Shown here: piece after piece, positions 1 to 64,000 of the stretch | How the letters are laid out: each line of letters begins with the position of its first letter | Position numbering within the stretch: the stretch's first letter is position 1 | Assembly: GCF_003050785.1 (NCBI RefSeq) | Contig: NZ_QAOH01000012.1 | Location: 1 to 64,000, forward strand | DNA from: Celeribacter persicus | GTDB taxonomy: Bacteria > Pseudomonadota > Alphaproteobacteria > Rhodobacterales > Rhodobacteraceae | Direction of reading: 5' to 3' | DNA: 64,000 nt | Notes under the pieces: generated by a model | Seen by the model: the letters and a program-made list of their open reading frames with translations, nothing else | The model's database searches: none | What the model was told of the DNA's origin: nothing | Translations under genes and position numbers: made by a program

Positions 1-111
1 CGCAAAATCGCCGAAAACGACACAGGCTCCCTCGGCGACATCTCAACCCTCGCCGAACCACAAGTCGTCGACGAGTTGATACAGAATTCGCTGTATAACC
101 TCAAAAAGTGA
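1..111 (+). CDS. C-terminal tail of an unrecognised protein (5' end outside window)
   Basis: The first frame is open from base 1 to a TGA at 109-111 and gives the last 36 residues of a protein ending in [13 protein letters not shown] clear rho-independent terminator follows about 50 bases later, which supports a real gene end. The fragment is too short to name a family, and no motif is visible. Confidence 0.6.
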
Positions 112-164
112 GGCGCACGGACCTGTAATGTTGTTCACATTGTGAATGCAGACCCAGAAATCGC

Positions 165-196
165 AAAGGTCGTCCCTCTGGGCGACCTTTCTCTTT
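165..196 (+). terminator. Rho-independent terminator after the first gene
   Basis: AAAGGTCG (165-172) pairs with CGACCTTT (183-190) around a 10-base loop and is followed by CTCTTT. It lies just after the stop at 111 and fits termination of the rightward gene. Confidence 0.8.
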
Positions 197-509
197 GCAA
201 AAAAGCCGACCCCTCAGGACCGCACCACATGCGTCCAATGCGCGCGCAGCCCCGCTTTCGGGCTGATATGCCATACCAACGCCAGAACCGCCGCTGCGTT
301 CAGATCTTTCGGGAATCTCTGATATTGCACGGGCGCCCCCTGTTGCAGACCATCAGCCTCCCGCACGTCCCCCTTCCAAACGCTTAATTCCCGGGCGCGG
401 ACCTGTGACATTTCATGAAAATTGTAGCAACCGCAGCTTCTCCACAAAAAATCGTCCCACAGAGCGCAACCAACACAGAATCTTAACCCTGATCGGCCCA
501 GCATCCGGT
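197..509. other. Intergenic stretch, no gene seen
   Basis: Between the terminator and the FemAB-like gene, short ORFs on both strands overlap each other and show no recognisable protein. A 10-base palindrome, TTTCATGAAA, lies at 411-420. No confident promoter was identified, although the promoter of the next gene should lie here. Confidence 0.4.
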
Positions 510-1388
510 ATGGAAACACGCGAGATCACAGACGAAACCCAATGGGAGGAGCTGGCCGACACGGTCGATGCGCCGCTGTCGCAGCGCTGGCTCTATGGTG
601 AGGCCGCCAAACGCATCGGGCGCGACGCCCGGCGCTTTGTCATCTATGATCACCGCACGCCCATCGCTTTGGCGCAGGTTCTCATGCGCCCGACCTTCGG
701 CGCAGAAATCAGCGTCGCGCTCCGCGGCCCGCTGTTTCTGACCCGCGCGCCCGACAAAGCGGTTGAGAGCGCCGTGGTCCACAGCCTTCGGGCCGCCCTG
801 CCTTTTGGCCTTAAACTCATGAGCCCGGACAGCCGCCTGCCCGGGACATTCGGTCGCCTCGGCCTGACACCCCCGCCCGAAGTGGTGGAACTCGATTTGC
901 GCCCGACCCTCTCCGACATGCGCCTCAGCCTCAATGGAAAATGGCGCAATGCCTTGAAAAAGGCTGAAAAATCTGGGCTTCGCGTGACCCGTCTCGCGCC
1001 CTCGCCTTCGGTCTTGCGCCCCTATCTCTTGCTGGAAAAGCATCAGCAGGCACAACGGCGCTATCGCGGACTGCCGCCCGAATTCGCCCTTGCCCTGCAA
1101 GATGTTGCGCCGAAATCCCTGCGTCTGTTCGAAGTGGACGACGCGTTCATGCTGTTCATCCTGCACGGCACTTCTGCCACTTATCAGATCGGCCACACCG
1201 GCCCGCGTGGACGTGCGGTGAACGCCCACAATCTGATCCTTTGGGAGGCGATCAAGCGGCTGAAACTCGAAGGCGTGCGGCGGCTCGATCTCGGAACGAT
1301 CGACACAAGGCGCGCGCCCGATCTCGCTCGGTTCAAGCTGCGCACCGGCGCCACGGCCCGCGTCCTCTCCCCCGCCGCGCTGATGTGA
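510..1388 (+). CDS. GNAT/FemAB-like acyltransferase family protein
   Basis: A 292-residue protein if started at the ATG at 510 (METREITDE). The open frame extends upstream to 405, but those residues look non-coding. The layout fits the FemAB/Acetyltransf_6 fold: an N-terminal half with a GPLF strand after the first beta-sheet, a basic helix (NGKWRNALKKAEKSGL, about residues 150-165) and a C-terminal GNAT half ending in LDLGTIDTRRAPDLARFKLRTGA, typical of the acyl-donor lobe. Relatives add amino acids to peptidoglycan precursors or acylate other amines; the substrate here cannot be told. It stands alone, convergent with the next gene. Confidence 0.7.
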   Translation: METREITDETQWEELADTVDAPLSQRWLYGEAAKRIGRDARRFVIYDHRTPIALAQVLMRPTFGAEISVALRGPLFLTRAPDKAVESAVVHSLRAALPFGLKLMSPDSRLPGTFGRLGLTPPPEVVELDLRPTLSDMRLSLNGKWRNALKKAEKSGLRVTRLAPSPSVLRPYLLLEKHQQAQRRYRGLPPEFALALQDVAPKSLRLFEVDDAFMLFILHGTSATYQIGHTGPRGRAVNAHNLILWEAIKRLKLEGVRRLDLGTIDTRRAPDLARFKLRTGATARVLSPAALM

Positions 1389-1409
1389 CCGCTGCTCTCA
1401 TCCCCATCT

Positions 1410-1733
1410 TTAATCCCCTGTCCGGTAATATTTCCGCCGTGCTTCGACCTCGATGTCGAGCCGGAGCTGTACCTGCGCGATCTGCCGGAACAGCGCCTTG
1501 CGCGCCTCCATCTCCACCGTATCCTTCAACTGCGCGTTCAGCGCCTCGATCTCCTTGCGCATCTCGAACTCACGCGGCACCACGCCCGCCTCCGCCATGA
1601 TGCGAAACCCCGCCGCGTCCGTGTCATTGCCGCTACGTGTGTCGAGCGGTTTGCCTGCCCCTTTCAGATTGTCGAGCCGTCCTTCCGCCTGTGCCTTAAG
1701 GATTTGCCGTTCGCTCAGGGAAGACCATTTCAT
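1410..1733 (-). CDS. DUF1992 (DnaJ homologue subfamily C member 28-like) protein
   Basis: A 107-residue protein starting at MKWSSLSERQILKAQAEGRLDNL. A GGAAAGGA ribosome-binding site six bases upstream decides this ATG over the upstream codons. The N-terminal ERQI..AxxxGxxDNLxGxGKPL pattern is the signature of DUF1992, a domain also found in DNAJC28-like proteins. A charged helical segment follows and probably forms a coiled coil. No enzymatic residues are evident and the function is unknown. It is divergent from the MarR gene and shares the operator region at 1756-1772. Confidence 0.75.
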   Translation of the reverse strand: MKWSSLSERQILKAQAEGRLDNLKGAGKPLDTRSGNDTDAAGFRIMAEAGVVPREFEMRKEIEALNAQLKDTVEMEARKALFRQIAQVQLRLDIEVEARRKYYRTGD

Positions 1734-1755
1734 CGCGCATCCTTTCCACACAATA

Positions 1756-1772
1756 TGTCAACTAAGTTGACA
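1756..1772. promoter_or_regulatory. Perfect inverted repeat, probable MarR operator with -35 box
   Basis: TGTCAAC-TAA-GTTGACA is a perfect 7+7 palindrome lying between the divergent DUF1992 and marR genes. Its right arm contains TTGACA (1767-1772), a consensus -35. A CACAAT at 1790-1795, 17 bases on, is a weak -10 for marR. This placement suggests that the MarR protein represses itself. Binding is inferred. Confidence 0.65.
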
Positions 1773-1816
1773 ATATAGGAGCCACGTCGCACAATCGCAA
1801 GCAAAGGAGTCCGACG

Positions 1817-2287
1817 ATGACAGCGATAAGTCTCACCGATCAGCTTTACGCGGGCATTCAATTGACCCGGCCGCTCCTGCGCAACATCACCGCGCGGGTC
1901 GAATACGACCTTGCCGGGACCGGCATCACGGTCGGTCAGCGCGCCATCCTTGAGGCGCTCTTGTCAATGGGCGAAGCCTCCGCGCCCCAGATCACCGCAC
2001 ATCTCGATGTCAGCCGACAATTCGTCGGGCGCGAGATCAAGGCACTCCATGAGGACGGCAAGTTGGAACGCGTTGAGAATCCGCGCCATCGCGCCTCAAA
2101 ACGCTACCGCCTCTCGCAAGAGGCCCGCGCGATCATCACGGCGATCCGCAGCCGCGAGGCCTGTGAGATCGCGGCCTTCTCCAAGCGCTTCAGTGCAGAG
2201 GAAATCCAGGGATTCTACAAAATCCTCTCCACGCTCAACCGGGAGTTCTCCCAAATTCAGATCCGCCAAAACAATGAAAATATATAG
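1817..2287 (+). CDS. MarR-family transcriptional regulator
   Basis: A 156-residue protein with AAGGAGT placed correctly before the ATG. A winged helix-turn-helix spans about residues 35-105: ITVGQRAILEALLSMGEASAPQITAHLDVSRQFVGREIKALHEDGKLERVENPRHRASKRYRLS, with the recognition helix at SRQFVGREIKAL and the wing at NPRHRASKRYRL. Flanking helices form the dimer interface. The family usually responds to small phenolic or oxidising ligands; the ligand here is unknown. The palindrome at 1756-1772 sits over its promoter, so autoregulation and control of the divergent DUF1992 gene are likely. Confidence 0.85.
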   Translation: MTAISLTDQLYAGIQLTRPLLRNITARVEYDLAGTGITVGQRAILEALLSMGEASAPQITAHLDVSRQFVGREIKALHEDGKLERVENPRHRASKRYRLSQEARAIITAIRSREACEIAAFSKRFSAEEIQGFYKILSTLNREFSQIQIRQNNENI

Positions 2288-2395
2288 CAATATCAAATAA
2301 AAACTGGGTTTTTGAAATTTCCCCGGAACTCCCCGGACGCCTCAATCATTGTTTTTGCATACCACATGCAAACGCATGACAGAGAGGAGAATACG

Positions 2396-3049
2396 ATGAA
2401 AACCCTGACGCAGAAACTGATGACCACCGTTGCCGCCATCACCCTGGTCGCCACCCCGGCGCTGGCCGACATGACCAGCCAGACCGAGGCCGAGGTCAAC
2501 TCCGATGGCGTCACCATCGAACAGAACACCGAGGCCGATACCACCGTGGGTGCGGACGCCACCGTGGGTGCAGACGTTGAGACCGGAGCGGAGACCACCG
2601 AAGACGAAAACGCAGACCTGATGCAGGAGACCGAGGACGGTGCGTCCGACATGGTCGAAGCCACGGGCGATGCCGCAAGCAAAGCCTGGGACGCCACAAA
2701 GAGCGGCGCCGAGAAACTGGCCGATGCGCTCGCAACTTTCGGCGATGAGACCGTGACCGAAATCGTCGGCACCAAAGTTCTGTCGCAGGAAGGCAACGAC
2801 ATCGGCGAGATCGACGCCATCGTCAAAGCGGAAGGCGAGATCATGGCCGTGGTCGGCATGGGTGGCTTCCTCGGCATCGGCGAACATGACGTGCTGGTCC
2901 CGGTGGATCAGTTCTCCATCGTCGACGAGGACACGGTGATGGTCCAAGGCCATACCGAAGCCGAGCTCGAAGCCATGCCGGACGTCGACGTGTCCGAGTA
3001 TACGGAGGTCGAAGGCGAGATGACTATTGAACAGGCGATCAACTCGTAA
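2396..3049 (+). CDS. Secreted acidic PRC-barrel domain protein
   Basis: A 217-residue protein. The ATG at 2396 has GAGAGGAGAA upstream and opens a Sec signal peptide (KTLTQKLMTTVAAITLVATPALA, cleavage after ALA). The mature part begins with a very acidic low-complexity stretch carrying the short repeat TVGADATVGADVE, then a helix resembling stress proteins (ASKAWDATKSGAEKLADAL). It ends with a PRC-barrel fold (about residues 120-185: VGTKVLSQEGNDIGEIDAIV ... GIGEHDVLVPVDQF). PRC barrels of this periplasmic kind are common in alphaproteobacteria but poorly understood. It is monocistronic, followed by a strong terminator. Confidence 0.8.
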   Translation: MKTLTQKLMTTVAAITLVATPALADMTSQTEAEVNSDGVTIEQNTEADTTVGADATVGADVETGAETTEDENADLMQETEDGASDMVEATGDAASKAWDATKSGAEKLADALATFGDETVTEIVGTKVLSQEGNDIGEIDAIVKAEGEIMAVVGMGGFLGIGEHDVLVPVDQFSIVDEDTVMVQGHTEAELEAMPDVDVSEYTEVEGEMTIEQAINS

Positions 3050-3098
3050 GCCTTGACCATATGACGGAAAAACCGTCCTGCCCTTTCGCCGCAAGGCG

Positions 3099-3138
3099 AA
3101 AACCCCGCCCCGATGGTCCTCGGGGCGGGTCTTTTTTT
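3099..3138. terminator. Strong bidirectional rho-independent terminator
   Basis: CCCGCCCCGA (3104-3113) pairs with TCGGGGCGGG (3120-3129) around a 6-base loop. A T-run follows at 3132-3138 on the plus strand, and AAAA at 3099-3102 gives a T-run on the minus strand. It can end both the PRC-barrel gene and the leftward ABC transporter operon. Confidence 0.9.
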
Positions 3139-3155
3139 ATGTAAAGCGCAAAGGC

Positions 3156-4151
3156 TTACTGAAGCGCCGCGTCCGTGATCTCAAGCGTATAGGCACCTTC
3201 CGGTTCCTTGGTGATCACCGGATCGGAACCGCCGGCCAGCAACGACGCCACGGTCCGTTCGTAATCGGACACATTCAGCGCACCGTTCGAACCAGCCGTG
3301 AGCTTTGCCACTTCAGACATCATGCGCACCTGATGTTCCATGGTCTGCGCACCGGTTTCATCGTACTCAAGCACGATCTCGGCGGCCTCTTCCGGGTTCT
3401 CCTCGGCGTATTTCCAGCCCTCCATGGAGGCCTTCACGAAACGCACCATCTTCTCCTTGAATGCCTCGTCCGCGAGGTTGTCTTCGAGCACGTAAAGACC
3501 GTCTTCCAGCGTCGCCACGCCCTGATCCTCGTACTTGAAAGTGATCAGATCGTCGGCGGAAATGCCAGCGTCGATCACTTGCCAATATTCGTTATAGGTC
3601 ATGGTGGAGATACAAGCCGCCTGCTTTTGCAGCAGCGGATCGACGTTGAAACCCTGTTTGAGGACCGTCACACCGCCGTCGGAGCCATCGGTCGGAATGC
3701 CGAGTTTACCCATCCAGGAGAGGAACGGATATTCGTTGCCGTAGAACCAGACACCCAGCGTCTTGCCCGGGAAATCCTCCGGTCCCTCAATGCCGGTCTC
3801 TTTCAGACAGGTCAGCATCATGCCGGAGGATTTGAACGGCTGTGCGATGTTTACCACCGGCGCGCCGTTTTCACGCGCGGCCAGAGCGGACGGCATCCAG
3901 TCGACCATGACATCGGCACCACCGCCCAGAAGAACCTGCACCGGCGCAATGTCCGGGCCACCGGCCTTGATCGTCACATCGAGATCCTCGGCCTCGTAAT
4001 AGCCTTTCTCCAGCGCCACGTAATAGCCCGCGAACTGGGCCTGGGTGACCCATTTGAGCTGTAGCGTCACCTCGTCGGCGGCGAAGGCTCCGCTCGCCCC
4101 AAAAGATGTCAAGGCAGCCAGAGCGGCAGCGCTCGTCAGTAGCTTTTTCAT
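3156..4151 (-). CDS. NMT1/THI5-like ABC transporter substrate-binding protein
   Basis: A 331-residue periplasmic protein with a clear signal peptide (MKKLLTSAAALAAL...GAFAAD) and a GGAGG site upstream. The longer frame to 4322 has no such signal. The mature part shows the NMT1/THI5 pattern: LQLKWVTQAQFAGYYVALEKGYYEAEDLDVTIKAGGPD near the start, then a central VMVDWMPSALAARENGAPVVNIAQ segment. It is the last gene of a leftward operon (ATPase, two permeases, binding protein) directly after hydA and the M20 carbamoylase, so the likely cargo is a pyrimidine or hydantoin-type ring. This is inferred from context. Confidence 0.85.
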   Translation of the reverse strand: MKKLLTSAAALAALTSFGASGAFAADEVTLQLKWVTQAQFAGYYVALEKGYYEAEDLDVTIKAGGPDIAPVQVLLGGGADVMVDWMPSALAARENGAPVVNIAQPFKSSGMMLTCLKETGIEGPEDFPGKTLGVWFYGNEYPFLSWMGKLGIPTDGSDGGVTVLKQGFNVDPLLQKQAACISTMTYNEYWQVIDAGISADDLITFKYEDQGVATLEDGLYVLEDNLADEAFKEKMVRFVKASMEGWKYAEENPEEAAEIVLEYDETGAQTMEHQVRMMSEVAKLTAGSNGALNVSDYERTVASLLAGGSDPVITKEPEGAYTLEITDAALQ

Positions 4152-4216
4152 CGTCGTACAACCTCCAAGTTGTAAATTCGGCCGAGGCGTTCCCCCCCGT
4201 GCCATTGCAAATGCGG

Positions 4217-5053
4217 TTACCCGCGTTGGGACGGGTGCCAGAAGGTCACCCCCTTTTCGATCAGCGACACCAGCCCGTAAAAGACCGATCCCGTGACAGC
4301 AGCCACCGCAATCTCCGCCCAAACCATATCAAGGTTGAGACGACCGACTTCGGTGGAAATCCGAAACCCCATGCCTTTGATGGGCGAGCCGAAGAATTCG
4401 GCGACAATCGCACCGATCAGCGCCAGTGTTGTCGCAATTTTAAGCCCGTTGAAAACAAAGGGCATGGCCGCCGGAAGCCGCAGCTTCAGAAGCGTCTGCC
4501 CGTATGAGGCCGAATAAGTCCGCATCAGATCGCGCTGCATCGCCTCAGTTGCCTGCAACCCCGCCACCGTGTTCACCAGCACCGGGAAGAACACCATGAC
4601 GACGACCACGGCAGCCTTGGATTGCCAATCGAAACCGAACCACATCACGAGGATTGGTGCGATGCCGACAATCGGCAGCGCCGCGATGAAATTGCCGATC
4701 GGCAGAAGGCCGCGTTGCAGGAAAGGCGAACGGTCGATCAGCACTGCGGTGACAAACGCCGCCCCACAGCCGAGCACATAGCCGGAAAGCGCACCCTTGA
4801 AGATCGTCTGCACGAAATCCTGCCAGAGGATCGGCATGGAACTCACGAGTCTGGTCCAGATCGCCGAGGGCGCCGGCAGGATCACCGGCGAAACCCCGAA
4901 CAGCCGCACCACCATTTCCCAAAGCAAAATCAGTGTGATACCGAAAAGAACCGGAACGATCCATTGCGTGCTTTTATGCAGCGCAAAGCGCGTGTTGAGC
5001 CACCACAGGCCGAGCCAGACCGCGAGGACGAGAAGGATGTAAAGCAGGTTCAT
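4217..5053 (-). CDS. ABC transporter permease (pyrimidine/hydantoin-type importer)
   Basis: A 278-residue inner-membrane protein starting at MNLLYILLVLAVWLGLWW; the ATG overlaps the stop of the next permease by 4 bases, which decides the start. It has about seven membrane segments. The binding-protein-dependent permease signature (EAA loop) lies at MRTYSASYGQTLLKLRLPAAMPFVFNGLKI, the coupling helix that docks onto the ATPase. It belongs to the NitT/TauT (SsuC-like) class and probably forms a heterodimer with the following permease, since each has a separate gene. Confidence 0.85.
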   Translation of the reverse strand: MNLLYILLVLAVWLGLWWLNTRFALHKSTQWIVPVLFGITLILLWEMVVRLFGVSPVILPAPSAIWTRLVSSMPILWQDFVQTIFKGALSGYVLGCGAAFVTAVLIDRSPFLQRGLLPIGNFIAALPIVGIAPILVMWFGFDWQSKAAVVVVMVFFPVLVNTVAGLQATEAMQRDLMRTYSASYGQTLLKLRLPAAMPFVFNGLKIATTLALIGAIVAEFFGSPIKGMGFRISTEVGRLNLDMVWAEIAVAAVTGSVFYGLVSLIEKGVTFWHPSQRG

Positions 5054-5913
5054 TGCGCCATCCCCATCTTCTTGAGAACCGCACGTTCCAAAATTCCCAC
5101 CACGATCACCAGAGCGGCGGCGAGCGCCGCTGCGGCAAAGAGGGCCGACCAGATCTGAATCGTCTGACCGTAATAGGATCCGGACAACAGCCGCGCGCCA
5201 AGCCCGCGTGTCGCCCCTGACGGAAGCTCCGCCACGATGGTGCCCACAAGCGCCGCCGCCACCCCGACTTTCAGCGAGGTAAACAGGTAGGGCATGGAAG
5301 ACGGCAGCCGTAGTTTCCAGAAGGTTTCCGCCCCGGACGCGTTGTAGGTTTTCATCAGATCGAGCTGCATCTGATCCGGCGCGCGCAGCCCCTTCACCAT
5401 GCCCACGACGACCGGGAAGAACGACAGATAGGCCGCAATGATCGCCTTCGGGATCAGTCCCGAGATGCCCATCGAGTTCAGCACCACGATGATCATCGGC
5501 GCAATCGCCAGAATGGGGATGGTCTGCGAGGCAATCGCCCAAGGCATCACGCCCAGATCCATCGCCTTGTTATGCACGATGCCGACCGCCAGAGCGATCC
5601 CGCCCAACGTACCGATCCCGAACCCCAGAAGCGTCGCCGACAGCGTGATCCAGCCATGATAGACGAGAGAGCGTTTCGATGTGATCTTTTTCTCGACCGT
5701 GGTGTTCCACAGTTCGGCCACCACCTGATGCGGCGCCGGAAGTTTGGGGCGTTCCTGCGCCAGCGTGTCTTTGACCAGAGTGCTAAGGGTCACTTCTGTG
5801 CCCGCGCGCGCCGCCTGATCATAGGTCCACTGGCTGTTCATCCTGATCGCGGCGGCGTACCAGACGGCGACGATCACGGCTAGGACGGTGAGAACAGGGA
5901 TGATCTTGTTCAT
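5050..5913 (-). CDS. ABC transporter permease (pyrimidine/hydantoin-type importer)
   Basis: A 287-residue inner-membrane protein with one N-terminal anchor, a periplasmic segment of about 60 residues and then a six-helix transport core. The EAA loop is MKTYNASGAETFWKLRLPSSMPYLFTSLKV. It is SsuC/TauC-like and is the partner of the downstream permease, with which it shares a 4-base ATGA overlap. The 148-base gap upstream to the ATPase gene contains a roseobacter-type repeat that may fold and modulate expression. Confidence 0.85.
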   Translation of the reverse strand: MNKIIPVLTVLAVIVAVWYAAAIRMNSQWTYDQAARAGTEVTLSTLVKDTLAQERPKLPAPHQVVAELWNTTVEKKITSKRSLVYHGWITLSATLLGFGIGTLGGIALAVGIVHNKAMDLGVMPWAIASQTIPILAIAPMIIVVLNSMGISGLIPKAIIAAYLSFFPVVVGMVKGLRAPDQMQLDLMKTYNASGAETFWKLRLPSSMPYLFTSLKVGVAAALVGTIVAELPSGATRGLGARLLSGSYYGQTIQIWSALFAAAALAAALVIVVGILERAVLKKMGMAQ

Positions 5914-5932
5914 GCCCGGCCCTCATACCAAA

Positions 5933-5975
5933 GGGGGCTCTGCCCCCATGCCTTCGGCATTCCCCCGGGATATTT
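5933..5975. repeat. Roseobacter-type intergenic palindromic repeat
   Basis: GGGGG-CTCTG-CCCCC (5933-5947) is followed at once by ATGCC-TTC-GGCAT (5948-5960) and then CCCCCGGGATATTT. This compound palindrome is a familiar intergenic element in Rhodobacteraceae genomes. Shorter remnants of its right end (CTCAAATAC-type) occur near 8440 and 52812. It lies inside the ABC operon between ATPase and permease, where it could act as an attenuator or stabilise RNA. Confidence 0.55.
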
Positions 5976-6061
5976 GACGACAAAAGAAACATCGCGGAGC
6001 CCGACAGAAGTCCGACACACATCCGACACTTTGCCGACAGCGGTTTTCGCCGAATTCGCAC

Positions 6062-6838
6062 TCATTCCGCATGCCCCGCTCTGAGGCCCTCACGCACCCG
6101 GTGGGCAATCTTGATGAACTCTTCACTGTCGCGAATTTCGAGTGGTCGCTCCTTGGGAAGCGTGCTTTCGATGACATCGGTGATCCGCCCCGGGCGCGGC
6201 GACATCACGACGATTTTCGTCGAGAGATACACCGCCTCGGGGATCGAATGGGTGACAAAGGCGATGGTCTTGTTGGTCGCCGCCCAAAGCTTGAGAAGCT
6301 CCTCGTTGAGCTTGTCGCGGACGATCTCATCCAGAGCGCCAAAAGGTTCATCCATCAGCAGGATTTCCGCATCGAAGGCAAGCGCGCGGGCAATCGAGGC
6401 GCGTTGCTGCATGCCGCCGGAAAGCTGCCATGGGTATTTCTTGCCGAACCCCTTGAGATCCACGAGGTCGAGCACCTTCTCAACCCGTTCCGGAATGTCC
6501 GGCTTCGGGAAATCCATGATCTCCAGAGGCAGGCGGATATTGCCCGCAATCGTGCGCCACGGATAGAGCCCCGCCGCCTGGAACACATAGCCATAAGCTC
6601 TTGATTTCCGAGCCTCATCCGGGCTCAAGCCGTTGACCGTCAGCTTGCCCCCCGTGGGCGTCTCCAGCGCCGCGATACAGCGCAGGAATGTCGTCTTGCC
6701 GCAGCCCGACGGCCCGATGAAAGAGACAAAATCCCCCTTGTCGACCTGCAAATTCACGTCTTTCAACGCATGCACCGGCCCGTCGTTCGTCTGGAACGTC
6801 AGGTCCACCCCCTGCGCGTCGATTACTGGCTTTTTCAT
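6062..6838 (-). CDS. ABC transporter ATP-binding protein (NitT/TauT class)
   Basis: A 258-residue ATPase with Walker [11 protein letters not shown]-loop [13 protein letters not shown], signature [15 protein letters not shown], Walker [14 protein letters not shown] and switch His in THSIPEAV. It energises the two downstream permeases. The start MKKPVID at 6838 was chosen from family alignment. An in-frame ATG at 6889 would add 17 residues, and neither has a strong ribosome-binding site. It directly follows hydA (about 90 bases), which ties the importer to pyrimidine breakdown. Confidence 0.85.
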
Positions 6839-6927
6839 TTGGCTTATGTCTTTGTTCTTGCCGGAATATTTTTCCCGGACCATCCCCATATCGGGCGGGC
6901 CGTTTTATCGGCCCTGCCCAGCTTGTC

Positions 6928-8379
6928 TCAAACGCCCGTCACCGGAATACCCGCCCGTTCTACTGGACGCGGTGCGGTCAGCTCTTTCCACTTGGACAGC
7001 GCTTTGTTCACCGTCGCATTCGGATCGCGGGCAACGAACTCGCCATGGCCTTCCTTGGCCTTCAGCTCCCCTTTGTCGACCGCCACATAGCCGCGAGTCA
7101 GCACGTAACGCGGCAGTGCTTTGACCTCGATCCCCTCGAAGACGTTATAGTCGATGGAGGAGGCCTGTGTCTCGGCTTTGATGGTTTTCGACATGCTCGG
7201 GTCCATGACGATCAGGTCGGCATCCGCGCCCACCAGAACCGCGCCCTTCTGCGGGTAACAGTTCAGGATTTTCGCGATATTCGTAGAGGTTACAGCAACG
7301 AATTCATTCATCGTGATCCGCCCCGTCTCGACCCCGTAGGTCCAGAGCACCGGCAAGCGATCCTCAAGCCCACCCGTGCCGTTCGGGATTTTCGAGAAAT
7401 CGTCGACGCCATAGCGTTTCTGCTCGGTCGTGAAGGCACAGTGATCGGTCGCGACACAGGAGAGCGTACCGGAGGCGAGACCCGCCCAGAGGCTGTCCTG
7501 ATGTTTCTTGTTGCGGAACGGCGGCGACATCACGCGGCGCGCGGCGTGGTCCCAGTCTTCGTTGAAATACTCACTTTCATCAAGCACGAGGTGCTGGATC
7601 AGCGGCTCGCCCCAGACCCGTTTGCCGTTCATCTTGGCCCGGCGAATGGCTTCGTGCGCCTCCTCGCAGGAGGTATGCACCACATAAAGCGGCGCGCCAG
7701 CCATGTCGGCGATCATGATCGCACGGTTGGTAGCCTCGCCTTCCACTTGCGAGGGCCGCGAATAGGCATGCGCCTCCGGCCCGGTGTTGCCCTCGGCCAG
7801 AAGCTTCGCAGTCATCTCCGCCACCAGATCGCCGTTCTCGGCATGGACCAAAGGCGTCGCCCCCAGCTCGGCGCAGCGTTTGAAGGAGGCGAACATTTCG
7901 TCATCGTTCACCATCAGAGAGCCCTTGTAAGCCATAAAATGTTTGAACGTGTTGATGCCCTTCTCGGTCACGGTCTTCATCTCGTCAAAGACCTGCTCGC
8001 CCCACCATGTGATCGCCATGTGGAAGGAATAGTCGCAACAGGCGCGTGCAGATTTGTTGTCCCAGACCTTGATCGCATCCAAAAGCGACTGCCCCGGATC
8101 GGGCAGCGCGAAATCGACCACCATCGTGGTGCCGCCCGCCAGAGCCGCACGGGTGCCCGCATAGAAGTCATCCGCCGAATGGGTGCCCATGAAGGGCATC
8201 TCAAGGTGCGTGTGCGGGTCGATCCCGCCCGGCATCACATAGCAACCTTCCGCATCGAGAATCTCGTCACCCGTCAGGTCCGGCCCGATCTCGACGATCT
8301 TGCCATCCTCGATTTTCACATCCGCCTTATAGGTCAGATCGGCGGTGACAATCGTACCGCCCTTGATCACCTTGCTCAT
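6928..8379 (-). CDS. hydA: Dihydropyrimidinase (D-hydantoinase)
   Basis: A 483-residue cytosolic metal hydrolase that opens the ring of dihydrouracil or dihydrothymine to the N-carbamoyl-beta-amino acid, the second step of reductive pyrimidine degradation. The binuclear-metal residues are visible: HxH in GGIDPHTHLEMP, the carboxylated lysine in TFKHFMAYKGSLMV, later histidines in PLVHAENGD and VHTSCEEAH, and the aspartate in CVATDHCAFT. Length is normal for the family. The start has an AAGGAGTGAGAC site. It lies between the carbamoylase and the ABC importer, in the same direction as preTA. Confidence 0.93.
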   Translation of the reverse strand: MSKVIKGGTIVTADLTYKADVKIEDGKIVEIGPDLTGDEILDAEGCYVMPGGIDPHTHLEMPFMGTHSADDFYAGTRAALAGGTTMVVDFALPDPGQSLLDAIKVWDNKSARACCDYSFHMAITWWGEQVFDEMKTVTEKGINTFKHFMAYKGSLMVNDDEMFASFKRCAELGATPLVHAENGDLVAEMTAKLLAEGNTGPEAHAYSRPSQVEGEATNRAIMIADMAGAPLYVVHTSCEEAHEAIRRAKMNGKRVWGEPLIQHLVLDESEYFNEDWDHAARRVMSPPFRNKKHQDSLWAGLASGTLSCVATDHCAFTTEQKRYGVDDFSKIPNGTGGLEDRLPVLWTYGVETGRITMNEFVAVTSTNIAKILNCYPQKGAVLVGADADLIVMDPSMSKTIKAETQASSIDYNVFEGIEVKALPRYVLTRGYVAVDKGELKAKEGHGEFVARDPNATVNKALSKWKELTAPRPVERAGIPVTGV

Positions 8380-8447
8380 GTCTCACTCCTTGTTGGCAAA
8401 AGCGGCGCGCTTGTCTGCGCGCTCTGGCTTTCTGATGGCTCAAATAC

Positions 8448-9698
8448 TCACTCGACGATCTCAGCGGTTTCCAGCACCGCATGCAACAGCACATCGACCC
8501 CCGCTGCGGCCCATTCCGGGCTGATATCTTCGGCCTCGTTATGCGACAGACCGTCGACACAGGGACACATGATCATCGTCGTCGGCGCCACAGCCGCGGC
8601 CCAGCAGGCATCGTGCCCCGCGCCAGAGACAATATCCATATGCGAATAGCCGAGCTTTTCAGCGGCGTTACGCACATTGGACACCAGTTCCGGTGTGAAG
8701 GTCACCGGATCGAAATGGCCTACGGGCTCAACGGAACACCCGACCCCCATCTCCTCGCAAATCTGCGCCGCACGTTCTTCGATGATCGCGCGCATCTTGT
8801 TGAGTTTATCGAGGTTCGGCGTCCGGATGTCGACGGTGAACACCACTTTTCCCGGCAGCACGTTGCGCGAATTCGGGGTGAACTGCACCTGACCGACGCC
8901 CCCCACCGCATTGGGTTGGTACTCCATCGCCACGTCCTGCACCATTTCGAGAATGCGGCCGAATGCCAGCCCCGCATTGGTGCGCATCGCCATAGGCGTC
9001 GAGCCGGTATGCGCCTCCTTGCCGGTGAGGGTGAATTCGAGCCACCACAACCCCTGACAATGGGTCACGACACCGATGTCCTTGCCCTCGGCTTCCAGGA
9101 TCGGCCCCTGTTCGATGTGCAACTCATAGTAAGCATGCATCTTGCGCGCACCGACCTCCTCGTCGCCTTTCCAACCGATCCGTGCCAGTTCCTCGCCATA
9201 GCTCTTGCCTTCGAGATCGGTGCGCCCATAGGCGTAATCGAGCGTATGCTTGCCCGCGAACACACCGGAAGCCAGCATCGCAGGCGCAAACCGTGCGCCC
9301 TCCTCATTGGCCCAGTTCGTGACCACGATCGGGTGCTTCGTCTTGATCCCCAGATCGTTCATCGTGCGCACGGCTTCCAAAGCGCCCAGCACGCCCAGAA
9401 CCCCGTCGTATTTCCCACCCGTGGGCTGGGTATCGAGGTGCGATCCGACATAGACCGGCAGCGCATCGGGATCGGTGCCCTCGCGGGTCATGAACATCGT
9501 GCCCATGGCATCGACACCCATCGTCAGCCCCGCCTCTTCGCACCATGTCTGGAACAGTTTGCGCCCTTCGGCATCCTCGTCGGTCAGCGTCTGGCGGTTG
9601 CAGCCACCCGCGATGCCGGGGCCGATCTTCGCCATCTCCATCAAGCTGTCCCAAAGACGTTCGGAGTTGATCTTGAGGTTTTCACCAGCGGCGGCCAT
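8448..9698 (-). CDS. M20-family N-carbamoyl-beta-alanine / allantoate-type amidohydrolase
   Basis: A 416-residue zinc-dependent amidohydrolase of the hydantoinase/carbamoylase family. It probably cleaves N-carbamoyl-beta-alanine to beta-alanine, CO2 and ammonia, the third step after PreTA and HydA. Metal-site motifs: GSHLDTQPTGGKYDGVLGVLGALE, NEEGARFAPAMLASGVFAG and ELHIEQGPILE. The start at 9698 (MAAAGENLKINSERLWDSL) has AAGGACA upstream; the longer frame to 9803 is unlikely. It opens the leftward catabolic and transport operon, 115 bases downstream of a perfect RutR operator. Allantoate amidohydrolase is the alternative, but the neighbours favour the pyrimidine route. Confidence 0.9.
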   Translation of the reverse strand: MAAAGENLKINSERLWDSLMEMAKIGPGIAGGCNRQTLTDEDAEGRKLFQTWCEEAGLTMGVDAMGTMFMTREGTDPDALPVYVGSHLDTQPTGGKYDGVLGVLGALEAVRTMNDLGIKTKHPIVVTNWANEEGARFAPAMLASGVFAGKHTLDYAYGRTDLEGKSYGEELARIGWKGDEEVGARKMHAYYELHIEQGPILEAEGKDIGVVTHCQGLWWLEFTLTGKEAHTGSTPMAMRTNAGLAFGRILEMVQDVAMEYQPNAVGGVGQVQFTPNSRNVLPGKVVFTVDIRTPNLDKLNKMRAIIEERAAQICEEMGVGCSVEPVGHFDPVTFTPELVSNVRNAAEKLGYSHMDIVSGAGHDACWAAAVAPTTMIMCPCVDGLSHNEAEDISPEWAAAGVDVLLHAVLETAEIVE

Positions 9699-9812
9699 GG
9701 GATGTCCTTTCAAATGTCTCTTCTCGGGTCTGCAAGGATCGGCCTCACCGGTCAGGCATCTGGCATGCGCGCTTTGCGGCCCTGCCCCGTCATCGCCATT
9801 CACCCCGCAGGT

Positions 9813-9828
9813 TTGACCATTTGGTCAA
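9813..9828. promoter_or_regulatory. Perfect RutR operator
   Basis: TTGACCA-TT-TGGTCAA matches the known E. coli RutR consensus TTGACCA-N2-TGGTCAA at every fixed position. It lies between divergent rutR (start 9986) and the carbamoylase/hydA/ABC operon (start 9698), so it can control both. Confidence 0.9.
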
Positions 9829-9985
9829 GAGAACCCTAACAGCAGCCGACGAAGACACAAAACCATGCACTTGCCGAAAAACCATGCAAAGAGGGCATAA
9901 GTGCGGTTTTAAGGCGATTCCCTCTTATGTTTGGCGCTTTTTTTAGCAAACAATAAGCGGTAAACGACGACGAAATGGGGATGGA

Positions 9986-10618
9986 ATGGGAATCGAACGC
10001 CATATGCCGGGACGACAACCACGGACGAGAATCCAGAAAAAGAATACAGAAACCATCCTGGAAGCGGCATTGGACGTGTTTTCCCAGCATGGATTTCGCG
10101 GTTCGACGCTGGACCAGATCGCCAAGGCAGCGGGGCTTTCGAAACCCAATCTGCTTTACTATTTCCCCTCGAAAGTGGCGATTCACCGCGAGCTGATCGA
10201 CGGTTTGATGCAAACCTGGCTCGATCCTTTGCGCAAAATGCAGGCAGATGGTGAGCCGGTCGAAGAGATCCTTGCCTATGTTTTGCGCAAACTGGAAATG
10301 GCCCGCGAATACCCACGCGAGAGCCGTCTCTTTGCCAATGAAATCGTGCAGGGCGCTCCCAATATCATGGACAAGATCGAGGGTGAGTTGAAAGAATTGG
10401 TCGATGAAAAGGCCGAGGTGATCGAGAACTGGATCACCGCCGGGCGCATTGCGCCGGTCGATCCCTATCACCTGATCTTCTCGATCTGGGCCACAACCCA
10501 ACATTACGCCGATTTCGACGCGCAGATCCGGGGCATTCTCCACCCGGAAGGCGACAGCCATTTCGAAGCCGCACGCGCGCATCTCGACACGCTGTTCCGC
10601 CGGATGCTCACACCGTAA
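9986..10618 (+). CDS. rutR: TetR-family pyrimidine-responsive regulator RutR
   Basis: A 210-residue TetR regulator. The helix-turn-helix is at TLDQIAKAAGLSKPNLLYYFPSKVAIH, and the ligand domain carries family hallmarks of E. coli RutR: EYPRESRLFANEIVQGAPNIMD, the AGRIAPVDPYHLIFSIWATTQHYADF stretch, and the tryptophans that line the uracil pocket in the family. E. coli RutR is a repressor released by uracil or thymine. The matching operator at 9813-9828 makes the assignment firm. The start at 9986 has GGGGATGGA upstream; a second ATG at 10004 is possible. Confidence 0.93.
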   Translation: MGIERHMPGRQPRTRIQKKNTETILEAALDVFSQHGFRGSTLDQIAKAAGLSKPNLLYYFPSKVAIHRELIDGLMQTWLDPLRKMQADGEPVEEILAYVLRKLEMAREYPRESRLFANEIVQGAPNIMDKIEGELKELVDEKAEVIENWITAGRIAPVDPYHLIFSIWATTQHYADFDAQIRGILHPEGDSHFEAARAHLDTLFRRMLTP

Positions 10619-10750
10619 GCGGCCACGCCATCCCGCAGGTCACATCTCGTTAAGCATAAATAAAAATTCCCGTGGGCCTTAACCCTTGGGATACCATAAC
10701 TCTTTATAAAGAAAGATGGTGGGGGCTCCTGAAAAAAAAGGAGCACGAGC

Positions 10751-11305
10751 ATGACCAATGTAACGGGCGTGCCGGCTTTCGGCGGGGGCGGATTTGCCTT
10801 TCGGCAACCTCCCGATCCACCGGAGCCAGCCGTGCCACAAGTGACGGGAACCGCGCTGAACGGGACGGCAACTTATACCAAGGGGAACGAACTTCCCGGC
10901 CAGAACGGCACCGACATCACCTATCCGAAATCGGCTGAGACCTCTCGGAGCGAGGCGGTGACGGTTTCGGACAACGGTGAGCCCGCTGCGATCTTTGGTG
11001 AGAAACTGCCGGAGGACGCCCTCGTTGGCCCGACACCGGCTTTTCAGGCCTCGGTGCTTGAGGTTGAACTGGACCTGCGCAATGCGTTGGCGGAAATCGC
11101 CGCAAAACGCACTCAAAGTGCGGACGAAGCGGCCATTGCCCCGGCGCAAACTGCGACGGCGAATGCAACGCCTTCGACAGAGACCGTCGAAAAGGTCTCA
11201 AAAGACACGCAAACCGCTCTGACAGCCATCCCGTCGGAGGCTCAGCACCCCGAAGCCCGCTATGCCAGCCCCGCTGCGGTTTTGCAAACGCCCTATGACG
11301 GGTGA
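10751..11305 (+). CDS. Hypothetical Ala/Pro/Thr-rich protein
   Basis: A 184-residue protein with a good AAGGAGC site seven bases before the ATG. It has no signal peptide and no membrane segment. The N-terminus is Gly/Pro-rich (FGGGGFAFRQPPDPPEPAVPQVTGTALNGTA). A helical, charged stretch (VLEVELDLRNALAEIAAKRTQSADEAA) is followed by a low-complexity Ala/Thr tail. I recognise no family. It sits between rutR and the convergent preA terminator, but nothing in the protein links it to pyrimidines. A mostly disordered protein is likely. Confidence 0.6.
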   Translation: MTNVTGVPAFGGGGFAFRQPPDPPEPAVPQVTGTALNGTATYTKGNELPGQNGTDITYPKSAETSRSEAVTVSDNGEPAAIFGEKLPEDALVGPTPAFQASVLEVELDLRNALAEIAAKRTQSADEAAIAPAQTATANATPSTETVEKVSKDTQTALTAIPSEAQHPEARYASPAAVLQTPYDG

Positions 11306-11408
11306 TCCCGCTCCCGCGTCAGGACGGCGCGCCTTAGACTGATGACTGGACAGAGCAACAGGGTTTCACGGTTCGTTCGGACAGGGACGCTGACTGGCCT
11401 ACTTCGTC

Positions 11409-11444
11409 AAAAAGAACCCCGCGCCAAGGGATAAAGCACGGGGT
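11409..11444 (-). terminator. Rho-independent terminator of preTA
   Basis: Read on the minus strand, ACCCCGTGC folds with GCGCGGGGT around the loop and is followed by TTCTTTTT. It lies about 110 bases after the preA stop. Confidence 0.75.
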
Positions 11445-11552
11445 CCAGTGAATCTGTGTCCGAACTTTACCCCGACAGATCGGGCCACTTCGAACATTTG
11501 GCATGCGGGCCTCAGAGGAATGCGCGGAGGCCCCCCCTCCGCGCGGGCTCCC

Positions 11553-12854
11553 TCATTCCGCCACGCAGGCCGCGACGTTATTTGGGTGGGTCGTCCAGTT
11601 GGCATAGTCGCCCACCTTGCGTCCAGTGCGTTCATCCACCTCGCCTTTTTCAAGCGTTTTCATGGTGATACAGCCCTCAATCGGGCAGACGTTGACGCAT
11701 AGGTTACAAGCCACACATTCGTCATCCTTGACGGTGAAGGTGCGATCCGCGCCCATCTCGATCGCCTGGTGTGAGGTGTCCTCGCAGGCCGCATAGCAGC
11801 GCCCGCATTTGATGCAGTCGTCCTGATTGATCACCGCCTTGGTGACATGATTCAGGTTGAGATATTGCCAGTCGGTGACATTCGGCACCGCACGACCGGA
11901 AATCTCCGCGACCGAGGTGAAGCCCTTCTCATCCATATACTGGCTGAGGCCGGAAATCATCTCCTGCACGATCTTGAACCCGTAGGTCATCGCCGCCGTA
12001 CAGACCTGCACGTTCGAGGCCCCGAGCGCGAGGAATTCCGCCGCATCGCGCCATGTGGTCACGCCGCCGATGCCGGAGATCGGCAGGCCCGCAGTTTCCG
12101 GGTTACGCGCAATCTCGGCCACCATGTTGAGCGCAATGGGTTTCACCGCCGGGCCGCAATAGCCGCCATGGGTGCCCTTGCCGTCAATCATGGGCTCCGG
12201 GCTGAAGGTGTCGAGGTTCACGGAGGTGATCGAGTTGATCGTATTGATCAGACTGACCGCATCGGCACCGCCGCGCCTGGCCGCCTCCGCCGGGTAGAGG
12301 ATATTGGTGATGTTCGGCGTCAGCTTGACGATCACCGGCAAGTCAGTCGTCTCCTTGCACCAGCGCGTCACCATTTCGATATATTCCGGCACCTGCCCCA
12401 CCGCGGAGCCCATGCCCCGCTCGGCCATGCCATGCGGACAGCCAAAGTTCAGCTCAAACCCGTCACAGCCCGTTTCGGCGATGCGGGGTATAATGTTCTT
12501 CCAGCTCTCCGCATCGCAAGGCACCATGACGGAAGCGATCAGCGCCCGGTCCGGGTAATCCTTTTTCACCCGCGTCATCTCTTCGAGGTTCACCTCAAGC
12601 GGACGGTCGGTGATCAGTTCGATGTTGTTGAGCCCCAAAAGACGCCGGTCTGCGCCAAAGATCGCACCGTAACGCGGGCCGGAAACGTTCACGACCGGCG
12701 GGCCTTCCTCGCCCAGCGTTTTCCAGACGACCCCGCCCCACCCGGCCTCAAAGGCGCGGCGGACGTTGTATTCCTTGTCGGTCGGCGGCGCGGAAGCCAG
12801 CCAGAAGGGGTTCGGGCTTTTGATGCCGCAAAAAGTGCTCGTCAGATCGGCCAT
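11553..12854 (-). CDS. preA: NAD-dependent dihydropyrimidine dehydrogenase, subunit PreA
   Basis: A 433-residue cytosolic subunit that reduces uracil and thymine to their 5,6-dihydro forms with electrons relayed from PreT. The N-terminal FMN barrel resembles dihydroorotate dehydrogenase: NPFWLASAPPTD, the ELNFGCPHG loop, VIVKLTPN and the FMN-phosphate site ISGIGGVTTWRDAAEF. The C-terminal part carries two [4Fe-4S] motifs, CIKCGRCYAAC and CVACNLCVNVCP. Length is slightly above the E. coli protein. It lies 3 bases after preT and forms the first step of the pathway completed by hydA and the carbamoylase. Confidence 0.93.
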   Translation of the reverse strand: MADLTSTFCGIKSPNPFWLASAPPTDKEYNVRRAFEAGWGGVVWKTLGEEGPPVVNVSGPRYGAIFGADRRLLGLNNIELITDRPLEVNLEEMTRVKKDYPDRALIASVMVPCDAESWKNIIPRIAETGCDGFELNFGCPHGMAERGMGSAVGQVPEYIEMVTRWCKETTDLPVIVKLTPNITNILYPAEAARRGGADAVSLINTINSITSVNLDTFSPEPMIDGKGTHGGYCGPAVKPIALNMVAEIARNPETAGLPISGIGGVTTWRDAAEFLALGASNVQVCTAAMTYGFKIVQEMISGLSQYMDEKGFTSVAEISGRAVPNVTDWQYLNLNHVTKAVINQDDCIKCGRCYAACEDTSHQAIEMGADRTFTVKDDECVACNLCVNVCPIEGCITMKTLEKGEVDERTGRKVGDYANWTTHPNNVAACVAE

Positions 12855-12857
12855 AGC

Positions 12858-14195
12858 TCAGCCCTCCATCAGCTTGGCGTGGATGTCTCTCGCGGCGTCG
12901 CGGCCCTCGGCCACCGCCGTCACCGTCAGGTCTTCGCCGCCCGAGGCACAATCGCCCCCGGCCCAGACGCCGACAATCGAGGTGCGCCCCATGGCATCGA
13001 CCGCGATCTTGCCGCCTGTGATTTCAATGCCTTCGGGCGCACCATCGAGGGTCTGACCGATGGCCTTGAACACCTGATCTGCGGGCAGACGGAAGGTCTC
13101 GCCCGTACCTTTCAGGCCACCACCCTCCTCGGAGGTATATTCGAACTCGACCTCAGCCACGGACCCGTTGCCGTAAACCGCCACGGGGGCGGCATTATAA
13201 AAAATCTGCACGCCTTTCGATGTCGCAAGGTCCTGTTCGTATTCTGACGCGGACATGCGCGCCCGGCTCCGGCGATAGACCATGGAAACGTTCTGCGCGC
13301 CCAGAAGTTTCGCCTGAACGGCGGCATCCACAGCGGTCATGCCGCCGCCGATCACCACGACATTGCGCCCGATAGGCAGTTTCGACAGGTCCTCGGCCTG
13401 ACGCAGTTCGGAAATGAAATCCACCGCATCCAGAACACCGTCCTTGTCTTCGCCCTCGGCCCGAAGCGCATTGACGCCCGCCAGACCGATCGCGAGGAAG
13501 ACTGCATCATAGTCCGCCTTCAGCCCCTCAAGGGTCAGACCCTCGCCCAGTTTCTTACCATTCACAACGGAAATCCCGCCGATCTGCATCAGCCAGTCGA
13601 CCTCTTTCTGGGCATAGCCATCGGGCGCCTTGTAGGACGCGATGCCGTATTCGTTGAGCCCCCCGGACTTGGGCCGCGCGTCATAGATCGTGACCTCGTG
13701 ACCATACATCGCCAGCCGGTGCGCCGCCGAGAGCCCCGCAGGGCCAGCCCCCACCACGGCGACCTTTTTGCCGGTCGGTTCCGCGCGGGTGAAGGGATGC
13801 ACGCCCTGCGCCATCAGCGAGTCGGTGGCGTAGCGTTGCAGGCGGCCGATCTCCACCGGCTTACCTTCGGCCACTTCGCGCACACAGACTTCTTCGCAAA
13901 GTGTCTCCGTCGGACAGACGCGGGCGCACATACCGCCAAGGATGTTCTGCTCGAAAATGGTCTTCGCCGCGGCTTCCGGCGTGCCGGTCAGGATTTGCCG
14001 GATGAACAAAGGCACGTCGATCGAGGTCGGACAGGCGGTCATGCAGGGCGCATCGTGACAGAAGTAACAGCGGTCTGCGGCGACCAGCGCCTCATGATGG
14101 TCGAGCACCGGATGCAGGTCGGAAAACTGCGCCGGATAGCGTTCCGCAGGCAGGCGTCCGGGCTGGACACCGGGCGTCAACGGCGTGTTGGACAT
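12858..14195 (-). CDS. preT: NAD-dependent dihydropyrimidine dehydrogenase, subunit PreT
   Basis: A 445-residue GltD-like flavoprotein that takes electrons from NAD(P)H and passes them to PreA. Its N-terminal Cys-rich domain (CYFCHDAPCMTACPTSIDVP ... CARVCPTETLCEEVC) holds two [4Fe-4S] clusters. The FAD-binding motif is VVGAGPAGLSAAHRLA, the NAD(P) motif is VIGGGMTAVDAAVQAK, and a C-terminal GGDCASGGEDLT closes the FAD site. It is transcribed with preA. A weaker RutR-like palindrome lies 59 bases upstream at 14254-14269, suggesting the same control as the hydA operon. Confidence 0.93.
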   Translation of the reverse strand: MSNTPLTPGVQPGRLPAERYPAQFSDLHPVLDHHEALVAADRCYFCHDAPCMTACPTSIDVPLFIRQILTGTPEAAAKTIFEQNILGGMCARVCPTETLCEEVCVREVAEGKPVEIGRLQRYATDSLMAQGVHPFTRAEPTGKKVAVVGAGPAGLSAAHRLAMYGHEVTIYDARPKSGGLNEYGIASYKAPDGYAQKEVDWLMQIGGISVVNGKKLGEGLTLEGLKADYDAVFLAIGLAGVNALRAEGEDKDGVLDAVDFISELRQAEDLSKLPIGRNVVVIGGGMTAVDAAVQAKLLGAQNVSMVYRRSRARMSASEYEQDLATSKGVQIFYNAAPVAVYGNGSVAEVEFEYTSEEGGGLKGTGETFRLPADQVFKAIGQTLDGAPEGIEITGGKIAVDAMGRTSIVGVWAGGDCASGGEDLTVTAVAEGRDAARDIHAKLMEG

Positions 14196-14253
14196 AGGGC
14201 TTGCTCCCTGTTGGCTTGCTTGTCTTGTGAGTCACCGTGACAGGGGGTATATT

Positions 14254-14269
14254 TTTATCAAGTGGTAAA
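14254..14269. promoter_or_regulatory. Degenerate RutR-like operator upstream of preT
   Basis: TTTATCA-AG-TGGTAAA matches 11 of the 14 fixed positions of the RutR consensus and keeps the 7-2-7 spacing. It lies in the preT/accB divergent region. The match is imperfect, so the call rests partly on the perfect site at 9813-9828. Confidence 0.5.
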
Positions 14270-14388
14270 ATTTTAACTTCGGTTATTTTCGGTCTTTTCC
14301 GAAAGCCTGCGCCAAATAATGATGCGCAATCGCTCAAAACATGGGCAGAGTTTGCCTTACAGCACCGGCCCTAACCCGCGATATCGGG

Positions 14389-14417
14389 TTTTCACGCAAC
14401 GTCACAACCCCTATATA
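14389..14417 (+). promoter_or_regulatory. Candidate accBC promoter
   Basis: TTTTCA (14389-14394) and TATATA (14412-14417) are separated by 17 bases, each matching 4 of 6 consensus positions, about 80 bases before accB. This is inferred only from spacing and composition. Confidence 0.35.
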
Positions 14418-14494
14418 CGTGGGACAGAAGACAAATCAGCCCGGGCCCATCGACCAACATGACAGCCGGGCGGGCCATAACCCGAGTGGAACAT

Positions 14495-14986
14495 ATGACA
14501 AAGCAAAACGACGCCGACGTGGCTTTCATCCAGGCGCTTGCCGAACTTCTCAGCGCCAATGATCTCACCGAACTCGAAGTCATGCGAGAATATGGCGACA
14601 ATGACAGCCTGAACGTCCGCGTGAGCCGTGCCGCACCGCAGGCCATCGTGCAAACAGTTGCCGCCCCGGCACCCGTCGCCGCTGCTCCGGCCGCACCGGT
14701 CGCCGCCGCAGCCACCCCCGCCGCGCCCAACGCCCCCGATCCGTCCGAGGACCCGAACGCCGTGGCCTCGCCGATGGTCGGCACCGCTTACCTATCGCCG
14801 GAACCGGGGGCTGCCTCTTTTGTGAAGGTCGGCGATCAGGTTTCCGAGGGGCAGACGCTTCTCATCGTCGAGGCGATGAAAACCATGAACCACATCCCCG
14901 CACCGAAATCCGGGACCGTGAAGCGTATTCTCGTGGATGACGGCCAGCCGGTCGAATTCGGCGCGCCCCTGATGATCATCGAATAA
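14495..14986 (+). CDS. accB: Acetyl-CoA carboxylase biotin carboxyl carrier protein
   Basis: A 163-residue carrier whose C-terminal domain holds the biotin-accepting lysine in EAMKTMN. An Ala/Pro-rich flexible linker (about residues 50-85) joins it to the N-terminal helical part. It shuttles CO2 between AccC and the carboxyltransferase in fatty acid synthesis. The start MTKQNDADV was chosen because the upstream in-frame residues are not conserved in the family. accC follows after 11 bases. Confidence 0.93.
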
Positions 14987-14997
14987 GGGGCACCCCG

Positions 14998-16344
14998 ATG
15001 TTCGATAAAATCCTCATTGCCAACCGTGGCGAGATCGCCCTTCGGGTGATCCGCGCCTGTCGCGAGATGGGCATCCAGTCGGTTGCGGTCCATTCCACCG
15101 CCGATGCCGACGCCATGCATGTGCGCATGGCCGACGAGGCCGTGTGCATCGGCCCGAACTCTTCGGCCCAGTCCTACCTGAACTTTCCGGCGATCATCGC
15201 AGCCTGCGAGATCACTGGGGCGCAGGCGATCCACCCGGGCTATGGCTTCCTGTCGGAAAACGCTGCCTTCGTGCAGATCGTCGAAGATCACGATCTGACC
15301 TTCATCGGCCCCTCCGCCGAGCACATCCGCCAGATGGGCGACAAGATCACCGCGAAGGCCACCGCTGAAAAACTCGGCATCCCGGTCGTTCCCGGTTCCA
15401 AGGGCGGTGTGCCCGATGTGGAGACCGCCAAGAAGACCGCCGCCGAGATGGGGTATCCGGTCATCATCAAGGCGACCGCTGGCGGCGGTGGTCGCGGTAT
15501 GAAAGTGGCCCTCGACGAGAAAGAACTTGAGATCGCCTTCCGCACCGCGCGGTCCGAGGCAAAAGCCGCCTTCGGCAATGACGAGGTTTACATGGAGAAA
15601 TATCTCCAGAAGCCGCGTCACATTGAGGTGCAGGTCTTCGGCGACGGTCAGGGCGGCGGCGTTCACCTTGGCGAGCGGGACTGTTCCTTGCAGCGCCGTC
15701 ACCAGAAAGTGTTCGAAGAGGCCCCCGGCCCCTGCATCACGCCCGAAGAGCGCGCCCGGATCGGCGGCATCTGCGCCAAAGCCATCGCCGAGATGGGTTA
15801 TAAGGGCGCGGGCACCATCGAATTCCTCTACGAGGACGGTGAGTTCTATTTCATCGAGATGAACACACGCCTTCAGGTGGAGCACCCGGTGACCGAAGCC
15901 ATCTTCGGTCAGGACCTCGTGCGCGAACAAATCCGCGTGGCCTCTGGAGAGAAGCTGTCCTTCTCGCAGGAAGACCTGAAGATCAACGGTCACGCCATCG
16001 AAGTGCGGATCAATGCCGAACGCCTGCCGAATTTCGCGCCCTGCCCCGGCAAGGTGACGCAATATCACGCGCCGGGCGGTCTTGGCGTGCGGATGGATTC
16101 GGCGCTCTATACCGGCTATTCGATCCCGCCCTATTACGACAGCCTGATCGGCAAGCTGATCGTGCATGGCCGCGACCGGGAGGAGGCTCTGGCCCGCCTG
16201 AACCGCGCTTTGGGCGAGTTGATCGTCGACGGGGTAGACACCACCGTGCCGCTGTTCCATGCGCTGTTGCAGGAAAAGGACATCCAGACCGGAGATTACA
16301 ACATCCACTGGCTGGAAAAATGGCTCGCCGCACAGTTCGGCTGA
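14998..16344 (+). CDS. accC: Acetyl-CoA carboxylase biotin carboxylase subunit
   Basis: A 448-residue ATP-grasp enzyme that carboxylates biotin on AccB using ATP and bicarbonate. It begins [25 protein letters not shown] as expected. The ATP lid [10 protein letters not shown], the [17 protein letters not shown] segment, the bicarbonate and catalytic region [17 protein letters not shown], and [14 protein letters not shown] are all present. Length matches the family. It is the second gene of the accBC operon and is followed by a clear terminator. Confidence 0.95.
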
Positions 16345-16364
16345 GATCCGTTTCGTGAGACCTG

Positions 16365-16394
16365 AGGCCGCCTCACCGGGCGGCCTTTTCTTTT
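16365..16394 (+). terminator. Rho-independent terminator after accC
   Basis: AGGCCGCC (16365-16372) pairs with GGCGGCCT (16379-16386), loop TCACCG, followed by TTTCTTTT. Confidence 0.85.
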
Positions 16395-16420
16395 GCCCGA
16401 AACCCCGCCACATTCGGCCC

Positions 16421-17059
16421 ATGAACCACGTCGAACTGACCCCGGACCTGATCCTGCAAGCCTATGCCAATGGCGTTTTTCCCATGGCGGAAAGCCGTGA
16501 GGACGACAGCCTTTTCTGGGTCGATCCGCGCGAACGTGGCATCATTCCGTTGGACGGGTTTCACGTCTCCCGCTCGCTTGCTCGTCTCATTCGGCAGGAG
16601 CGCTACAGCCTCACGCTGAACCGCGACTTCGCGGGTGTTATGGAGGGCTGTGCCGACCGGCCGGAAACGTGGATCAACACCACGATCTTTGACCTCTATT
16701 GCCAATTGCACGACATGGGTTTCGGTCATTCCATCGAGGTCTGGGACGGCGAGAGGCTTGTCGGCGGCACATACGGGCTGGCGCTCGGTACGGCGTTTTT
16801 CGGCGAAAGCATGTTTTCGCGTGTGCCCAATGCCTCGAAACTGGCGCTCGCCTGGCTGGTGGCCCGACTGCGCCTCACCGGCTTCACCCTCTTCGACACG
16901 CAATTCCTGACCGAGCATCTCGCCAGCCTTGGCGGCATTGAGATTCCGCGCGCCCGGTATCGCGCGCTCCTGCGCAAAGCTCTGGAAACGCGGGCAGATA
17001 TCACGGCACTGGACGCGCCGCTCACTCCTGAGCTTGTGTTGTCGGTATGTCGCAGGTAA
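16421..17059 (+). CDS. aat: Leucyl/phenylalanyl-tRNA--protein transferase
   Basis: A 212-residue enzyme that adds Leu or Phe from tRNA to proteins with N-terminal Arg or Lys, marking them for ClpAP through the N-degron route. Family motifs: AYANGVFPMAE, FWVDPRERGIIPL near the start, then GHSIEVWDGERLVGGTYGLALG and FFGESMFSRVPNASKLAL, and FDTQFLTEHLASLGG. The ATG at 16421 gives the normal length; the open frame upstream reads through the accC terminator. The last 38 bases overlap the convergent DUF2155 gene. Confidence 0.93.
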   Translation: MNHVELTPDLILQAYANGVFPMAESREDDSLFWVDPRERGIIPLDGFHVSRSLARLIRQERYSLTLNRDFAGVMEGCADRPETWINTTIFDLYCQLHDMGFGHSIEVWDGERLVGGTYGLALGTAFFGESMFSRVPNASKLALAWLVARLRLTGFTLFDTQFLTEHLASLGGIEIPRARYRALLRKALETRADITALDAPLTPELVLSVCRR

Positions 17060-17585
17060 GCGGCCAGATGTCGTAACGCGGGTGATCCATGGCGTTGAGC
17101 GCCGGCGAAGACGCAACCATCCAGCCGGAAAACACCGGAGCCTCGCTGCCCTGAGCGCGCACCACGAGATAGGCATAGGCATTGCCCGAGGGGTTGTCCG
17201 CCGGATAGCGGCAATCGCCGAGGAACACCTCGATCCGGCCAAAGCTCTGGCTCTGCCCGGTCTCGATCGTCAGATCCGCGACCGCGCCCGTCAGTTTGTC
17301 GAGCGCGCGGACCGTCGCCCCGGAAGAGGAAACCACATGCTCCTGAATTTCCGTGGTGATGTCGCGCAACTCCTGCTGGAAATCGCCGTTCGGCAGGTTT
17401 TGCAGATCTTCGAGCGATAGCCCACCGGCCCCGAACCCACCGACTTCTTCCCCCTCTTCGAGCGGGGTGATGGTGATCTGATCCAGCCCGGTTTCGAGAT
17501 CGTCGGTGAAACCGCCCTCCTGCGCCAGAGCCGGCAGGGTGGCCGCAATCAGTGCCGCACTCATGAGGGTCGCCAGTCGGGTCAT
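17022..17585 (-). CDS. DUF2155 secreted protein
   Basis: A 187-residue protein with a Sec signal peptide (MTRLATLMSAALIAATLPALAQ). The C-terminal half holds the DUF2155 signature: ALDKLTGAVADLTIETGQSQSFGRIEVFLGDCRYPADNP ... VFSGWMVASSPALNAMDHPRYDIWPLTC, with two cysteines that could form a disulfide. The middle is Gly/Glu-rich and probably flexible. In alphaproteobacteria it is commonly encoded next to mlaD, and here it overlaps mlaD by 4 bases, suggesting an envelope role. Its molecular function is unknown. Confidence 0.85.
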   Translation of the reverse strand: MTRLATLMSAALIAATLPALAQEGGFTDDLETGLDQITITPLEEGEEVGGFGAGGLSLEDLQNLPNGDFQQELRDITTEIQEHVVSSSGATVRALDKLTGAVADLTIETGQSQSFGRIEVFLGDCRYPADNPSGNAYAYLVVRAQGSEAPVFSGWMVASSPALNAMDHPRYDIWPLTCDIPTTQAQE

Positions 17586-18043
17586 TCCGCACTCCCCTCG
17601 TCACTGCCGGTGACGAATTTCAGCAAGAGGTTGATCAGGCTGACCGAACCCTGCGTGTCGGCGATCACCTGCCCGTCCTCGAAATTGAACATCGAGCCGC
17701 CGGGCACCAGTTCCACGAAATTGCCACCCAGAAGCCCCTCTGAGGAAATCATCGCCGCCGTGTCATCAGGCAAAAGCACATCGGCGTTGAGCGTCAGTTG
17801 CGCCTCAGCCCGGAAGGTATCGCGATTGAGGTCGAGTCCGGTGACCGTGCCCACCTTGACCCCCGCCAGACGCACATCCGTGCCAGTGGAAATCCCCTCG
17901 GCGGAGCGGAAGGAGGCGGTCAGGCGATAGTGATCGGGCGCGGAGACGCCAAAGCCCGTGACCTGTCCGGCGTAGACCAGAAAGCCAAGCGCAAGCGCGA
18001 TGACGCCCGCACCGACCGCAACCTCTGTCGGGTTCTCGGCCAT
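17582..18043 (-). CDS. mlaD: MlaD-type MCE-domain phospholipid transport protein
   Basis: A 153-residue protein with one N-terminal membrane anchor (VAVGAGVIALALGFLVYAGQVTG) followed by an MCE domain (YRLTASFRSAEGISTGTDVRLAGVKVGTVTGLDLNRDTFRAEAQLTL). It is the substrate-binding ring subunit of the Mla system, which moves phospholipids between outer and inner membranes. The rest of the mla operon is not in the window, as is usual in this order. It begins one base inside the stop of the NDUFA12 gene. Confidence 0.88.
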   Translation of the reverse strand: MAENPTEVAVGAGVIALALGFLVYAGQVTGFGVSAPDHYRLTASFRSAEGISTGTDVRLAGVKVGTVTGLDLNRDTFRAEAQLTLNADVLLPDDTAAMISSEGLLGGNFVELVPGGSMFNFEDGQVIADTQGSVSLINLLLKFVTGSDEGSAE

Positions 18044-18426
18044 TATTCCGGCTGCCAGGCCTCGTAGTCACGCCGTTCGACGGGATGGGCGCGACGGATG
18101 GAACCTGCGGGCGCATAGGCCGCGGGCGTGCCGGTCAGGTTCTCCACATGCTCCTTTTCCCAAGGCTTGTGGGGGAGCGGTTCGTGACCGGGATGGTTCG
18201 CAAAGGTGTGATGCAGCCAGCCATGCCAGTCGGGACTGATGCGGGAGGCTTCGATCTCGCCATTGTAGACGACCCAGCGGCGGGTGTCGTCTTCGTTGCG
18301 GTAGAATGTGTTGCCCTGGGCGTCCTCACCGACCTTGATGCCGTGACGCCAGGTGAAGAACTGGGTGCCGATGGTCCCGTCTTTCCACCAGATGAGAGAG
18401 CGCAGAGCCGTGTTCAAAATCCCCAT
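18043..18426 (-). CDS. NDUFA12-family complex I accessory subunit
   Basis: A 127-residue protein homologous to the mitochondrial NDUFA12 (B17.2) subunit of NADH:ubiquinone oxidoreductase, found in alphaproteobacteria. Motifs: [63 protein letters not shown] and the [22 protein letters not shown] tail. The start [10 protein letters not shown] has AAAGGTGA upstream. It is co-transcribed with mlaD and the DUF2155 gene. Confidence 0.92.
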
Positions 18427-18533
18427 GACGTCGTCACCTTTCGAATGTCGCTTGGTCTTTCTATGGACCATCCGCGCGCGGAGGTCCAGAGGGGAGCGGC
18501 GGCGTGGTACGGGTTTTGCGGGGTGGCGCGCCC

Positions 18534-18563
18534 GCAAAGCAAAACCCCGCCGAAATGGCGGGG
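18534..18563 (-). terminator. Rho-independent terminator of clpX
   Basis: CCCCGCC (18545-18551) pairs with GGCGGGG (18557-18563). On the minus strand it is followed by TTTTGCTTT, just past the clpX stop. Confidence 0.85.
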
Positions 18564-18585
18564 CCTTTGAATATTCGCATCCGCG

Positions 18586-19857
<1,272 letters not shown>

Positions 19858-20173
19858 CACATTCCCCTGAGCCCGGGCGGGCTCTCTAATATTGCCTGTC
19901 GACCGGCGCGGAGGCCGGGCGGGTTTTCCGTGTCGCGTCTCACATCCCGTTACGGGCCATTACGAGCCGCAATCTACGCCTCGATGGTCGAAAACCACCC
20001 CGGCGCGCGGGCCTCCCGAAGGAGACCTAATTCCATAGCTGTCCCCGAAAGTGTAGGACAGTGGTTTTTCGGGCACAATGGCAAAATCCCATTCGCCTGA
20101 ATACGCCCGGCCGGAGGCAAGGTGCGCCGGGACATCGCATGCCACGCCGCACCGGATCGCCTCACGCCCTGTC
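19858..20173. other. clpP-clpX intergenic region, no gene seen
   Basis: These 316 bases separate the clpP stop from the clpX start. Short open frames exist on the minus strand (one of about 60 codons ending near 19960) but have no ribosome-binding site or recognisable motif. I could not identify a heat-shock or sigma70 promoter with confidence, though clpX expression probably starts here. Confidence 0.4.
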
Positions 20174-20797
20174 TCAGTCTTCGACCGGCGCGCGGCTTTC
20201 GACGATCTCGTCGATCAAGCCGAACGCTTTGGCGTCTTCCGGCGACATGAAATTGTCGCGCTCCAGCGCATCGACGATGGTCTGGAATTCCTGCCCGGTG
20301 TGTTTGACGTAGATCTGGTTCAGGCGATCCTTGAGCTTTTGCGTCTCCTGCGCGTGGATCATGATGTCGGTCGCCTGCCCCTGATAGCCCCCGGACGGCT
20401 GGTGCACCATGACGCGGGAGTTCGGCAGGGAGAAACGCATGCCTTTCTCACCGGCGGTCAGCAGAAGCGAGCCCATGGAGGCCGCCTGCCCCATCACCAG
20501 AGTGGACACTTTCGGACGGATGTATTGCATCGTGTCGTAGATCGAAAGACCCGAGGTCACCACACCGCCCGGGCTGTTGATATACATGGCGATCTCTTTT
20601 TTCGGGTTTTCCGCTTCGAGGAACAGAAGCTGGGCGCAGATCAGCGAGGACATGCCGTCATGCACCGGCCCGTTGAGGAAAATGATGCGCTCTTTCAGCA
20701 GGCGCGAGAAGATGTCATAGGCGCGTTCGCCACGGCTCGTCTGTTCGACCACCATGGGAACGAGGGTGTTCATATAGATATCAATCGGATCTTTCAT
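20174..20797 (-). CDS. clpP: ATP-dependent Clp protease proteolytic subunit ClpP
   Basis: A 207-residue serine peptidase forming the 14-mer chamber that works with ClpX and ClpA. The catalytic serine is in MGQAASMGS, the histidine in [17 protein letters not shown] and the aspartate in the later helix region around [32 protein letters not shown]. The oligomer and handle segments have normal length. The start [25 protein letters not shown] matches alphaproteobacterial ClpP. clpX lies downstream on the same strand. Confidence 0.95.
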
Positions 20798-21099
20798 CGG
20801 GCCCTGCCTGTTGCTTCGTCTGATGTGTTAGCGCGGAAGTGTTACCTGAGTCTTAGTGTTGGACCGGGGGGGCTGCAAGAGCGCCCGCGCTTTGAGCAAG
20901 GCTCCGTGAATTCCGGGCCTTGCGCATGGGACAACACCACATCACGCCACATGCCTCATCTCGCTTTAATAACAATCCGTTAGAGATCATCTCCGCCACC
21001 GGAATGGCAACCGGACACAATTGCTTGCGCCCGGTGTTGCCGCTTTGCCTCAAATTTGGACAAAATTTTTGTAAAATTTTATCGACCTGCTCCTTCGGC
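20798..21099. other. Region upstream of clpP, no gene seen
   Basis: These 302 bases lie between the clpP start and the stop of the DUF1513 gene, both leftward. They should hold the clpP promoter. A/T-rich repeats (AAAATTTT) occur near 21060-21080, past the DUF1513 stop. No convincing terminator or sigma32 box was recognised. Confidence 0.35.
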
Positions 21100-22191
21100 T
21101 CATGCCGCAAGTTCGGGCAGCGCCACCAAGTGGTTGTCCCAGGCAAGCCCCGGCACCGCATTCAGAGGCCGCATGTCCTCTTTCATCGCCAGAAGCGCAC
21201 CGAACCCGTCGGAGCCGAGATAGCCGTCGCCCATTGGCGCAAGCCCGCAGACATCGCCCCGCACCACAGCACCGAGGAACGTCCCGTCCGGCGCAAAACG
21301 ATGGATACGCCCGCCGCGCGGAGAGCTGATCGCCACTTCCGTGCCATCGCCGGAATGCGACACGGAACCGGCATAGGCCTTCATCGCATATTGCTCACCC
21401 AGATCGGCTTCGGCCAGAACCACCTCTTCGCCACGCCGATGCAGCCCCAGAAGCGGCACGAGATCCATCTCGTCCCCCTCCCATTGCATCGCAAAGGCGA
21501 CCTGCTCGTCGGGTGCAAGCGACAGGTGGCGGATCGAGTTCTTGTGCAGCTCAGGCGTCAGGACATGTTTCTCGACCAGCGTATAGTCGGAGGACAGGTA
21601 GACCAGCGACGGTTCCATCACGTCGATGTTGAGTTTCTGCCGTCCCTCACCAATATCCGGATGAGTGAAAATCCCGCCATTGGCCACGACCAGCGTGCCG
21701 TCGGAAAGCTGTTTCACGTCATGCGGCCCGATGCCGTGGGTCGCCACCTCGCCGACACGCGCGTAATTCTTGCGGCGATCCCAGATGCCGAGAATACCCT
21801 TTTTCTCGGCGTAATTGTTCTCCGGCGTCAAAAGCAGATCGCCATTCTCCACGAACAGTCCATGCCCCATGAAATGCCGCCCCTCGGGCGCGTCGAGCCG
21901 GTGGGTGATCCGCCCGGTGGCGCAGTTCACCACCACGGCAAAGGTGCCGGGACGACGGGCAAAAGCCACGGCCTCGGGTTTGAACGGATGGGCGGCGGCG
22001 GCATGACCGCGGGCGGGCAGAGGCGCGCGGAACAGGATCTGCGCCTGCGCGTCGAGCCCGTAAAGCGCGTAATCGCCGGAAGCATCCTTCGCGGCCCCGA
22101 GAAAGGCGGGCGATCCCGCATCCGCCCAGCTCAGCCGCGGAACGACTGTGGCGGCGAGCGCGGCCTTGAGGAAAGTGCGGCGTGATGTCAT
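21100..22191 (-). CDS. DUF1513 beta-propeller protein, Tat-exported, iron locus
   Basis: A 363-residue protein starting MTSRRTFLKAALAATVVPRLSWA, a twin-arginine signal with SRRTFLK. The mature part is a WD40/YVTN-like beta-propeller of the DUF1513 family: repeated Gly/Asp strands such as PEGRHFMGHGLFVENGDLLLTPENNY, GIGPHDVKQLSDGTLVVANGGIFTHPD and SLAPDEQVAFAMQWEGD. In alphaproteobacteria it is a regular neighbour of imelysin and DHOR genes in iron-regulated clusters, as here (last gene, 48 bases after the second imelysin). Its role in periplasmic iron handling is inferred. Confidence 0.82.
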   Translation of the reverse strand: MTSRRTFLKAALAATVVPRLSWADAGSPAFLGAAKDASGDYALYGLDAQAQILFRAPLPARGHAAAAHPFKPEAVAFARRPGTFAVVVNCATGRITHRLDAPEGRHFMGHGLFVENGDLLLTPENNYAEKKGILGIWDRRKNYARVGEVATHGIGPHDVKQLSDGTLVVANGGIFTHPDIGEGRQKLNIDVMEPSLVYLSSDYTLVEKHVLTPELHKNSIRHLSLAPDEQVAFAMQWEGDEMDLVPLLGLHRRGEEVVLAEADLGEQYAMKAYAGSVSHSGDGTEVAISSPRGGRIHRFAPDGTFLGAVVRGDVCGLAPMGDGYLGSDGFGALLAMKEDMRPLNAVPGLAWDNHLVALPELAA

Positions 22192-22239
22192 AGCTGTTAT
22201 CCAGTATCTTTTTGTTTTCAAGCACGAAACGCGGACGGA

Positions 22240-23265
22240 TCAGTCACCGTCCGAAGCGTTGAACCCGGCCGACACCCCCAGAGGCGCGCCGACCTCATTG
22301 GCGAGATGGCCGAGGATAGTGGTGATATTCTGGCCGATGATCTCGACCTTGAGCCGCCCCATCGGGTCCTCCACACCGGCAAACCCCGGATCGTTGAGCC
22401 CCTCGGCCAGCGCGATCGTCTTCTCGAACGCCGCCTCGGCCAAGGGCATTTCTCCCGGTGCCAGCTTGCGCGCCAGATCACGGGCGGCTTGGAGTTGCAA
22501 CACCACGTTGCGCTGCGCCCGGTCCGAGCGATAGGCTTCGGCCCGCGTCGGGCGCGGCTTCTCGAAAGACCCGATAGGCCGCCCGATCCGCTGATCGCGG
22601 GTCACTTCCAGCGAAGAGGTCAGCATGGTGTAAAGCGCCTGCACACTTTCCGTCCTGGTGAGATAAAGCGGATGCGGCGCTTCCCCCGCAAGCAAAAGCG
22701 TCTGGGCAAAACCGTCGGGCGCCTCCCATTCCGCCTTGATTGCCGCGCCCATGCGATGCAGGTCACGGGCCACCGCCTGCACCAGATGACAGGAATAACT
22801 GTCCTCGCTGTAGTCATTGAACTGCTCGTCATAGAGCATGTATTCGAGCGCAAAGAGCCCGCGCACCGCGATGGAGGCTTGGGCAAACTCCTCTGGATCT
22901 TCGATCACCGGATCTTCATCGGCGATATAGCCCGCCAGTGTACGCGGGATCATGCCCTTCTTGTCGGGCCAGAAGGCAATGGCAAGGATGCGCCCGTTGG
23001 CCTCGACCGGCCCCAAATGCAGGTGCTGCAACCCCATCCAGGCGTCAAAAGCCTCATTATAAGCGGGTTTCACCGCATTGGGCAGGCAATTGTCCCCCGC
23101 CACATCGGACAAAAGCGCCGTGGCCACGTCGAAATGATCCACCGCCGGCACCGTATGTTCATTCACCGCACGCTCCAGCGCCTCGCTCAGGAGATCACTC
23201 AGGGGATCGGCGGCCAGAGGTGCGGCCAGCATGAGCGGGAAACATAAAGCAGCCAGTTTGCGCAT
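22240..23265 (-). CDS. Imelysin-family periplasmic protein (second copy)
   Basis: A 341-residue protein with a signal peptide (MRKLAALCFPLMLAAPLAAD). It has the all-helical imelysin (peptidase M75-like) fold: AYNEAFDAWMGLQHLHLGPVEANGRILAIAFWPDKKG and RGLFALEYMLYDE. The usual GxHxxE metal motif reads GLFALE here, so the conserved His is replaced by Phe. This suggests a partner or changed ligand site rather than a copy with the same activity as the first imelysin. It lies 11 bases after the DHOR gene in the iron operon. Confidence 0.82.
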   Translation of the reverse strand: MRKLAALCFPLMLAAPLAADPLSDLLSEALERAVNEHTVPAVDHFDVATALLSDVAGDNCLPNAVKPAYNEAFDAWMGLQHLHLGPVEANGRILAIAFWPDKKGMIPRTLAGYIADEDPVIEDPEEFAQASIAVRGLFALEYMLYDEQFNDYSEDSYSCHLVQAVARDLHRMGAAIKAEWEAPDGFAQTLLLAGEAPHPLYLTRTESVQALYTMLTSSLEVTRDQRIGRPIGSFEKPRPTRAEAYRSDRAQRNVVLQLQAARDLARKLAPGEMPLAEAAFEKTIALAEGLNDPGFAGVEDPMGRLKVEIIGQNITTILGHLANEVGAPLGVSAGFNASDGD

Positions 23266-23276
23266 CGTGTGCTCCT

Positions 23277-24863
23277 TCAGAGACTTTCGAGAAAACGGAT
23301 CAGGGCGGCACGGTCCTCGGGCGGCATCTCCGTCACGGCATCACGGGCGTTTTGCGCCTCGCCTCCGTGCCAGAGCACCGCTTCCAGAAGATTGCGTGCC
23401 CGTCCGTCATGCAGATAGGTGGTATGCCCGGAAACCCGCGCCGTCAAACCGATCCCCCACAAAGGTGCTGTGCGCCACTCGCGCCCGGTGGCGCGGTGCT
23501 CCGGGCGGTTATCGGCCAGCCCCTCCCCCATGTCATGCAAAAGCAGATCGGTGTAAGGCCAGATCAACTGAAACGATTGCGGCGCGTTCTCCGCGCCCTC
23601 AAGCCGTGCGGTGACGTGCTTTGGGGTATGGCAGGACGCGCACCCTGTGTCATGGAACAGCGCCTTGCCCCGCAACACCTCGGGGTCATCCACGTCGCGC
23701 CTCGCGGGCACGGCGAGGTTGCGCGCATAGAAGGTCACGAGGTCCATGCCGGTCTGGTCGATCTCATCGCCCCGCGCATCATTCGCCCCGTTCCGCGCAT
23801 TCAGGCAATCCACCTGCTCCGCCGTGCAATCGCCCGAGGGCTGCGGGAAGAGCGGCGAGGAAATTCCGATGTCACCATGAAAGGCCGAGGCGGATTGTTC
23901 CTCCACCGTCGGCTCCCCGGCCTTCCAGCCGAAGCGGCCCAGCATCACCTGCTCATAGCGTCGCGACCAGACGAGATTCGGACGGCCGGAAATACCGTCG
24001 CCATCGGCGTCCTCCGGATCGGCCAGGGCCAGAATGTCTTCCGCCGGGATCGCTTCCAACAGACCCAGCCCGATCATCTGATTGGCCACACGCGGCGAAA
24101 TCTGAACATCGTCCGGTAACGCCCCATATCCCGGATTTGAAATCGAATACAAAGGCTTGCGCATAGAAATTGTTTCGCCGCCCGAAAGCGTGACGGGGAT
24201 TTCCTCATAGGCGATCTCCATCCGCCCCTCGGGCGTGAACCCCGCCAGAGACAGGTCTTGCAACTGCCACCCATAGCCCGGAACGGGCCGCGTACGCTCC
24301 GTCGCCTGCGCCCCGTCGAGATGCGCCAGGTAGGTCTCAAGCGCGCTCAGCGGTGCATCCCCCGCCGGCACGGAGAGACGCAGAAACATCGAAGTGCGCT
24401 CGTCTTCGGCATGTTCCGGCGGATGGCCGCGCCCGTCATTCACATGGCAGCGCTGACAGGAGCGCGCATTGTAAAGCGGCCCCAGCCCGTCGGAAGCTTT
24501 TGTCGAGGAGGGAGCTGACACCCAAAGCTTCGCGAAAAGCGCATTGCCCAGTTCGAAATCAAGTTTGCTGTCGAAGGGCAGATTTGCGGGCGGCAGGGTG
24601 AAGACCTTGTTGTCCCCGGTATCCGCCACTGTTCCCGATCCACCCGGGTTGGCCTCGAAAGCCTCGGGGGCGGAGAAATCCATCGCGGGCGCGGTCACCG
24701 CCGCCACGCGCGCGCGCTCGGCCTGCGTGCGCTGCACGGCGGGCAAATGGGGATCGGTTGTCGGGAGAGGATCGGCCAAGACACCCTGCCCCATCAGGGA
24801 CAGGGTCAGCGTGACAACGGCCTTATTCGGCTTCGTCCATAGGTGCTGCGTTAAGCAGCGCAT
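23277..24863 (-). CDS. Di-heme oxidoreductase-like (DHOR, DUF1111) protein
   Basis: A 528-residue exported protein with two c-type heme motifs: CQRCH at residues 136-140 and CASCH at about residue 420. The family (also called thiol oxidoreductase-like) resembles MauG and cytochrome c peroxidases. Conserved text includes [34 protein letters not shown] and [11 protein letters not shown], with a C-terminal [31 protein letters not shown]. The N-terminus ([17 protein letters not shown]) is a signal peptide. The first codons overlap the 3' end of bfr by 41 bases. It clusters with two imelysins, suggesting redox chemistry on iron in the periplasm. Confidence 0.87.
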
Positions 24864-25308
24864 AGCCTTGCTCGCCAAGACGGGTGTAGAGGTCGAGCTG
24901 GGTTTCGAGAAAATCAACATGGCCTTCCTCGTCGGTGATCAGCTCCTCGAAGAGGTTCTTCGAGACCGTATCCCCGACAGATTCGCAATAGCTGCGCGCC
25001 TCACGATAGAGTGTGAGCGCATCGTGTTCGCCCGCCAGATCCGCTTCCATCGTCTCTTTCGGGGTTTCGCCGATCCGCAAGGGATCGAGTTTCTGGAGGT
25101 TGGGATGGCCTTCGAGGAACAGGATGCGCTCGATCAGCTTGTCGGCGTGGTTCATCTCTTCGATGCTCTCCTCGCGCGACTTCTTCGCCATTTTCGCCAG
25201 CCCCCAGTCCTCCTGGAGCCGGAAATGCACCCAGTATTGGGAAATCGCGGTCAGTTCCGACCGGAGTGCTGCGTTCAGGTACTCAATGACCTTCGCGTCG
25301 CCTTTCAT
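24823..25308 (-). CDS. bfr: Bacterioferritin
   Basis: A 161-residue heme-containing ferritin that stores iron as a 24-mer. All ferroxidase residues are in place: E18, E51, H54, E94, E127 and H130, and M52 is the heme ligand (EEMNHAD). The start has GAGAGGAT upstream. bfd lies 5 bases upstream in the same operon, and the DHOR gene overlaps its end, so storage (bfr), release (bfd) and uptake-type genes are transcribed together. Confidence 0.96.
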
Positions 25309-25313
25309 AGGGG

Positions 25314-25553
25314 TTATCCTCTCTTCATGCGGTGTTCCTTGAGCCCGCGCAATTCGGCAGGCACCACAAGGTTATCATTCTGACGCATGGTGGAAAGGAA
25401 AAGCGACATACAGCCCCCACAATCAGGTCTTTTTCCCAAAGCGTGGTAGACTTTGCCGGGCGTGATGATCGTCTCCGGGTCGGACGCCCGCATCCAGTCG
25501 ATCGCGGCGTGAATGTCGCGATCCGAGATGGAATTGCAGGAACAGACGATCAT
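25314..25553 (-). CDS. bfd: Bacterioferritin-associated ferredoxin
   Basis: A 79-residue [2Fe-2S] protein that docks on bacterioferritin and supplies electrons for iron release. The ligands are C4 and C6 (CSC) and C45 and C48 (CGGC), the characteristic Bfd spacing, within [16 protein letters not shown] ... [15 protein letters not shown]. The C-terminal tail is longer and basic. It lies directly upstream of bfr. Confidence 0.93.
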
Positions 25554-25655
25554 GACAGGCTCCGGTTATCGTATTTGGGTGTTCTGCTCGACAGGATGCC
25601 CCCTGCCTCAATGGACAGGCCGAAAGGAACGTCCTCACAGCCTGTCCGCCAAGAT

Positions 25656-26909
25656 TTACTGGAAGACGGCTTCCGGGTTGTCGAGGCTGTCGGAGCCTTC
25701 GACCTCGATCTCGCCCGCGGTCAGCACCGTCACCGCACGCTCGATCTGGCGGGTCTGGGCGACCAGCGCGTCGACCGCCGTCATGATCAGTTCTTCGCCT
25801 GCCGCGTTGCCACGACCCAGCATCTGATCATAGGAGAAGCCAGCCTCGGCGGCGGCCTTGATCTGGCCCAGCTCAGCCATGGAATGATCCACAGCAGCGG
25901 TCAGGTCAGCGGCCAGTTCCGGGTCTTTCGCGGTCAGCAGGTCTTCAAGGCTTTCGCCCTTCACCAGCGTGCCGTCAACACGGACATATTGCCCGGTGTA
26001 GACATTGTGGATGCCCATACCGTCGTAGAAATGCGAGTTGTGAGTGTTGTCGGAGAAGCAATCGTGCTCTTCCTCCGGGTCGTTCAGCATGAGACCGAGC
26101 TTCATGCGCTCGCCCGCCTGCTCGCCATAGGACAGCGAGCCCATGCCGGTCAGCATCGCGGTGATCCCCGCCGCCGGATCGGACACCACGGCTTCGCGGG
26201 CCTCGCCACCTTCGGCCCATTGTTCGGTGATCCATTCCAGATCGGAAACCAGAAGCTTGGAGGCCGCCGTCAGATATTGCGCACGACGCTCACAGTTGCC
26301 GCCGGTACAATCGTCGCCCGTCAGGTAATCGGTGTAGGGACGTTCGCCCGCACCATGATCGGTACCGTTCAGATCCTGTCCCCAGAGCAGGAATTCGATG
26401 GCGTGATAACCGGTGGACACGTTGGCCTCGACCTCGTCCGCCTCATGCAGGGTCTCGGAGAGAAGCTCCGGGGTGATCTCGGTCGCGTCGATCTCCTCGC
26501 CGGAAATCTCGAAGGTCGGATTGGCGATGACGTTCAGCACGGCGAGCGGGTTCTCATCGGTCGCACCACCATAGGAACCGTCCACATAGTCGATCAGACC
26601 TTCGTCGAGCGGCCAAGCGTTCACCTTGCCCTCCCAATCGTCCACGATGGCATTGCCGAAACGATAGACCTCGGTCTGCTGATAAGGCACGCGCGCCTCG
26701 ATCCAGACGGCTTTGGCCGCAGCCAGCGTTGCTTCGGACGGTGCCGCGACGAAGGCTTCGATGGCGGCATCCAGTTCCTTGGCTTTGATCAGGCTGTCCT
26801 CATAGGCGGCATGGGCGATATCCGCATAGTTGGTCACCACTTCGGCTTCGCCGGCAAAGGCGGTGGCAGGCAGGGTGGCGGCGATCATGGCCGTCATCAT
26901 ACGTTTCAT
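25656..26909 (-). CDS. Imelysin-family iron-regulated periplasmic protein
   Basis: A 417-residue protein with a signal peptide (MKRMMTAMIAATLPATAFAG). The intact imelysin motif GYHAIEFLLWGQDLNG (GxHxxE) is present, with YADIAHAAYEDSLIKAKELDAAIEAF and AVWIEARVPYQQTEVYRFGN at the front and an additional paired-Cys loop (DDCTGGNCERRAQY). Relatives such as IrpA are induced by iron limitation. It is the first gene of the iron operon. An iron-box-like palindrome lies about 95 bases upstream at 27002-27016. Confidence 0.9.
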   Translation of the reverse strand: MKRMMTAMIAATLPATAFAGEAEVVTNYADIAHAAYEDSLIKAKELDAAIEAFVAAPSEATLAAAKAVWIEARVPYQQTEVYRFGNAIVDDWEGKVNAWPLDEGLIDYVDGSYGGATDENPLAVLNVIANPTFEISGEEIDATEITPELLSETLHEADEVEANVSTGYHAIEFLLWGQDLNGTDHGAGERPYTDYLTGDDCTGGNCERRAQYLTAASKLLVSDLEWITEQWAEGGEAREAVVSDPAAGITAMLTGMGSLSYGEQAGERMKLGLMLNDPEEEHDCFSDNTHNSHFYDGMGIHNVYTGQYVRVDGTLVKGESLEDLLTAKDPELAADLTAAVDHSMAELGQIKAAAEAGFSYDQMLGRGNAAGEELIMTAVDALVAQTRQIERAVTVLTAGEIEVEGSDSLDNPEAVFQ

Positions 26910-27001
26910 CAGGTCTTGTCCCTATCTTGGCGTCCCGCGCCACTTTGGCGCACGGACAGGTCGTTCCAATCCGCGTGGTCTTCACGCACTCCCCAAGTAA
27001 C

Positions 27002-27016
27002 TGACTTCTTTAGTCA
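27002..27016. promoter_or_regulatory. Iron-responsive operator candidate (TGA-N9-TCA)
   Basis: TGACT-TCTTT-AGTCA fits the TGA-N9-TCA pattern described for RirA/Iron-Rhodo boxes in alphaproteobacteria, and is extended by one more C/G pair (27001-27017). It sits upstream of an imelysin/bfd/bfr/DHOR operon, which is the expected context. The regulator protein is not in the window. Confidence 0.55.
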
Positions 27017-27116
27017 GACAAGTCAATCCTGATTGTTTTGATAGGAATATGAAACTTCCGTGACCTACAATACGGCCCCACACCCGACCGCTCCAGACCT
27101 TTGGGATTTTCCAAGG

Positions 27117-28262
27117 TCAATCAAGCGTTTGACGGTAGCGCCGCAGGGCCACCACCACCACGATCAGCAGGATCACCGCAATTGCTCCCATATTGCCCGC
27201 AACCTCCGGCAAGCCCGCCCCCTTGAGCATCACCTTGCGCACCAGCCGCAGGAAATGCGTGGCGGGAATCGCCGTTCCCAAAGCCTGTGCCCAGCCCGGC
27301 ATCGCCGCGAAGGGGAACATGAAACCGGACAGGAGCACGGTCGGCAGGATGGTGAAAAACGACAGTTGCATGGCCTGCATCTGGGTCCGCGCCAGCGTTG
27401 AGACCAGAAACCCGATGGCGAGATTGACCACGATATAAAGGTTGAACCCCGCGAAAAACGCCAGAAACGAGCCGGAAAACGGCACATCGAACAGCGCGCG
27501 CGCCGCCAGCAGGAAGACGAAGGTCTGCACATAGCCGACGAAGACGTAGGGCAGGATTTTCCCCAGCATCACCTCGGAGGCCAGCACGGGCGTGGCGATC
27601 AGGCTTTCCATCGTGCCCTTCTCGCTCTCGCGCACGATGGCCACGGCGGTGATCAGAATCATCGTCATCGACAGGATGATTGCCAGAAGCCCCGGCACGA
27701 TGTTGGTCGAGGTCTCCTGTTCGGCATTGAATGCCCGGTGCACGATCAGATCGAAGGGCGCATCCGTGCTGGCCGATCCCGACAGTGCGCCCGTCAGGCT
27801 CTGCGCCATGGCCGTCTCCACCACGCCGCTCATCGCCCCGATTGCGCCGGAGGCGGCCACCGGGTCGGAGGCATCGACGGTCAGCAAAATCTCCGGCACC
27901 AGCCCACGGATCATGTCGCGCTCGAACGCTGGTGGCACGGTCAGGATGACCGAAGCCATCCCGTCCTTCAGCGCCTCCACGCCTTCCGCCTCGGACGTTA
28001 CGATGCCGATGAAATCGAAATAATCCGACGTGTCCATCGCCGCCGTCAGGCTACGCACCACCGGGCTTTCATCCGCCACCTCAATGAGTGTCGGCAGGTT
28101 GTGCGGGTCGGTGTCGATGGCATAGCCGAAAAGCAGAAGCTGCATCACCGGAATGCCGATCATCATGCCAAAGGTCACCCGGTCGCGCTTCATCTGGATA
28201 AATTCCTTGACCAGAACGCCAAGAAAACGCGCGAAGGAGAAGAGGGCGCGTTTGCGTCTCAT
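27117..28262 (-). CDS. ABC-2 type exporter permease (YbhR/YbhS-like)
   Basis: About 380 residues from MRRKRALFSFARF, with one N-terminal membrane helix, a periplasmic domain of roughly 150 residues and then five C-terminal helices: ILSMTMILITAVAIVRESEKGTMESL, PYVFVGYVQTFVFLLAARALF and the following segments. The EKGTMESLIATPV segment is the ABC-2 coupling signature. It is the last gene of the exporter operon and overlaps the end of the ATPase gene by 4 bases. E. coli ybhGFSR has two permeases, but only one is present here, so a homodimer is expected. Cargo unknown; drug or toxic organic export is a guess. Confidence 0.83.
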   Translation of the reverse strand: MRRKRALFSFARFLGVLVKEFIQMKRDRVTFGMMIGIPVMQLLLFGYAIDTDPHNLPTLIEVADESPVVRSLTAAMDTSDYFDFIGIVTSEAEGVEALKDGMASVILTVPPAFERDMIRGLVPEILLTVDASDPVAASGAIGAMSGVVETAMAQSLTGALSGSASTDAPFDLIVHRAFNAEQETSTNIVPGLLAIILSMTMILITAVAIVRESEKGTMESLIATPVLASEVMLGKILPYVFVGYVQTFVFLLAARALFDVPFSGSFLAFFAGFNLYIVVNLAIGFLVSTLARTQMQAMQLSFFTILPTVLLSGFMFPFAAMPGWAQALGTAIPATHFLRLVRKVMLKGAGLPEVAGNMGAIAVILLIVVVVALRRYRQTLD

Positions 28263-29200
28263 CCTGCTACCTCCGCGCCGAAATTGTCCTTCGCACCCGC
28301 CATAAGGTAGATGAAGGCCTCTTCCAGCCCCGCGCGTTTTTCCGTCCATTCATGGCTGCCGCGCGCCCGTTCACGTTCTGCCAATGCCACAAGCGCCGCG
28401 CGATCCGTACCGGAGACATGCAGTTCCGCACCGAATCGAATGACCTGCCCCGCCGCTCCCTCGGCCTCCAGCCGGTCTTCCAATGCGGTCAACTCCGGCC
28501 CCGTGACCACAAAGGTCGACAACCCGATCTGGCCCGGGATCGCATTCGCCGCCCCGTCGATCAGCTTCTTGCCATAGGCGATATAAGCAATGTGATCGCA
28601 TTGCACCGCCTCGTCCATGTAATGCGTCGAAACCAGCACAGTGACGCCTTTTGCCGCCAGTCGCCGGATTTCATCCCAGAAATCGCGCCGCGCCTTCGGG
28701 TCCACCCCGGCGGTCGGTTCATCGAGAAGCAAAAGATCGGGGTTGTGGATCATACAAGCGGCCAGCGCGAGCCGCTGTTTCCAGCCGCCCGAGAGCGTCC
28801 CGGCAAGCTGCCCCGCCCGCCCCTCAAGCCCGAGATCGCGCACCGCCTCGGCGACAATCGCCTTGCGGTTCTTCATCCCGAACATCCGCGCCACAAAATC
28901 GAGGTTCTCGGCGATGGTCAGGTCCTCGTAGAGCGAAAACTTCTGGGTCATGTAACCGACGCGCTTCTTGATCTCGCGGCTGTCGCGAATGATGTCGAGG
29001 CCAAGGCATTGCCCCTCGCCCCCGTCCGGCGTCAGAAGCCCGCACATCATGCGGATCGTCGTCGTTTTCCCTGAACCGTTCGGGCCGAGAAAGCCGTATA
29101 TAGTGCCCTTTGCGACCTCCATATCGAAGCCGTCGACCACCTTGCGGTCGCCGAAAATCTTGGTCAGCCCGGTGACCGATATGGCCAGTTCGCGGGTCAT
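28259..29200 (-). CDS. ABC exporter ATP-binding protein (YbhF-like, single ATPase domain)
   Basis: A 313-residue ATPase: Walker A GPNGSGKTT, Q-loop YMTQKFSLYEDLT, signature LSGGWKQRLALAACM, Walker B LLLLDEPTAGVDP and switch His in STHYMDEA. The C-terminal 90 residues are an accessory domain common in ABC-2 exporters of the DrrA/CcmA type. E. coli YbhF has two ATPase domains; this one has one. It overlaps the permease gene downstream and the HlyD gene upstream by 4 bases each. Confidence 0.87.
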   Translation of the reverse strand: MTRELAISVTGLTKIFGDRKVVDGFDMEVAKGTIYGFLGPNGSGKTTTIRMMCGLLTPDGGEGQCLGLDIIRDSREIKKRVGYMTQKFSLYEDLTIAENLDFVARMFGMKNRKAIVAEAVRDLGLEGRAGQLAGTLSGGWKQRLALAACMIHNPDLLLLDEPTAGVDPKARRDFWDEIRRLAAKGVTVLVSTHYMDEAVQCDHIAYIAYGKKLIDGAANAIPGQIGLSTFVVTGPELTALEDRLEAEGAAGQVIRFGAELHVSGTDRAALVALAERERARGSHEWTEKRAGLEEAFIYLMAGAKDNFGAEVAG

Positions 29201-30159
29201 TCTTTCACCGCCACCCGCGCATCCACAGTTACCGGTTGCCCCGGCAGAACACCCTCCGGATCAAGCACTTCCGCCTCGACGCGATAGACCAATCGCCCGC
29301 GCTGATCGCTCGTGTAGAGGATCGGGGGCGTGTATTGCGGATCGGAGGCCAGCCGCGTGATCTTCGCGCTCAAATCGTCGAGGCACCCTTCGCAGGAAAT
29401 CGCCACCACGCCCCCTATCGCGAGGTCCGCGCGCTCCGCTTCCGGCACAAAGAACAGCGCCGTCATCTGATCCGGCGGCAGGATCGAAACCACCGGCGAC
29501 CCCGCGCTCGCCACTTCCCCGATCTCATAAAACACCTTCTCCACCTGCCCGGTCACAGGGGCGAACACCTGCCGGTCGTCAAGGTCGGAACGCGCCAGAT
29601 CGACCTGCGCCTGCGCCGCGGCCACCGCCGCCTCCGCTGCGCGCCGTTCGGCATCGCGCGCCGGAAGCTCCGCGACCTTCAACTCCGCCTCAAGCTGCGC
29701 GACCGCCGCCTGCGCCTCATCAAGCGCGGCCTGCAAATCGTCCACGCCTGCCTGCGTCGTCGCCCCTTTCGCGAGCAGGGCCTCACCGCGTTCCAGCCGG
29801 GTTTTCGCAATATCCTCCGCCACCCGCGCCTGATCCAAAGAGGCCCGCGTCACCGCGATCTCCGCCTCCCGCGAGCCGGTCGACAGGTTCTCAAACGTCG
29901 CCTGCGCCTGCGCCAACTGCGCCTCTGCCGTGCGCAAGGCCGCCGCATATTGTTCGCCCTCAAGAGAAAACAAAAGCACGCCCTTGCCGACCCGATCGCC
30001 CTCCGTCACGCCGATCTTTTCGATCCGCCCGCCAGACGCCGGGGCCGCATAGGTGAATTCGCCCTCGATATAGCCGTCATAGACATGCGCGGGCGGCGGG
30101 TTGAAGCCCGGATAAATCGCCGCAATGACGGAGACGAACCAGCTCGGAAGATCAGCCAT
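29197..30159 (-). CDS. HlyD-family membrane fusion (adaptor) protein
   Basis: A 320-residue adaptor from MADLPSWFVSVIAAIYPGF, with a hydrophobic N-terminal anchor. A lipoyl half-motif (YAAPASGGRIEKIGVTEGDRVGKGVLLFSLEG) precedes a long Ala/Glu-rich coiled-coil hairpin (about residues 70-195), then the second lipoyl half (VFAPVTGQVEKVFYEIGEVASAGSPVVSI) and a beta-barrel. It links the inner-membrane exporter to the outer membrane. GGAGG precedes the ATG, which lies 8 bases inside the end of the TetR gene. Confidence 0.87.
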   Translation of the reverse strand: MADLPSWFVSVIAAIYPGFNPPPAHVYDGYIEGEFTYAAPASGGRIEKIGVTEGDRVGKGVLLFSLEGEQYAAALRTAEAQLAQAQATFENLSTGSREAEIAVTRASLDQARVAEDIAKTRLERGEALLAKGATTQAGVDDLQAALDEAQAAVAQLEAELKVAELPARDAERRAAEAAVAAAQAQVDLARSDLDDRQVFAPVTGQVEKVFYEIGEVASAGSPVVSILPPDQMTALFFVPEAERADLAIGGVVAISCEGCLDDLSAKITRLASDPQYTPPILYTSDQRGRLVYRVEAEVLDPEGVLPGQPVTVDARVAVKE

Positions 30160-30835
30160 GAGGGGCCTCCTGTTCGGGGGCGGGTTCAAGCCCCGCGAAG
30201 AAAATGCTCAGATGCGCATCGAGGAGCCGTGCAATGCCGATGTCCCCGGGTGTCGCACCCTCGACCCGAATGCCGAAGACATCGGCCAGCAGCAGGTGCA
30301 TGAGCACCGGCCCCAGAAGACAACGCACCGCCATGTCCGGATCGACAGGGCGGATATACCCATCCTCGCTACCCTGCCGGAACAGCGCGGTGAGCGCGGG
30401 CACGGCCCGCCCGATCACCCGCTCGCGGTACATCTGTGCAAGTTGCGGATGGCTCACCGCTTCACGCACCACGAGTTTCGGCACGGCGACGATACGCGGG
30501 TCGGACATGCGCGCGGCAAAAAGCGGCGCGAAGCGTTTCAGAAGCACACGCGGATCGCCGCGGTAGCCCTCGATCTGCGTCACGACCTCGCCCACGATGG
30601 GACCGACGGCGCGGTCCACCAGCGCCTCGATCACCGCATCCTTCGAGGGGAAATAGAGATAGAGCGCACCTTTCGAAACGCCCGCCCGTCGCGCAATCTG
30701 TTCCACCGTGGTGCGGTCGAAGCCCTGCTCGGTGAAGAGATCGAGAGCGGCGTCGAGCAACTCATCGGGCCGCGCCTCCTTGCGACGGCGAAATTTCGGC
30801 GCGTTTTCGCCCGTATCGCGTTCCCGATCCGACAT
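30152..30835 (-). CDS. TetR-family regulator of the ABC-2 exporter operon (CecR-like)
   Basis: A 227-residue regulator from MSDRERDTG; AAAGGTA lies upstream. The DNA-binding domain is DELLDAALDLFTEQGFDRTTVEQIARRAGVSKGALYLYFPSKDAVIEAL. The gene order TetR, HlyD, ATPase, permease is that of the E. coli ybiH (cecR)-ybhGFSR operon, so it probably represses its own operon and yields to a toxic ligand. An imperfect palindrome at 30869-30886 upstream is the likely operator. Confidence 0.85.
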   Translation of the reverse strand: MSDRERDTGENAPKFRRRKEARPDELLDAALDLFTEQGFDRTTVEQIARRAGVSKGALYLYFPSKDAVIEALVDRAVGPIVGEVVTQIEGYRGDPRVLLKRFAPLFAARMSDPRIVAVPKLVVREAVSHPQLAQMYRERVIGRAVPALTALFRQGSEDGYIRPVDPDMAVRCLLGPVLMHLLLADVFGIRVEGATPGDIGIARLLDAHLSIFFAGLEPAPEQEAPHG

Positions 30836-30868
30836 GATCGTACCTTTCCGAGTCGCACCCTCAACAAC

Positions 30869-30886
30869 TAACTGACCAGTCATTTA
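30869..30886. promoter_or_regulatory. Likely operator of the TetR exporter operon
   Basis: TAACTGAC-CA-GTCATTTA is an 18-base palindrome with 7 of 8 arm positions paired. It is 34 bases before the TetR start, a typical autoregulation position. Binding is inferred. Confidence 0.5.
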
Positions 30887-31046
30887 TTTATTTCCAACAC
30901 AAAAGTAAAGACCGGTCGAAATCCCCCCCTGTCACGCAAGTTTCATGCGCAGCGCCTAAAAGATGCACATCCGATGCGACATTTCGTTTCAAAAAAAAGA
31001 GATCAAAAATCATAGAGTTGCGGGGCGATGCCAACTCATGCAAGGG

Positions 31047-31060
31047 TTGATATATATCAA
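31047..31060. promoter_or_regulatory. Perfect FNR/FnrL box upstream of the nifJ operon
   Basis: TTGAT-ATAT-ATCAA is the exact FNR consensus TTGAT-N4-ATCAA, centred about 100 bases before the ATG at 31155. The position suits activation under low oxygen. The divergent TetR gene is about 210 bases away, so the nifJ operon is the more likely target. Confidence 0.82.
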
Positions 31061-31154
31061 CGCTCCGCGCCCGTTTCCCCGTAATGGTGCCCCAAAAGAC
31101 GCGAACAGCACATACGACATCACGCCAAGCGCCAGACACTATGAAGGCCCAGCC

Positions 31155-32831
31155 ATGACCCAGAACGCCGAGAAAAAAGCCGGCACCAAGCGCGCCGATT
31201 TCACGCCACTGGTAGATCAGACCAAGACCACCGGTACCGGCCCGATCCGCAGCCAGATCCCGCAATATGTGACCCTTACCCCGCCCTGCGCGGCGGCCTG
31301 CCCGGCTGGGGAAAACATCCGCGAATGGCTGGCGGAAGCCACGGCGGGAAACTATCGCGCGGCCTGGGAAATCCTCACGGCACAAAACCCAATGCCCGCC
31401 GTGCATGGTCGGGTGTGCTATCATCCCTGCGAGGGGGGCTGTAACCGTGGCGAAGTGGACGAGGCCGTCTCGATCCACGCGGTCGAACGCTTTCTGGGCG
31501 ACATGGCCAATGAACAGGGCTGGCAATTCAAACCTGTGAACCCGCCGTCGGGCAAAAAGGTTCTGGTGGTGGGCGCAGGTCCCTCGGGGCTTTCATGTGC
31601 CTACCACCTCGCGCGTCTGGGCCATGAGGTCGAGATTCGCGAGGCCGGACCGGTCGCGGGCGGCATGATGCATTTCGGCATTCCCGCCTACCGGATGCCG
31701 CGCGAGGAACTGGCACAGGATGTGGCCCGGATCGAGGCACTTGGCGTCAGGATCACCCTGAACCACAAGGTCACCGACCTGATGGTCGAAAAGCAGGCGG
31801 GCGGGTTCGACGCCGTCTATCTCGCCATCGGTGCGGGCGCGGGCAAGCATGTCGATATCCCTGCGAAGGAAGCGCCCAAAATTCTCGACGCCGTAAACCT
31901 GTTGTCCGACACATCGAAAGGCGAAGCCCCGCTTCTGGGGCGTCGCGTCGTGGTCTATGGTGGCGGCAACACCGCGATGGACGCGGCGCGTACCGCGAAA
32001 CGCCTCGGCGCCACCGAGACCCTGATCGTCTACCGCCGCGACCGCCAGCACATGCCCGCCCATGAATTCGAGGCCGACGAGGCCATGGCCGAAGGTGTGA
32101 AAATCAAGTGGCTCACCACGATCAAGGAGATCGACGGCGACGAATTGAAGGTCGAGCGCATGGAAATCGGCGAAGACGGTCGTGCGCACCCGACGGGCGA
32201 GTTCGAAACCCTGACCGCCGATGCCGTCGTGCTGGCTTTGGGGCAGGAAACCGACAGTTCCTTCCTCAAATCCATGCCGGGGCTGGAGTTCAGTTGGAAC
32301 GGCACCGTGGAAGTCGGCGAGAACCGCATGACAGGATGCGAAGGCGTCTTTGCGGGTGGCGACATGGTCCCCGACCAGCAATCCGTCACCATCGCCACCG
32401 GCCACGGCAAACTGGCCGCCCGGCACATCGACGCATGGCTTGCGGGAACGGTTTACGTCGCCTCCGCGCCGCCCGCGCTGGTCACCGCCGACATGCTGCA
32501 CCTGCCGGTCTATTCCGATGTGGACCCGAAGGAGCAGGCCGCGCTGGCGACCAGCAAACGCCACAGCTTCGATGAGGTCCTGAGCGGCTTGTCGGAGAAA
32601 GAAGCCCGCTACGAGGCGTCCCGCTGCTACTCCTGCGGCTCCTGCTATGAATGCGACAACTGCTACGCCGCCTGCCCGGAAGACGCCATCGTCAAATTGG
32701 GCAAAGGCAAGGGCTACGAGATCGACCCGGAAAAATGCACCGGCTGCCAGTCCTGTTTCGATCAATGTCCCTGCCACGCGCTCGAAATGATTTCAGAGAC
32801 GACCATTCAAGGGGAGGTCTCCCATGCTTGA
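31155..32831 (+). CDS. GltD-like FAD/NAD(P)-binding iron-sulfur oxidoreductase
   Basis: A 558-residue protein from MTQNAEKKAG, with GAAGG seven bases upstream. An N-terminal Cys-rich domain (CAAACP at 45-50, then CYHPCEGGC at 88-96) precedes the FAD motif VVGAGPSGLS (140-145 core) and the NAD(P) motif YGGGNTAMD (269-275). At the C-terminus are two ferredoxin-type [4Fe-4S] motifs (CYECDNCYAACPEDA and CTGCQSCFDQCP). It should move electrons between NAD(P)H and low-potential iron-sulfur clusters, plausibly serving as the NAD(P)H:ferredoxin partner of the PFOR gene that overlaps its end by 8 bases. The pairing and the FNR box point to an anaerobic role. Confidence 0.85.
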   Translation: MTQNAEKKAGTKRADFTPLVDQTKTTGTGPIRSQIPQYVTLTPPCAAACPAGENIREWLAEATAGNYRAAWEILTAQNPMPAVHGRVCYHPCEGGCNRGEVDEAVSIHAVERFLGDMANEQGWQFKPVNPPSGKKVLVVGAGPSGLSCAYHLARLGHEVEIREAGPVAGGMMHFGIPAYRMPREELAQDVARIEALGVRITLNHKVTDLMVEKQAGGFDAVYLAIGAGAGKHVDIPAKEAPKILDAVNLLSDTSKGEAPLLGRRVVVYGGGNTAMDAARTAKRLGATETLIVYRRDRQHMPAHEFEADEAMAEGVKIKWLTTIKEIDGDELKVERMEIGEDGRAHPTGEFETLTADAVVLALGQETDSSFLKSMPGLEFSWNGTVEVGENRMTGCEGVFAGGDMVPDQQSVTIATGHGKLAARHIDAWLAGTVYVASAPPALVTADMLHLPVYSDVDPKEQAALATSKRHSFDEVLSGLSEKEARYEASRCYSCGSCYECDNCYAACPEDAIVKLGKGKGYEIDPEKCTGCQSCFDQCPCHALEMISETTIQGEVSHA

Positions 32832-35800
32832 CCGTGAAAACGCCCCCGTTCAGGCCACAATGGATGGCAACGCCGCCGTGGCCCATGTCGCGTATCGGGT
32901 GAATGAGGTTTGCTCGATCTACCCGATCACCCCTTCCTCGCCGATGGCGGAACTGGCCGATGACTGGACCGCGCAGGGTGTCAAAAACATCTGGGGCGAC
33001 ATTCCCGTCATTCAGGAAATGCAATCCGAGGGCGGTGCCGCAGGCACGGTGCACGGATCTTTGCAAGCGGGTGCGCTGACCACGACCTTCACCGCCTCGC
33101 AGGGCCTCATGCTCATGCTGCCCAATATGTTCAAGATCGCCGGCGAACTGACCCCCACCGTCTTCCATGTCGCGGCACGCTCTCTCGCGACCCATGCGCT
33201 GTCGATCTTCGGCGATCATGCCGACGTGATGGCCGCGCGCTCCACGGGCTTTGCCATGCTCGCCGCCTCTTCCGTGCAGGAAGCCCATGACATGGCGCTC
33301 ATCGCGCACGCATCGACCCTCAAGGCCCGCATTCCCTTCATCCATTTCTTCGACGGTTTCCGCACCAGCCATGAGGTCAACACGCTCTCGCTCATCCCCG
33401 ATAGCCAGATTCGGGCGATGATCGACGACGATCTGGTGCGCGCCCATCGCAAACGCGCACTGAGCCCCGAAAACCCGTTCATCCGCGGCACCGCCCAGAA
33501 CCCCGACGTGTTCTTCCAGTCGCGCGAAGCCGCCAACCCGTTCTACGCCGCAGTCCCCGACATCGTCGAAGAGGAGATGATGAAGCTGGGCCAGATGACC
33601 GGGCGCACATACCGGCCTTTCGATTACACCGGCGCACCGGATGCGACCCGCGTGGTCTTTGCCATGGGCTCGGGCACCGATGTGATCCGGGCAACCGTTG
33701 AGGATCTGGTGGCAAAAGGCGAGAAAATCGGCATGATCGCGGTGCGGCTCTACCGACCGTTCTCCGCGAAACACCTGTTCTCCATCCTGCCCGAGACGGT
33801 GGAGAAAATCGCCGTGCTCGACCGTTCGAAAGAGCCGGGCACCACGGGCGAACCGCTCTATCTCGACGTAGTCTCCGCGCTGGCGGAAGCCGTCGCAACC
33901 GGCAGCCGCGCCATCATGCCGCGCGTGATCGGCGGGCGCTATGGTCTCAGTTCCAAGGATTTCACCCCTACACAGGTCAAGGCGGTGTTCGACAACCTGT
34001 CGAAAGACAAACCGAAAACCAACTTTACCGTGGGCATCAACGATGATGTGTCCTTCACCTCTCTGAAGGTCGACACCTCTTATGATATCGAGAGAGACAA
34101 CGTGGTCCGCGCGGTGTTCTACGGCCTCGGTGCGGACGGCACGGTCGGCGCGAACAAGAACTCGGTCAAGATCATTGCCGCCGAACCGGACCACTTCGCC
34201 CAAGGGTATTTCGTCTACGACAGTCACAAATCCGGCGCCGTAACCGAAAGCCACCTGCGTTTCGGCCCGGAGCCCATCGAGGCCCCCTATCTGATTTCGT
34301 CCGCCAACTTTGTTGCCTGTCACCAGTTCCATTTCCTGATGAAAATGGACGTGCTGAAACTCGCCAAACCCGGCGCGACCTTCCTTTTGAATTCCCCTTA
34401 CGGCGCTGAGGCCACATGGGACCGCCTGCCGCGCTCCGTGCAACAGGCGATCATCGACAAGGGGCTGACATTCTACGTCATCGACGCCACTGCCGCCGCG
34501 CGCGAACTGGGGCTTGGCGGGCGCACCAATACGATCCTTCAGACCTGTTTCTTCGCCCTCTCCGGTGTGCTCCCCCGCGATGAGGCCATCGAGAAAATCA
34601 AGCACGCGATCGAGAAGACCTATTCGAAAAAAGGCCGCGAGGTGGTCGAGAAGAACTTTGCCGCCGTCGATGGCGCGCTGAAAGGCCTGCACGAAATCAA
34701 AGTGCCCACGACCCCCACCAGCGTGATCGAGCGCCCCTCCCTCGTCCCCCACGACGCACCCTCTTTCGTCCGCGACGTCACCGCCAAGATGATGGAGGGC
34801 ATCGGCGACGACATTCCCGTCTCCGCCCTGCCCGTCGATGGCACCTTCCCGTCGGGCACTGCCGCATGGGAAAAACGTAACGTCGCTGACGAGGTCCCCG
34901 TCTGGATTGCCGAGGATTGCATCCAGTGCGGCCAGTGTTCCTTTGTCTGCCCGCATTCCGTCATCCGCGCGAAATATTTCGATGCGGAGCTTTTGGAGGG
35001 CGCGCCCGAAGGGTTCAAGCACGCCCCGGTCAACGCCCGCGGCTACCCGGGCGCCGAATTCTCGCTCGAATTCTACCTTGAAGACTGCACCGGCTGCGGC
35101 CTCTGTGTCGAGGCCTGCCCGGCGATCTCCGAGGACGACCCGAGCCGCAAGGCGATCAACCTGCACCTCAAGGAAGACCTGCCGGAGCGTGAGCGCGAAA
35201 ACATCGCCTTCTTCGAGAGCCTGCCGGTCAATGACCGCTCCCGCGTCGATTTCGCCAATGTGCGCGGTGTTCAGTTCCTCGAACCGCTGTTCGAATTCCC
35301 TGGCGCCTGTGCGGGCTGTGGCGAGACGCCTTATGTCAAGCTCCTGAGCCAGCTCTTCGGCGACCGCCTCATGGTCGCCAATGCCACCGGCTGTTCCTCG
35401 ATCTATGGCGGCAACCTGCCGGTGACACCCTGGTCCAAAAACGCAGAGGGTCGCGGCCCCGCATGGGCCAACTCGCTGTTCGAGGACAACGCGGAATTCG
35501 GTCTCGGTTTCCGCCTTGCCGCCGACAAGCAAACCGCTCTGGCGCAGGACCTTTTGCGCAAACTCACCCCCGACGTGGGTCAGGAGCTTGTCGATGCGAT
35601 CCTCACCGCGCCACAGGTCCGTGAAAGCGAAATCCGGGCGCAGCGTGAGCGTGTGGGCCTCCTTAAAACCAAACTTCTCGCCCTGCCCCGCAATGAGGAT
35701 ATCGAACACCTGCTCTCGCTCGCCGACCATCTCGTCAAACGCGCCATCTGGCTCGTCGGTGGCGATGGCTGGGCCTATGACATCGGCTATGGCGGGCTCG

Positions 35801-36426
35801 ATCACGTCCTCGCCTCAGGGCGCAACGTCAACATCCTCGTGATGGACACGGAGGTCTATTCCAACACCGGCGGTCAGGCCTCCAAGGCAACACCTCTGGG
35901 CGCCATCGCCAAATTCGCCGCCGCCGGCAAACGCACCAACCGCAAGGACATGGCACTTCAGGCCATCGCTTACGGCAATGTCTACGTGGCTCAGGTCGCT
36001 TTGGGCGCGAACCCGCAACAGACGCTCCGCGCCTTCCGGGAGGCCGAGGCTTGGGACGGTCCTTCGATCATTCTGGCCTATTCGCATTGCATCGCGCACG
36101 GGATCGACATGCGCAAAGGTCTCAACCAACAGCAAAAGGCCGTGAAATCCGGTTATTGGCCGCTCCTGCGCTACGACCCGGCGCTGCATGGCACCGGCAC
36201 ACCGCCCTTCATGCTCGACAGCCCCCGCCCGACGCTGCCGTTCAAGGACTACGCTTACGGCGAGCTGCGCTACCGCCAGCTTACCCAGACCCGCCCCGAG
36301 GAAGCTGCCGAACTTCTGGAACTGGCGCAGAACGGTATTCGGGACAAATACCGCACCTATGAGGAATTCGCCGAGATGGAAAAGGGCCCCGACCCGAGCC
36401 GGGTGATGGGCACAGGGTCGTTTTGA
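32824..36426 (+). CDS. nifJ: Pyruvate:ferredoxin (flavodoxin) oxidoreductase
   Basis: A 1200-residue homodimeric-type PFOR that converts pyruvate and CoA to acetyl-CoA, CO2 and reduced ferredoxin or flavodoxin. It starts MLDRENAPVQATMDGNAAVAHVAYRVNEVCSIYPITPSSPMAE, the normal N-terminal TPP-domain start. Two ferredoxin-type motifs, CIQCGQCSFVCP and CTGCGLCVEACP, lie at about residue 700 and 755. The TPP-binding half has CAGCGETPYVKLLSQLFG, GCSSIYGGNLP, GGDGWAYDIGYGGLDH and the strand EVYSNTGGQASKATP. The reaction is oxygen-sensitive in most enzymes. It overlaps the GltD-like gene, and a terminator follows. Confidence 0.95.
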   Translation: MLDRENAPVQATMDGNAAVAHVAYRVNEVCSIYPITPSSPMAELADDWTAQGVKNIWGDIPVIQEMQSEGGAAGTVHGSLQAGALTTTFTASQGLMLMLPNMFKIAGELTPTVFHVAARSLATHALSIFGDHADVMAARSTGFAMLAASSVQEAHDMALIAHASTLKARIPFIHFFDGFRTSHEVNTLSLIPDSQIRAMIDDDLVRAHRKRALSPENPFIRGTAQNPDVFFQSREAANPFYAAVPDIVEEEMMKLGQMTGRTYRPFDYTGAPDATRVVFAMGSGTDVIRATVEDLVAKGEKIGMIAVRLYRPFSAKHLFSILPETVEKIAVLDRSKEPGTTGEPLYLDVVSALAEAVATGSRAIMPRVIGGRYGLSSKDFTPTQVKAVFDNLSKDKPKTNFTVGINDDVSFTSLKVDTSYDIERDNVVRAVFYGLGADGTVGANKNSVKIIAAEPDHFAQGYFVYDSHKSGAVTESHLRFGPEPIEAPYLISSANFVACHQFHFLMKMDVLKLAKPGATFLLNSPYGAEATWDRLPRSVQQAIIDKGLTFYVIDATAAARELGLGGRTNTILQTCFFALSGVLPRDEAIEKIKHAIEKTYSKKGREVVEKNFAAVDGALKGLHEIKVPTTPTSVIERPSLVPHDAPSFVRDVTAKMMEGIGDDIPVSALPVDGTFPSGTAAWEKRNVADEVPVWIAEDCIQCGQCSFVCPHSVIRAKYFDAELLEGAPEGFKHAPVNARGYPGAEFSLEFYLEDCTGCGLCVEACPAISEDDPSRKAINLHLKEDLPERERENIAFFESLPVNDRSRVDFANVRGVQFLEPLFEFPGACAGCGETPYVKLLSQLFGDRLMVANATGCSSIYGGNLPVTPWSKNAEGRGPAWANSLFEDNAEFGLGFRLAADKQTALAQDLLRKLTPDVGQELVDAILTAPQVRESEIRAQRERVGLLKTKLLALPRNEDIEHLLSLADHLVKRAIWLVGGDGWAYDIGYGGLDHVLASGRNVNILVMDTEVYSNTGGQASKATPLGAIAKFAAAGKRTNRKDMALQAIAYGNVYVAQVALGANPQQTLRAFREAEAWDGPSIILAYSHCIAHGIDMRKGLNQQQKAVKSGYWPLLRYDPALHGTGTPPFMLDSPRPTLPFKDYAYGELRYRQLTQTRPEEAAELLELAQNGIRDKYRTYEEFAEMEKGPDPSRVMGTGSF

Positions 36427-36456
36427 TCCTGTAACGCAACGATGTCCTGAAAAAAG

Positions 36457-36487
36457 CACCCGGTCCTTGCTGGATCGGGTGTTTGCT
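36457..36487 (+). terminator. Rho-independent terminator after nifJ
   Basis: CACCCGGTCC (36457-36466) pairs with GGATCGGGTG (36472-36481), loop TTGCT, with one G-T wobble, and is followed by TTTGCTT. Confidence 0.7.
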
Positions 36488-36497
36488 TCGAGTGCAA

Positions 36498-36542
36498 AAT
36501 TCCCACCATGGGAATTACTCTTGACGTTTCCCATTTTGGGAA
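36498..36542 (+). promoter_or_regulatory. higBA promoter flanked by two palindromic operators
   Basis: Two related palindromes, AATTCCCA-CCA-TGGGAATT (36498-36516) and TTCCCA-TTT-TGGGAA (36528-36542), flank the -35 sequence TTGACG (36521-36526). A weak -10, TAAACA, lies at 36544-36549. That would place the transcript start within one or two bases of the higB ATG at 36555. The twin operators fit repression by HigA dimers or a HigBA complex. Confidence 0.7.
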
Positions 36543-36554
36543 CTAAACAAAATC

Positions 36555-36848
36555 ATGAGAGTTCTGTCGAAACGCACGTTACGCGAGTTCTGGACCAAAT
36601 ATCCGCGTGCAGAAAAGCCGTTGAGGGCCTGGCATGATCATGTGCTGTCCGTACAATGGGAAAATTTTGCCGATGTCAAAAAGAGTTTCAACTCGGCAGA
36701 TCAGGTCGGCAATCGGATCGTGTTCAACATCAAGGGCAATGATTATCGCATCGTTGCCTATGTCGCCTACGGCCCCTACTATCGCGTGCTGATCAAATTC
36801 GTCGGAACGCATAAAGAATACGATGCAATCGACCCCGGAGAGGTATGA
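36555..36848 (+). CDS. higB: Type II toxin HigB (mRNA interferase)
   Basis: A 97-residue HigB-family toxin, a ribosome-dependent mRNA endonuclease in the known members. Visible family features are the N-terminal VLSKRTLREFWTKYPRAEKPLRAWHD, the FADVKKSFNSADQVGNRIVFNIKGNDYRIVAYVAY sheet and the terminal VLIKFVGTHKEYDAID with conserved H and Y. There is no ribosome-binding site near the ATG, and the predicted transcript start abuts it, so leaderless translation is possible. The last 4 bases overlap higA. Toxin-first order is normal for this family. Confidence 0.92.
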   Translation: MRVLSKRTLREFWTKYPRAEKPLRAWHDHVLSVQWENFADVKKSFNSADQVGNRIVFNIKGNDYRIVAYVAYGPYYRVLIKFVGTHKEYDAIDPGEV

Positions 36849-37225
36849 TGGACAACATTCGACCAATCAGAACCGAAGAAGACCTGACATGGGCGCTTGC
36901 TGAGATCGAGCCCTATTTCGTGACGCCGCCTGCGCCGGGAACCCCGGACGCAGACCGTTTCGATGTCCTCACCGACCTGATCGAAAGCTACGAAGATCGC
37001 CATCATTCCATTCAGGCACCCGACCCGGTTGAGGCGCTTCAGTTCTACATGGAAGAAACGCACAAGAACATCACCGAGCTTGGCCGCGTCCTTGGATCGC
37101 GCCCCCGCGCCAGCGAAGTGATGTCCCGAAAAAGACGCCTTTCTCTCGATATGATCCGCAAGATTCATACCGCATGGAAAATTCCTTCGGATACACTGAT
37201 CCAGCCCTATCATCTGGATGTCTGA
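36845..37225 (+). CDS. higA: Antitoxin HigA
   Basis: A 126-residue antitoxin with an N-terminal segment that probably wraps the toxin and a C-terminal helix-turn-helix (LQFYMEETHKNITELGRVLGSRPRASEVMSRKRRLSLDMIRKIHTAWKIP). It should neutralise HigB and repress the promoter through the palindromes at 36498-36542. It overlaps higB by 4 bases. Confidence 0.92.
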   Translation: MMDNIRPIRTEEDLTWALAEIEPYFVTPPAPGTPDADRFDVLTDLIESYEDRHHSIQAPDPVEALQFYMEETHKNITELGRVLGSRPRASEVMSRKRRLSLDMIRKIHTAWKIPSDTLIQPYHLDV

Positions 37226-37351
37226 ACACCGGATACAACACTCCCCGCACATATTTTGGAACAACTTGCGTTTTCGGGGGTTTCGCCTAGGTATGAGAGA
37301 ATGCGGAAAGCTGCTCTTCCGCCTGAAAAGACGTCTTAAAAGGACCCTGCC

Positions 37352-38023
37352 ATGTTGACACGCCGCCACTTCATCCAGACCTCCACCGCACTGTTTTCCG
37401 CCACAGCGCTCGGTGTGGCGACTGGCTCTCCCGCAATGGCGGCCACCCAAAGCGACTGGGAGGCGTGGGATGCGCAGGTGACCCCTGCCGGTTTTGATCT
37501 CGAAACCTCGAACCCCTGGGGCTTGCACACCCGCTTCCTGCCGCGCCGGGTCGAGGCCAGAGCCGGTCTGACCCCCGGCGATATCCATGTCGATGCCGTG
37601 GCCCGCTATCTCTACCTCGTCGAGGAAGGCGGCACCGCCATGCGCTACGGCGTGGCGATCGGGCGCGACGGGCTTTACACCCCCGGCACCTACACGATCA
37701 AACGCAAGGCGAAATGGCCGACCTGGACGCCCACCGCGAACATGATCAAACGCGAGCCGGAAATTTATGCGCAATATGCCGATGGCATGGAGCCGGGACC
37801 GCGCAATGCGCTCGGTTCCCGCGCGCTCTACCTTTATATCGGCAACCGCGACACCTACCTGCGCATCCACGGAACCCCTTACCCGCGCTCCATCGGCACC
37901 CGCGCCAGCTCCGGCTGCGTGCGCATGGTCATGGCCCATGTCATCGACCTCTACGAACGCGTCGACACCGGTGCGACGGCGCATCTCTACCCGGCCGAAC
38001 AATACGTGACGGCGACGAGTTGA
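37352..38023 (+). CDS. L,D-transpeptidase (YkuD family), exported
   Basis: A 223-residue protein with a twin-arginine-like signal (LTRRHFIQTSTALFSATALGVATGSPAMA). The YkuD domain has the catalytic motif HGTPYPRSIGTRASSGCVRM: His173 and nucleophile Cys189, with the SxGC(V/I)R core intact. Such enzymes make 3-3 peptidoglycan crosslinks or attach lipoproteins to the cell wall. AAAAGGAC lies upstream of the ATG. It is a single gene ending in a terminator. Confidence 0.92.
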   Translation: MLTRRHFIQTSTALFSATALGVATGSPAMAATQSDWEAWDAQVTPAGFDLETSNPWGLHTRFLPRRVEARAGLTPGDIHVDAVARYLYLVEEGGTAMRYGVAIGRDGLYTPGTYTIKRKAKWPTWTPTANMIKREPEIYAQYADGMEPGPRNALGSRALYLYIGNRDTYLRIHGTPYPRSIGTRASSGCVRMVMAHVIDLYERVDTGATAHLYPAEQYVTATS

Positions 38024-38052
38024 ATCGTGCACAAAAGACAACCCGGCAACGA

Positions 38053-38082
38053 AAAAGGCGATGGAGTGCTCCACCGCCTTTT
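38053..38082 (+). terminator. Rho-independent terminator after the L,D-transpeptidase
   Basis: AAAAGGCG (38053-38060) and CGCCTTTT (38075-38082) flank a further GGAG-TG-CTCC stem with one mismatch. TTCTTT follows. Confidence 0.8.
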
Positions 38083-38120
38083 CTTTATCTCAAAATGTCG
38101 CATGCCCTGCCGGACACGGA

Positions 38121-38402
38121 TCACATCGCCGTTTCGAGCTGTCCCTGAGACTGGGCGCAGATCACGCGACCGTCGGTGGCGCGCAGGGGCAACATGGTGG
38201 TTTCGACCGGACCCTCATGCTGATACCAGTAGCATCCGTCCGCCGGGTTGAGCTGCACCGCGGAGAGGTTCTGAGAGGGATCGGCCAGCGCGATCACGCT
38301 TTCCGGTACGTCCATCAAAAATCCGTCCACGGTGGTTTCCGGCATCGGAGCCGCACAGCCCGCCAAGGCCAGAAGCCCACCAAGCACCAGAAGATGTTTC
38401 AT
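38121..38402 (-). CDS. Small lipoprotein of unknown function
   Basis: A 93-residue protein with a lipobox: MKHLLVLGGLLALAGCAAP, lipidation at the Cys. GAAAGGAAAA lies upstream of this ATG and decides the start. The mature part has two more Cys residues (DGCYWYQHEG and GRVICAQSQGQ) that could form a disulfide. No family was recognised. It is convergent with the L,D-transpeptidase, so a shared envelope role is possible but unsupported. Confidence 0.75.
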   Translation of the reverse strand: MKHLLVLGGLLALAGCAAPMPETTVDGFLMDVPESVIALADPSQNLSAVQLNPADGCYWYQHEGPVETTMLPLRATDGRVICAQSQGQLETAM

Positions 38403-38536
38403 CCGACGTTTTCCTTTCGTGATCGCCATATTCCGTCTTACCCCTTATGTTTTTTCAGTAAAACCATTTCCCGCCCCACGATGCCCATATGCCCGACAAA
38501 CATCCGGTGTTTTGCCGGGAAGCACCGCACTCAGGT

Positions 38537-39490
38537 TTAATTCACCGGAGTGGGAAAAGGTTCCCCGTCGAAATAGGCTTTGAGATTGGCGCATTGCGCA
38601 ATCGACATGTCGCGGCGGGTCTCCACCGTCGAAGAGGCCTGATGCGGTTGCAGGAGCACATTCGGAAGCGCGATCAGTCGCGCGTCCACATGCGGTTCGT
38701 TGTAAAACACATCGAGCGCCGCGCCCGCGATCCGGCCCGCTTCCAACGCCCCGATCAGCGCCTCTTCGTCGATGCAGGTACCGCGGGCGATGTTGATCAC
38801 CACCCCGCGCGGACCCAATGCGTCAATGGCTTCGCGCGACAGGTAACCTTTGGTCTTGTCCCCCCCGACAACGGCCACGACCATCCATTCCACGGCCTGC
38901 GCAAGAGACACCACATCCTCGCCATGATAGGTCCAGCCCTCAGGCGTGTCCTTTGCGGTGCGTGAGGTGTAATGCACCGGCATGCCGAAGGCGGCGCAGC
39001 GATCCGCGATGGCGCGGCCGATCCGCCCCATGCCCGCGATCCCGACGTGCGCGCCGGACATTTTCCGGTTCAGAGGCAGTTCCCTGCCCGCGGCCCATGT
39101 GCCCTCGCGCACCCAGGCGTCGCCTTTGACGATTTCCCGCGACCATGCCAGCATCAGGGCCAGCGCCAGATCGGCCACATCCTCGTTCAGCACGTCCGGC
39201 GTGTTGGTCACTGTGATGCCGCGCGCTGTCGCCGCCGCCACGTCGATGGCGTCATAGCCCACGCCGAACTGCGTAATCACCGCTAGGTTCGGAAACAGGT
39301 CCATTGTTGCCCCATCAATCGGTTTATGCCCCTTGTTGGCAATAGCCCGGATCGCCAGACGTGCCTCTTCCGGCATCGCCGCGCGCGCCTCGGGCGTCCC
39401 CGCCAGAACCGCCGGTCGCACCGCCTCGATCCTCGCCTTTTCGTCCTCCGAAAAATACGGGGCGGATATCAGAATCGCGGGATAGGTCAT
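38537..39490 (-). CDS. D-isomer-specific 2-hydroxyacid dehydrogenase (NAD(P)-dependent)
   Basis: A 317-residue two-domain Rossmann protein from MTYPAILISAPYF. The substrate-binding loop is QFGVGYDAIDV, the NAD(P) motif GMGRIGRAIADR, and the catalytic residues sit in INIARG (Arg), DVFYNEP (Glu) and LQPHQASST (His). Relatives reduce glyoxylate or hydroxypyruvate; the substrate is not resolved. The ATG at 39490 (GAAAGGCG upstream) is preferred over the much longer frame. Confidence 0.87.
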   Translation of the reverse strand: MTYPAILISAPYFSEDEKARIEAVRPAVLAGTPEARAAMPEEARLAIRAIANKGHKPIDGATMDLFPNLAVITQFGVGYDAIDVAAATARGITVTNTPDVLNEDVADLALALMLAWSREIVKGDAWVREGTWAAGRELPLNRKMSGAHVGIAGMGRIGRAIADRCAAFGMPVHYTSRTAKDTPEGWTYHGEDVVSLAQAVEWMVVAVVGGDKTKGYLSREAIDALGPRGVVINIARGTCIDEEALIGALEAGRIAGAALDVFYNEPHVDARLIALPNVLLQPHQASSTVETRRDMSIAQCANLKAYFDGEPFPTPVN

Positions 39491-39826
39491 GGATCGCCTT
39501 TCAGTCTGCGGCGCGGCAGCGCGCTCGTTCATTTTGCCTGTGCATTTTTTCCTAAGCCATAGCCCTGCACAAGGAAACAGATCCACTGGGCCCCTTGCGA
39601 AAAAACTGTCTGAAACCGCCTTCAACGACAGCAAAAAACGCATTTCTTTGTCCGAAGTCAAATTAAGCAGTTTGAATATGTGATCTAACCCCACTCAGGA
39701 CAGCGCGAACACTTCTCCCACGTCATGGCCTGTCTGCGAACATGCCATGTCTTCGGACAGACCGGACCGCACAGGGCGGCACCGAACGGAAAAGGTTTGC
39801 CCCCACGCCATCCGGAGGCCGCATTC
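39491..39826. other. Promoter region of the Mrp/Ehr operon, no gene seen
   Basis: These 336 bases separate the divergent dehydrogenase and mnhE. They are A/T-richer than the surroundings and contain CTGTC ... GACAG flanking about 20 bases (39729-39758). No FNR, NarR or iron box was recognised, and no promoter was called with confidence. Confidence 0.35.
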
Positions 39827-40378
39827 ATGAGCGACACTGGCACTTCCACACAAACAGGCCTCAAAACGGGGCCCATCGCCCCGCCGCTGAGGCGACTTGC
39901 GACGCGGCTTTTCGCAACGCTTCTCCTGTTCTGGCTGATGTTGAACGGCTCGATCTCCCCCGCGACCCTTTTTACTGGCGTGATCGTCGCGGGGGCGATC
40001 GCGGTCTTCTTCGCCCGCGATCTCTCTTTCCTATCAGGCTTCAACCTGACGCCCGAAGGGATCGGCGCGGCCTTCCTGTTCATCGGCTATTTCCTCAAGG
40101 AACTGGTAAAGGCCAATCTGGCGCTCGCCACCCTCGTGCTGACCCCCTCCCTGCCAATCTCCCCCGCCATCGTGAAGGTGCGCACAAGGCTCACCGATCC
40201 AGTCGGGCGGCTTTTGCTCGCGAATGCGATCACGCTGACGCCCGGCACGCTGACCTGCGAGATCAGGGGCGACCATCTTTACGTCCATTGGGTCACAGCC
40301 CGTGACACCGAGCTCGATGCCGCCACGGCGGAAATCGTCGCTGAGTTCGAGCGCTATCTGGAGAAGATGTATGGCTGA
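39827..40378 (+). CDS. mnhE: Mrp/Mbx-type subunit E (MnhE-like)
   Basis: A 183-residue membrane protein from MSDTGTSTQTGLK (CGGAGG upstream). The MnhE core is LFATLLLFWLMLNGSISPATLFTGVIVAGAIAVFFARD, and the C-terminal cytosolic half contains NAITLTPGTLTCEIRGDHLYVHWVTARDTELDAAT. It opens a 13-gene operon whose order matches archaeal mbx (ABCDFGHH'MJKLN), where this subunit is A. In Mrp it is part of a Na+/H+ antiporter scaffold. Overlaps mnhF by 8 bases. Confidence 0.88.
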   Translation: MSDTGTSTQTGLKTGPIAPPLRRLATRLFATLLLFWLMLNGSISPATLFTGVIVAGAIAVFFARDLSFLSGFNLTPEGIGAAFLFIGYFLKELVKANLALATLVLTPSLPISPAIVKVRTRLTDPVGRLLLANAITLTPGTLTCEIRGDHLYVHWVTARDTELDAATAEIVAEFERYLEKMYG

Positions 40379-40634
40379 TCTGCTTTTCACCCTCGCGGCC
40401 CTCGTCGCCGCTCTCGCTTTCGCCCTCGCCGCATGGCGGTTCGTCAAGGGCCCCCGCGCCACCGACCGGGTCGTCGCGTTCGACGCGCTCACGATCATTT
40501 CCGTCACCGGCATCGTGCTTGCCGCTCTGATCACGGGACGGTCGATCTATCTCGACGTGGCGCTGATTTACGCGCTCCTTTCCTTCCTTGGCGTGATCGT
40601 CGCCGCCCGCTATCTCGAAGGAGGCGAAGAATGA
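40371..40634 (+). CDS. mnhF: Mrp/Mbx-type subunit F (MnhF-like)
   Basis: An 87-residue protein with three membrane helices: LLFTLAALVAALAFALAAWRFVKGPRATDRVVAFDALTIISVTGIVLAALI ... YLDVALIYALLSFLGVIVAARYL. The GPRATDRVVAFD turn is the family hallmark. It corresponds to MbxB. The start ATG lies inside the mnhE stop region. Confidence 0.88.
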   Translation: MADLLFTLAALVAALAFALAAWRFVKGPRATDRVVAFDALTIISVTGIVLAALITGRSIYLDVALIYALLSFLGVIVAARYLEGGEE

Positions 40635-40969
40635 TCCTCGAAGGTGTTCTCGACACGCTCGGCGCGCTCTCCCTTCTGGGCGGCACCGTGTTTCTCGCTC
40701 TGGGTGGGCTTGGCCTCGTGCGCATGCCCGACGTGTACAACCGCATTCAGGCTGGGACCAAGGCGACCACTCTGGGCACTCTTCTGGTGCTTCTGGGCGC
40801 GGCTTTGATCGTGCCGTCGTGGTCGATCAAACTGCTGTTGATCATGCTGTTTCTCATGTTCACCAACCCGCTGAGTTCTCAGGTTCTGGCCCGCGCCGCC
40901 CACCGCGCCGGTGTGCCCCCCGTGGCCTCCAAGGATTGCCTCGCGGAAGATGCGGAGGATCTGGCATGA
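40631..40969 (+). CDS. mnhG: Mrp/Mbx-type subunit G (MnhG-like)
   Basis: A 112-residue protein with three membrane helices. The signature is LGGTVFLALGGLGLVRMPDVYNRIQAGTKATTLGTLLVLLGAALI, followed by a short hydrophilic tail. It corresponds to MbxC. Overlaps its neighbours by 4 bases on both sides, which indicates tight translational coupling. Confidence 0.88.
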   Translation: MILEGVLDTLGALSLLGGTVFLALGGLGLVRMPDVYNRIQAGTKATTLGTLLVLLGAALIVPSWSIKLLLIMLFLMFTNPLSSQVLARAAHRAGVPPVASKDCLAEDAEDLA

Positions 40970-41217
40970 CGCTTCTCCTCTTCATGGCCGCCCTTCTGGC
41001 CGTCGCCACCCTCGGTGCCGCGCTGATCGCGCTTTTCACCAGCTCAACCGTGGTCGCGGTGTTGTCCGCCGGGCTGGTGTCCCTCTTCGCCTCTGTGATG
41101 TTCCTGCTTCTGGCCGCGCCGGATGTGGCAATGACCGAAGCTGCCATCGGCTCGGGCCTCACCACCTTCCTCTTCTTCTTCGTCCTCGGGCGCATCCGCA
41201 GGGAGGGCACGAAATGA
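40966..41217 (+). CDS. DUF4040 subunit (MbxD-like) of the Mrp/Mbx complex
   Basis: An 83-residue protein with two or three membrane helices: TLLLFMAALLAVATLGAALIALFTSSTVVAVLSAGLVSLFASVMFLLLAAPDVAMTEAAIGSGL. The LLAAPDVAMTEAAIGSGL segment is the DUF4040 motif with its conserved Asp and Glu. In Mrp proteins this is the C-terminal piece of MnhA; in Mbx operons it is the free subunit D, as here. Confidence 0.85.
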   Translation: MTLLLFMAALLAVATLGAALIALFTSSTVVAVLSAGLVSLFASVMFLLLAAPDVAMTEAAIGSGLTTFLFFFVLGRIRREGTK

Positions 41218-41927
41218 ACTTTACCACCCGCAAAGCCATTCCCCTCGTTCTCCTGCTGCTTCTGGGCTCGGTCTTCTATGCCCTTTTCGCCGGTTACACG
41301 CCGGACGAGACCCTGAACCGCACAGCCAGCTATTACGCCAGCCAGACGGTGCAGGAAACCGGCGCGCAGAACGTTGTGACGGCGATCATCGTCACCTATC
41401 GCGGGCTCGATACGCTGGGCGAGGTCACGGTTCTGTTTCTGACCGCCGCCATCGTCGGGCTGGTTCTGGCGCATTCGAAAGCGCCGAAAAGCCGCTCCGG
41501 GTCCGGCTTTTTGCCCTCGGGCGAATTGCTCACCACCGGTACGCGCATGCTGGTCCCGGTGATCCTGCTCTTTGGTGCTTATGTCTTCCTGAACGGCCAT
41601 CTGACCCCCGGCGGCGGTTTTCAGGGCGGCGCGATCGTGGCCTCGGCCATACTGCTGATGCTCCTGTCCGACCCGGCCCAGCGTTTCTCGCACCGGCTGA
41701 TCTCACGGATCGAAAGCTCCGCAGGCCTCACCTATGTGATCATAGGTCTTCTCGGCATGCTCTTTGCGGGCGGCTTTCTGGACAACCGTATCCTTCCGCT
41801 CGGCAGCTTTGGCTCGATCCTTTCGGCCGGGGTCATCCCGCTGATCTATGCGCTGATCGGCCTCAAGGTCGGTGCGGAGTTTTCCTCCATCCTGACCTCG
41901 CTCGAAGAAACGGAGGACGCGCAATGA
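41214..41927 (+). CDS. mnhB: MnhB-like subunit (MbxE/F-type) of the Mrp/Mbx complex
   Basis: A 237-residue membrane protein. The N-terminal 90 residues look like the MbhE/MbxE domain (VVTAIIVTYRGLDTLGEVTVLFLTAAIVGLVLAH), and the C-terminal 140 residues are MnhB (MLVPVILLFGAYVFLNGHLTPGGGFQGGAIVASAILLMLL). The HLTPGGGFQGG loop is the MnhB signature. The two modules are separate in some archaeal operons, so this is a fused form. Overlaps neighbours by 4 bases. Confidence 0.85.
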   Translation: MNFTTRKAIPLVLLLLLGSVFYALFAGYTPDETLNRTASYYASQTVQETGAQNVVTAIIVTYRGLDTLGEVTVLFLTAAIVGLVLAHSKAPKSRSGSGFLPSGELLTTGTRMLVPVILLFGAYVFLNGHLTPGGGFQGGAIVASAILLMLLSDPAQRFSHRLISRIESSAGLTYVIIGLLGMLFAGGFLDNRILPLGSFGSILSAGVIPLIYALIGLKVGAEFSSILTSLEETEDAQ

Positions 41928-42283
41928 GCCTCGTTCAGCTTTCCCTTGCAACCGGATTTTTGCTCATCCTTCTCGGGCTTTACGGCGCTTTGACGAACCG
42001 TGACATCATCCGCATGATCGTCAGCTTCACCATCGCCGACACCGGCGTCAACGTGGTGTTGGTGGCGGTCGGCTATCTGCCGGGACGCGAGGCCCCGATC
42101 CTCGACACCATCCCTGTCGCGGAGGCCGCAAGCCGCATCACCGACCCGGTGCCGCAGGCATTGGTCCTCACCGCCATCGTCATCGGCCTCGGCGTCACCG
42201 CCTTGATGCTCGCCTACGCCTACCGGCTGTTTCGCGCCCGCGGCAGCCTCGACATCTCTGAGTTTACGGAGCTGAAATGGTAA
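41924..42283 (+). CDS. mnhC: MnhC/NuoK-like subunit
   Basis: A 119-residue protein with three membrane helices of the NuoK/MnhC type: LATGFLLILLGLYGALTNRDIIRMIVSFTIADTGVNVVLVAVGYL ... PVPQALVLTAIVIGLGVTALMLAYAYRLF. It corresponds to MbxG and helps shape the ion path between the antiporter modules and the peripheral arm. Confidence 0.88.
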   Translation: MSLVQLSLATGFLLILLGLYGALTNRDIIRMIVSFTIADTGVNVVLVAVGYLPGREAPILDTIPVAEAASRITDPVPQALVLTAIVIGLGVTALMLAYAYRLFRARGSLDISEFTELKW

Positions 42284-45200
42284 GCCCTCTTCTGATCCTC
42301 GCGGCTGGCCTCGGTGCGGCCTTTCTCCTCGGGCTTCTGCGCGACAGTTCCGAACGCATGGCCTTTTACCTGACCGTGATCGCTCTGGGTTTCATGAGCT
42401 TTGTCGGCCTGTCCTGGACCGTCTCTCTGGCCTTGGGAGAGGCGCAACCCGTGGAGATTTATACCGCGGGCGCCCGTCCGCCCTTCGCGATCAACCTGCG
42501 CATGGGCCTGCCGGAAGCGGCGCTGACTTCCGTCGTCACGCTCACCGGGCTTCTCTCCGCCGTCTTCATGCGCCGCGATCTCATGCGCCTCGGACGGCGG
42601 GCCATGGCGGTCCTGATGGTGCTGATCATGGCGCTTTCGGGCCTGATCATGACGCGGGACCTGTTCAACCTTTTCGTCTTCATCGAACTGATCGTCATCG
42701 CCTCCGCCGGTCTTGTGCTCCTGTCGCAGGACACGCGCGCACTGGGGGCCGGGTTCAAATACCTGATCGTATCTCAGGTGATTTCGATCCTGCTGCTCGT
42801 CGGCGTGATCTTTACCTATCACGCCAACGGTTCGCTCAATATCGACGACATCGCCGCCACACCTATGGGGTTCACCGGTGCGTCTCTGGCGATCTTCCTC
42901 GTGCTTATCGCGCTTGTGCTCGAACTCAAGCCCTTCCCCGCCAATGGCTGGGCGCTCGACATCTACGAGGCCGCACACCCCGGTTTCTCGGCACTGTTCT
43001 CCGCCGCCTCGGGGTCCGCCGCGCTCTTTGCCGTGCTCAAGCTTTTCGAGGCCGCCGGTCCCGACTGGGCCCCTCTGGCCACCGGCATTGGTCTTGTGAC
43101 CTTCGTCGGCGCGAATATTCTCGCCCTAGCCCAAGATCATGATCGCCGCCTTCTGGGCTATTCCTCCGTCGGGCAAATCGGGCTTGTGCTCATGGTCGTG
43201 GGCTATGGCTATGACTGGGATGCGGGGCTTTATTATGTCGCGGGCGGGCTGCTGATCTCGCATGCCATCGCCAAGGCCGGGCTGTTCTGGCTTTCGGGTC
43301 TGGTCAAGGCACGCAAGCTCTCCGATTGGGCCGCGCTCCGGCAGAACCCGGCTCTGGTCGTGGCCTTCGCCACCTTCATCGCCATGCTCACCGGCTTGCC
43401 ACCCTTCCCGGCCTTCTACGCCAAATGGACGCTGGTGCACGCTATGGCGGATTATGGCGATTATCCGCTGATCGCGATCTTCCTGATTGCCGCGCTGATC
43501 GAGGCCGCAGTCCTGTTCCGCTGGTTCGGCATGGCGATCAAACGCGAGGCAATACGTCCGCTCGCCTATAATCTCAGCCATGAGACCGTCGTTCTGATTG
43601 CCATGACGGCAGGCTGGGCGTTGAGCTTTGTCTGGGGCGCCATCTCCGGGCTCGACAATCTCGTGACTCTTGTGCCCCTACTCTTCGCGCTTTTGTTCCT
43701 GCCGCTCGACATCCTGCCCGCGCGGATCAAAAACGTGATCGCCATCGCCGGGCTGGTGCTTTGGTTCTTTCTCTCGAAAGACGGGCTCGATCCACTGCGG
43801 CTGATCTTCCTGACGATCATGGTTCTGGGCGGCGCGCTGCTTTTGCTCGCCTCCTTCCATGCCAAAGGCCGTCGCATGGGCTTTTATACGCCTGCGATGC
43901 TGATGTTTGCCGGCATGGCGCTTTTGGTTACGGCAGAGACGAGTTTTCAGTTCTTCGCGGCTTGGGAATTCCTCACCGTCGGCTCGTATTTCCTGATCCT
44001 GCGCGGCCATGACAGCGAACCGCATGCGCTCTCTTACATCACCTTCTCCCTGGGCGGTGCCTTTGCCCTTCTTGCAGGCTTTGCCGTCGCCTCCGAAGGG
44101 CAATTCGTCATCCCGCTTGCAAACCTCTCCGAAGTTGCGCCCGAGATTGCGCCCTATGTCTTTGTCCTTCTGGCCATCGGGTTCCTGACGAAAACCGCCA
44201 TCATGGGGCTTCATATCTGGCTGCCGGGGGCACATGCCGAGGCCGAGACCGATGTCTCTCCCATGGTCTCCGGTATCTTGCTCAAAGCCGGGCTTTTCGG
44301 GCTTTTCGTCCTCTTGATGGAAATGGGCCGCCAAGAGCTTTACGGCGTCGATCTCACCGTGTTGCTCGTCTGGCTCGGGGCGATCTCGGCCTTCATCGGC
44401 GCGGTTCTTGCGGCCTTTCAGGAAGACGCCAAACGCCTTCTGGCCTATAGCTCGATCTCCCAAATGGGCTATGCGGTCTTTGGCCTTGCACTGATGAACC
44501 ATCTTGGCTGGCTCCTGGCCATGATGTTCGCGATCAACCACTTCGTCTATAAATCCATGCTCTTCCTCGCCGTCGGCGGCGTCAAGGAACGTACTCATAC
44601 CAAGCTCATGTACAAGATGGGCGGGCTCATCACGCTCATGCCCTACAGTTTCGTCTCCGTCCTCGTCGGCATCATCGCCATGTCGGGCGTGCCGCCGCTG
44701 TCGGGCTTTGGTGGGCGCTGGATTTTCTACAATGCGATCATGTCGACCGATCTGCGCCTGCCGATGATCCTCATCTTCATGGCGGGTCCCGTGGGCTTTC
44801 TCTATCTCTTCCGACTGATCCATACGATCTTCCTCGGTCAGCCAAAAGACGAACTGCGCAAGGTCAAGGAAGCGCCGTTCTGGATCATCCTGCCGCAGAT
44901 GATTTTCGTGGCCTTCCTGATCGCCTTCGCCGCCCTGCCCGGCATGGTGCTACAGCGGGTCGATGGCTATATCGGCACGCTCTTTGGCGACCGGCCGCTC
45001 GTCTGGACGGGCCGCATCATCGACAGCCAATACGGCACATGGAACCCGGTGGCGATCTGGGGTGTGATCATCGTGGTCTTTGTGACCGTGCTTCTGCTCC
45101 TCGTCTGGATGAACCACAACGCCCAGCACGTAAAACAGTTCAACATCGTCTTTTCGGCGGAGCGCCCGTTCAAACCGCAGACCACGCATTTCGCATGGAA

Positions 45201-45402
45201 CTTCTTTGCGCCCTACCGCAAGGCCATGGGGTTCCTTGAGATGCCCGTGTCCACGAGCTTTTGGACCGGCGTGTCGAACGCACTTCATGGCACCGCCGAG
45301 TTCAGTCGCAAATTCTACACCGGCAATGGCCAGACCTATGCGGTGCAACTCATGCTCTTTGTCGTCGCCGTCTACCTGATCAGCATGGGAGCCTCGTCAT
45401 GA
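42277..45402 (+). CDS. Fused double antiporter-like subunit (MnhD/NuoN-MnhA/NuoL-type), 1041 residues
   Basis: Two complete proton/sodium-pumping modules in one reading frame. Module 1 (about residues 1-490) has MTRDLFNLFVFIELIVIASAGLVLLSQ, the LKPFPANGWALDIYEAAHPGFSALFSA core and the HDRRLLGYSSVGQIGLVLM segment. Module 2 (about 510-1041) has AWEFLTVGSYFLILRGHDSEPHAL, the IWLPGAHAEAETDVSPMVSGILLKAGLFG core and DAKRLLAYSSISQMGYAVFGL. Each has the key Lys/Glu transport residues within these cores. In archaeal mbx operons these are two genes, H and H'. No stop or frameshift separates them here. Confidence 0.88.
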   Translation: MVSPLLILAAGLGAAFLLGLLRDSSERMAFYLTVIALGFMSFVGLSWTVSLALGEAQPVEIYTAGARPPFAINLRMGLPEAALTSVVTLTGLLSAVFMRRDLMRLGRRAMAVLMVLIMALSGLIMTRDLFNLFVFIELIVIASAGLVLLSQDTRALGAGFKYLIVSQVISILLLVGVIFTYHANGSLNIDDIAATPMGFTGASLAIFLVLIALVLELKPFPANGWALDIYEAAHPGFSALFSAASGSAALFAVLKLFEAAGPDWAPLATGIGLVTFVGANILALAQDHDRRLLGYSSVGQIGLVLMVVGYGYDWDAGLYYVAGGLLISHAIAKAGLFWLSGLVKARKLSDWAALRQNPALVVAFATFIAMLTGLPPFPAFYAKWTLVHAMADYGDYPLIAIFLIAALIEAAVLFRWFGMAIKREAIRPLAYNLSHETVVLIAMTAGWALSFVWGAISGLDNLVTLVPLLFALLFLPLDILPARIKNVIAIAGLVLWFFLSKDGLDPLRLIFLTIMVLGGALLLLASFHAKGRRMGFYTPAMLMFAGMALLVTAETSFQFFAAWEFLTVGSYFLILRGHDSEPHALSYITFSLGGAFALLAGFAVASEGQFVIPLANLSEVAPEIAPYVFVLLAIGFLTKTAIMGLHIWLPGAHAEAETDVSPMVSGILLKAGLFGLFVLLMEMGRQELYGVDLTVLLVWLGAISAFIGAVLAAFQEDAKRLLAYSSISQMGYAVFGLALMNHLGWLLAMMFAINHFVYKSMLFLAVGGVKERTHTKLMYKMGGLITLMPYSFVSVLVGIIAMSGVPPLSGFGGRWIFYNAIMSTDLRLPMILIFMAGPVGFLYLFRLIHTIFLGQPKDELRKVKEAPFWIILPQMIFVAFLIAFAALPGMVLQRVDGYIGTLFGDRPLVWTGRIIDSQYGTWNPVAIWGVIIVVFVTVLLLLVWMNHNAQHVKQFNIVFSAERPFKPQTTHFAWNFFAPYRKAMGFLEMPVSTSFWTGVSNALHGTAEFSRKFYTGNGQTYAVQLMLFVVAVYLISMGASS

Positions 45403-46316
45403 CCGCGTTTCCGAATTTCGAATGGGTCCAGATCGCCTATGCCCTGCTGACGCTGTTCATCGTGATCAACTACGGCATGGTGATGACCGCCGTGGTGCGT
45501 AAAATCGGTGCGCGGGTCGGTGGGCGTTACGGCATCCCGGTCTGGCAGAACTATGTTGACCTTTTGAAAAACATCGCGCTGCGGTCCAAGATCTCCCATG
45601 GCGTGATGTATTACCTCGGGCCGGTGTTCCGGCTGACGGGCGGCGTGGGTCTTTTGATGTTCGTGCCGACGATCTACGGCTCCGAATGGCATCAGAATTT
45701 CTCCTATGCGGGCGATCTGATCCTTGCTTTGTACTTCGTGTTCTTCGGCACGCTGGGCATGGCCTTGGGCGCGGGCGAGAGCGGGCATCCGCATAGCGCC
45801 ATCGGTGTGTCGCGGGGCCTCGCGCAGGTGACCATGGCGGAACTGCCGCTGGCCTTGGGCGTCTATGCCCTGTCGTTGCAATACGGCACGCTCGACATCA
45901 CCAAAATCGTCGCCGCCCAGCAGGGCTCCATCTTCAACTGGACGCTCTTCACCAACCCGCTTGCGACCGTGGCCGCGATGGTGGCTTTCGTCGGCACGAT
46001 GATGCGCTCGCCTTTCGATGTCGCCATGGCGCCGCAGGAAATCCCCATCGGCCCGCCGACCGAGTATCACTCGTCCTATCTGGCGCTGATGCAGACCAAC
46101 CGCGTGCTCTTCCCGGTCGCCAAAACGGTGATCTACATGAACCTGTTCTTCGGCGGCGCCACAAGCTGGGCCGAGTTCGCGATCAAGGTGTTCTGCCTCT
46201 ACATGATTTCCGTCGTGATCGGCGTCGTGCATCCCCGCTTTAGGGTCGAGCAGAGCATCCGTTTCTTCCTCAAATGGGGGCTGCCTCTCGGCGTCCTCGC
46301 CATCCTGACCGTGTGA
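45399..46316 (+). CDS. NuoH/HyfC-like membrane-arm subunit (MbxM-like)
   Basis: A 305-residue protein with about eight membrane helices. It starts at MTAFPNFEWVQIAYALLTLFIVINYGMV (ATG overlaps the previous stop). Family segments: IPVWQNYVDLLKNIALRSKISHGVMYYLGPVFRL, the HSAIGVSRGLAQVTMAELPLALG helix and RSPFDVAMAPQEIPIGPPTEYHSSYLALM, which in complex I and hydrogenases forms the junction loop between the membrane and peripheral arms. It anchors the NuoB- and NuoD-like subunits. Confidence 0.88.
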   Translation: MTAFPNFEWVQIAYALLTLFIVINYGMVMTAVVRKIGARVGGRYGIPVWQNYVDLLKNIALRSKISHGVMYYLGPVFRLTGGVGLLMFVPTIYGSEWHQNFSYAGDLILALYFVFFGTLGMALGAGESGHPHSAIGVSRGLAQVTMAELPLALGVYALSLQYGTLDITKIVAAQQGSIFNWTLFTNPLATVAAMVAFVGTMMRSPFDVAMAPQEIPIGPPTEYHSSYLALMQTNRVLFPVAKTVIYMNLFFGGATSWAEFAIKVFCLYMISVVIGVVHPRFRVEQSIRFFLKWGLPLGVLAILTV

Positions 46317-46326
46317 GGGTGACACC

Positions 46327-47016
46327 ATGAAAGACGTTGACGACAAGTTCCGCAAGACCGACACCGAAGTGCCACTCCGCGAAGAGTTGCGCCCACGCAA
46401 GGTGACCACACCCGACGGGCAGGAAATCGACATCGACCCGCTGCGCGATTATTTCTGCGAGGCCAAGCCCAAGGTGCACCCCAAGGCCTATTCCAAGATT
46501 GTCGAGGATTTCTACAACTGGGCGCGGGCGAATTCGCTCTGGATTCTGGGCTTTGGCACCGGCTGCGGCGCGATCGAGATGCGCCCGCTGATGACGCCGC
46601 GCTTCGATGCCTATCGCTATGGCATCCAATGGCGGCCCACGCCCCGGCAAGCGAACCTTTTGGTGATCTCCGGCTACCTGTCGGTCAAGACCCTCAAACG
46701 CGCCATTCGCGCCTATGAGCAGATGCCGCAGCCGAAATACGTCATGGGGCTTGGCTCCTGCACGATCAACGGCGGCATGTATTGGGACAGCTACAATACG
46801 ATCAAGCGGCTCGACGATTACCTGCCCGTGGATATGTATGTCGCCGGCTGTATGCCCCGCCCCGAAGCGCTCTTGCACGGGTTCATGGAACTCAAACGCG
46901 TGATCCGCGAAGGCAAGGGCGAAGGCGCGAACAAATACGCCGAGAATTTCGACCAGTACAAAGCCAACCAAAAGGCGGTGATCAAGGACTGGGACATGCC
47001 GGATTACAATTGGTGA
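46327..47016 (+). CDS. NuoB-like iron-sulfur subunit (MbxJ-like) with an unusual cysteine set
   Basis: A 229-residue peripheral subunit carrying the proximal [4Fe-4S] cluster equivalent to N2. Cysteines lie in GFGTGCGAIE (C80), GLGSCT (C145) and AGCMPRPEALL (C175). Complex I NuoB has two adjacent cysteines at the first place (CC) and hydrogenases have CxxC; here only one is seen. C44 in DYFCEAKP could be the fourth ligand, but this is not certain. GAGGGTGA precedes the ATG. Confidence 0.85.
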   Translation: MKDVDDKFRKTDTEVPLREELRPRKVTTPDGQEIDIDPLRDYFCEAKPKVHPKAYSKIVEDFYNWARANSLWILGFGTGCGAIEMRPLMTPRFDAYRYGIQWRPTPRQANLLVISGYLSVKTLKRAIRAYEQMPQPKYVMGLGSCTINGGMYWDSYNTIKRLDDYLPVDMYVAGCMPRPEALLHGFMELKRVIREGKGEGANKYAENFDQYKANQKAVIKDWDMPDYNW

Positions 47017-47021
47017 GCACG

Positions 47022-47564
47022 ATGAGAGAAATTCTGTACCGCCTCAAGGACCGCTATCATCTCGGCACGCCGACATTCCAGCGGACCGACCTGTGCTTTG
47101 TCACCGTGCGCCGCGATGAGATTCGCGCGATCCTCACGGAACTGCGCGACATGGAGGGGTTCACGCATCTGACTTTCCTCACTGCCGTCGACTGGATCGA
47201 GGAACAACTTTTTCAACTCACCTATATGGTGAACAACCGCGAAGCCAATCTTTCGCTCGGCCTGCGCGTCCTGCTCGACCGCGAGGACGCCACAGGGGAT
47301 ACGATCCACGATCTCTGGCCCACCGCCGCCACCTATCAGCGCGAGTTGCGCGAAATGTTCGGCATCAAATTCCCCGGCAGCCCCCGTGTGGACGAAGAGT
47401 TCATCTTGGAGGGCTGGACCGACCTGCCCCCCTACCGGCGCGATTTCGATACTTTGGCCTATTCGCAGCAGACCTATAACGACCGTCCGGGGCGCGTCAC
47501 CCATGATCCGAAAACGCATATGCAAAAGACGCTGTATCCGAGCTATCCGAAAGGAGCCAAATGA
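47022..47564 (+). CDS. NuoC-like 30-kDa subunit (MbxK-like)
   Basis: A 180-residue peripheral subunit. The family stretch is MEGFTHLTFLTAVDWIEEQLFQLTYMVNNREANLSLGLRVLLDRED, then the docking segment AATYQRELREMFGIKFPGSPRVDEEFILEGWTDLPPYRRDFD. An alternative GTG start at 47013 overlaps the nuoB-like stop and cannot be excluded. It connects the NuoB- and NuoD-like subunits. Confidence 0.82.
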   Translation: MREILYRLKDRYHLGTPTFQRTDLCFVTVRRDEIRAILTELRDMEGFTHLTFLTAVDWIEEQLFQLTYMVNNREANLSLGLRVLLDREDATGDTIHDLWPTAATYQRELREMFGIKFPGSPRVDEEFILEGWTDLPPYRRDFDTLAYSQQTYNDRPGRVTHDPKTHMQKTLYPSYPKGAK

Positions 47565-48742
47565 TGTTCTCCTTCAAACCCGATCGCTCGCAATATCCCG
47601 CCCCCGGACCCGATGGCAAACTCGAAGTCGATCTGGAAACCGGCAAATACCTGAAACTCTGGCATGGCCCGAACCACCCCGGCATCACCGGCAATATGTC
47701 GGTCGAACTCACCGTCTGTGGCGATGAGGTCGTCGAGGGCAAGACCCATGTCGGCTATCTGCACCGGGGTTTCGAGAAACTCATGGAGCGTCGCACCTTC
47801 ATTCAGGTCTTCCCGATTGTGTGCCGCGTCTGTGTGCCGGAGCCGGATTTCAATGAATATTGCTACGCCGCCGCCGTCGAGGAACTGGCGGGGATCGAAG
47901 TTCCCGAAATGGCCAGTTGGATCAGAACGCTCATTTTGGAAATGGGCCGGTTCAACAGCTACATGATGGCCATGGGCGGCATCTCCGGCGCGCTTGGCCT
48001 CGGCGTGGTCGGCCAGTGGATGACCTATGTGCGCGACATCATGCTGGACCGTTTCGAGGAACTCACGGGCGCGCGCATCTATCACATGTTCATCCTGCCC
48101 GGCGGCGTGCGCGCGCATCTGCCCGAGGGGTTCGAAGCGCGGATGGAAGAGGTTCTGCAAACCGCCGAGCGCTATCTGGCGGATGCCGAAAATCTGATGT
48201 TCAAAAGCTCGGTGTTCAAAACCCGCACACAGGGCGTGGGCGTGATCGACCCCGCTTTGTTCGAGCGTTTCGGCGTGACAGGCCCCAATGCCCGCGCCGG
48301 CGGCGTGGCGAAAGACGTGCGCAAGGACAGCCCCTATCTGGTCTATGACCAGCTTGAGTTCACCGTCCACACGGAAGAGGCCTCAGACATCTACGCCCGC
48401 ACCCTCGTGCGTTACAAAGACCTGCTTGAGACGATCCAGCTTATCCGACAGATCCTTCGTAAAATGCCGAAAGAAGGCGAGGTCATGACGAACCTCCCGA
48501 ATGTGCTGCATTGGAAAATCCCGCGCGGCGAGACCTATATCAAGGGCGAAAGCTCGCGCGGCGAATATGGTTATTATCTGGTGACGGACGGCACGGGCTA
48601 CCCCCGCCGCGTCAATGTCCGGGGGCCGAGCTACACCCATGCCATGGCTCTGCTCGAACATCTGATCCCCGGCACCAATATTTCCGACGTCGCAGCCCTC
48701 ATGGTGTCGCTGCACACCTATCCGCCCGAGATCGAGAGGTAA
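47561..48742 (+). CDS. NuoD/hydrogenase large-subunit-like protein (MbxL-like), not a [NiFe] enzyme
   Basis: A 393-residue large subunit. The N-terminal CxxC of [NiFe] hydrogenases is kept as CRVC (C88, C91), with C101 nearby, but the C-terminal DPCxxC is absent: the tail reads ISDVAALMVSLHTYPPEIER. The complex I quinone motif GPxHPxxHG reads GPNHPGITG (36-44), lacking the second His. Thus both hydrogen chemistry and standard quinone binding look excluded. The start has AAAGGAGC, and the ATG overlaps the nuoC-like stop. Confidence 0.87.
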   Translation: MMFSFKPDRSQYPAPGPDGKLEVDLETGKYLKLWHGPNHPGITGNMSVELTVCGDEVVEGKTHVGYLHRGFEKLMERRTFIQVFPIVCRVCVPEPDFNEYCYAAAVEELAGIEVPEMASWIRTLILEMGRFNSYMMAMGGISGALGLGVVGQWMTYVRDIMLDRFEELTGARIYHMFILPGGVRAHLPEGFEARMEEVLQTAERYLADAENLMFKSSVFKTRTQGVGVIDPALFERFGVTGPNARAGGVAKDVRKDSPYLVYDQLEFTVHTEEASDIYARTLVRYKDLLETIQLIRQILRKMPKEGEVMTNLPNVLHWKIPRGETYIKGESSRGEYGYYLVTDGTGYPRRVNVRGPSYTHAMALLEHLIPGTNISDVAALMVSLHTYPPEIER

Positions 48743-48746
48743 GCCC

Positions 48747-50543
48747 ATGTCCCTTCGTGATGTTCTCTCCCCTTTCACCGCGTGGAAACATGTCATCGAC
48801 GATCCGGTGACCATCAAGGACCCGTTCAATCGTCCGGGCGCCGACCGTTATCGCGGCTTTCACCAGAACGACATGGACAAATGCATCGGCTGCGGCTCCT
48901 GCGAAGAAATTTGTCAGAACGCCGCCATCGACATGGTGCCGGTCGAGGGACAACACGCGGGTCCCGGCGATAGTGGCCTCAGGCCGATGATCGACTATGG
49001 TCGCTGCTGCTGGTGCGCCCTGTGCGTGGATGTCTGCATGACCGGCTCGCTCACCATGTCCAACGAATACACCTGGGTCGACAGCGACCCGGACGCGTTC
49101 CGATTCGTGCCCGGTGCAGACGGAAAGTCATGGGACCTCGATGTCAAAGGCTATCAGCGCGAAGATGTACGCCGCCTGACCGGCACCACCCGCGCGCCGA
49201 TGGGCGAAATGCCCGCTGAGGAGCGGATCGGCAATTTTTGCGAGATTGTCGACGGGTTTACCCCCGAACAGGCCGTGATCGAAGCCGACCGCTGCGTCGA
49301 ATGCGGGCTGTGTGTGGCCACCTGCCCAGCGCATATGGACATCCCGGACTATATCGCGAAGGTGCGCGACGGCGATTTCGAGGGTGGCCTGCGATTGCTT
49401 TACGAGACGAACCCTTTCTCTCAGGCCTGTGGCCGCATCTGTACCCACAAATGCGAAACCACTTGCGCCGCGATGCATGAAGGCGATACGATTGCGATCC
49501 GCTGGCTCAAACGCGCGATCACCGATAGCGTGCCGCGCGAGCGCTATTTCGACCTGATCCGGAAACCCGACGTGCCGGAAACCGGGCAGAAAATCGCGAT
49601 CATCGGCGCGGGGCCTGCGGGGCTGACCACGGCCTATGATCTGGCGCGTGCGGGGCATAAAGTCGTGGTCTTCGAAGCCTTGGATAAACCCGGAGGCATG
49701 ATGCGCTATGGCATCCCGGAATACCGCCTGCCCTATGACGTTCTGGATCACGAGATTTCCGTAATTGAGGCCATGGGTGTCGAGATTCGCTGCAACATGC
49801 GGGTTGGAAAGGAAATTTCCATAGACCAACTGAAGACAGCCTATGACGCCGTGGTGCTCTCCATCGGGCTGCACCAAGGCCGCTCGACCCGCGTTCCGGG
49901 GTCGGAGAAAGCCGAGGCTGCGATTGACCTGTTGCGCCGGATCACGGCAGGCGAAGAAGTCCCGGTGCCGGAACAGGTCGCGGTGATCGGCGGTGGCAAC
50001 GTGGCGATGGACATCGCGCGCTCCATGGCCCGGCTGCAAAAGATCATATACGGCACGGTGGGCGTCACCGTCACCGCTTTGGAAGAACTCGACCGTTTCC
50101 TCGCCGACCGCGAGGAAATCGAAGAGGCACAGGAAGAAGGTTGCGTGATCTACCCGGCCCGCGGGCCACAGGAGATCACCGTTGCGGGCGACACGGTCAC
50201 GGGGCTCAGAACCTGGAAGGTCAAAGCGATTTTTGATGAAGAAGGCCGGTTTGCCCCGAAATATGACGAGACGGACGAGATGATCCACCCCGCTGGCATG
50301 GTGGTCGAGGCCATCGGGCAAATGTCCGACATCTCGCTTTTGGGCGCGGATCTGACAGAACAACTCGAATGGAACCGCGGTCGGATCATGATCGACAGCG
50401 AAGGCCAGACCTCGGAGCCGTGGCTCTGGGCTGCTGGCGATGTAACATCGGGCCCCGATGTCATTCATGCGGTCGCCGACGGTCACCGCGTCGCGCGGTC
50501 GGTCGGCAAAATGCTGGCGGCAAAACGGGAGAAATTGCAATGA
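48747..50543 (+). CDS. NuoI-like ferredoxin fused to GltD-like NAD(P)H oxidoreductase
   Basis: A 598-residue fusion. The first 100 residues are a NuoI/MbxN-type two-cluster ferredoxin (CIGCGSCEEIC, C46-C56; CCWCALCVDVC, C87-C97). A GltD-type Cys domain follows (CVECGLCVATCP, then CGRICTHKCETTC), then an FAD motif IIGAGPAGL (287-292 core) and an NAD(P) motif VIGGGNVAMD (415-421). The C-terminal WLWAAGDVTSG closes the FAD site. The likely role is electron entry or exit between NAD(P)H and the membrane complex. I know of no standard complex I or Mbh subunit of this make-up. Confidence 0.87.
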   Translation: MSLRDVLSPFTAWKHVIDDPVTIKDPFNRPGADRYRGFHQNDMDKCIGCGSCEEICQNAAIDMVPVEGQHAGPGDSGLRPMIDYGRCCWCALCVDVCMTGSLTMSNEYTWVDSDPDAFRFVPGADGKSWDLDVKGYQREDVRRLTGTTRAPMGEMPAEERIGNFCEIVDGFTPEQAVIEADRCVECGLCVATCPAHMDIPDYIAKVRDGDFEGGLRLLYETNPFSQACGRICTHKCETTCAAMHEGDTIAIRWLKRAITDSVPRERYFDLIRKPDVPETGQKIAIIGAGPAGLTTAYDLARAGHKVVVFEALDKPGGMMRYGIPEYRLPYDVLDHEISVIEAMGVEIRCNMRVGKEISIDQLKTAYDAVVLSIGLHQGRSTRVPGSEKAEAAIDLLRRITAGEEVPVPEQVAVIGGGNVAMDIARSMARLQKIIYGTVGVTVTALEELDRFLADREEIEEAQEEGCVIYPARGPQEITVAGDTVTGLRTWKVKAIFDEEGRFAPKYDETDEMIHPAGMVVEAIGQMSDISLLGADLTEQLEWNRGRIMIDSEGQTSEPWLWAAGDVTSGPDVIHAVADGHRVARSVGKMLAAKREKLQ

Positions 50544-51034
50544 GCGAAGCAAACAAGGCCAAGCTGACCGGGCTGACCACGGTCAGGGAGATCATGGACA
50601 CGGCCACGTCCTTCGAGGTGGTGGCGCGCGATTTTTATCAATCGCTCGCCCCGAAAGTGTCTAAGAACATCAGATGGTTGGTGGACGAACTTGCGGAAGA
50701 AGAACAGGGCCACGTCGACCTGTTCACCAAGCTCGCCAACGACCCGAAAGTCTCCGAGGTGATGGCGGAGAAAATCCAGCGCCCGGTGGCGGATGGCAAA
50801 TTTTCCGACTGCGTGCAGGTACCCGATCTGGGCGAGAACCCGGACGATCAAGAGGTATTGCAATACGCCCTGATGCGGGAGACCGCCGCGATGGAGCAAT
50901 ACACGGAACTGGCCGAAACCGCGCCGGAAGGCCCCCTGAAAGAGGCCTTCACCTTCCTCGCCAATGAGGAGGCCGAGCACAAGGAAGAGCTTGAGAAAAT
51001 CTATTACGAGATCGTGCATTCGGGCGGGGTGTGA
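50540..51034 (+). CDS. Ferritin-like/rubrerythrin-type diiron protein
   Basis: A 165-residue four-helix protein. The diiron ligands are apparent in helix pairs: FEVVARDFY, EEEQGHVDLF, ETAAMEQYTELAE and NEEAEHKEELEKIYY, each with ExxH or E. There is no rubredoxin-like C-terminal CxxC. Such proteins remove peroxide or oxygen. It overlaps the end of the fused ferredoxin-GltD gene by 4 bases and so is part of the Mbx-like operon, probably protecting the oxygen-sensitive clusters. Confidence 0.85.
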   Translation: MSEANKAKLTGLTTVREIMDTATSFEVVARDFYQSLAPKVSKNIRWLVDELAEEEQGHVDLFTKLANDPKVSEVMAEKIQRPVADGKFSDCVQVPDLGENPDDQEVLQYALMRETAAMEQYTELAETAPEGPLKEAFTFLANEEAEHKEELEKIYYEIVHSGGV

Positions 51035-51046
51035 TCCCCGCCCCGC

Positions 51047-52276
51047 TCAGGCGGTCTCCTCCGCCCGCAACGGCACGGATTTGAGCGGAACGGACGTGTC
51101 CGCAAGCGCACCTTTCTCCGGCGACTGTCCCGCCTCGATCCAACGCTTGCCCTGCATATAGGCGCGCGGGTCGTTCATTGCGTCGACCGCGAGCAATTCC
51201 GCGCCCTTGAAATACCAGTGGCTCTGCGTCCCCGGCTTGTCTCCGGGGCGCACCACCACATTGTCGAAACCGGTGTTCAACCCGGCGATTTGCAGTTTGA
51301 CGTCATACTGATCCGACCAGAACCACGGCTTCGCCACATAAGGCACGCCCTGACCCAACATCGTGCCCGCCGTCGCTTCCGCCTGCTCGATGGCATTGGG
51401 CACACTCTCAAGCCGGATGCGCTGCCCCTTCCATGGGAAGGAGGCGCAATCGCCCGCCGCGAAAATTTTCGGATGCGAAGTCTGGCCGAATGCGTCGACC
51501 TTGATCCCGTTGTCGATCTCGACACCCGCCATTTCGGCCAACGCCGTTCCGGGGCGCACACCGATGCCACAGACCACGAAATCGACCTCAAGCGTCGCAC
51601 CATCCGACAACTCGGCGGAGAACCCGGTCGCGCCCTTTGACAGCCTTTCAAGGCCACAGCCCTCGCGAATGTCCACGCCATGCGATTTGTGCAGGGCTTT
51701 GATCCAGTCGGCGGTCTCAACAGAGGCCACGCGCGCCAGAATGCGCGGGGCCATCTCGACCAGCGTCACGTCAAGCCCCTTGAGCGCTGCGACCGCCGCC
51801 GCCTCAAGCCCGATATAGCCACCGCCGACGATCAACACCCGCCGCCCCGCGAGGAATTCATGCGCCATGGCATCGGCATCGGCCAGAGAACGCATGGTGT
51901 AAATCCCGGCTTCGCCACCGCCCATGGCAGGCGGCAAGCAGATCGGATCGGCCCCGGTGGTCAGCGCGATCTGATCGACCGGCATTTCGGTTCCGTCCGA
52001 CAGCGTGATGACCATCGTCTCAGGATCAATTCCCGTCACCCGCGTGCCGGTCAAAAGCGCGATCCCTTGTTCCTCATAGAAACTTTCGGGACGCAGGAAC
52101 AATCGGTCCAACTCCATCTCGCCGGACATGTATTTCTTCGACAAGGGCGGGCGCTGATAGGGCGGCTGGGCTTCGGCTCCGATGAGCGTCAAGCGTCCCT
52201 CATAGCCCAAAGCGCGCAGTCTGGCGGCAAGGGCGGAGCCGGCCTGCCCCGCGCCGATCACGGCGATATGCGTCAT
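51047..52276 (-). CDS. FAD-dependent ferredoxin-reductase-like oxidoreductase (ThcD/rhodocoxin-reductase type)
   Basis: A 409-residue flavoprotein: FAD motif VIGAGQAGSALAARLRALGY, NAD(P)H motif VGGGYIGLEAAAVAALKG and the second FAD site IFAAGDCASFP, with a C-terminal reductase dimer domain. It belongs to the family that reduces ferredoxins, rubredoxins or small flavin carriers for oxygenases. The start has GAGGAAGAG. It is the last gene of the cyanase operon and could provide electrons to the acyl-CoA-dehydrogenase-like flavoprotein encoded upstream. Confidence 0.87.
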   Translation of the reverse strand: MTHIAVIGAGQAGSALAARLRALGYEGRLTLIGAEAQPPYQRPPLSKKYMSGEMELDRLFLRPESFYEEQGIALLTGTRVTGIDPETMVITLSDGTEMPVDQIALTTGADPICLPPAMGGGEAGIYTMRSLADADAMAHEFLAGRRVLIVGGGYIGLEAAAVAALKGLDVTLVEMAPRILARVASVETADWIKALHKSHGVDIREGCGLERLSKGATGFSAELSDGATLEVDFVVCGIGVRPGTALAEMAGVEIDNGIKVDAFGQTSHPKIFAAGDCASFPWKGQRIRLESVPNAIEQAEATAGTMLGQGVPYVAKPWFWSDQYDVKLQIAGLNTGFDNVVVRPGDKPGTQSHWYFKGAELLAVDAMNDPRAYMQGKRWIEAGQSPEKGALADTSVPLKSVPLRAEETA

Positions 52277-52328
52277 AACTCTTCCTCGGTGAGACAACGG
52301 GCGCGGGAAGAGCCCGCGCCCAGATAGA

Positions 52329-52781
52329 TCAGTACATTTTGTAAGGCAGGAATTTACCGTCGAGCACAATCTTGACGCGGTCGCCTTTCGGGTCCTCGGT
52401 GCGGGAGATATCCATGGTGAAGTCGATGGCGGACATGATGCCGTCGCCGAATTCCTCTTCGATCAGCGCTTTCATCGTGGTGCCGTAGACGTTCACCACC
52501 TCATAGAGGCGATAGATCAGCGGATCGGTCGGCACGGCGGTCGGCAGCGAACCACGGTAAGGCACGGTCATCAGAAGGGCGACTTCCTCGTCCGAGAAAT
52601 TGATCCCCATGGCGTTGTCGACCTTGGCGATCTGGTCTTTCGTAAGCGAGATCTGCCCCATCAGCGCGGCGGTAGTCCATTCCTTGGATTGCCCGACCGC
52701 CTTGGCGACGTCGGCCCATTTGATGTCGTTGAACACCTTGTGGGCGATGATTTTCTCGGTGAGTTCTGCACGGGTGGTCAT
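52329..52781 (-). CDS. cynS: Cyanate hydratase (cyanase)
   Basis: A 150-residue enzyme that turns cyanate and bicarbonate into ammonia and CO2, acting as a decamer. The catalytic residues equivalent to E. coli R96, E99 and S122 are present as R91, E94 (IYRLYEVVNVYG) and S117 (GIMSAIDF). The N-terminal helix-turn-helix-like domain and the C-terminal DFTMDISRTEDPKGDRVKIVLDGKFLPYKMY are typical. It lies downstream of the rhodanese gene by 45 bases. Confidence 0.96.
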   Translation of the reverse strand: MTTRAELTEKIIAHKVFNDIKWADVAKAVGQSKEWTTAALMGQISLTKDQIAKVDNAMGINFSDEEVALLMTVPYRGSLPTAVPTDPLIYRLYEVVNVYGTTMKALIEEEFGDGIMSAIDFTMDISRTEDPKGDRVKIVLDGKFLPYKMY

Positions 52782-52826
52782 CTGTATGTCTCCGTAAGTT
52801 CAGATGTTTCATTTGGGTATTTGAGA

Positions 52827-53684
52827 TCAGGCGCCGAAGGGCAGCCCCTCTTCGATGGGAAGCGACATATCGCGCGACCATTCGTTCCAGGAGCCGAAAT
52901 AGATCGCGACATCCTTGATCCCGGCCTCCTTGAGGGCCAAAAACGTGTTCGAGGCGCGCGCGCCCTTGAAGCAGTAAAGCTTGACCGGCGTGTCGGGCGT
53001 GATGCCGACGGTGGCGCATTCGGCGAGGACTTCCTCGCGCGATTTCATCATCTTGCCATGGGCGGATGGTTTCATCATGCGATACCATTCGATCCAGACC
53101 GCGCCCGGAATGCGGCCCTTGCGCGGACAGAAATCGACGCCATAGGGCGAGGATGAGGTGCCGATCCATTCGTCGATGTCGCGCACATCGAGGATCACCG
53201 CCTCCGGATCGCCGATTGCGGCCTTCATGTCGGCGGCATCCATCATGATCGCGCCTGCGGCCTCAACGATCTCGAAGCCTGCCGGTGTCGGCGTGACGGC
53301 AGTGGTCGAAACCGGAAGATCGTCGGCGGTCCATGCGGCGAACCCGCCGTGCAGCACCTTGACCTTCGGGTAACCCAAGAAGGACAACAAGTAGAAGCCA
53401 CGGCAGGACTGGCCGAAACCTCCGTCCATCGCCGCCTCGTAGATCACGGCGGTTTTCTCGCCGTCGAGACCGGCAGCACCGAATTCGGCGGCGAATTTCT
53501 CCTTGAGCGCGGCCATACCGGAGGCGTCCGACGTGGCGAGGAAAGTAAAGATGTCATGCATGTTCACCGCACCGGGGATGTGCCCGGCGGCGAAACTTTC
53601 GGGATCGCGCGTGTCGATGATGACCGCGAGATCGGCGTCGGAAAGGGTCTTCAGATCAGTCGGGGTAATGAGCGCAGAGTCCAT
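52827..53684 (-). CDS. Two-domain rhodanese-type sulfurtransferase
   Basis: A 285-residue sulfurtransferase from MDSALITPTD. Two rhodanese domains: VIIDTRDPESFAAGHIPGAVNM in the first and VILDVRDIDEWIG...GRIPGAVWIEW in the second. The catalytic cysteine loop is CFKGARA (C238), and the terminal GSWNEWSRD...PIEEG motif is conserved. Relatives transfer sulfane sulfur from thiosulfate or 3-mercaptopyruvate to thiols or cyanide. A 118-base gap separates it from the flavoprotein gene upstream. Confidence 0.9.
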   Translation of the reverse strand: MDSALITPTDLKTLSDADLAVIIDTRDPESFAAGHIPGAVNMHDIFTFLATSDASGMAALKEKFAAEFGAAGLDGEKTAVIYEAAMDGGFGQSCRGFYLLSFLGYPKVKVLHGGFAAWTADDLPVSTTAVTPTPAGFEIVEAAGAIMMDAADMKAAIGDPEAVILDVRDIDEWIGTSSSPYGVDFCPRKGRIPGAVWIEWYRMMKPSAHGKMMKSREEVLAECATVGITPDTPVKLYCFKGARASNTFLALKEAGIKDVAIYFGSWNEWSRDMSLPIEEGLPFGA

Positions 53685-53802
53685 GCGGCGGCTCCCTGTT
53701 GTTGGTTCCGTTTGACGTTGTGTGACCTGTGTTTTGATTATTGGGGGGAGAGACGCGCCCTCCCCCATGGGGAATTTTGTGCGGAAAAATCCAGACGGAA
53801 AC

Positions 53803-54912
53803 TCAACCTTCCATCTGGGCGATCAGCATCTTGAGATGCTTGGTCGCGGGGGTCACGATACCGATGAAATAAGCCTCGCGCAGGCGGCGTTGGGCAGCGC
53901 CCTGAGTGACGTAACCGCGCGCGCCCATGTGAAGCTGTGCCCAGTGCGCTGCCTCCATCGCCAGTTCACCACCGCGCAGACGCGCCCTGAGCACGCGCAG
54001 GTAGAAAGCGTCGGACAGATCGTAAGGCGTCTTGCAAAGCTCCAGTACCTCGGCGACGAGCGCGTCATAGTCTGCGCGCAGATCGGAGGCCTGTTTGTCG
54101 AGATACCGGTTCACATGGCCAAGCGGCGCTTCGACCTGTTCAATCAGTTCGATGCAATTCTTGATGATCCCCGCCGCCATACCGCATTGCAGGATGGTGA
54201 AACCGGGGCGGATGCGTTTGACGAACTCCATCGCCGGGTCGCCGAGAATGTACTCATCGGGCACGAAGACATCGCGGCATTGCACGTTGCAGGTGGCGGT
54301 TCCGCCCATGGCGACGAAATCGTGGTCGAGCTTGAGCTTGATCCCCTCCCATCCGGCATGGAAGATCGCCATGACGCGTTTCGGGCTCTCTTCGCCCTCG
54401 ACATCCACATGGAACATCGTGCCGAAATAGCCGTCCTCAACGAGGTTGGAGACCCAAGGCAACAGGCCCTTGACCTTGTAGCCGCCTTCGACGCGCTCGC
54501 CTTTGAGCCGCATCTTCTCGATCTCGCCCATGGCCTTCATCGGGTTGGACATGCCGGTGCCGCCAAGAGCCTCGCCCTTGATCACCTTCGGCAGGATCTC
54601 GGTTTTCAGAAAATCGTTGTCGGACGAGGAAATATACCAGGCCAGAGTGTCCTGACACCAGACACAGAACCCGGTCGAGAGGCATTCTTCCGAGGCACGC
54701 GCCATGGACAGGATGGCCGAAGTCAGATCGACTTCGCCCTCGATCCCACCCACATGGGTGCCGTAAGCGCCGGCCTTGCCATATGCGCGCATGATGTCTT
54801 CGGCGTAGATCCGTTCGTCGTCGATCTTTTGGACGATGCTTGCGAGATCTTCGCGGGAAATACGGTCGATCTCGTCGAAATCGTAAGCCGTGAGGGAGGT
54901 GGCGACGTTCAT
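53803..54912 (-). CDS. Acyl-CoA dehydrogenase-fold flavoprotein, probable monooxygenase
   Basis: A 369-residue protein with the acyl-CoA dehydrogenase fold: GTGMSNPMKAMGEIEK aligns with the TEPxxGSD flavin segment, and GARGYVTQGAAQRRLREAYFIGIVTPATKHLKML with the C-terminal YEGT region. The catalytic Glu of that YEGT is replaced (IVTPAT, about 352-357), so alpha-beta dehydrogenation is unlikely. DszC-like group D flavin monooxygenases share the fold without that Glu. This and the ferredoxin-reductase-like gene suggest an oxygenase, but the substrate is unknown. Confidence 0.75.
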   Translation of the reverse strand: MNVATSLTAYDFDEIDRISREDLASIVQKIDDERIYAEDIMRAYGKAGAYGTHVGGIEGEVDLTSAILSMARASEECLSTGFCVWCQDTLAWYISSSDNDFLKTEILPKVIKGEALGGTGMSNPMKAMGEIEKMRLKGERVEGGYKVKGLLPWVSNLVEDGYFGTMFHVDVEGEESPKRVMAIFHAGWEGIKLKLDHDFVAMGGTATCNVQCRDVFVPDEYILGDPAMEFVKRIRPGFTILQCGMAAGIIKNCIELIEQVEAPLGHVNRYLDKQASDLRADYDALVAEVLELCKTPYDLSDAFYLRVLRARLRGGELAMEAAHWAQLHMGARGYVTQGAAQRRLREAYFIGIVTPATKHLKMLIAQMEG

Positions 54913-54938
54913 CTCATCTCTCCAGAGGTTGGGTTTCG

Positions 54939-54981
54939 AAAAAGCGGGGGCCGTCCTATGCGCGTCTCTCGGACGGCCCCC
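54939..54981 (-). terminator. Strong terminator/attenuator between osmC and the flavoprotein gene
   Basis: GGGGGCCGTCC (54946-54956) pairs with GGACGGCCCCC (54971-54981). On the minus strand it is followed by GCTTTTTCG. It sits inside the operon, so genes after it may be made from read-through or from their own promoter. Confidence 0.8.
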
Positions 54982-54991
54982 GGAAAGGGTG

Positions 54992-55549
54992 TCAGACGCG
55001 CTCGGCGACCATGTTCACCGGACGCGAGAAGGTGTTGAACACCGGCGACCATTGCGTGACATGGGTGATCAGGGCGTCGATTTCCTCTTGCGGGCAATCG
55101 GCTTCCATATCGACCTTGATGCGCACATCGGTGAAGCCCACCGGCTTCTCGGACACGTCGCCCGTGCCCCAGACGGCGGTGATGTTCAGATCGCCTTCGA
55201 GTTCGAGCTCAAGCTTCTTGATCTTGATGCCGCGTGCGATGGCGTTGGCGTGCAGACCGACGGCGACACAGGAGCCGAGTGCGGCCAGAGAGGCCTCCGA
55301 CGGGTTCGGCGCGGTGTCGTCGCCCAGAAGCCCCGGCGGCTCGTCCACGATGTAGGGGGCGAGATCGCGGATGTAGTTGGCGTGACGGAAACGCCCTTCC
55401 GCGACGGTTTTGCATTTCAGCGTCTTGATCGCCTTCGGGTTGGCCTTGCCGGACGCGATCAGCGCCTCAAGCCCCTCTTTCGAGATCGGGTCCAGCCCGT
55501 CGACATCCGGCGCAAGACAGCCGGTGAGAGCGGTTACGGGTTCAGACAT
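54992..55549 (-). CDS. OsmC-family thiol-dependent reductase
   Basis: A 185-residue protein with the two OsmC cysteines: C94 in ALGSCVAVGLHANA and C152 in EADCPQEEIDALI. Relatives (Ohr/OsmC) reduce organic hydroperoxides or, in some, sulfur-containing electrophiles. The N-terminal 50 residues are more variable than in Ohr. GGAGG precedes the ATG. It lies just after the permease gene, 51 bases, in a group that also encodes a rhodanese and cyanase. Confidence 0.85.
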   Translation of the reverse strand: MSEPVTALTGCLAPDVDGLDPISKEGLEALIASGKANPKAIKTLKCKTVAEGRFRHANYIRDLAPYIVDEPPGLLGDDTAPNPSEASLAALGSCVAVGLHANAIARGIKIKKLELELEGDLNITAVWGTGDVSEKPVGFTDVRIKVDMEADCPQEEIDALITHVTQWSPVFNTFSRPVNMVAERV

Positions 55550-55600
55550 GGGAATTCCTCCGTTGCGTCTGGTGGGTTAAAAGTCAGGGAGCGCAGGGCT

Positions 55601-56422
55601 TCAGTGCCCGTCTGAGCGCACCCAGTTGAATTTCCTGATGAGCTGGCCCGCGAGGGCATCGAGGGCGAAACCGATCACCCCGATCACCACCACCGTGGCG
55701 GCCAGCCGGTCGTATTCGAGCGTATCGCGCGCATCGTTGATCGCGTAACCGAGCCCAGAGGTGACGCCGAGATATTCGGCGGGCACCAAAACCACCCAGG
55801 CGACACCCAGCGCGAGGCGAATGCCCGAGAGGATATCCACGGCGATGGCCGGAAGGATCACCGAGAACAGCATATGCAGTGGGTTGGCACCCAGATTTCG
55901 CGCCACCTTGAGCCACGCGGGATCAATCCGGCGCACACCGCCGGCGGTGGAGAACAGGATCGGCCAGACCGCGGCCATACCGATCAGGAAAATGATCGCC
56001 CCGTCCCATGTGGAAAACGCCATGACTGCAATCGGCATCCACGAGAGCGGCGAAATCATCCGCAGGAACTGGAAGGGCACGTTGGCGACCTCGTTGAGGC
56101 GCTTCATCCGCCCGATCATGATCCCCACCGGCACACCAATGACGATGGCGTAAAAGAGGCCCAGCCCCACCCGCATCAGCGACGGCCCGGACATCTCCAC
56201 AACCTCGCCGTCCATGAGCATCTCCCAGAGCCGCGACAGCGTCGGTGCCGGAGCGAAATCCGCGAAGGCGAAAAGATCGTCGCTGTTTTGAACGATCCAT
56301 CCGCCGAGCCACCACAGCACCAGCAGTATGCCAATGCCGAGTATCCCGTTCGCAAGGCCGCGGAAGCGGCCCAGCTTCGGCAGGGAGAAACCTGTCGCAG
56401 GAAGCTGGGTCACGTCGCTCAT
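55601..56422 (-). CDS. ABC transporter permease (NrtB/SsuC class)
   Basis: A 273-residue inner-membrane protein with about six helices and the EAA loop (KVARNLGANPLHMLFSVILPAIAVDILSGIRLALGVAWVVLVPAEYLG). This is the nitrate/sulfonate/cyanate importer class, with a homodimeric permease. The ATG overlaps the SBP stop by 4 bases. Confidence 0.87.
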   Translation of the reverse strand: MSDVTQLPATGFSLPKLGRFRGLANGILGIGILLVLWWLGGWIVQNSDDLFAFADFAPAPTLSRLWEMLMDGEVVEMSGPSLMRVGLGLFYAIVIGVPVGIMIGRMKRLNEVANVPFQFLRMISPLSWMPIAVMAFSTWDGAIIFLIGMAAVWPILFSTAGGVRRIDPAWLKVARNLGANPLHMLFSVILPAIAVDILSGIRLALGVAWVVLVPAEYLGVTSGLGYAINDARDTLEYDRLAATVVVIGVIGFALDALAGQLIRKFNWVRSDGH

Positions 56423-57717
56423 AGCTTGAAGATCTCCTCACGGGTGTAAGGATCGCCACCGGTGGCGACCGAGGGATCGTTCTTCCACTCCGGGTATTTC
56501 TCAAGCGCGGCTTTGACGTAATCGTAGTTGACCAGATCGTCGGCCACGAATTGCGGATCGAGCCCTTCAAGGAAGGTGGTCTCCCCGGACACGACCGTCT
56601 CGTTCATCGCCTCGACGATGAGCTTGGTTGCCGACGGGTACGGCCAGGGCTGGAAGTCGATCCGGCCGTTGTGGAACTCGGCCTGATGCTTGATCGCGCC
56701 CGAGGCGATGTAATCGTGGTTGTTCTCGTAAAGCGTCATGGCGCGTTTCACCACGGGCGCAGGTGCCGGCAGATACCCTGCCCCGTCTTTCGACAGCAAC
56801 TCCGCCACTTCCTCTTTGTTCTGAGAGGCATAGATCGAGGCGCGCACCACGGCGTTCATCACGCCCTGGGTCCATTCCGGCTTCGCGGTCGTCGCCTCTT
56901 CATGCATACAGACAACGCAGCACGGGTGGTTTTTCCAGATGTCGCCGGTAAAGCGCAGCATCCGCGCGCCTGCTTTCAACTCGCCCAAGGCGTTGAACGG
57001 CTCGGCCACGATGTAAGCGTCGATCTTCTTGGCGGCGAGCGCGGGCGGCATTTCGGGCGGCGGCAGGACCTGAAGGTTGCATTCATCGGCTGCGATCGGC
57101 TCGCCCTGCGGCTTGATCACGGCTTTGATGCCGTTGGCGCGGAGCGCGTATTGCAGCACGATGTTGTGCATCGAATACCAGAACGGCACAGCGACCTGTT
57201 TGCCGCCAAGACCAGCGAAATCTTCGATGTCCGTGTGCTTGCCGACCACCAGAGCGGAGCCGTTGGTGTGCGCCCAGGACATGATTTTGACCGGGAAATT
57301 GTTGTTGTAGCGCATCCAGACCGGGATCGGTTTGAGGAAGTGCACGAGGTTGAACTTGCCGGAGGCAAAGCCCTCGATCAGCGGCGACCAGCCCCGGATC
57401 AGGGTCGGCTGTTCGGCCTTAATGCCCTCCTCCTCGAAATAGCCCTTGGCGTGCGCCAGCAGAAGCGGCGTGGCGTCGGTGATCGGCAGGTAGCCGATGC
57501 GCAAAACGTCGTCGTCCTGCGCCTGCGCCATACGCGGCAACATCGCGGGCATGCCGCCCAAAAGGGCCGCCAAACCGCCCTTTGCGAGCAGGTCGAGCGC
57601 CGAGCGACGGCCCGGATCGAACTCGGTGTTGCCGCCACAGCAAGCGCCATGAAGGTCATTGTGGAGGTCGTGGTGATGATGGCCGTGGCCGCAAGTTTTC
57701 TTGTGGTCGTCAGTCAT
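56419..57717 (-). CDS. CmpA/NrtA-like substrate-binding protein with a His-rich leader
   Basis: A 432-residue binding protein. It begins with a Cys/His-rich tail (about residues 5-28, including HGHHHHDLHNDLHGACC), followed by a twin-arginine-like signal GRRSALDLLAKGGLAALLGGMPAMLPRMAQAQ. The mature part resembles the nitrate/bicarbonate/cyanate binders: LRIGYLPITDATPLLLAHAKGYFEEEGI, KIMSWAHTNGSALVVG, PFWYSMHNIVLQYALRANG. Cyanase in the operon makes cyanate or a cyanate precursor the most likely ligand. The His-rich leader would normally be outside the mature protein. Confidence 0.85.
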   Translation of the reverse strand: MTDDHKKTCGHGHHHHDLHNDLHGACCGGNTEFDPGRRSALDLLAKGGLAALLGGMPAMLPRMAQAQDDDVLRIGYLPITDATPLLLAHAKGYFEEEGIKAEQPTLIRGWSPLIEGFASGKFNLVHFLKPIPVWMRYNNNFPVKIMSWAHTNGSALVVGKHTDIEDFAGLGGKQVAVPFWYSMHNIVLQYALRANGIKAVIKPQGEPIAADECNLQVLPPPEMPPALAAKKIDAYIVAEPFNALGELKAGARMLRFTGDIWKNHPCCVVCMHEEATTAKPEWTQGVMNAVVRASIYASQNKEEVAELLSKDGAGYLPAPAPVVKRAMTLYENNHDYIASGAIKHQAEFHNGRIDFQPWPYPSATKLIVEAMNETVVSGETTFLEGLDPQFVADDLVNYDYVKAALEKYPEWKNDPSVATGGDPYTREEIFKL

Positions 57718-57755
57718 GTCAGGTCCCTGTTGGTGTTCGGTTGGTCTTGTTCGGA

Positions 57756-58538
57756 TTATTCGGAAAGGCGGGTGAAATCGTTCTCGACAGGTGCGTCTCC
57801 CATCTCGGCGACCTCGGCGTAAATGCTCATGAGGCGGGCGTGTTCGCGGCCAAAGGCATCGGAGCCGCCGCCGCGTTCCTCTTCGGACAGCTCGATCTGC
57901 GTGTCTTCGGCGATGCGGCCCGGATTGGCCTTGAGCACCAGCACCCGATCCGCCATGCGCACCGCCTCACCCACGTCATGGGTCACGATCACGAGCGTCA
58001 GGCCAAGGTCCTTGGCGATCTTGCGCACGTCCTGCTGAAGCGAGCGGCGGGTGAAGGCATCAAGCGCAGAGAAGGGCTCGTCGAGCAAAAGCATCTCCGG
58101 GCGCGGCGCCAGAGAGCGGGCCAAGGCGACACGCTGTTGCTGACCGCCGGACAATTCCTGCGCGTTGCGATCCGCAAAGGCGCCCAGATCGACAAGGTCA
58201 AGGACCTCCGGCACGCGTTTGGCGATCTCGTAGCTGCGACGGGTGAACTTAAGGCCAAGCCCTGCGTTCTGCGCCACGGTCATCCATGGGTAAAGCGACG
58301 GCGCCTGAAACATCATCACCCATTTCGGGGAAGGATGTTCAACCACATTGCCATTGATCACCACCTGCCCCTCGGACGGATGCGTGAGGCCCGCGAGCAT
58401 GTGCAACAAGGTAGATTTACCACAGCCGGAGCGGCCAAGAAGGGCCACGACCTCACCCTGATGAATTTCGAAATCCATGTCCTCAAGCACATGACCATCA
58501 GCCCTGCGATAGCTGTGGCTCAGCCCTTTGACCGCCAC
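57756..58538 (-). CDS. ABC transporter ATP-binding protein (NrtD/SsuB class), 5' end disturbed
   Basis: A 260-residue ATPase as read from a GTG at 58538 (MAVKGLSHSYRRADG). Motifs: Walker A GRSGCGKST, signature LSGGQQQRVALARSL, Walker B MLLLDEPFSALDAF and switch His in THDVGEAV. The GTG has no clear ribosome-binding site. A better ATG at 58662 (GGAGTGAGAAGAG upstream) begins the same protein in another frame; removing one copy of a 28-base tandem duplication (58588-58645) would join it to this ORF as MAVTKMKDQTPSQPSDGQ. The start is therefore uncertain. Confidence 0.8.
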   Translation of the reverse strand: MAVKGLSHSYRRADGHVLEDMDFEIHQGEVVALLGRSGCGKSTLLHMLAGLTHPSEGQVVINGNVVEHPSPKWVMMFQAPSLYPWMTVAQNAGLGLKFTRRSYEIAKRVPEVLDLVDLGAFADRNAQELSGGQQQRVALARSLAPRPEMLLLDEPFSALDAFTRRSLQQDVRKIAKDLGLTLVIVTHDVGEAVRMADRVLVLKANPGRIAEDTQIELSEEERGGGSDAFGREHARLMSIYAEVAEMGDAPVENDFTRLSE

Positions 58539-58587
58539 ATGCGCACCGATAATAACACGCGGGTGCGCCGGCTCCTGCGCCTGTCCA

Positions 58588-58645
58588 TCGGACGGCTGGG
58601 AAGGGGTCTGATCTTTCGGACGGCTGGGAAGGGGTCTGATCTTTC
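58588..58645. repeat. 28-bp tandem duplication in the start of the ABC ATPase gene
   Basis: Two exact copies of a 28-base unit beginning GGACGGCTGGGAAGG lie at 58590-58617 and 58618-58645 (with the preceding TC shared, so the copy boundary is movable). As 28 is not a multiple of 3, it shifts the reading frame between an ATG at 58662 and the ATPase body. Confidence 0.95.
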
Positions 58646-58662
58646 ATTTTGGTCACGGCCAT

Positions 58663-59029
58663 CTCTTCTCACTCCGGGCTGTTTGCACAAACTGCACAAA
58701 CCGTTCTGTCTTATCGAGATGCAAAGATGAGCCAGCCGTCAACACCCGAATGTCGGAAAAGGTGACTCTTATTTTCCTGCTCAAATATTCAGCAAAAATT
58801 GAGGTAGACTGCTCGCATCTGGGCAATATTGATCGAATGTCGCCCTCAAAACCCGCTCAAAACCCCCGCACCTGCAAGATTGTCGCACCTGAGAATCCCA
58901 CCCGCAACAATAGACAGAGCTGTCTTGTTTTTTTGCGATATATATGAGAGGGAGATTTAAGACATGTGCCGGAGGGCGATTCCCCCATCCGGCGCGCACA
59001 TATTGCGTTCAGATTGCCGGAGACCCGAG
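58663..59029. other. Divergent promoter region, cyanase operon / TetR gene
   Basis: These 367 bases separate the putative native start of the ATPase operon (leftward) and the TetR gene (rightward). They are A/T-rich from 58760 to 58800 and near 58925-58960 (GCGATATATATGAGAGG). No palindrome clear enough to call an operator was found and no ORF looks real. The promoters of both directions should be here. Confidence 0.4.
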
Positions 59030-59659
59030 ATGGAAGACAGCCCACAGGACTTCTGCTCCCTGCAAACTTCCGATTGGAGCTTTGCCGCGATGGAGCCGAA
59101 AACCGCGCGCGACAAAATCATGACAGCGGCCTCGCATCTGTTTTGCAACCATGGCTTCGCCGCCACCGGGATCGACACGATCCTGACCCGCGCCGGGACC
59201 GCAAAAGCGACGCTTTATCATCATTTCAAATCGAAAGAGGATTTGATCGCCGCCGTGCTGGAAGCCGAGGGCAACACATGGCGCAACTGGTTCTTTGGCC
59301 GCCTCGCCGCCGTCGAGGGCCCGGCACGCACCCGGATGCTGGCGGTGTTCGATGTGCTCGAAGACTGGTTCTCAGATCCGGGCTTTTACGGCTGCCCGTT
59401 CATCAATGCGGTGGCGGAATTCGACACGGGCAATGATGCGGTGCGCAAAGCCGCCGAAAAACACAAGGAACACATCCTGACATGGCTCAAGGCGCAGGCG
59501 ATCGAGCTTAAAGTGCCCGATGTGACCGAAACCGCGCGCTCTTTCGCCGTGTTGCTCGATGGCGCCATCGTCGCCGCCCAGCACACCCGCGATCCGAGCT
59601 TTGCACGCACCGCCAAACACATGGCCGAACATCATCTGGATGCCGTCCAAAAGGCGTAA
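59030..59659 (+). CDS. TetR-family regulator, probably of the cyanase/ABC operon
   Basis: A 209-residue regulator from MEDSPQDFCSLQTSD (GGAG seven bases upstream); a later ATG at 59090 (MEPKTARDKIM) is also possible. DNA-binding domain: DKIMTAASHLFCNHGFAATGIDTILTRAGTAKATLYHHFKSKEDLIAAVL. The C-terminal domain resembles the YcdC/AcrR class (GCPFINAVAEFDTGNDAVRKAAEKHKEHILTWL). It is divergent from the ABC/cyanase operon, which is the usual place for its regulator. Confidence 0.85.
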   Translation: MEDSPQDFCSLQTSDWSFAAMEPKTARDKIMTAASHLFCNHGFAATGIDTILTRAGTAKATLYHHFKSKEDLIAAVLEAEGNTWRNWFFGRLAAVEGPARTRMLAVFDVLEDWFSDPGFYGCPFINAVAEFDTGNDAVRKAAEKHKEHILTWLKAQAIELKVPDVTETARSFAVLLDGAIVAAQHTRDPSFARTAKHMAEHHLDAVQKA

Positions 59660-59686
59660 GCCCCTTGGAAATTTCCGAAACCTGCC

Positions 59687-59721
59687 TTGACCCCCCCCCT
59701 GCCTGTATATACACCGTATAG
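59687..59721 (+). promoter_or_regulatory. Candidate promoter and operator of the RHH-ParA pair
   Basis: TTGACC (59687-59692) and TATACA (59708-59713) with 15 bases between, embedded in GTATATACACCGTATAGG, a near-repeat of GTATA that could be a ribbon-helix-helix operator. Only weakly supported. Confidence 0.35.
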
Positions 59722-59762
59722 GCAGACAATGACGATGGCCATGGCGTGGCCAAGGGGTAGGC

Positions 59763-59927
59763 ATGGCGCCGAAAAATAAAAAAGACAGCTCGCTGATCAT
59801 CCGCCTGCCCAAGGAGGACCGCGACGCCTTTGTGGCGCTTTGCGAAGAGATGGACACCTCCGCCTCCCGCGAGCTGCGCGACCATATCCGCAAGTTTTTG
59901 AAGAAGAATTCCAAGAAAGGATCGTAA
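59763..59927 (+). CDS. 54-residue ribbon-helix-helix protein
   Basis: A short gene with an ATG at 59763 and TAA at 59925-59927. The protein is MAPKNKKDSS followed by LIIRLPKEDRDAFVALCEEMDTSASRELRDHIRKFLKK and a basic end. The pattern IIRLPKEDRDAFVALCEEMDTSASRELRDHIRKF is that of MetJ/Arc ribbon-helix-helix DNA-binding proteins. The next gene, parA-like, starts 3 bases later, so the pair is probably an operon in which this protein binds DNA and the promoter. Confidence 0.8.
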   Translation: MAPKNKKDSSLIIRLPKEDRDAFVALCEEMDTSASRELRDHIRKFLKKNSKKGS

Positions 59928-59930
59928 GCC

Positions 59931-60560
59931 GTGAAGACACTTCTCGTTGCCAACAGCAAGGGTGGATCCGGCAAGACGATGACAGCCATCACACTTGCCG
60001 CGGCTCTGCGTGCGAACGGCAAACGGGTCGCCATCGCCGATGCCGACCCGCAGCAATCCGCGCGGATGTGGGGCAAACGGCGCTCGGCCTATGCCGCGCA
60101 TATTCCGGTGTTGAACTGGTCCGGGGAGGCGCGCCCTTCGGTGCCGGGAAAGACCGACTGGCTGGTGATCGACAGCGGTGCGGGACTTGAAAGCACAGCG
60201 GCGAAAGCGCTTTTGAAGGACGCCGATGTGATGATTACCCCGGTCATGGCCTCGATGTTCGATGAGTTGGCCATCAAGGCCTTCCTCAAATCCCTGCGCG
60301 ATCTGAAACGCATCCGCAAGGACAAGGTCGACATCATGCCCATCGGTTCACGCATCGACCCGCGGCGCAAGGACGCGCGGCTGCTCAAGGAGTTTCTCGA
60401 AGCCAACGGGCAGGAGCTTGTGACAATGATTTCCGAACGCGCCGCCTATATCGACCTCGCCCGCGAAGGTCTGTCGATTTTCGACCAGTCGCAAGCGAAA
60501 TACACCCCCATGAAGGCACAGTGGCAACCGGTACTCAAACGCATAGGCGTCAAACTCTGA
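59931..60560 (+). CDS. ParA/MinD-family ATPase (orphan)
   Basis: A 209-residue deviant Walker A ATPase: KGGSGKTMTAITLAAAL with the signature lysine, Walker A' region VAIADADPQQSA, and Walker B-like VIDSGAGLES. It lacks the extra N-terminal DNA-binding domain of plasmid ParA. The upstream 54-residue RHH protein is likely its partner, as in type Ib par systems. No parS-like array was seen, and the pair could segregate a protein assembly or a chromosomal locus rather than a plasmid. Confidence 0.87.
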   Translation: MKTLLVANSKGGSGKTMTAITLAAALRANGKRVAIADADPQQSARMWGKRRSAYAAHIPVLNWSGEARPSVPGKTDWLVIDSGAGLESTAAKALLKDADVMITPVMASMFDELAIKAFLKSLRDLKRIRKDKVDIMPIGSRIDPRRKDARLLKEFLEANGQELVTMISERAAYIDLAREGLSIFDQSQAKYTPMKAQWQPVLKRIGVKL

Positions 60561-60685
60561 CGCGCGCCCTGCCTCTATGATTTCTTGGGCTGGCTCTAAA
60601 AAACGGACCTGACAGGCGCTCGGCAATCTGTCACGGATAGGTCACATCGGGGCTCTAAAGAGAACCCTAGACTTTGGAGCCTGCC

Positions 60686-61621
60686 ATGATCCCCACCGCC
60701 TTCACCGCCCCCGGCCGTTTCTGGCGCGGCAACCTGCACACCCATTCGGCCCTCTCCGATGGCTGTCTTGAGCCCGCCGAAGTCTGCCGCCGCTACAAGG
60801 CGGAGGGCTATGACTTCATCGCCCTGACCGATCATTTCATCGGTATGTATGGTTACCCGCTGGCCGACACGCTGCCGTTTCGCGAGGAAGGCTTCACCAC
60901 GCTTCTGGGGGCCGAACTGCATTCCGGGGCGATGGAGAATGGCGAGCTGTGGCATATTCTGGCGGTCGGTCTGCCCGCCGATTTCGCCCCATCTAATTCT
61001 CCGGGCTTCCTGCCCGTCGAGGATCAGGAAAGCGGGCCGGAGATTGCCCGGCGTGCGCGTGAGGCCGGAGCGTTTGTTGCCGTCGCCCACCCGCAATGGT
61101 CGGGGATGAGCCTTGCGGATGCCCGCTCCCTCGACGCCGCTCATGCGGTGGAGATTTACAACCATGGCTGCGCCATGGGCTGTGACCGTGCGGACGGGGC
61201 GTTCTATGCCGATCTTCTGCTCTCCGAAGGGCGCGATCTGACGCTGATCGCCACAGATGATGCGCATTTCACCGAACCCGATCATTTCGGCGGCTGGGTC
61301 ATGGTCAAATCCAAAGAACTGACGCCTGACGCCCTGCTCGACGCCCTCAAGCGTGGCGATTTCTACAGTTCGCAAGGGCCAGAACTGCGCCATGTCGAGG
61401 CCACGGCAGGCCGTGTTGTGGTGGATTGCAGCGCCGTCTCCTCGGTCATCGTGCAGGGTCATGGCACGGCGGCGACGGCCATTCATGGCCAAAGCCTGAC
61501 CCGTACCGAAGTGCCCCTGCCCCGGCTGTACAACAGCCCCTGGCTGCGCGTCACGGTGATCGACCGATCCGGCAAACGGGCATGGTCCAATCCGATCCCG
61601 AACCCCGGTTTCGTCGGCTGA
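60686..61621 (+). CDS. PHP-domain phosphoesterase family protein
   Basis: A 311-residue protein from MIPTAFTAPGRF with GGAG ten bases before. The PHP metal sites: NLHTHSALSDG, FIALTDHFIG, AELHSG, VAVAHPQWS and ATDDAHF. The C-terminal 90 residues form a sheet domain (RVVVDCSAVSSVIVQGHGTAA...). The family includes histidinol phosphatase and nuclease-related proteins, so substrate is not assignable. A TTG start at 60674 in the same frame is less likely. Confidence 0.87.
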   Translation: MIPTAFTAPGRFWRGNLHTHSALSDGCLEPAEVCRRYKAEGYDFIALTDHFIGMYGYPLADTLPFREEGFTTLLGAELHSGAMENGELWHILAVGLPADFAPSNSPGFLPVEDQESGPEIARRAREAGAFVAVAHPQWSGMSLADARSLDAAHAVEIYNHGCAMGCDRADGAFYADLLLSEGRDLTLIATDDAHFTEPDHFGGWVMVKSKELTPDALLDALKRGDFYSSQGPELRHVEATAGRVVVDCSAVSSVIVQGHGTAATAIHGQSLTRTEVPLPRLYNSPWLRVTVIDRSGKRAWSNPIPNPGFVG

Positions 61622-61663
61622 CCCCGAAATAGCGCTGAAAAAACAGGCAACTTGCGTTCTGCG

Positions 61664-62059
61664 TCAGACCGGAGCGACGGCGGTCACCTCGACCTCGACC
61701 CTGAATTCTTCACGGGTAAATCCGGTGACGATGATCAGGGTCGAAGCGGGTTTGACCGTCACTTCGGCGAGCCAGGCATCCCGCACCGCCATATAGATCG
61801 GAAAATCCTCGCGTTGCGTCACGAAAGCGCTGATGCGGATCACGTCGTCACGCCCCGCGCCCGCCTCGGCGAGAATGGCGTCGATATTGGCGAAACACTG
61901 TTCTGCCTGTGCTTTAACGCCTTCCGGACAACTACCGTCAGGGGCGAGTCCCAACTGCCCCGAGGTCACGATGACCCGCCCCCCGGACGGCCCCATGACG
62001 CCGTGATTATAGGCCCCGAAAGGAGCGGCGATAGCGGCGGGGGTCAGGGGGGTCTTCAT
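61664..62059 (-). CDS. RidA/YjgF-family protein lacking the usual Arg
   Basis: A 131-residue Rid-family protein: YNHGVMGPSGGRVIVTSGQLGLAPDG and AEQCFANIDAILAEAGAGRDDVIRISAFVTQREDFPIYMAVRDAWLAE. The RidA imine-hydrolysing Arg (PARS motif) reads PAST here, so archetypal RidA enamine/imine deaminase activity is doubtful and another Rid subgroup is likely. It is divergent from the NMT1/THI5 importer gene. Confidence 0.87.
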   Translation of the reverse strand: MKTPLTPAAIAAPFGAYNHGVMGPSGGRVIVTSGQLGLAPDGSCPEGVKAQAEQCFANIDAILAEAGAGRDDVIRISAFVTQREDFPIYMAVRDAWLAEVTVKPASTLIIVTGFTREEFRVEVEVTAVAPV

Positions 62060-62130
62060 GATCTGGGGCCTTTGGTTCGAGATTCGTTTGTCGCCCTTTC
62101 CTCATGCCATTTTGCGACGGGAACGGTCCT

Positions 62131-62144
62131 CATTGTGTACAATG
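62131..62144. promoter_or_regulatory. Palindrome between ridA-like gene and ABC importer
   Basis: CATTGT-GT-ACAATG is palindromic in its 6-base arms and resembles GntR-type operators (TTGT-N2-ACAA). It is 72 bases before the ridA-like start and about 170 before the SBP gene, so it could serve either. No regulator gene is in view. Confidence 0.4.
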
Positions 62145-62314
62145 TCGCATCCGATTTTGCTGCTATGCGCATGAATATTGACCACACAGCCAGATTTCTG
62201 CCCCCAAATTGGGCATTTGGAGATTGTATGCAATTTCCCGCAACTCCCCCCTGTGCCTCCCCCCCGATGGTTTCGCTAACGTGGTCTGCGGAATTTCACC
62301 CACGGAGAATTTAC

Positions 62315-63310
62315 ATGACCATGACACGCGTTCTCGCGGGGCTTGCCCTTGCCGCGACCACTTCCACCGCAGCCTTCGCTGCGGACCTCACGCCGGTGTC
62401 CTTCGGCACCAACTGGCTGGCTCAGGCCGAGCACGGCGGTTACTATCAGGCCGTCGCCGACGGCACCTATGCCGCCTGCGGACTCGACGTGACGATCCAG
62501 CCGGGCGGCCCGCAGGTCAACAACCGCGCGCTGATGATGGCCGACAAGATCCAGTTCCACATGGGCGGTGATCTTCTTCAGGCATTCAACGCCGCCAAGG
62601 AAGGCATCCCGGTCGTCGCCGTGGCTGCCACCTTCCAGAAGCACCCGCAGGTGATCATCGCGCATCCGGGCAAGGCGAAGACCTTTGAGGATCTGAAAAA
62701 CCTGACGCTGCTGATTGGCGACAACGGCTTTGCCTCCTACTATCAGTGGATGATCGCGGCCTATGGTTTCACCGCCGAGCAGCGTCAGCCCTACACGTTC
62801 AACCCGGCGCCCTTCCTCGCCGATGAGAACATGGCGATGCAGGGTTACCTGTCCTCCGAGCCCTATGTGATCGAGAAAGAGGGCGGCTTCACCCCCGACG
62901 TCTTCCTGATCGCCGATGCAGGCTATTCGACCTACGCCACCACGATCGAAACCATGCAGAAGACGATCGACGAAACCCCTGAGGCAGTAAAATGTTTCGT
63001 CGATGGCTCTGCGATCGGCTGGTACAACTACCTCTATAACGACAACTCGGCGGCGAACGAGATGATCATGGCGGATAACCCCGACATGACGCAGGACAAG
63101 ATCGACTTCGCCATCGAGAAGATGAAATCCGAGGGTATCGTCGACAGCGGCGACGCGCTTGAGCTTGGCATCGGCGCGATGACCGACGAGAAAATCAAGG
63201 ACTTCTACGACAAGATGGTCGACGCCGGTGTCATCGAAGCGGGGCTGGATTATTCCTCCGCCTATACGCTCGAATTCACCAACCAGAAAGTCGGCATGGA
63301 CCTGAAATAA
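62315..63310 (+). CDS. NMT1/THI5-like ABC substrate-binding protein
   Basis: A 331-residue periplasmic protein with a signal peptide (MTMTRVLAGLALAATTSTAAFAAD) and GGAGA upstream. The N-terminal core is LTPVSFGTNWLAQAEHGGYYQAVADGTYAACGLDVTIQPGGPQVNNRALMMADKIQFHMGG. This is typical of thiamine-pyrimidine or hydroxymethylpyrimidine-type binders, but substrates in this family vary and no thiamine riboswitch is upstream. It starts a rightward importer operon with the ATPase gene at 63379. Confidence 0.85.
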   Translation: MTMTRVLAGLALAATTSTAAFAADLTPVSFGTNWLAQAEHGGYYQAVADGTYAACGLDVTIQPGGPQVNNRALMMADKIQFHMGGDLLQAFNAAKEGIPVVAVAATFQKHPQVIIAHPGKAKTFEDLKNLTLLIGDNGFASYYQWMIAAYGFTAEQRQPYTFNPAPFLADENMAMQGYLSSEPYVIEKEGGFTPDVFLIADAGYSTYATTIETMQKTIDETPEAVKCFVDGSAIGWYNYLYNDNSAANEMIMADNPDMTQDKIDFAIEKMKSEGIVDSGDALELGIGAMTDEKIKDFYDKMVDAGVIEAGLDYSSAYTLEFTNQKVGMDLK

Positions 63311-63329
63311 GGTCCACCGGACACGACAC

Positions 63330-63353
63330 GCGGGGGCGGCATTTTCCGGCCCC
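63330..63353 (+). promoter_or_regulatory. Hairpin between SBP and ATPase genes
   Basis: CGGGGGCGG and CCGGCCCCG flank ATTTT and pair except for one position. There is no T-run. Such hairpins between SBP and downstream ABC genes often raise the SBP:ATPase ratio. Confidence 0.4.
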
Positions 63354-63378
63354 GCCGATCAGGACGCGAAAGACGCAC

Positions 63379-64000
63379 ATGACCCCTCCCACCTCCATCC
63401 CTCCCATGGGCCAGCGCGCAAAGCTTTTGGACATGTCCAACGTGGACAAGGTTTTCAACGGCAATGTCGTGGCGCTCAAGGATATGAACCTGACCGTCAA
63501 CCAAGGCGACTTCATTTCGCTTCTGGGCCCTTCCGGCTGTGGCAAATCCACGGCGCTGCGGTTGATTTCCGGGCTGATGCGCCCGACCTCCGGCCATATC
63601 ACCTGGGATGGCGGGATGAAGAGCGGCGATCTGGGCGTGGTGTTTCAGGAACCCACCCTGATGCCATGGGCGACGGTGGAACAGAACGTCTGGCTGCCCT
63701 TCCGGCTACGCGGTAAATCTCTGGTGCAGGTGCAGGACGAGATCATGTGGGCACTCAATATGGTTGGCCTGGAGAAATTCCAGAAAAGCTACCCGCGCGA
63801 GCTTTCCGGCGGAATGAAAATGCGGGTGTCGATTGCCCGCGCGCTGGTGACCGAACCGCGGCTGATCCTGATGGACGAACCTTTCGCCGCGCTCGACGAG
63901 ATCACCCGTCACAAGCTGAACAACGACCTTCTGGAGTTGCGCGAAAAGCTCAAATGCACGGTGATTTTCGTGACCCATTCGGTGTTCGAGAGCGTATTCC
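63379..64000 (+). CDS. ABC transporter ATP-binding protein (3' end outside window)
   Basis: A partial 207-residue ATPase. Motifs: Walker A LLGPSGCGKSTALRLISG, Q-loop VVFQEPTLMPWATVEQN, signature LSGGMKMRVSIARALV and Walker B LILMDEPFAALDE, with the switch His in VTHSVFES. It follows the NMT1/THI5 binding-protein gene by 68 bases and belongs to the NitT/TauT class. The start ATG at 63379 is likely; a second in-frame ATG lies at 63406. Confidence 0.87.
   Translation, partial: MTPPTSIPPMGQRAKLLDMSNVDKVFNGNVVALKDMNLTVNQGDFISLLGPSGCGKSTALRLISGLMRPTSGHITWDGGMKSGDLGVVFQEPTLMPWATVEQNVWLPFRLRGKSLVQVQDEIMWALNMVGLEKFQKSYPRELSGGMKMRVSIARALVTEPRLILMDEPFAALDEITRHKLNNDLLELREKLKCTVIFVTHSVFESVF

Follow-up and report, generated by a model that had tools for sequence, protein, structure and literature searches.

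MBX and MBS complexes are discussed as intermediates between hydrogenases and complex I, and the structural work on them is archaeal. For the MBS of Pyrococcus furiosus, the open iron of a three-cysteine proximal cluster is the proposed catalyst (PMC7684303), and a 'putative Mrp-Mbx complex' has been proposed for S0 reduction in the gammaproteobacterial Riftia symbiont (PMC11636981). We describe here a related locus that a first-pass annotation singled out as a poorly described system. The system is less undescribed than that implied, because the Mrp-Mbx complex of the Riftia symbiont has already been named (PMC11636981). In the open-licence literature we found no experiment or title on an MBX with a NuoI-GltD fusion, subscription papers on Thermotoga and archaeal MBX being outside the scope of the search, and no paper pairing Mbx with Rhodobacteraceae or Celeribacter with pyruvate ferredoxin.

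The DNA is from the marine bacterium Celeribacter persicus (GCF_003050785.1, contig NZ_QAOH01000012.1), and the window is the whole stretch analysed, positions 1-64,000. Thirteen genes lie at 39827-51034, all on the + strand and without internal stops, and their products were assigned by Pfam, NCBIfam and PDB matches:

39827..40378, + strand, MnhE-like subunit, MbxA position (PF01899, 132.7 bits)
40371..40634, + strand, MrpF-like subunit, MbxB position (PF04066, 63.2 bits)
40631..40969, + strand, MnhG-like subunit, MbxC position (PF03334, 89.7 bits)
40966..41217, + strand, MbhD/DUF4040 subunit, MbxD position (PF13244, 57.8 bits)
41214..41927, + strand, MbhE+MnhB fusion, MbxF position (PF04039, PF20501; 6u8y_E 163 bits, next chain 63)
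41924..42283, + strand, MnhC/NuoK-like subunit, MbxG position (PF00420, 85.3 bits)
42277..45402, + strand, H-H' fused antiporter-like subunits, 1041 aa (6u8y_X 182 bits, 6u8y_H 158 bits; two Proton_antipo_M stretches)
45399..46316, + strand, NuoH-like membrane anchor, MbxM (6u8y_M 129 bits, next 55)
46327..47016, + strand, NuoB-like subunit, MbxJ (6u8y_J 212 bits, next 140)
47013..47564, + strand, NuoC-like subunit, MbxK (6u8y_K 63.6 bits, next 45.1)
47561..48742, + strand, NuoD-like large subunit, MbxL (6u8y_L 304 bits)
48747..50543, + strand, NuoI-GltD fusion, MbxN plus FAD/NAD(P) module (PRK13984, 843.7 bits; fold model)
50540..51034, + strand, rubrerythrin-like, ferritin-fold protein (PF02915, 56.7 bits)

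The order E-F-G-DUF4040-B-C-(D-D')-NuoH-B-C-D-(NuoI+GltD)-diiron given by the first-pass annotation is present and intact in all thirteen genes, except that its 'B' gene is only in part MnhB, being an MbhE+MnhB fusion arranged as in 6u8y_E. Intergenic spacing is -8 to +10 bases, and the several 4-base overlaps that had been reported number eight, with two further overlaps of 7 and 8 bases; for NuoC, both a GTG start at 47013 (with a 4-base overlap) and an ATG at 47022 are possible. The claimed likeness to archaeal mbx operons is also borne out, with the subunit set and order A-B-C-D-F-G-H-H'-M-J-K-L-N colinear with P. furiosus mbxABCDFGHH'MJKLN. The list of genomes with the same gene order that had been called for extends this: the order is the same in all 57 related loci where the 12 core genes are all seen, and the remaining 23 loci, which show only part of the 12, agree with it, so that the arrangement is not a matter of chance. 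The rubrerythrin-like gene accompanies the operon in 20 of the 80 loci. Carriers are found in Bacteroidota and several other phyla, purple sulfur bacteria included, and with the NuoI-GltD family also present in Thermotoga maritima the complex is not specific to the class, contrary to its initial description as alphaproteobacterial. Rhodobacterales probably acquired the operon horizontally; plasmid carriage was ruled out as evidence, as NuoI-GltD had no match in a plasmid collection at E 1e-100.

Each of the seven genes searched has P. furiosus MBX (6u8y) as its top complex-I-superfamily PDB match. Bit scores with MBX, complex I and Mbh, in that order, are 304, 221 (Thermus) and 130 for NuoD, 212, 140 and 100 for NuoB, and 129, 50 and 52 for NuoH. 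The search of every subunit that had been proposed thus favours MBX for these seven, with the A-D and G positions assigned by Pfam only. The four cysteines (two CxxC) that ligate NiFe occur together in none of the 76 NuoD rows, the second position of each pair being Glu or Asp. A NiFe hydrogenase of the Mbh type, or a plain Mrp antiporter, misread by annotation would share the Mrp-type and Mbh-type subunits, but with the cysteines missing and Mbh scores well below those of MBX it is vanishingly improbable, and plain Mrp is ruled out because the operon contains NuoB, C, D, H and I-type redox genes.

The distinction from complex I is a finer one. NuoD exceeds the cut-off of the NCBIfam equivalog PRK06075 (390.9 vs 360), and the Q and P modules are homologous, which would fit an alternative complex I with GltD in place of NuoEFG, acting as an NAD(P)H (or ferredoxin):quinone oxidoreductase. 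However, the quinone His and Tyr, H38 and Y87 of Thermus, are replaced by Thr and Val in the window NuoD as in MBS and 29 relatives (Thr at the H38 position in 75 of 76 rows), and the tandem Cys of complex I NuoB are absent from the aligned NuoB rows. With complex I also scoring lower for all seven genes, we consider such an enzyme very unlikely, and respiratory complex I itself is rejected, there being in addition no NuoEFG NADH module among the thirteen genes. The genome's own complex I retains the quinone His and Tyr. In the NuoD tree, P. furiosus MBS and L078 sit on long branches and their placement carries no weight. Scores and residues together confirm, at the level of sequence, that the operon encodes a bacterial MBX/MBS-type complex. 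This agrees with the first-pass view of a hydrogenase-related, ion-pumping complex distinct from complex I, Mbh and plain Mrp; neither of the observations it named as refuting that view, subunits grouping with complex I or hydrogenase and functional NiFe ligands, was made.

The proximal cluster offers a clue to what the complex might reduce. NuoB C80, C145 and C175 are Cys in all 70 rows, and the fourth cluster position, residue 77, is G in 68, A in one and C in one. The aligned residues show an MBS-like proximal cluster site of three predicted cysteine ligands. Arguing by analogy, and with middling confidence, we favour a sulfane-sulfur reductase that is linked to ferredoxin, NAD(H) or both and pumps Na+/H+. 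In sequence, the complex has a Na+/H+-antiporter-like membrane module, a fused pump pair and a membrane anchor, together with a cytosolic arm without quinone or NiFe ligands. Reduced ferredoxin, supplied in Celeribacter by the neighbouring pyruvate:ferredoxin oxidoreductase (PFOR), would deliver electrons at the NuoI clusters, the GltD flavin would be the site of electron exchange with NAD(P)(H), and the open iron in the proximal cluster would pass electrons on to polysulfide, persulfide or disulfide as the sulfane-sulfur acceptor, as modelled on the proposal for P. furiosus MBS; the reaction would power H+/Na+ translocation under anoxia. The best PDB match to MBX, the three-cysteine site, and the Thr and Val at the quinone residues, as in MBS, are consistent with sulfane-sulfur reduction, as is the 4.36-fold increase of mbxA with S0 in T. 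maritima, which shares the NuoI-GltD family (PMC9431562).

Against this reading, no sulfur gene linked to the operon was found. A cyanase/rhodanese/ABC-transporter block at 51047-59659 adjoins the operon and was dropped as functional evidence, rhodanese included, because it is missing from three Celeribacter relatives in which the gene at 59763 directly follows the rubrerythrin-like gene. SoxB was likewise dropped as evidence of a sulfur link, occurring in 13 of 15 alphaproteobacterial carriers vs 64 of 98 genomes sampled from the family that lack the operon and thus not being enriched (Fisher p 0.14). We also note that the source genome encodes an aerobic-type complex I, so that sulfur reduction under anoxia would be a secondary activity, and that the precedent, P. 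furiosus MBS, lacks GltD and does not extend to the role of this module.

The NuoI-GltD fusion matches PRK13984 (NF010590) over residues 2-593 of 598, with the next family at 389.5 bits, although its 843.7 bits fall under the curated cut-off of 946, making this family the nearest relative, below the equivalog line. Seventeen cysteines are conserved, E446 is present in 75 of 75 rows, and K255 and R327 are invariant; since NuoI is fused to the GltD FAD/NAD(P) module, the cysteines outline a putative chain from flavin to membrane cavity. In GltD, Leu-Glu takes the place of the Arg-Arg of StnC and GOGAT, from which we draw only a lean towards NADH, weakly argued because PreT, partner of the NAD-dependent PreA in the same window, keeps Arg-Arg.

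Upstream of the operon lie the candidate ferredoxin source and its putative control site, all outside the complex itself:

31047..31060, + strand, FNR-type box TTGATATATATCAA, upstream of the PFOR pair
31155..32831, + strand, PRK12771 GltD-like iron-sulfur flavoprotein (NF009410, 748 bits)
32824..36426, + strand, single-chain pyruvate:ferredoxin (flavodoxin) oxidoreductase, PFOR (TIGR02176, 1753.4 bits)

Just one exact box occurs in the window, against 0.17 expected, and an exact box is present in 16 of 100 shuffles. As an exact match it is weak, and the case for it as a putative FNR site lies in its place and in its retention by three close relatives, unchanged in L083 and L085 and with one mismatch in L084. 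No FNR box, up to one mismatch, precedes the complex operon in the window, where scanning at one mismatch gave, apart from the exact box before PFOR, only a site at 45456 within the NuoH gene (1.53 matches expected). L083 has a one-mismatch site ~600 bases ahead of its first complex gene. In favour of the sulfane-sulfur reading, PFOR adjoins the operon in four Celeribacter genomes and is over-represented in alphaproteobacterial carriers (6/15 vs 0/98 sampled family genomes without the operon); against it, the single-chain form is missing from the other nine. G003 is counted among the 15, here as for SoxB. In Celeribacter, PFOR is the likely source of reduced ferredoxin for the complex.

A PFOR nearby and a GltD module on NuoI also fit the main rival reading, an ion-pumping ferredoxin:NAD+ oxidoreductase that replaces Rnf, in which electrons from PFOR ferredoxin would pass through NuoI and the GltD flavin to NAD+ and a Na+/H+ gradient would be stored. 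The source genome and the three named Celeribacter genomes have no RnfC over the cut-off, just 2 of the 14 alphaproteobacterial genomes searched have one, and the P. furiosus Mbx was formerly described as a ferredoxin:NADP+ oxidoreductase (PMC6349859). However, 9 of 21 carriers do have RnfC, and pump coupling, the conserved open cluster and the cavity would be left unexplained, because transfer from NuoI to GltD could bypass the proximal cluster; we regard this reading as possible but rather unlikely. The GltD flavin could also accept NAD(P)H electrons, and an ion gradient might drive electrons from NADH (or from sulfide, via the open cluster) to ferredoxin, providing low-potential electrons for fixation reactions. 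Purple sulfur bacteria are among the carriers, and the Riftia symbiont Mrp-Mbx has network neighbours in common with the reductive TCA cycle (PMC11636981). Such reverse operation seems improbable, since the FNR-boxed PFOR beside the operon in Celeribacter is of a kind that usually makes reduced ferredoxin, and since no more than 7 of 21 carriers, and not one of four Celeribacter genomes searched, have nifH over the cut-off, the former count arguing against a general role in nitrogen fixation.

Within the fused pump subunit, the H half has S247 at the position of MbsH K250, the central pump lysine, and across 60 fused proteins this position is T in 40, S in 18, A in two and Lys in none, with E137 in 60 and H329 in 55. 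E564, K670 and H755 of the H' half are present in all 60, so that the Glu-Lys-His charged axis of MBX/MBS is complete in H' but incomplete in H. The missing lysine hints at a possibly lower ion-to-electron ratio, and its natural loss beside an intact sister domain would make the number of ions moved per antiporter-like domain testable. More doubtful is a distinct MBX branch with fused, re-geared pumps, in which NADH and reduced ferredoxin, both oxidised through one NuoI-GltD, jointly reduce sulfane sulfur at an open iron-sulfur cluster; if true, complex I would have a two-donor, sulfur-respiring cousin that has spread among anaerobes and entered marine Rhodobacterales.

The machine type is thus already known as MBX/MBS, and what is new is a fused, altered version, with a three-cysteine proximal site, no quinone or NiFe ligands, loss of the H-half lysine and Leu-Glu in GltD, all as predicted from aligned residues. 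P. furiosus MBX/MBS (6u8y) has colinear subunits, a three-cysteine proximal cluster and neither quinone nor complete NiFe ligands (PMC7684303), but its H and H' are separate and its NuoI lacks GltD, whereas Celeribacter has both fused and adds the rubrerythrin-like gene after the operon core; the non-ligand Cys25 of MBS is Gly in Celeribacter, and the central lysine of MBS H is Ser. Among 14 control genomes, that of T. maritima alone has both PRK13984 (E<=1e-150) and the MbxH' family (E<=1e-80), each over its cut-off. The T. maritima NuoI-GltD gene presumably lies within the mbx operon, and a full-length MbxH' family match only suggests that its H and H' are separate. The Mrp-Mbx of the Riftia symbiont is likened by its description, and the part of that account drawn on here mentions no GltD fusion (PMC11636981). 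StnC of the Stn transhydrogenase (PDB 8oh5) also joins a GltD module to a complex-I-type subunit and has Lys and Arg where the Celeribacter fusion has K255 and R327, but it is soluble, NADPH-dependent (Arg-Arg) and a NuoG-like fusion that feeds a bifurcating partner (PMC10482914); how an NAD(P)H module is wired into an MBS-type cluster chain is the question that the Celeribacter fusion raises. Complex I has homologous NuoB, C, D, H, I and antiporter-like subunits, but the Celeribacter operon is without NuoEFG and includes Mrp-type small subunits and DUF4040, and as its host has an ordinary complex I too, both machines can be compared within one cell.

The thirteen plus-strand genes at 39827–51034 are all uninterrupted, lie from 8 bases overlapping to 10 bases apart (-8 to +10), and include eight 4-base overlaps, a feature that the first-pass annotation had pointed out; its gene order is correct, and domain searches return the same subunits that it listed. 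Seven of the thirteen were searched against PDB sequences, the other six being assigned by Pfam and NCBIfam only, and for all seven the best complex-I-superfamily chain is that of the Pyrococcus furiosus MBX complex (6u8y). NuoD scores 304 bits against MBX, 221 against Thermus complex I and 130 against Mbh; NuoB scores 212, with 140 for the top complex-I/NDH chain and 100 for Mbh; and NuoH scores 129, with 55 for formate hydrogenlyase, 52 for Mbh and 50 for complex I. The halves of the fused pump H-H' reach 182 and 158 (Mbh 130), the B gene 163 (next chain 63) and NuoC 64 (next chain 45). In NuoI-GltD the NuoI segment scores 82, against 43 for the next complex I chain, and with the full-length protein GltD-type chains rank first. 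The earlier view that this is MBX-type and neither complex I nor Mbh holds in each gene searched, and judged by sequence the operon is genuinely MBX/MBS-type, a variant of a known system with a predicted function. The genome encodes a second NuoD, of complex-I type, on another contig.

A genome scan with NuoI-GltD found at least 548 stretches with a relative at E 1e-3, other GltD proteins perhaps among them, and all locus comparisons use the best 80 of these. NuoB C80, C145 and C175 never vary among the 70 rows compared (the window and the 69 of the best 80 loci that yielded NuoB). The available text of PMC7684303 describes three cysteine ligands for the MBS proximal cluster and Cys25 as a non-ligand; the matching position is Gly in 68 rows, Ala in one and Cys in one, and the NuoB of locus L078 has CTGC there. 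At the NuoD positions of Thermus H38 and Y87, the window, MBS and 29 aligned relatives (of 75 available) have Thr/Val, and the complex I encoded by the same genome has His/Tyr. Counting all 76 NuoD rows, 75 carry Thr at the H38 site. With pair spacing taken from motifs quoted in the portion of PMC6085437 consulted, Cys occupies the first NiFe position in 64 of 76 rows for one pair and in 41 for the other (Cys and Tyr in the window). At the second position of both pairs all 76 rows carry Glu or Asp, and the full set of four cysteines is absent from every row. Functional NiFe ligands were what the first-pass annotation had named as evidence against its assignment.

In the complex-I superfamily, ion movement is driven by the reaction in the cavity by the proximal cluster. 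Because the proximal site is built like that of MBS, sulfane sulfur is by analogy the best-supported acceptor, and would be reduced at this cavity. The potential drop from NADH to polysulfide is small, which favours ferredoxin as the probable main donor; the GltD module may add NADH electrons, hand electrons to NAD+, or both. In Thermotoga maritima, mbxA rises 4.36-fold with S0, according to the part of PMC9431562 available.

Two genes end 3.4 kb upstream of the operon:
31155–32831, plus strand: PRK12771, a GltD-like iron-sulfur flavoprotein
32824–36426, plus strand: single-chain pyruvate:ferredoxin oxidoreductase (PFOR)

An exact FNR-type box lies about 95 bases upstream of this pair (31047–36426 with the box). 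Three Celeribacter relatives share the box, one of them with a mismatch, and in each the pair sits on the strand of the complex at a distance of 2.7–5.1 kb, but since the four genomes are close kin, box and pair count as one observation. PFOR is above cut-off in 6 of 15 alphaproteobacterial carriers (the window's genome, five of 13 further genomes, and not G003, another carrier) and in none of 98 sampled genomes of the family that lack the operon; Fisher's test gives p 2e-6, or 1e-3 when all Celeribacter are treated as one case. The only single-chain PFOR among 100 sampled family genomes is the window's own. The pair is also present in Rhodobacter aestuarii and an alphaproteobacterial MAG. RnfC is above cut-off in 9 of 21 carriers and in neither the window's genome nor the three named Celeribacter. 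The main alternative to sulfane sulfur reduction, an ion-pumping ferredoxin:NAD+ oxidoreductase, is consistent with PFOR and with this absence of Rnf, but is the less probable of the two: it gives no account of why the open cluster and the cavity are conserved, and Rnf does occur in those nine carriers.

The fused pump departs from MBS at a residue of its charged axis:
42277–45402, plus strand: H-H', 1041 aa

H and H' are a single protein in all 59 loci yielding a full-length protein among the best 80 of at least 548; the 21 unscored are mostly at contig ends, together with L008, L041 and L078, the last with separate genes. MbsH K250 belongs to the MBS charged axis in the available text of PMC7684303. 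Across 60 fused proteins (the window and the 59), this position is Thr in 40, Ser in 18 and Ala in two, a loss that holds on direct alignment with MbsH; the corresponding H' position is Lys in 60 of 60, and the H half has an invariant lysine 8 residues beyond the K250 position. In this sample lysine loss accompanies fusion, the unfused side being one example, L078, and an altered ion ratio may follow from it. L078 (94–17371 of a gammaproteobacterial MAG) combines NuoI-GltD and the CTGC NuoB motif with separate H, its lysine retained, and H', and has PFOR-like and PRK12771-like genes downstream. It possibly represents a transitional state linking archaeal-type MBX to the fused version.

All 12 core genes are visible in 57 of the best 80 loci (of at least 548), and the gene order, whose presence in other bacteria had been left to be checked, is kept in all 57; the remaining 23 have partial sets in the same order. 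Hosts among the matches listed include Bacteroidota, Chlorobiota, Chromatiaceae and other gammaproteobacteria, Neomarinimicrobiota, Cloacimonadota, Spirochaetota, Myxococcota, Aminicenantes and Delongbacteria, so that the complex, which the first-pass annotation called alphaproteobacterial, does occur there but is not confined to that class. Full-length matches are rare in the window's family (2 of 198 genomes) and occur in 5 of 200 genomes of its phylum, its own genome included in both. In an 80-row NuoD tree, the alphaproteobacterial rows nest inside a proteobacterial clade with two label changes, G003 standing apart, from which we infer probable horizontal transfer of the operon. Among 14 control genomes, only T. 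maritima has above-cut-off matches to PRK13984 (E 1e-150 or better) and the MbxH' family (E 1e-80 or better), presumably members of its mbx operon.

Among neighbours in the best 80 of at least 548, the most frequent cluster is a dihydroorotate-dehydrogenase-like gene (PRK07565), near NuoI-GltD in 39 loci, ahead of one for a CBS protein in 18 and one for a Crp/FNR-type regulator in 16:
L069, 11813–12796: PRK07565-like gene, one example, with 38 further loci

Dihydropyrimidine dehydrogenase unites a GltD part with a dihydroorotate-dehydrogenase-like part, a make-up that this neighbourhood echoes. Homologues of the window's rubrerythrin-like gene occur in 20 of the best 80 loci and a second rubrerythrin-like cluster in eight, two of them shared. 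Three Celeribacter relatives lack, beside their operons, the block at 51047–59659 (ferredoxin-reductase-like, cyanase, rhodanese, OsmC-like, acyl-CoA-dehydrogenase-like and ABC-transporter genes); there the rubrerythrin-like gene is followed by the gene 59763 homologue. The block is either a recent insertion in the window or a loss in those relatives. Also in the window is:
24823–25308: bacterioferritin gene (TIGR00754, 189.8 bits)

The closest named NuoI-GltD proteins among the matches listed are those of three Celeribacter (90–92% identity). Over 75 rows (the window and 74 of the best 80 loci), nine cysteines in the NuoI part and eight in the GltD part are each conserved in at least 74, the FAD-motif glycines are largely kept (71–75 rows), GGGNVA-D is kept, and K255 and R327 are invariant. 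The AlphaFold model (mean pLDDT 80.4; residues 1–24 below 50) resembles NfnL, StnC and GltD structures. Leu-Glu follows the nucleotide motif, with E446 in 75 of 75 rows, where the GOGAT small subunit of the same genome and the neighbouring PRK12771 protein have Arg-Arg, and the sequence leans towards NADH. This pointer is weakened by a control within the window, a gene pair at 11553–14195: PreA belongs to the NAD-dependent dihydropyrimidine dehydrogenase family (721 bits, curated cut-off 335), and its GltD-like partner, PreT by position, keeps Arg-Arg, which argues against Arg-Arg as NADPH-only. Relative to known MBX, the new elements are the fused pump with its lost lysine and NuoI-GltD itself. 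The latter shares its Lys/Arg pair with StnC (K170 and R239), whose lysine is a cluster ligand and whose flavin is non-bifurcating in the available part of PMC10482914, but has Leu-Glu where StnC has Arg-Arg.
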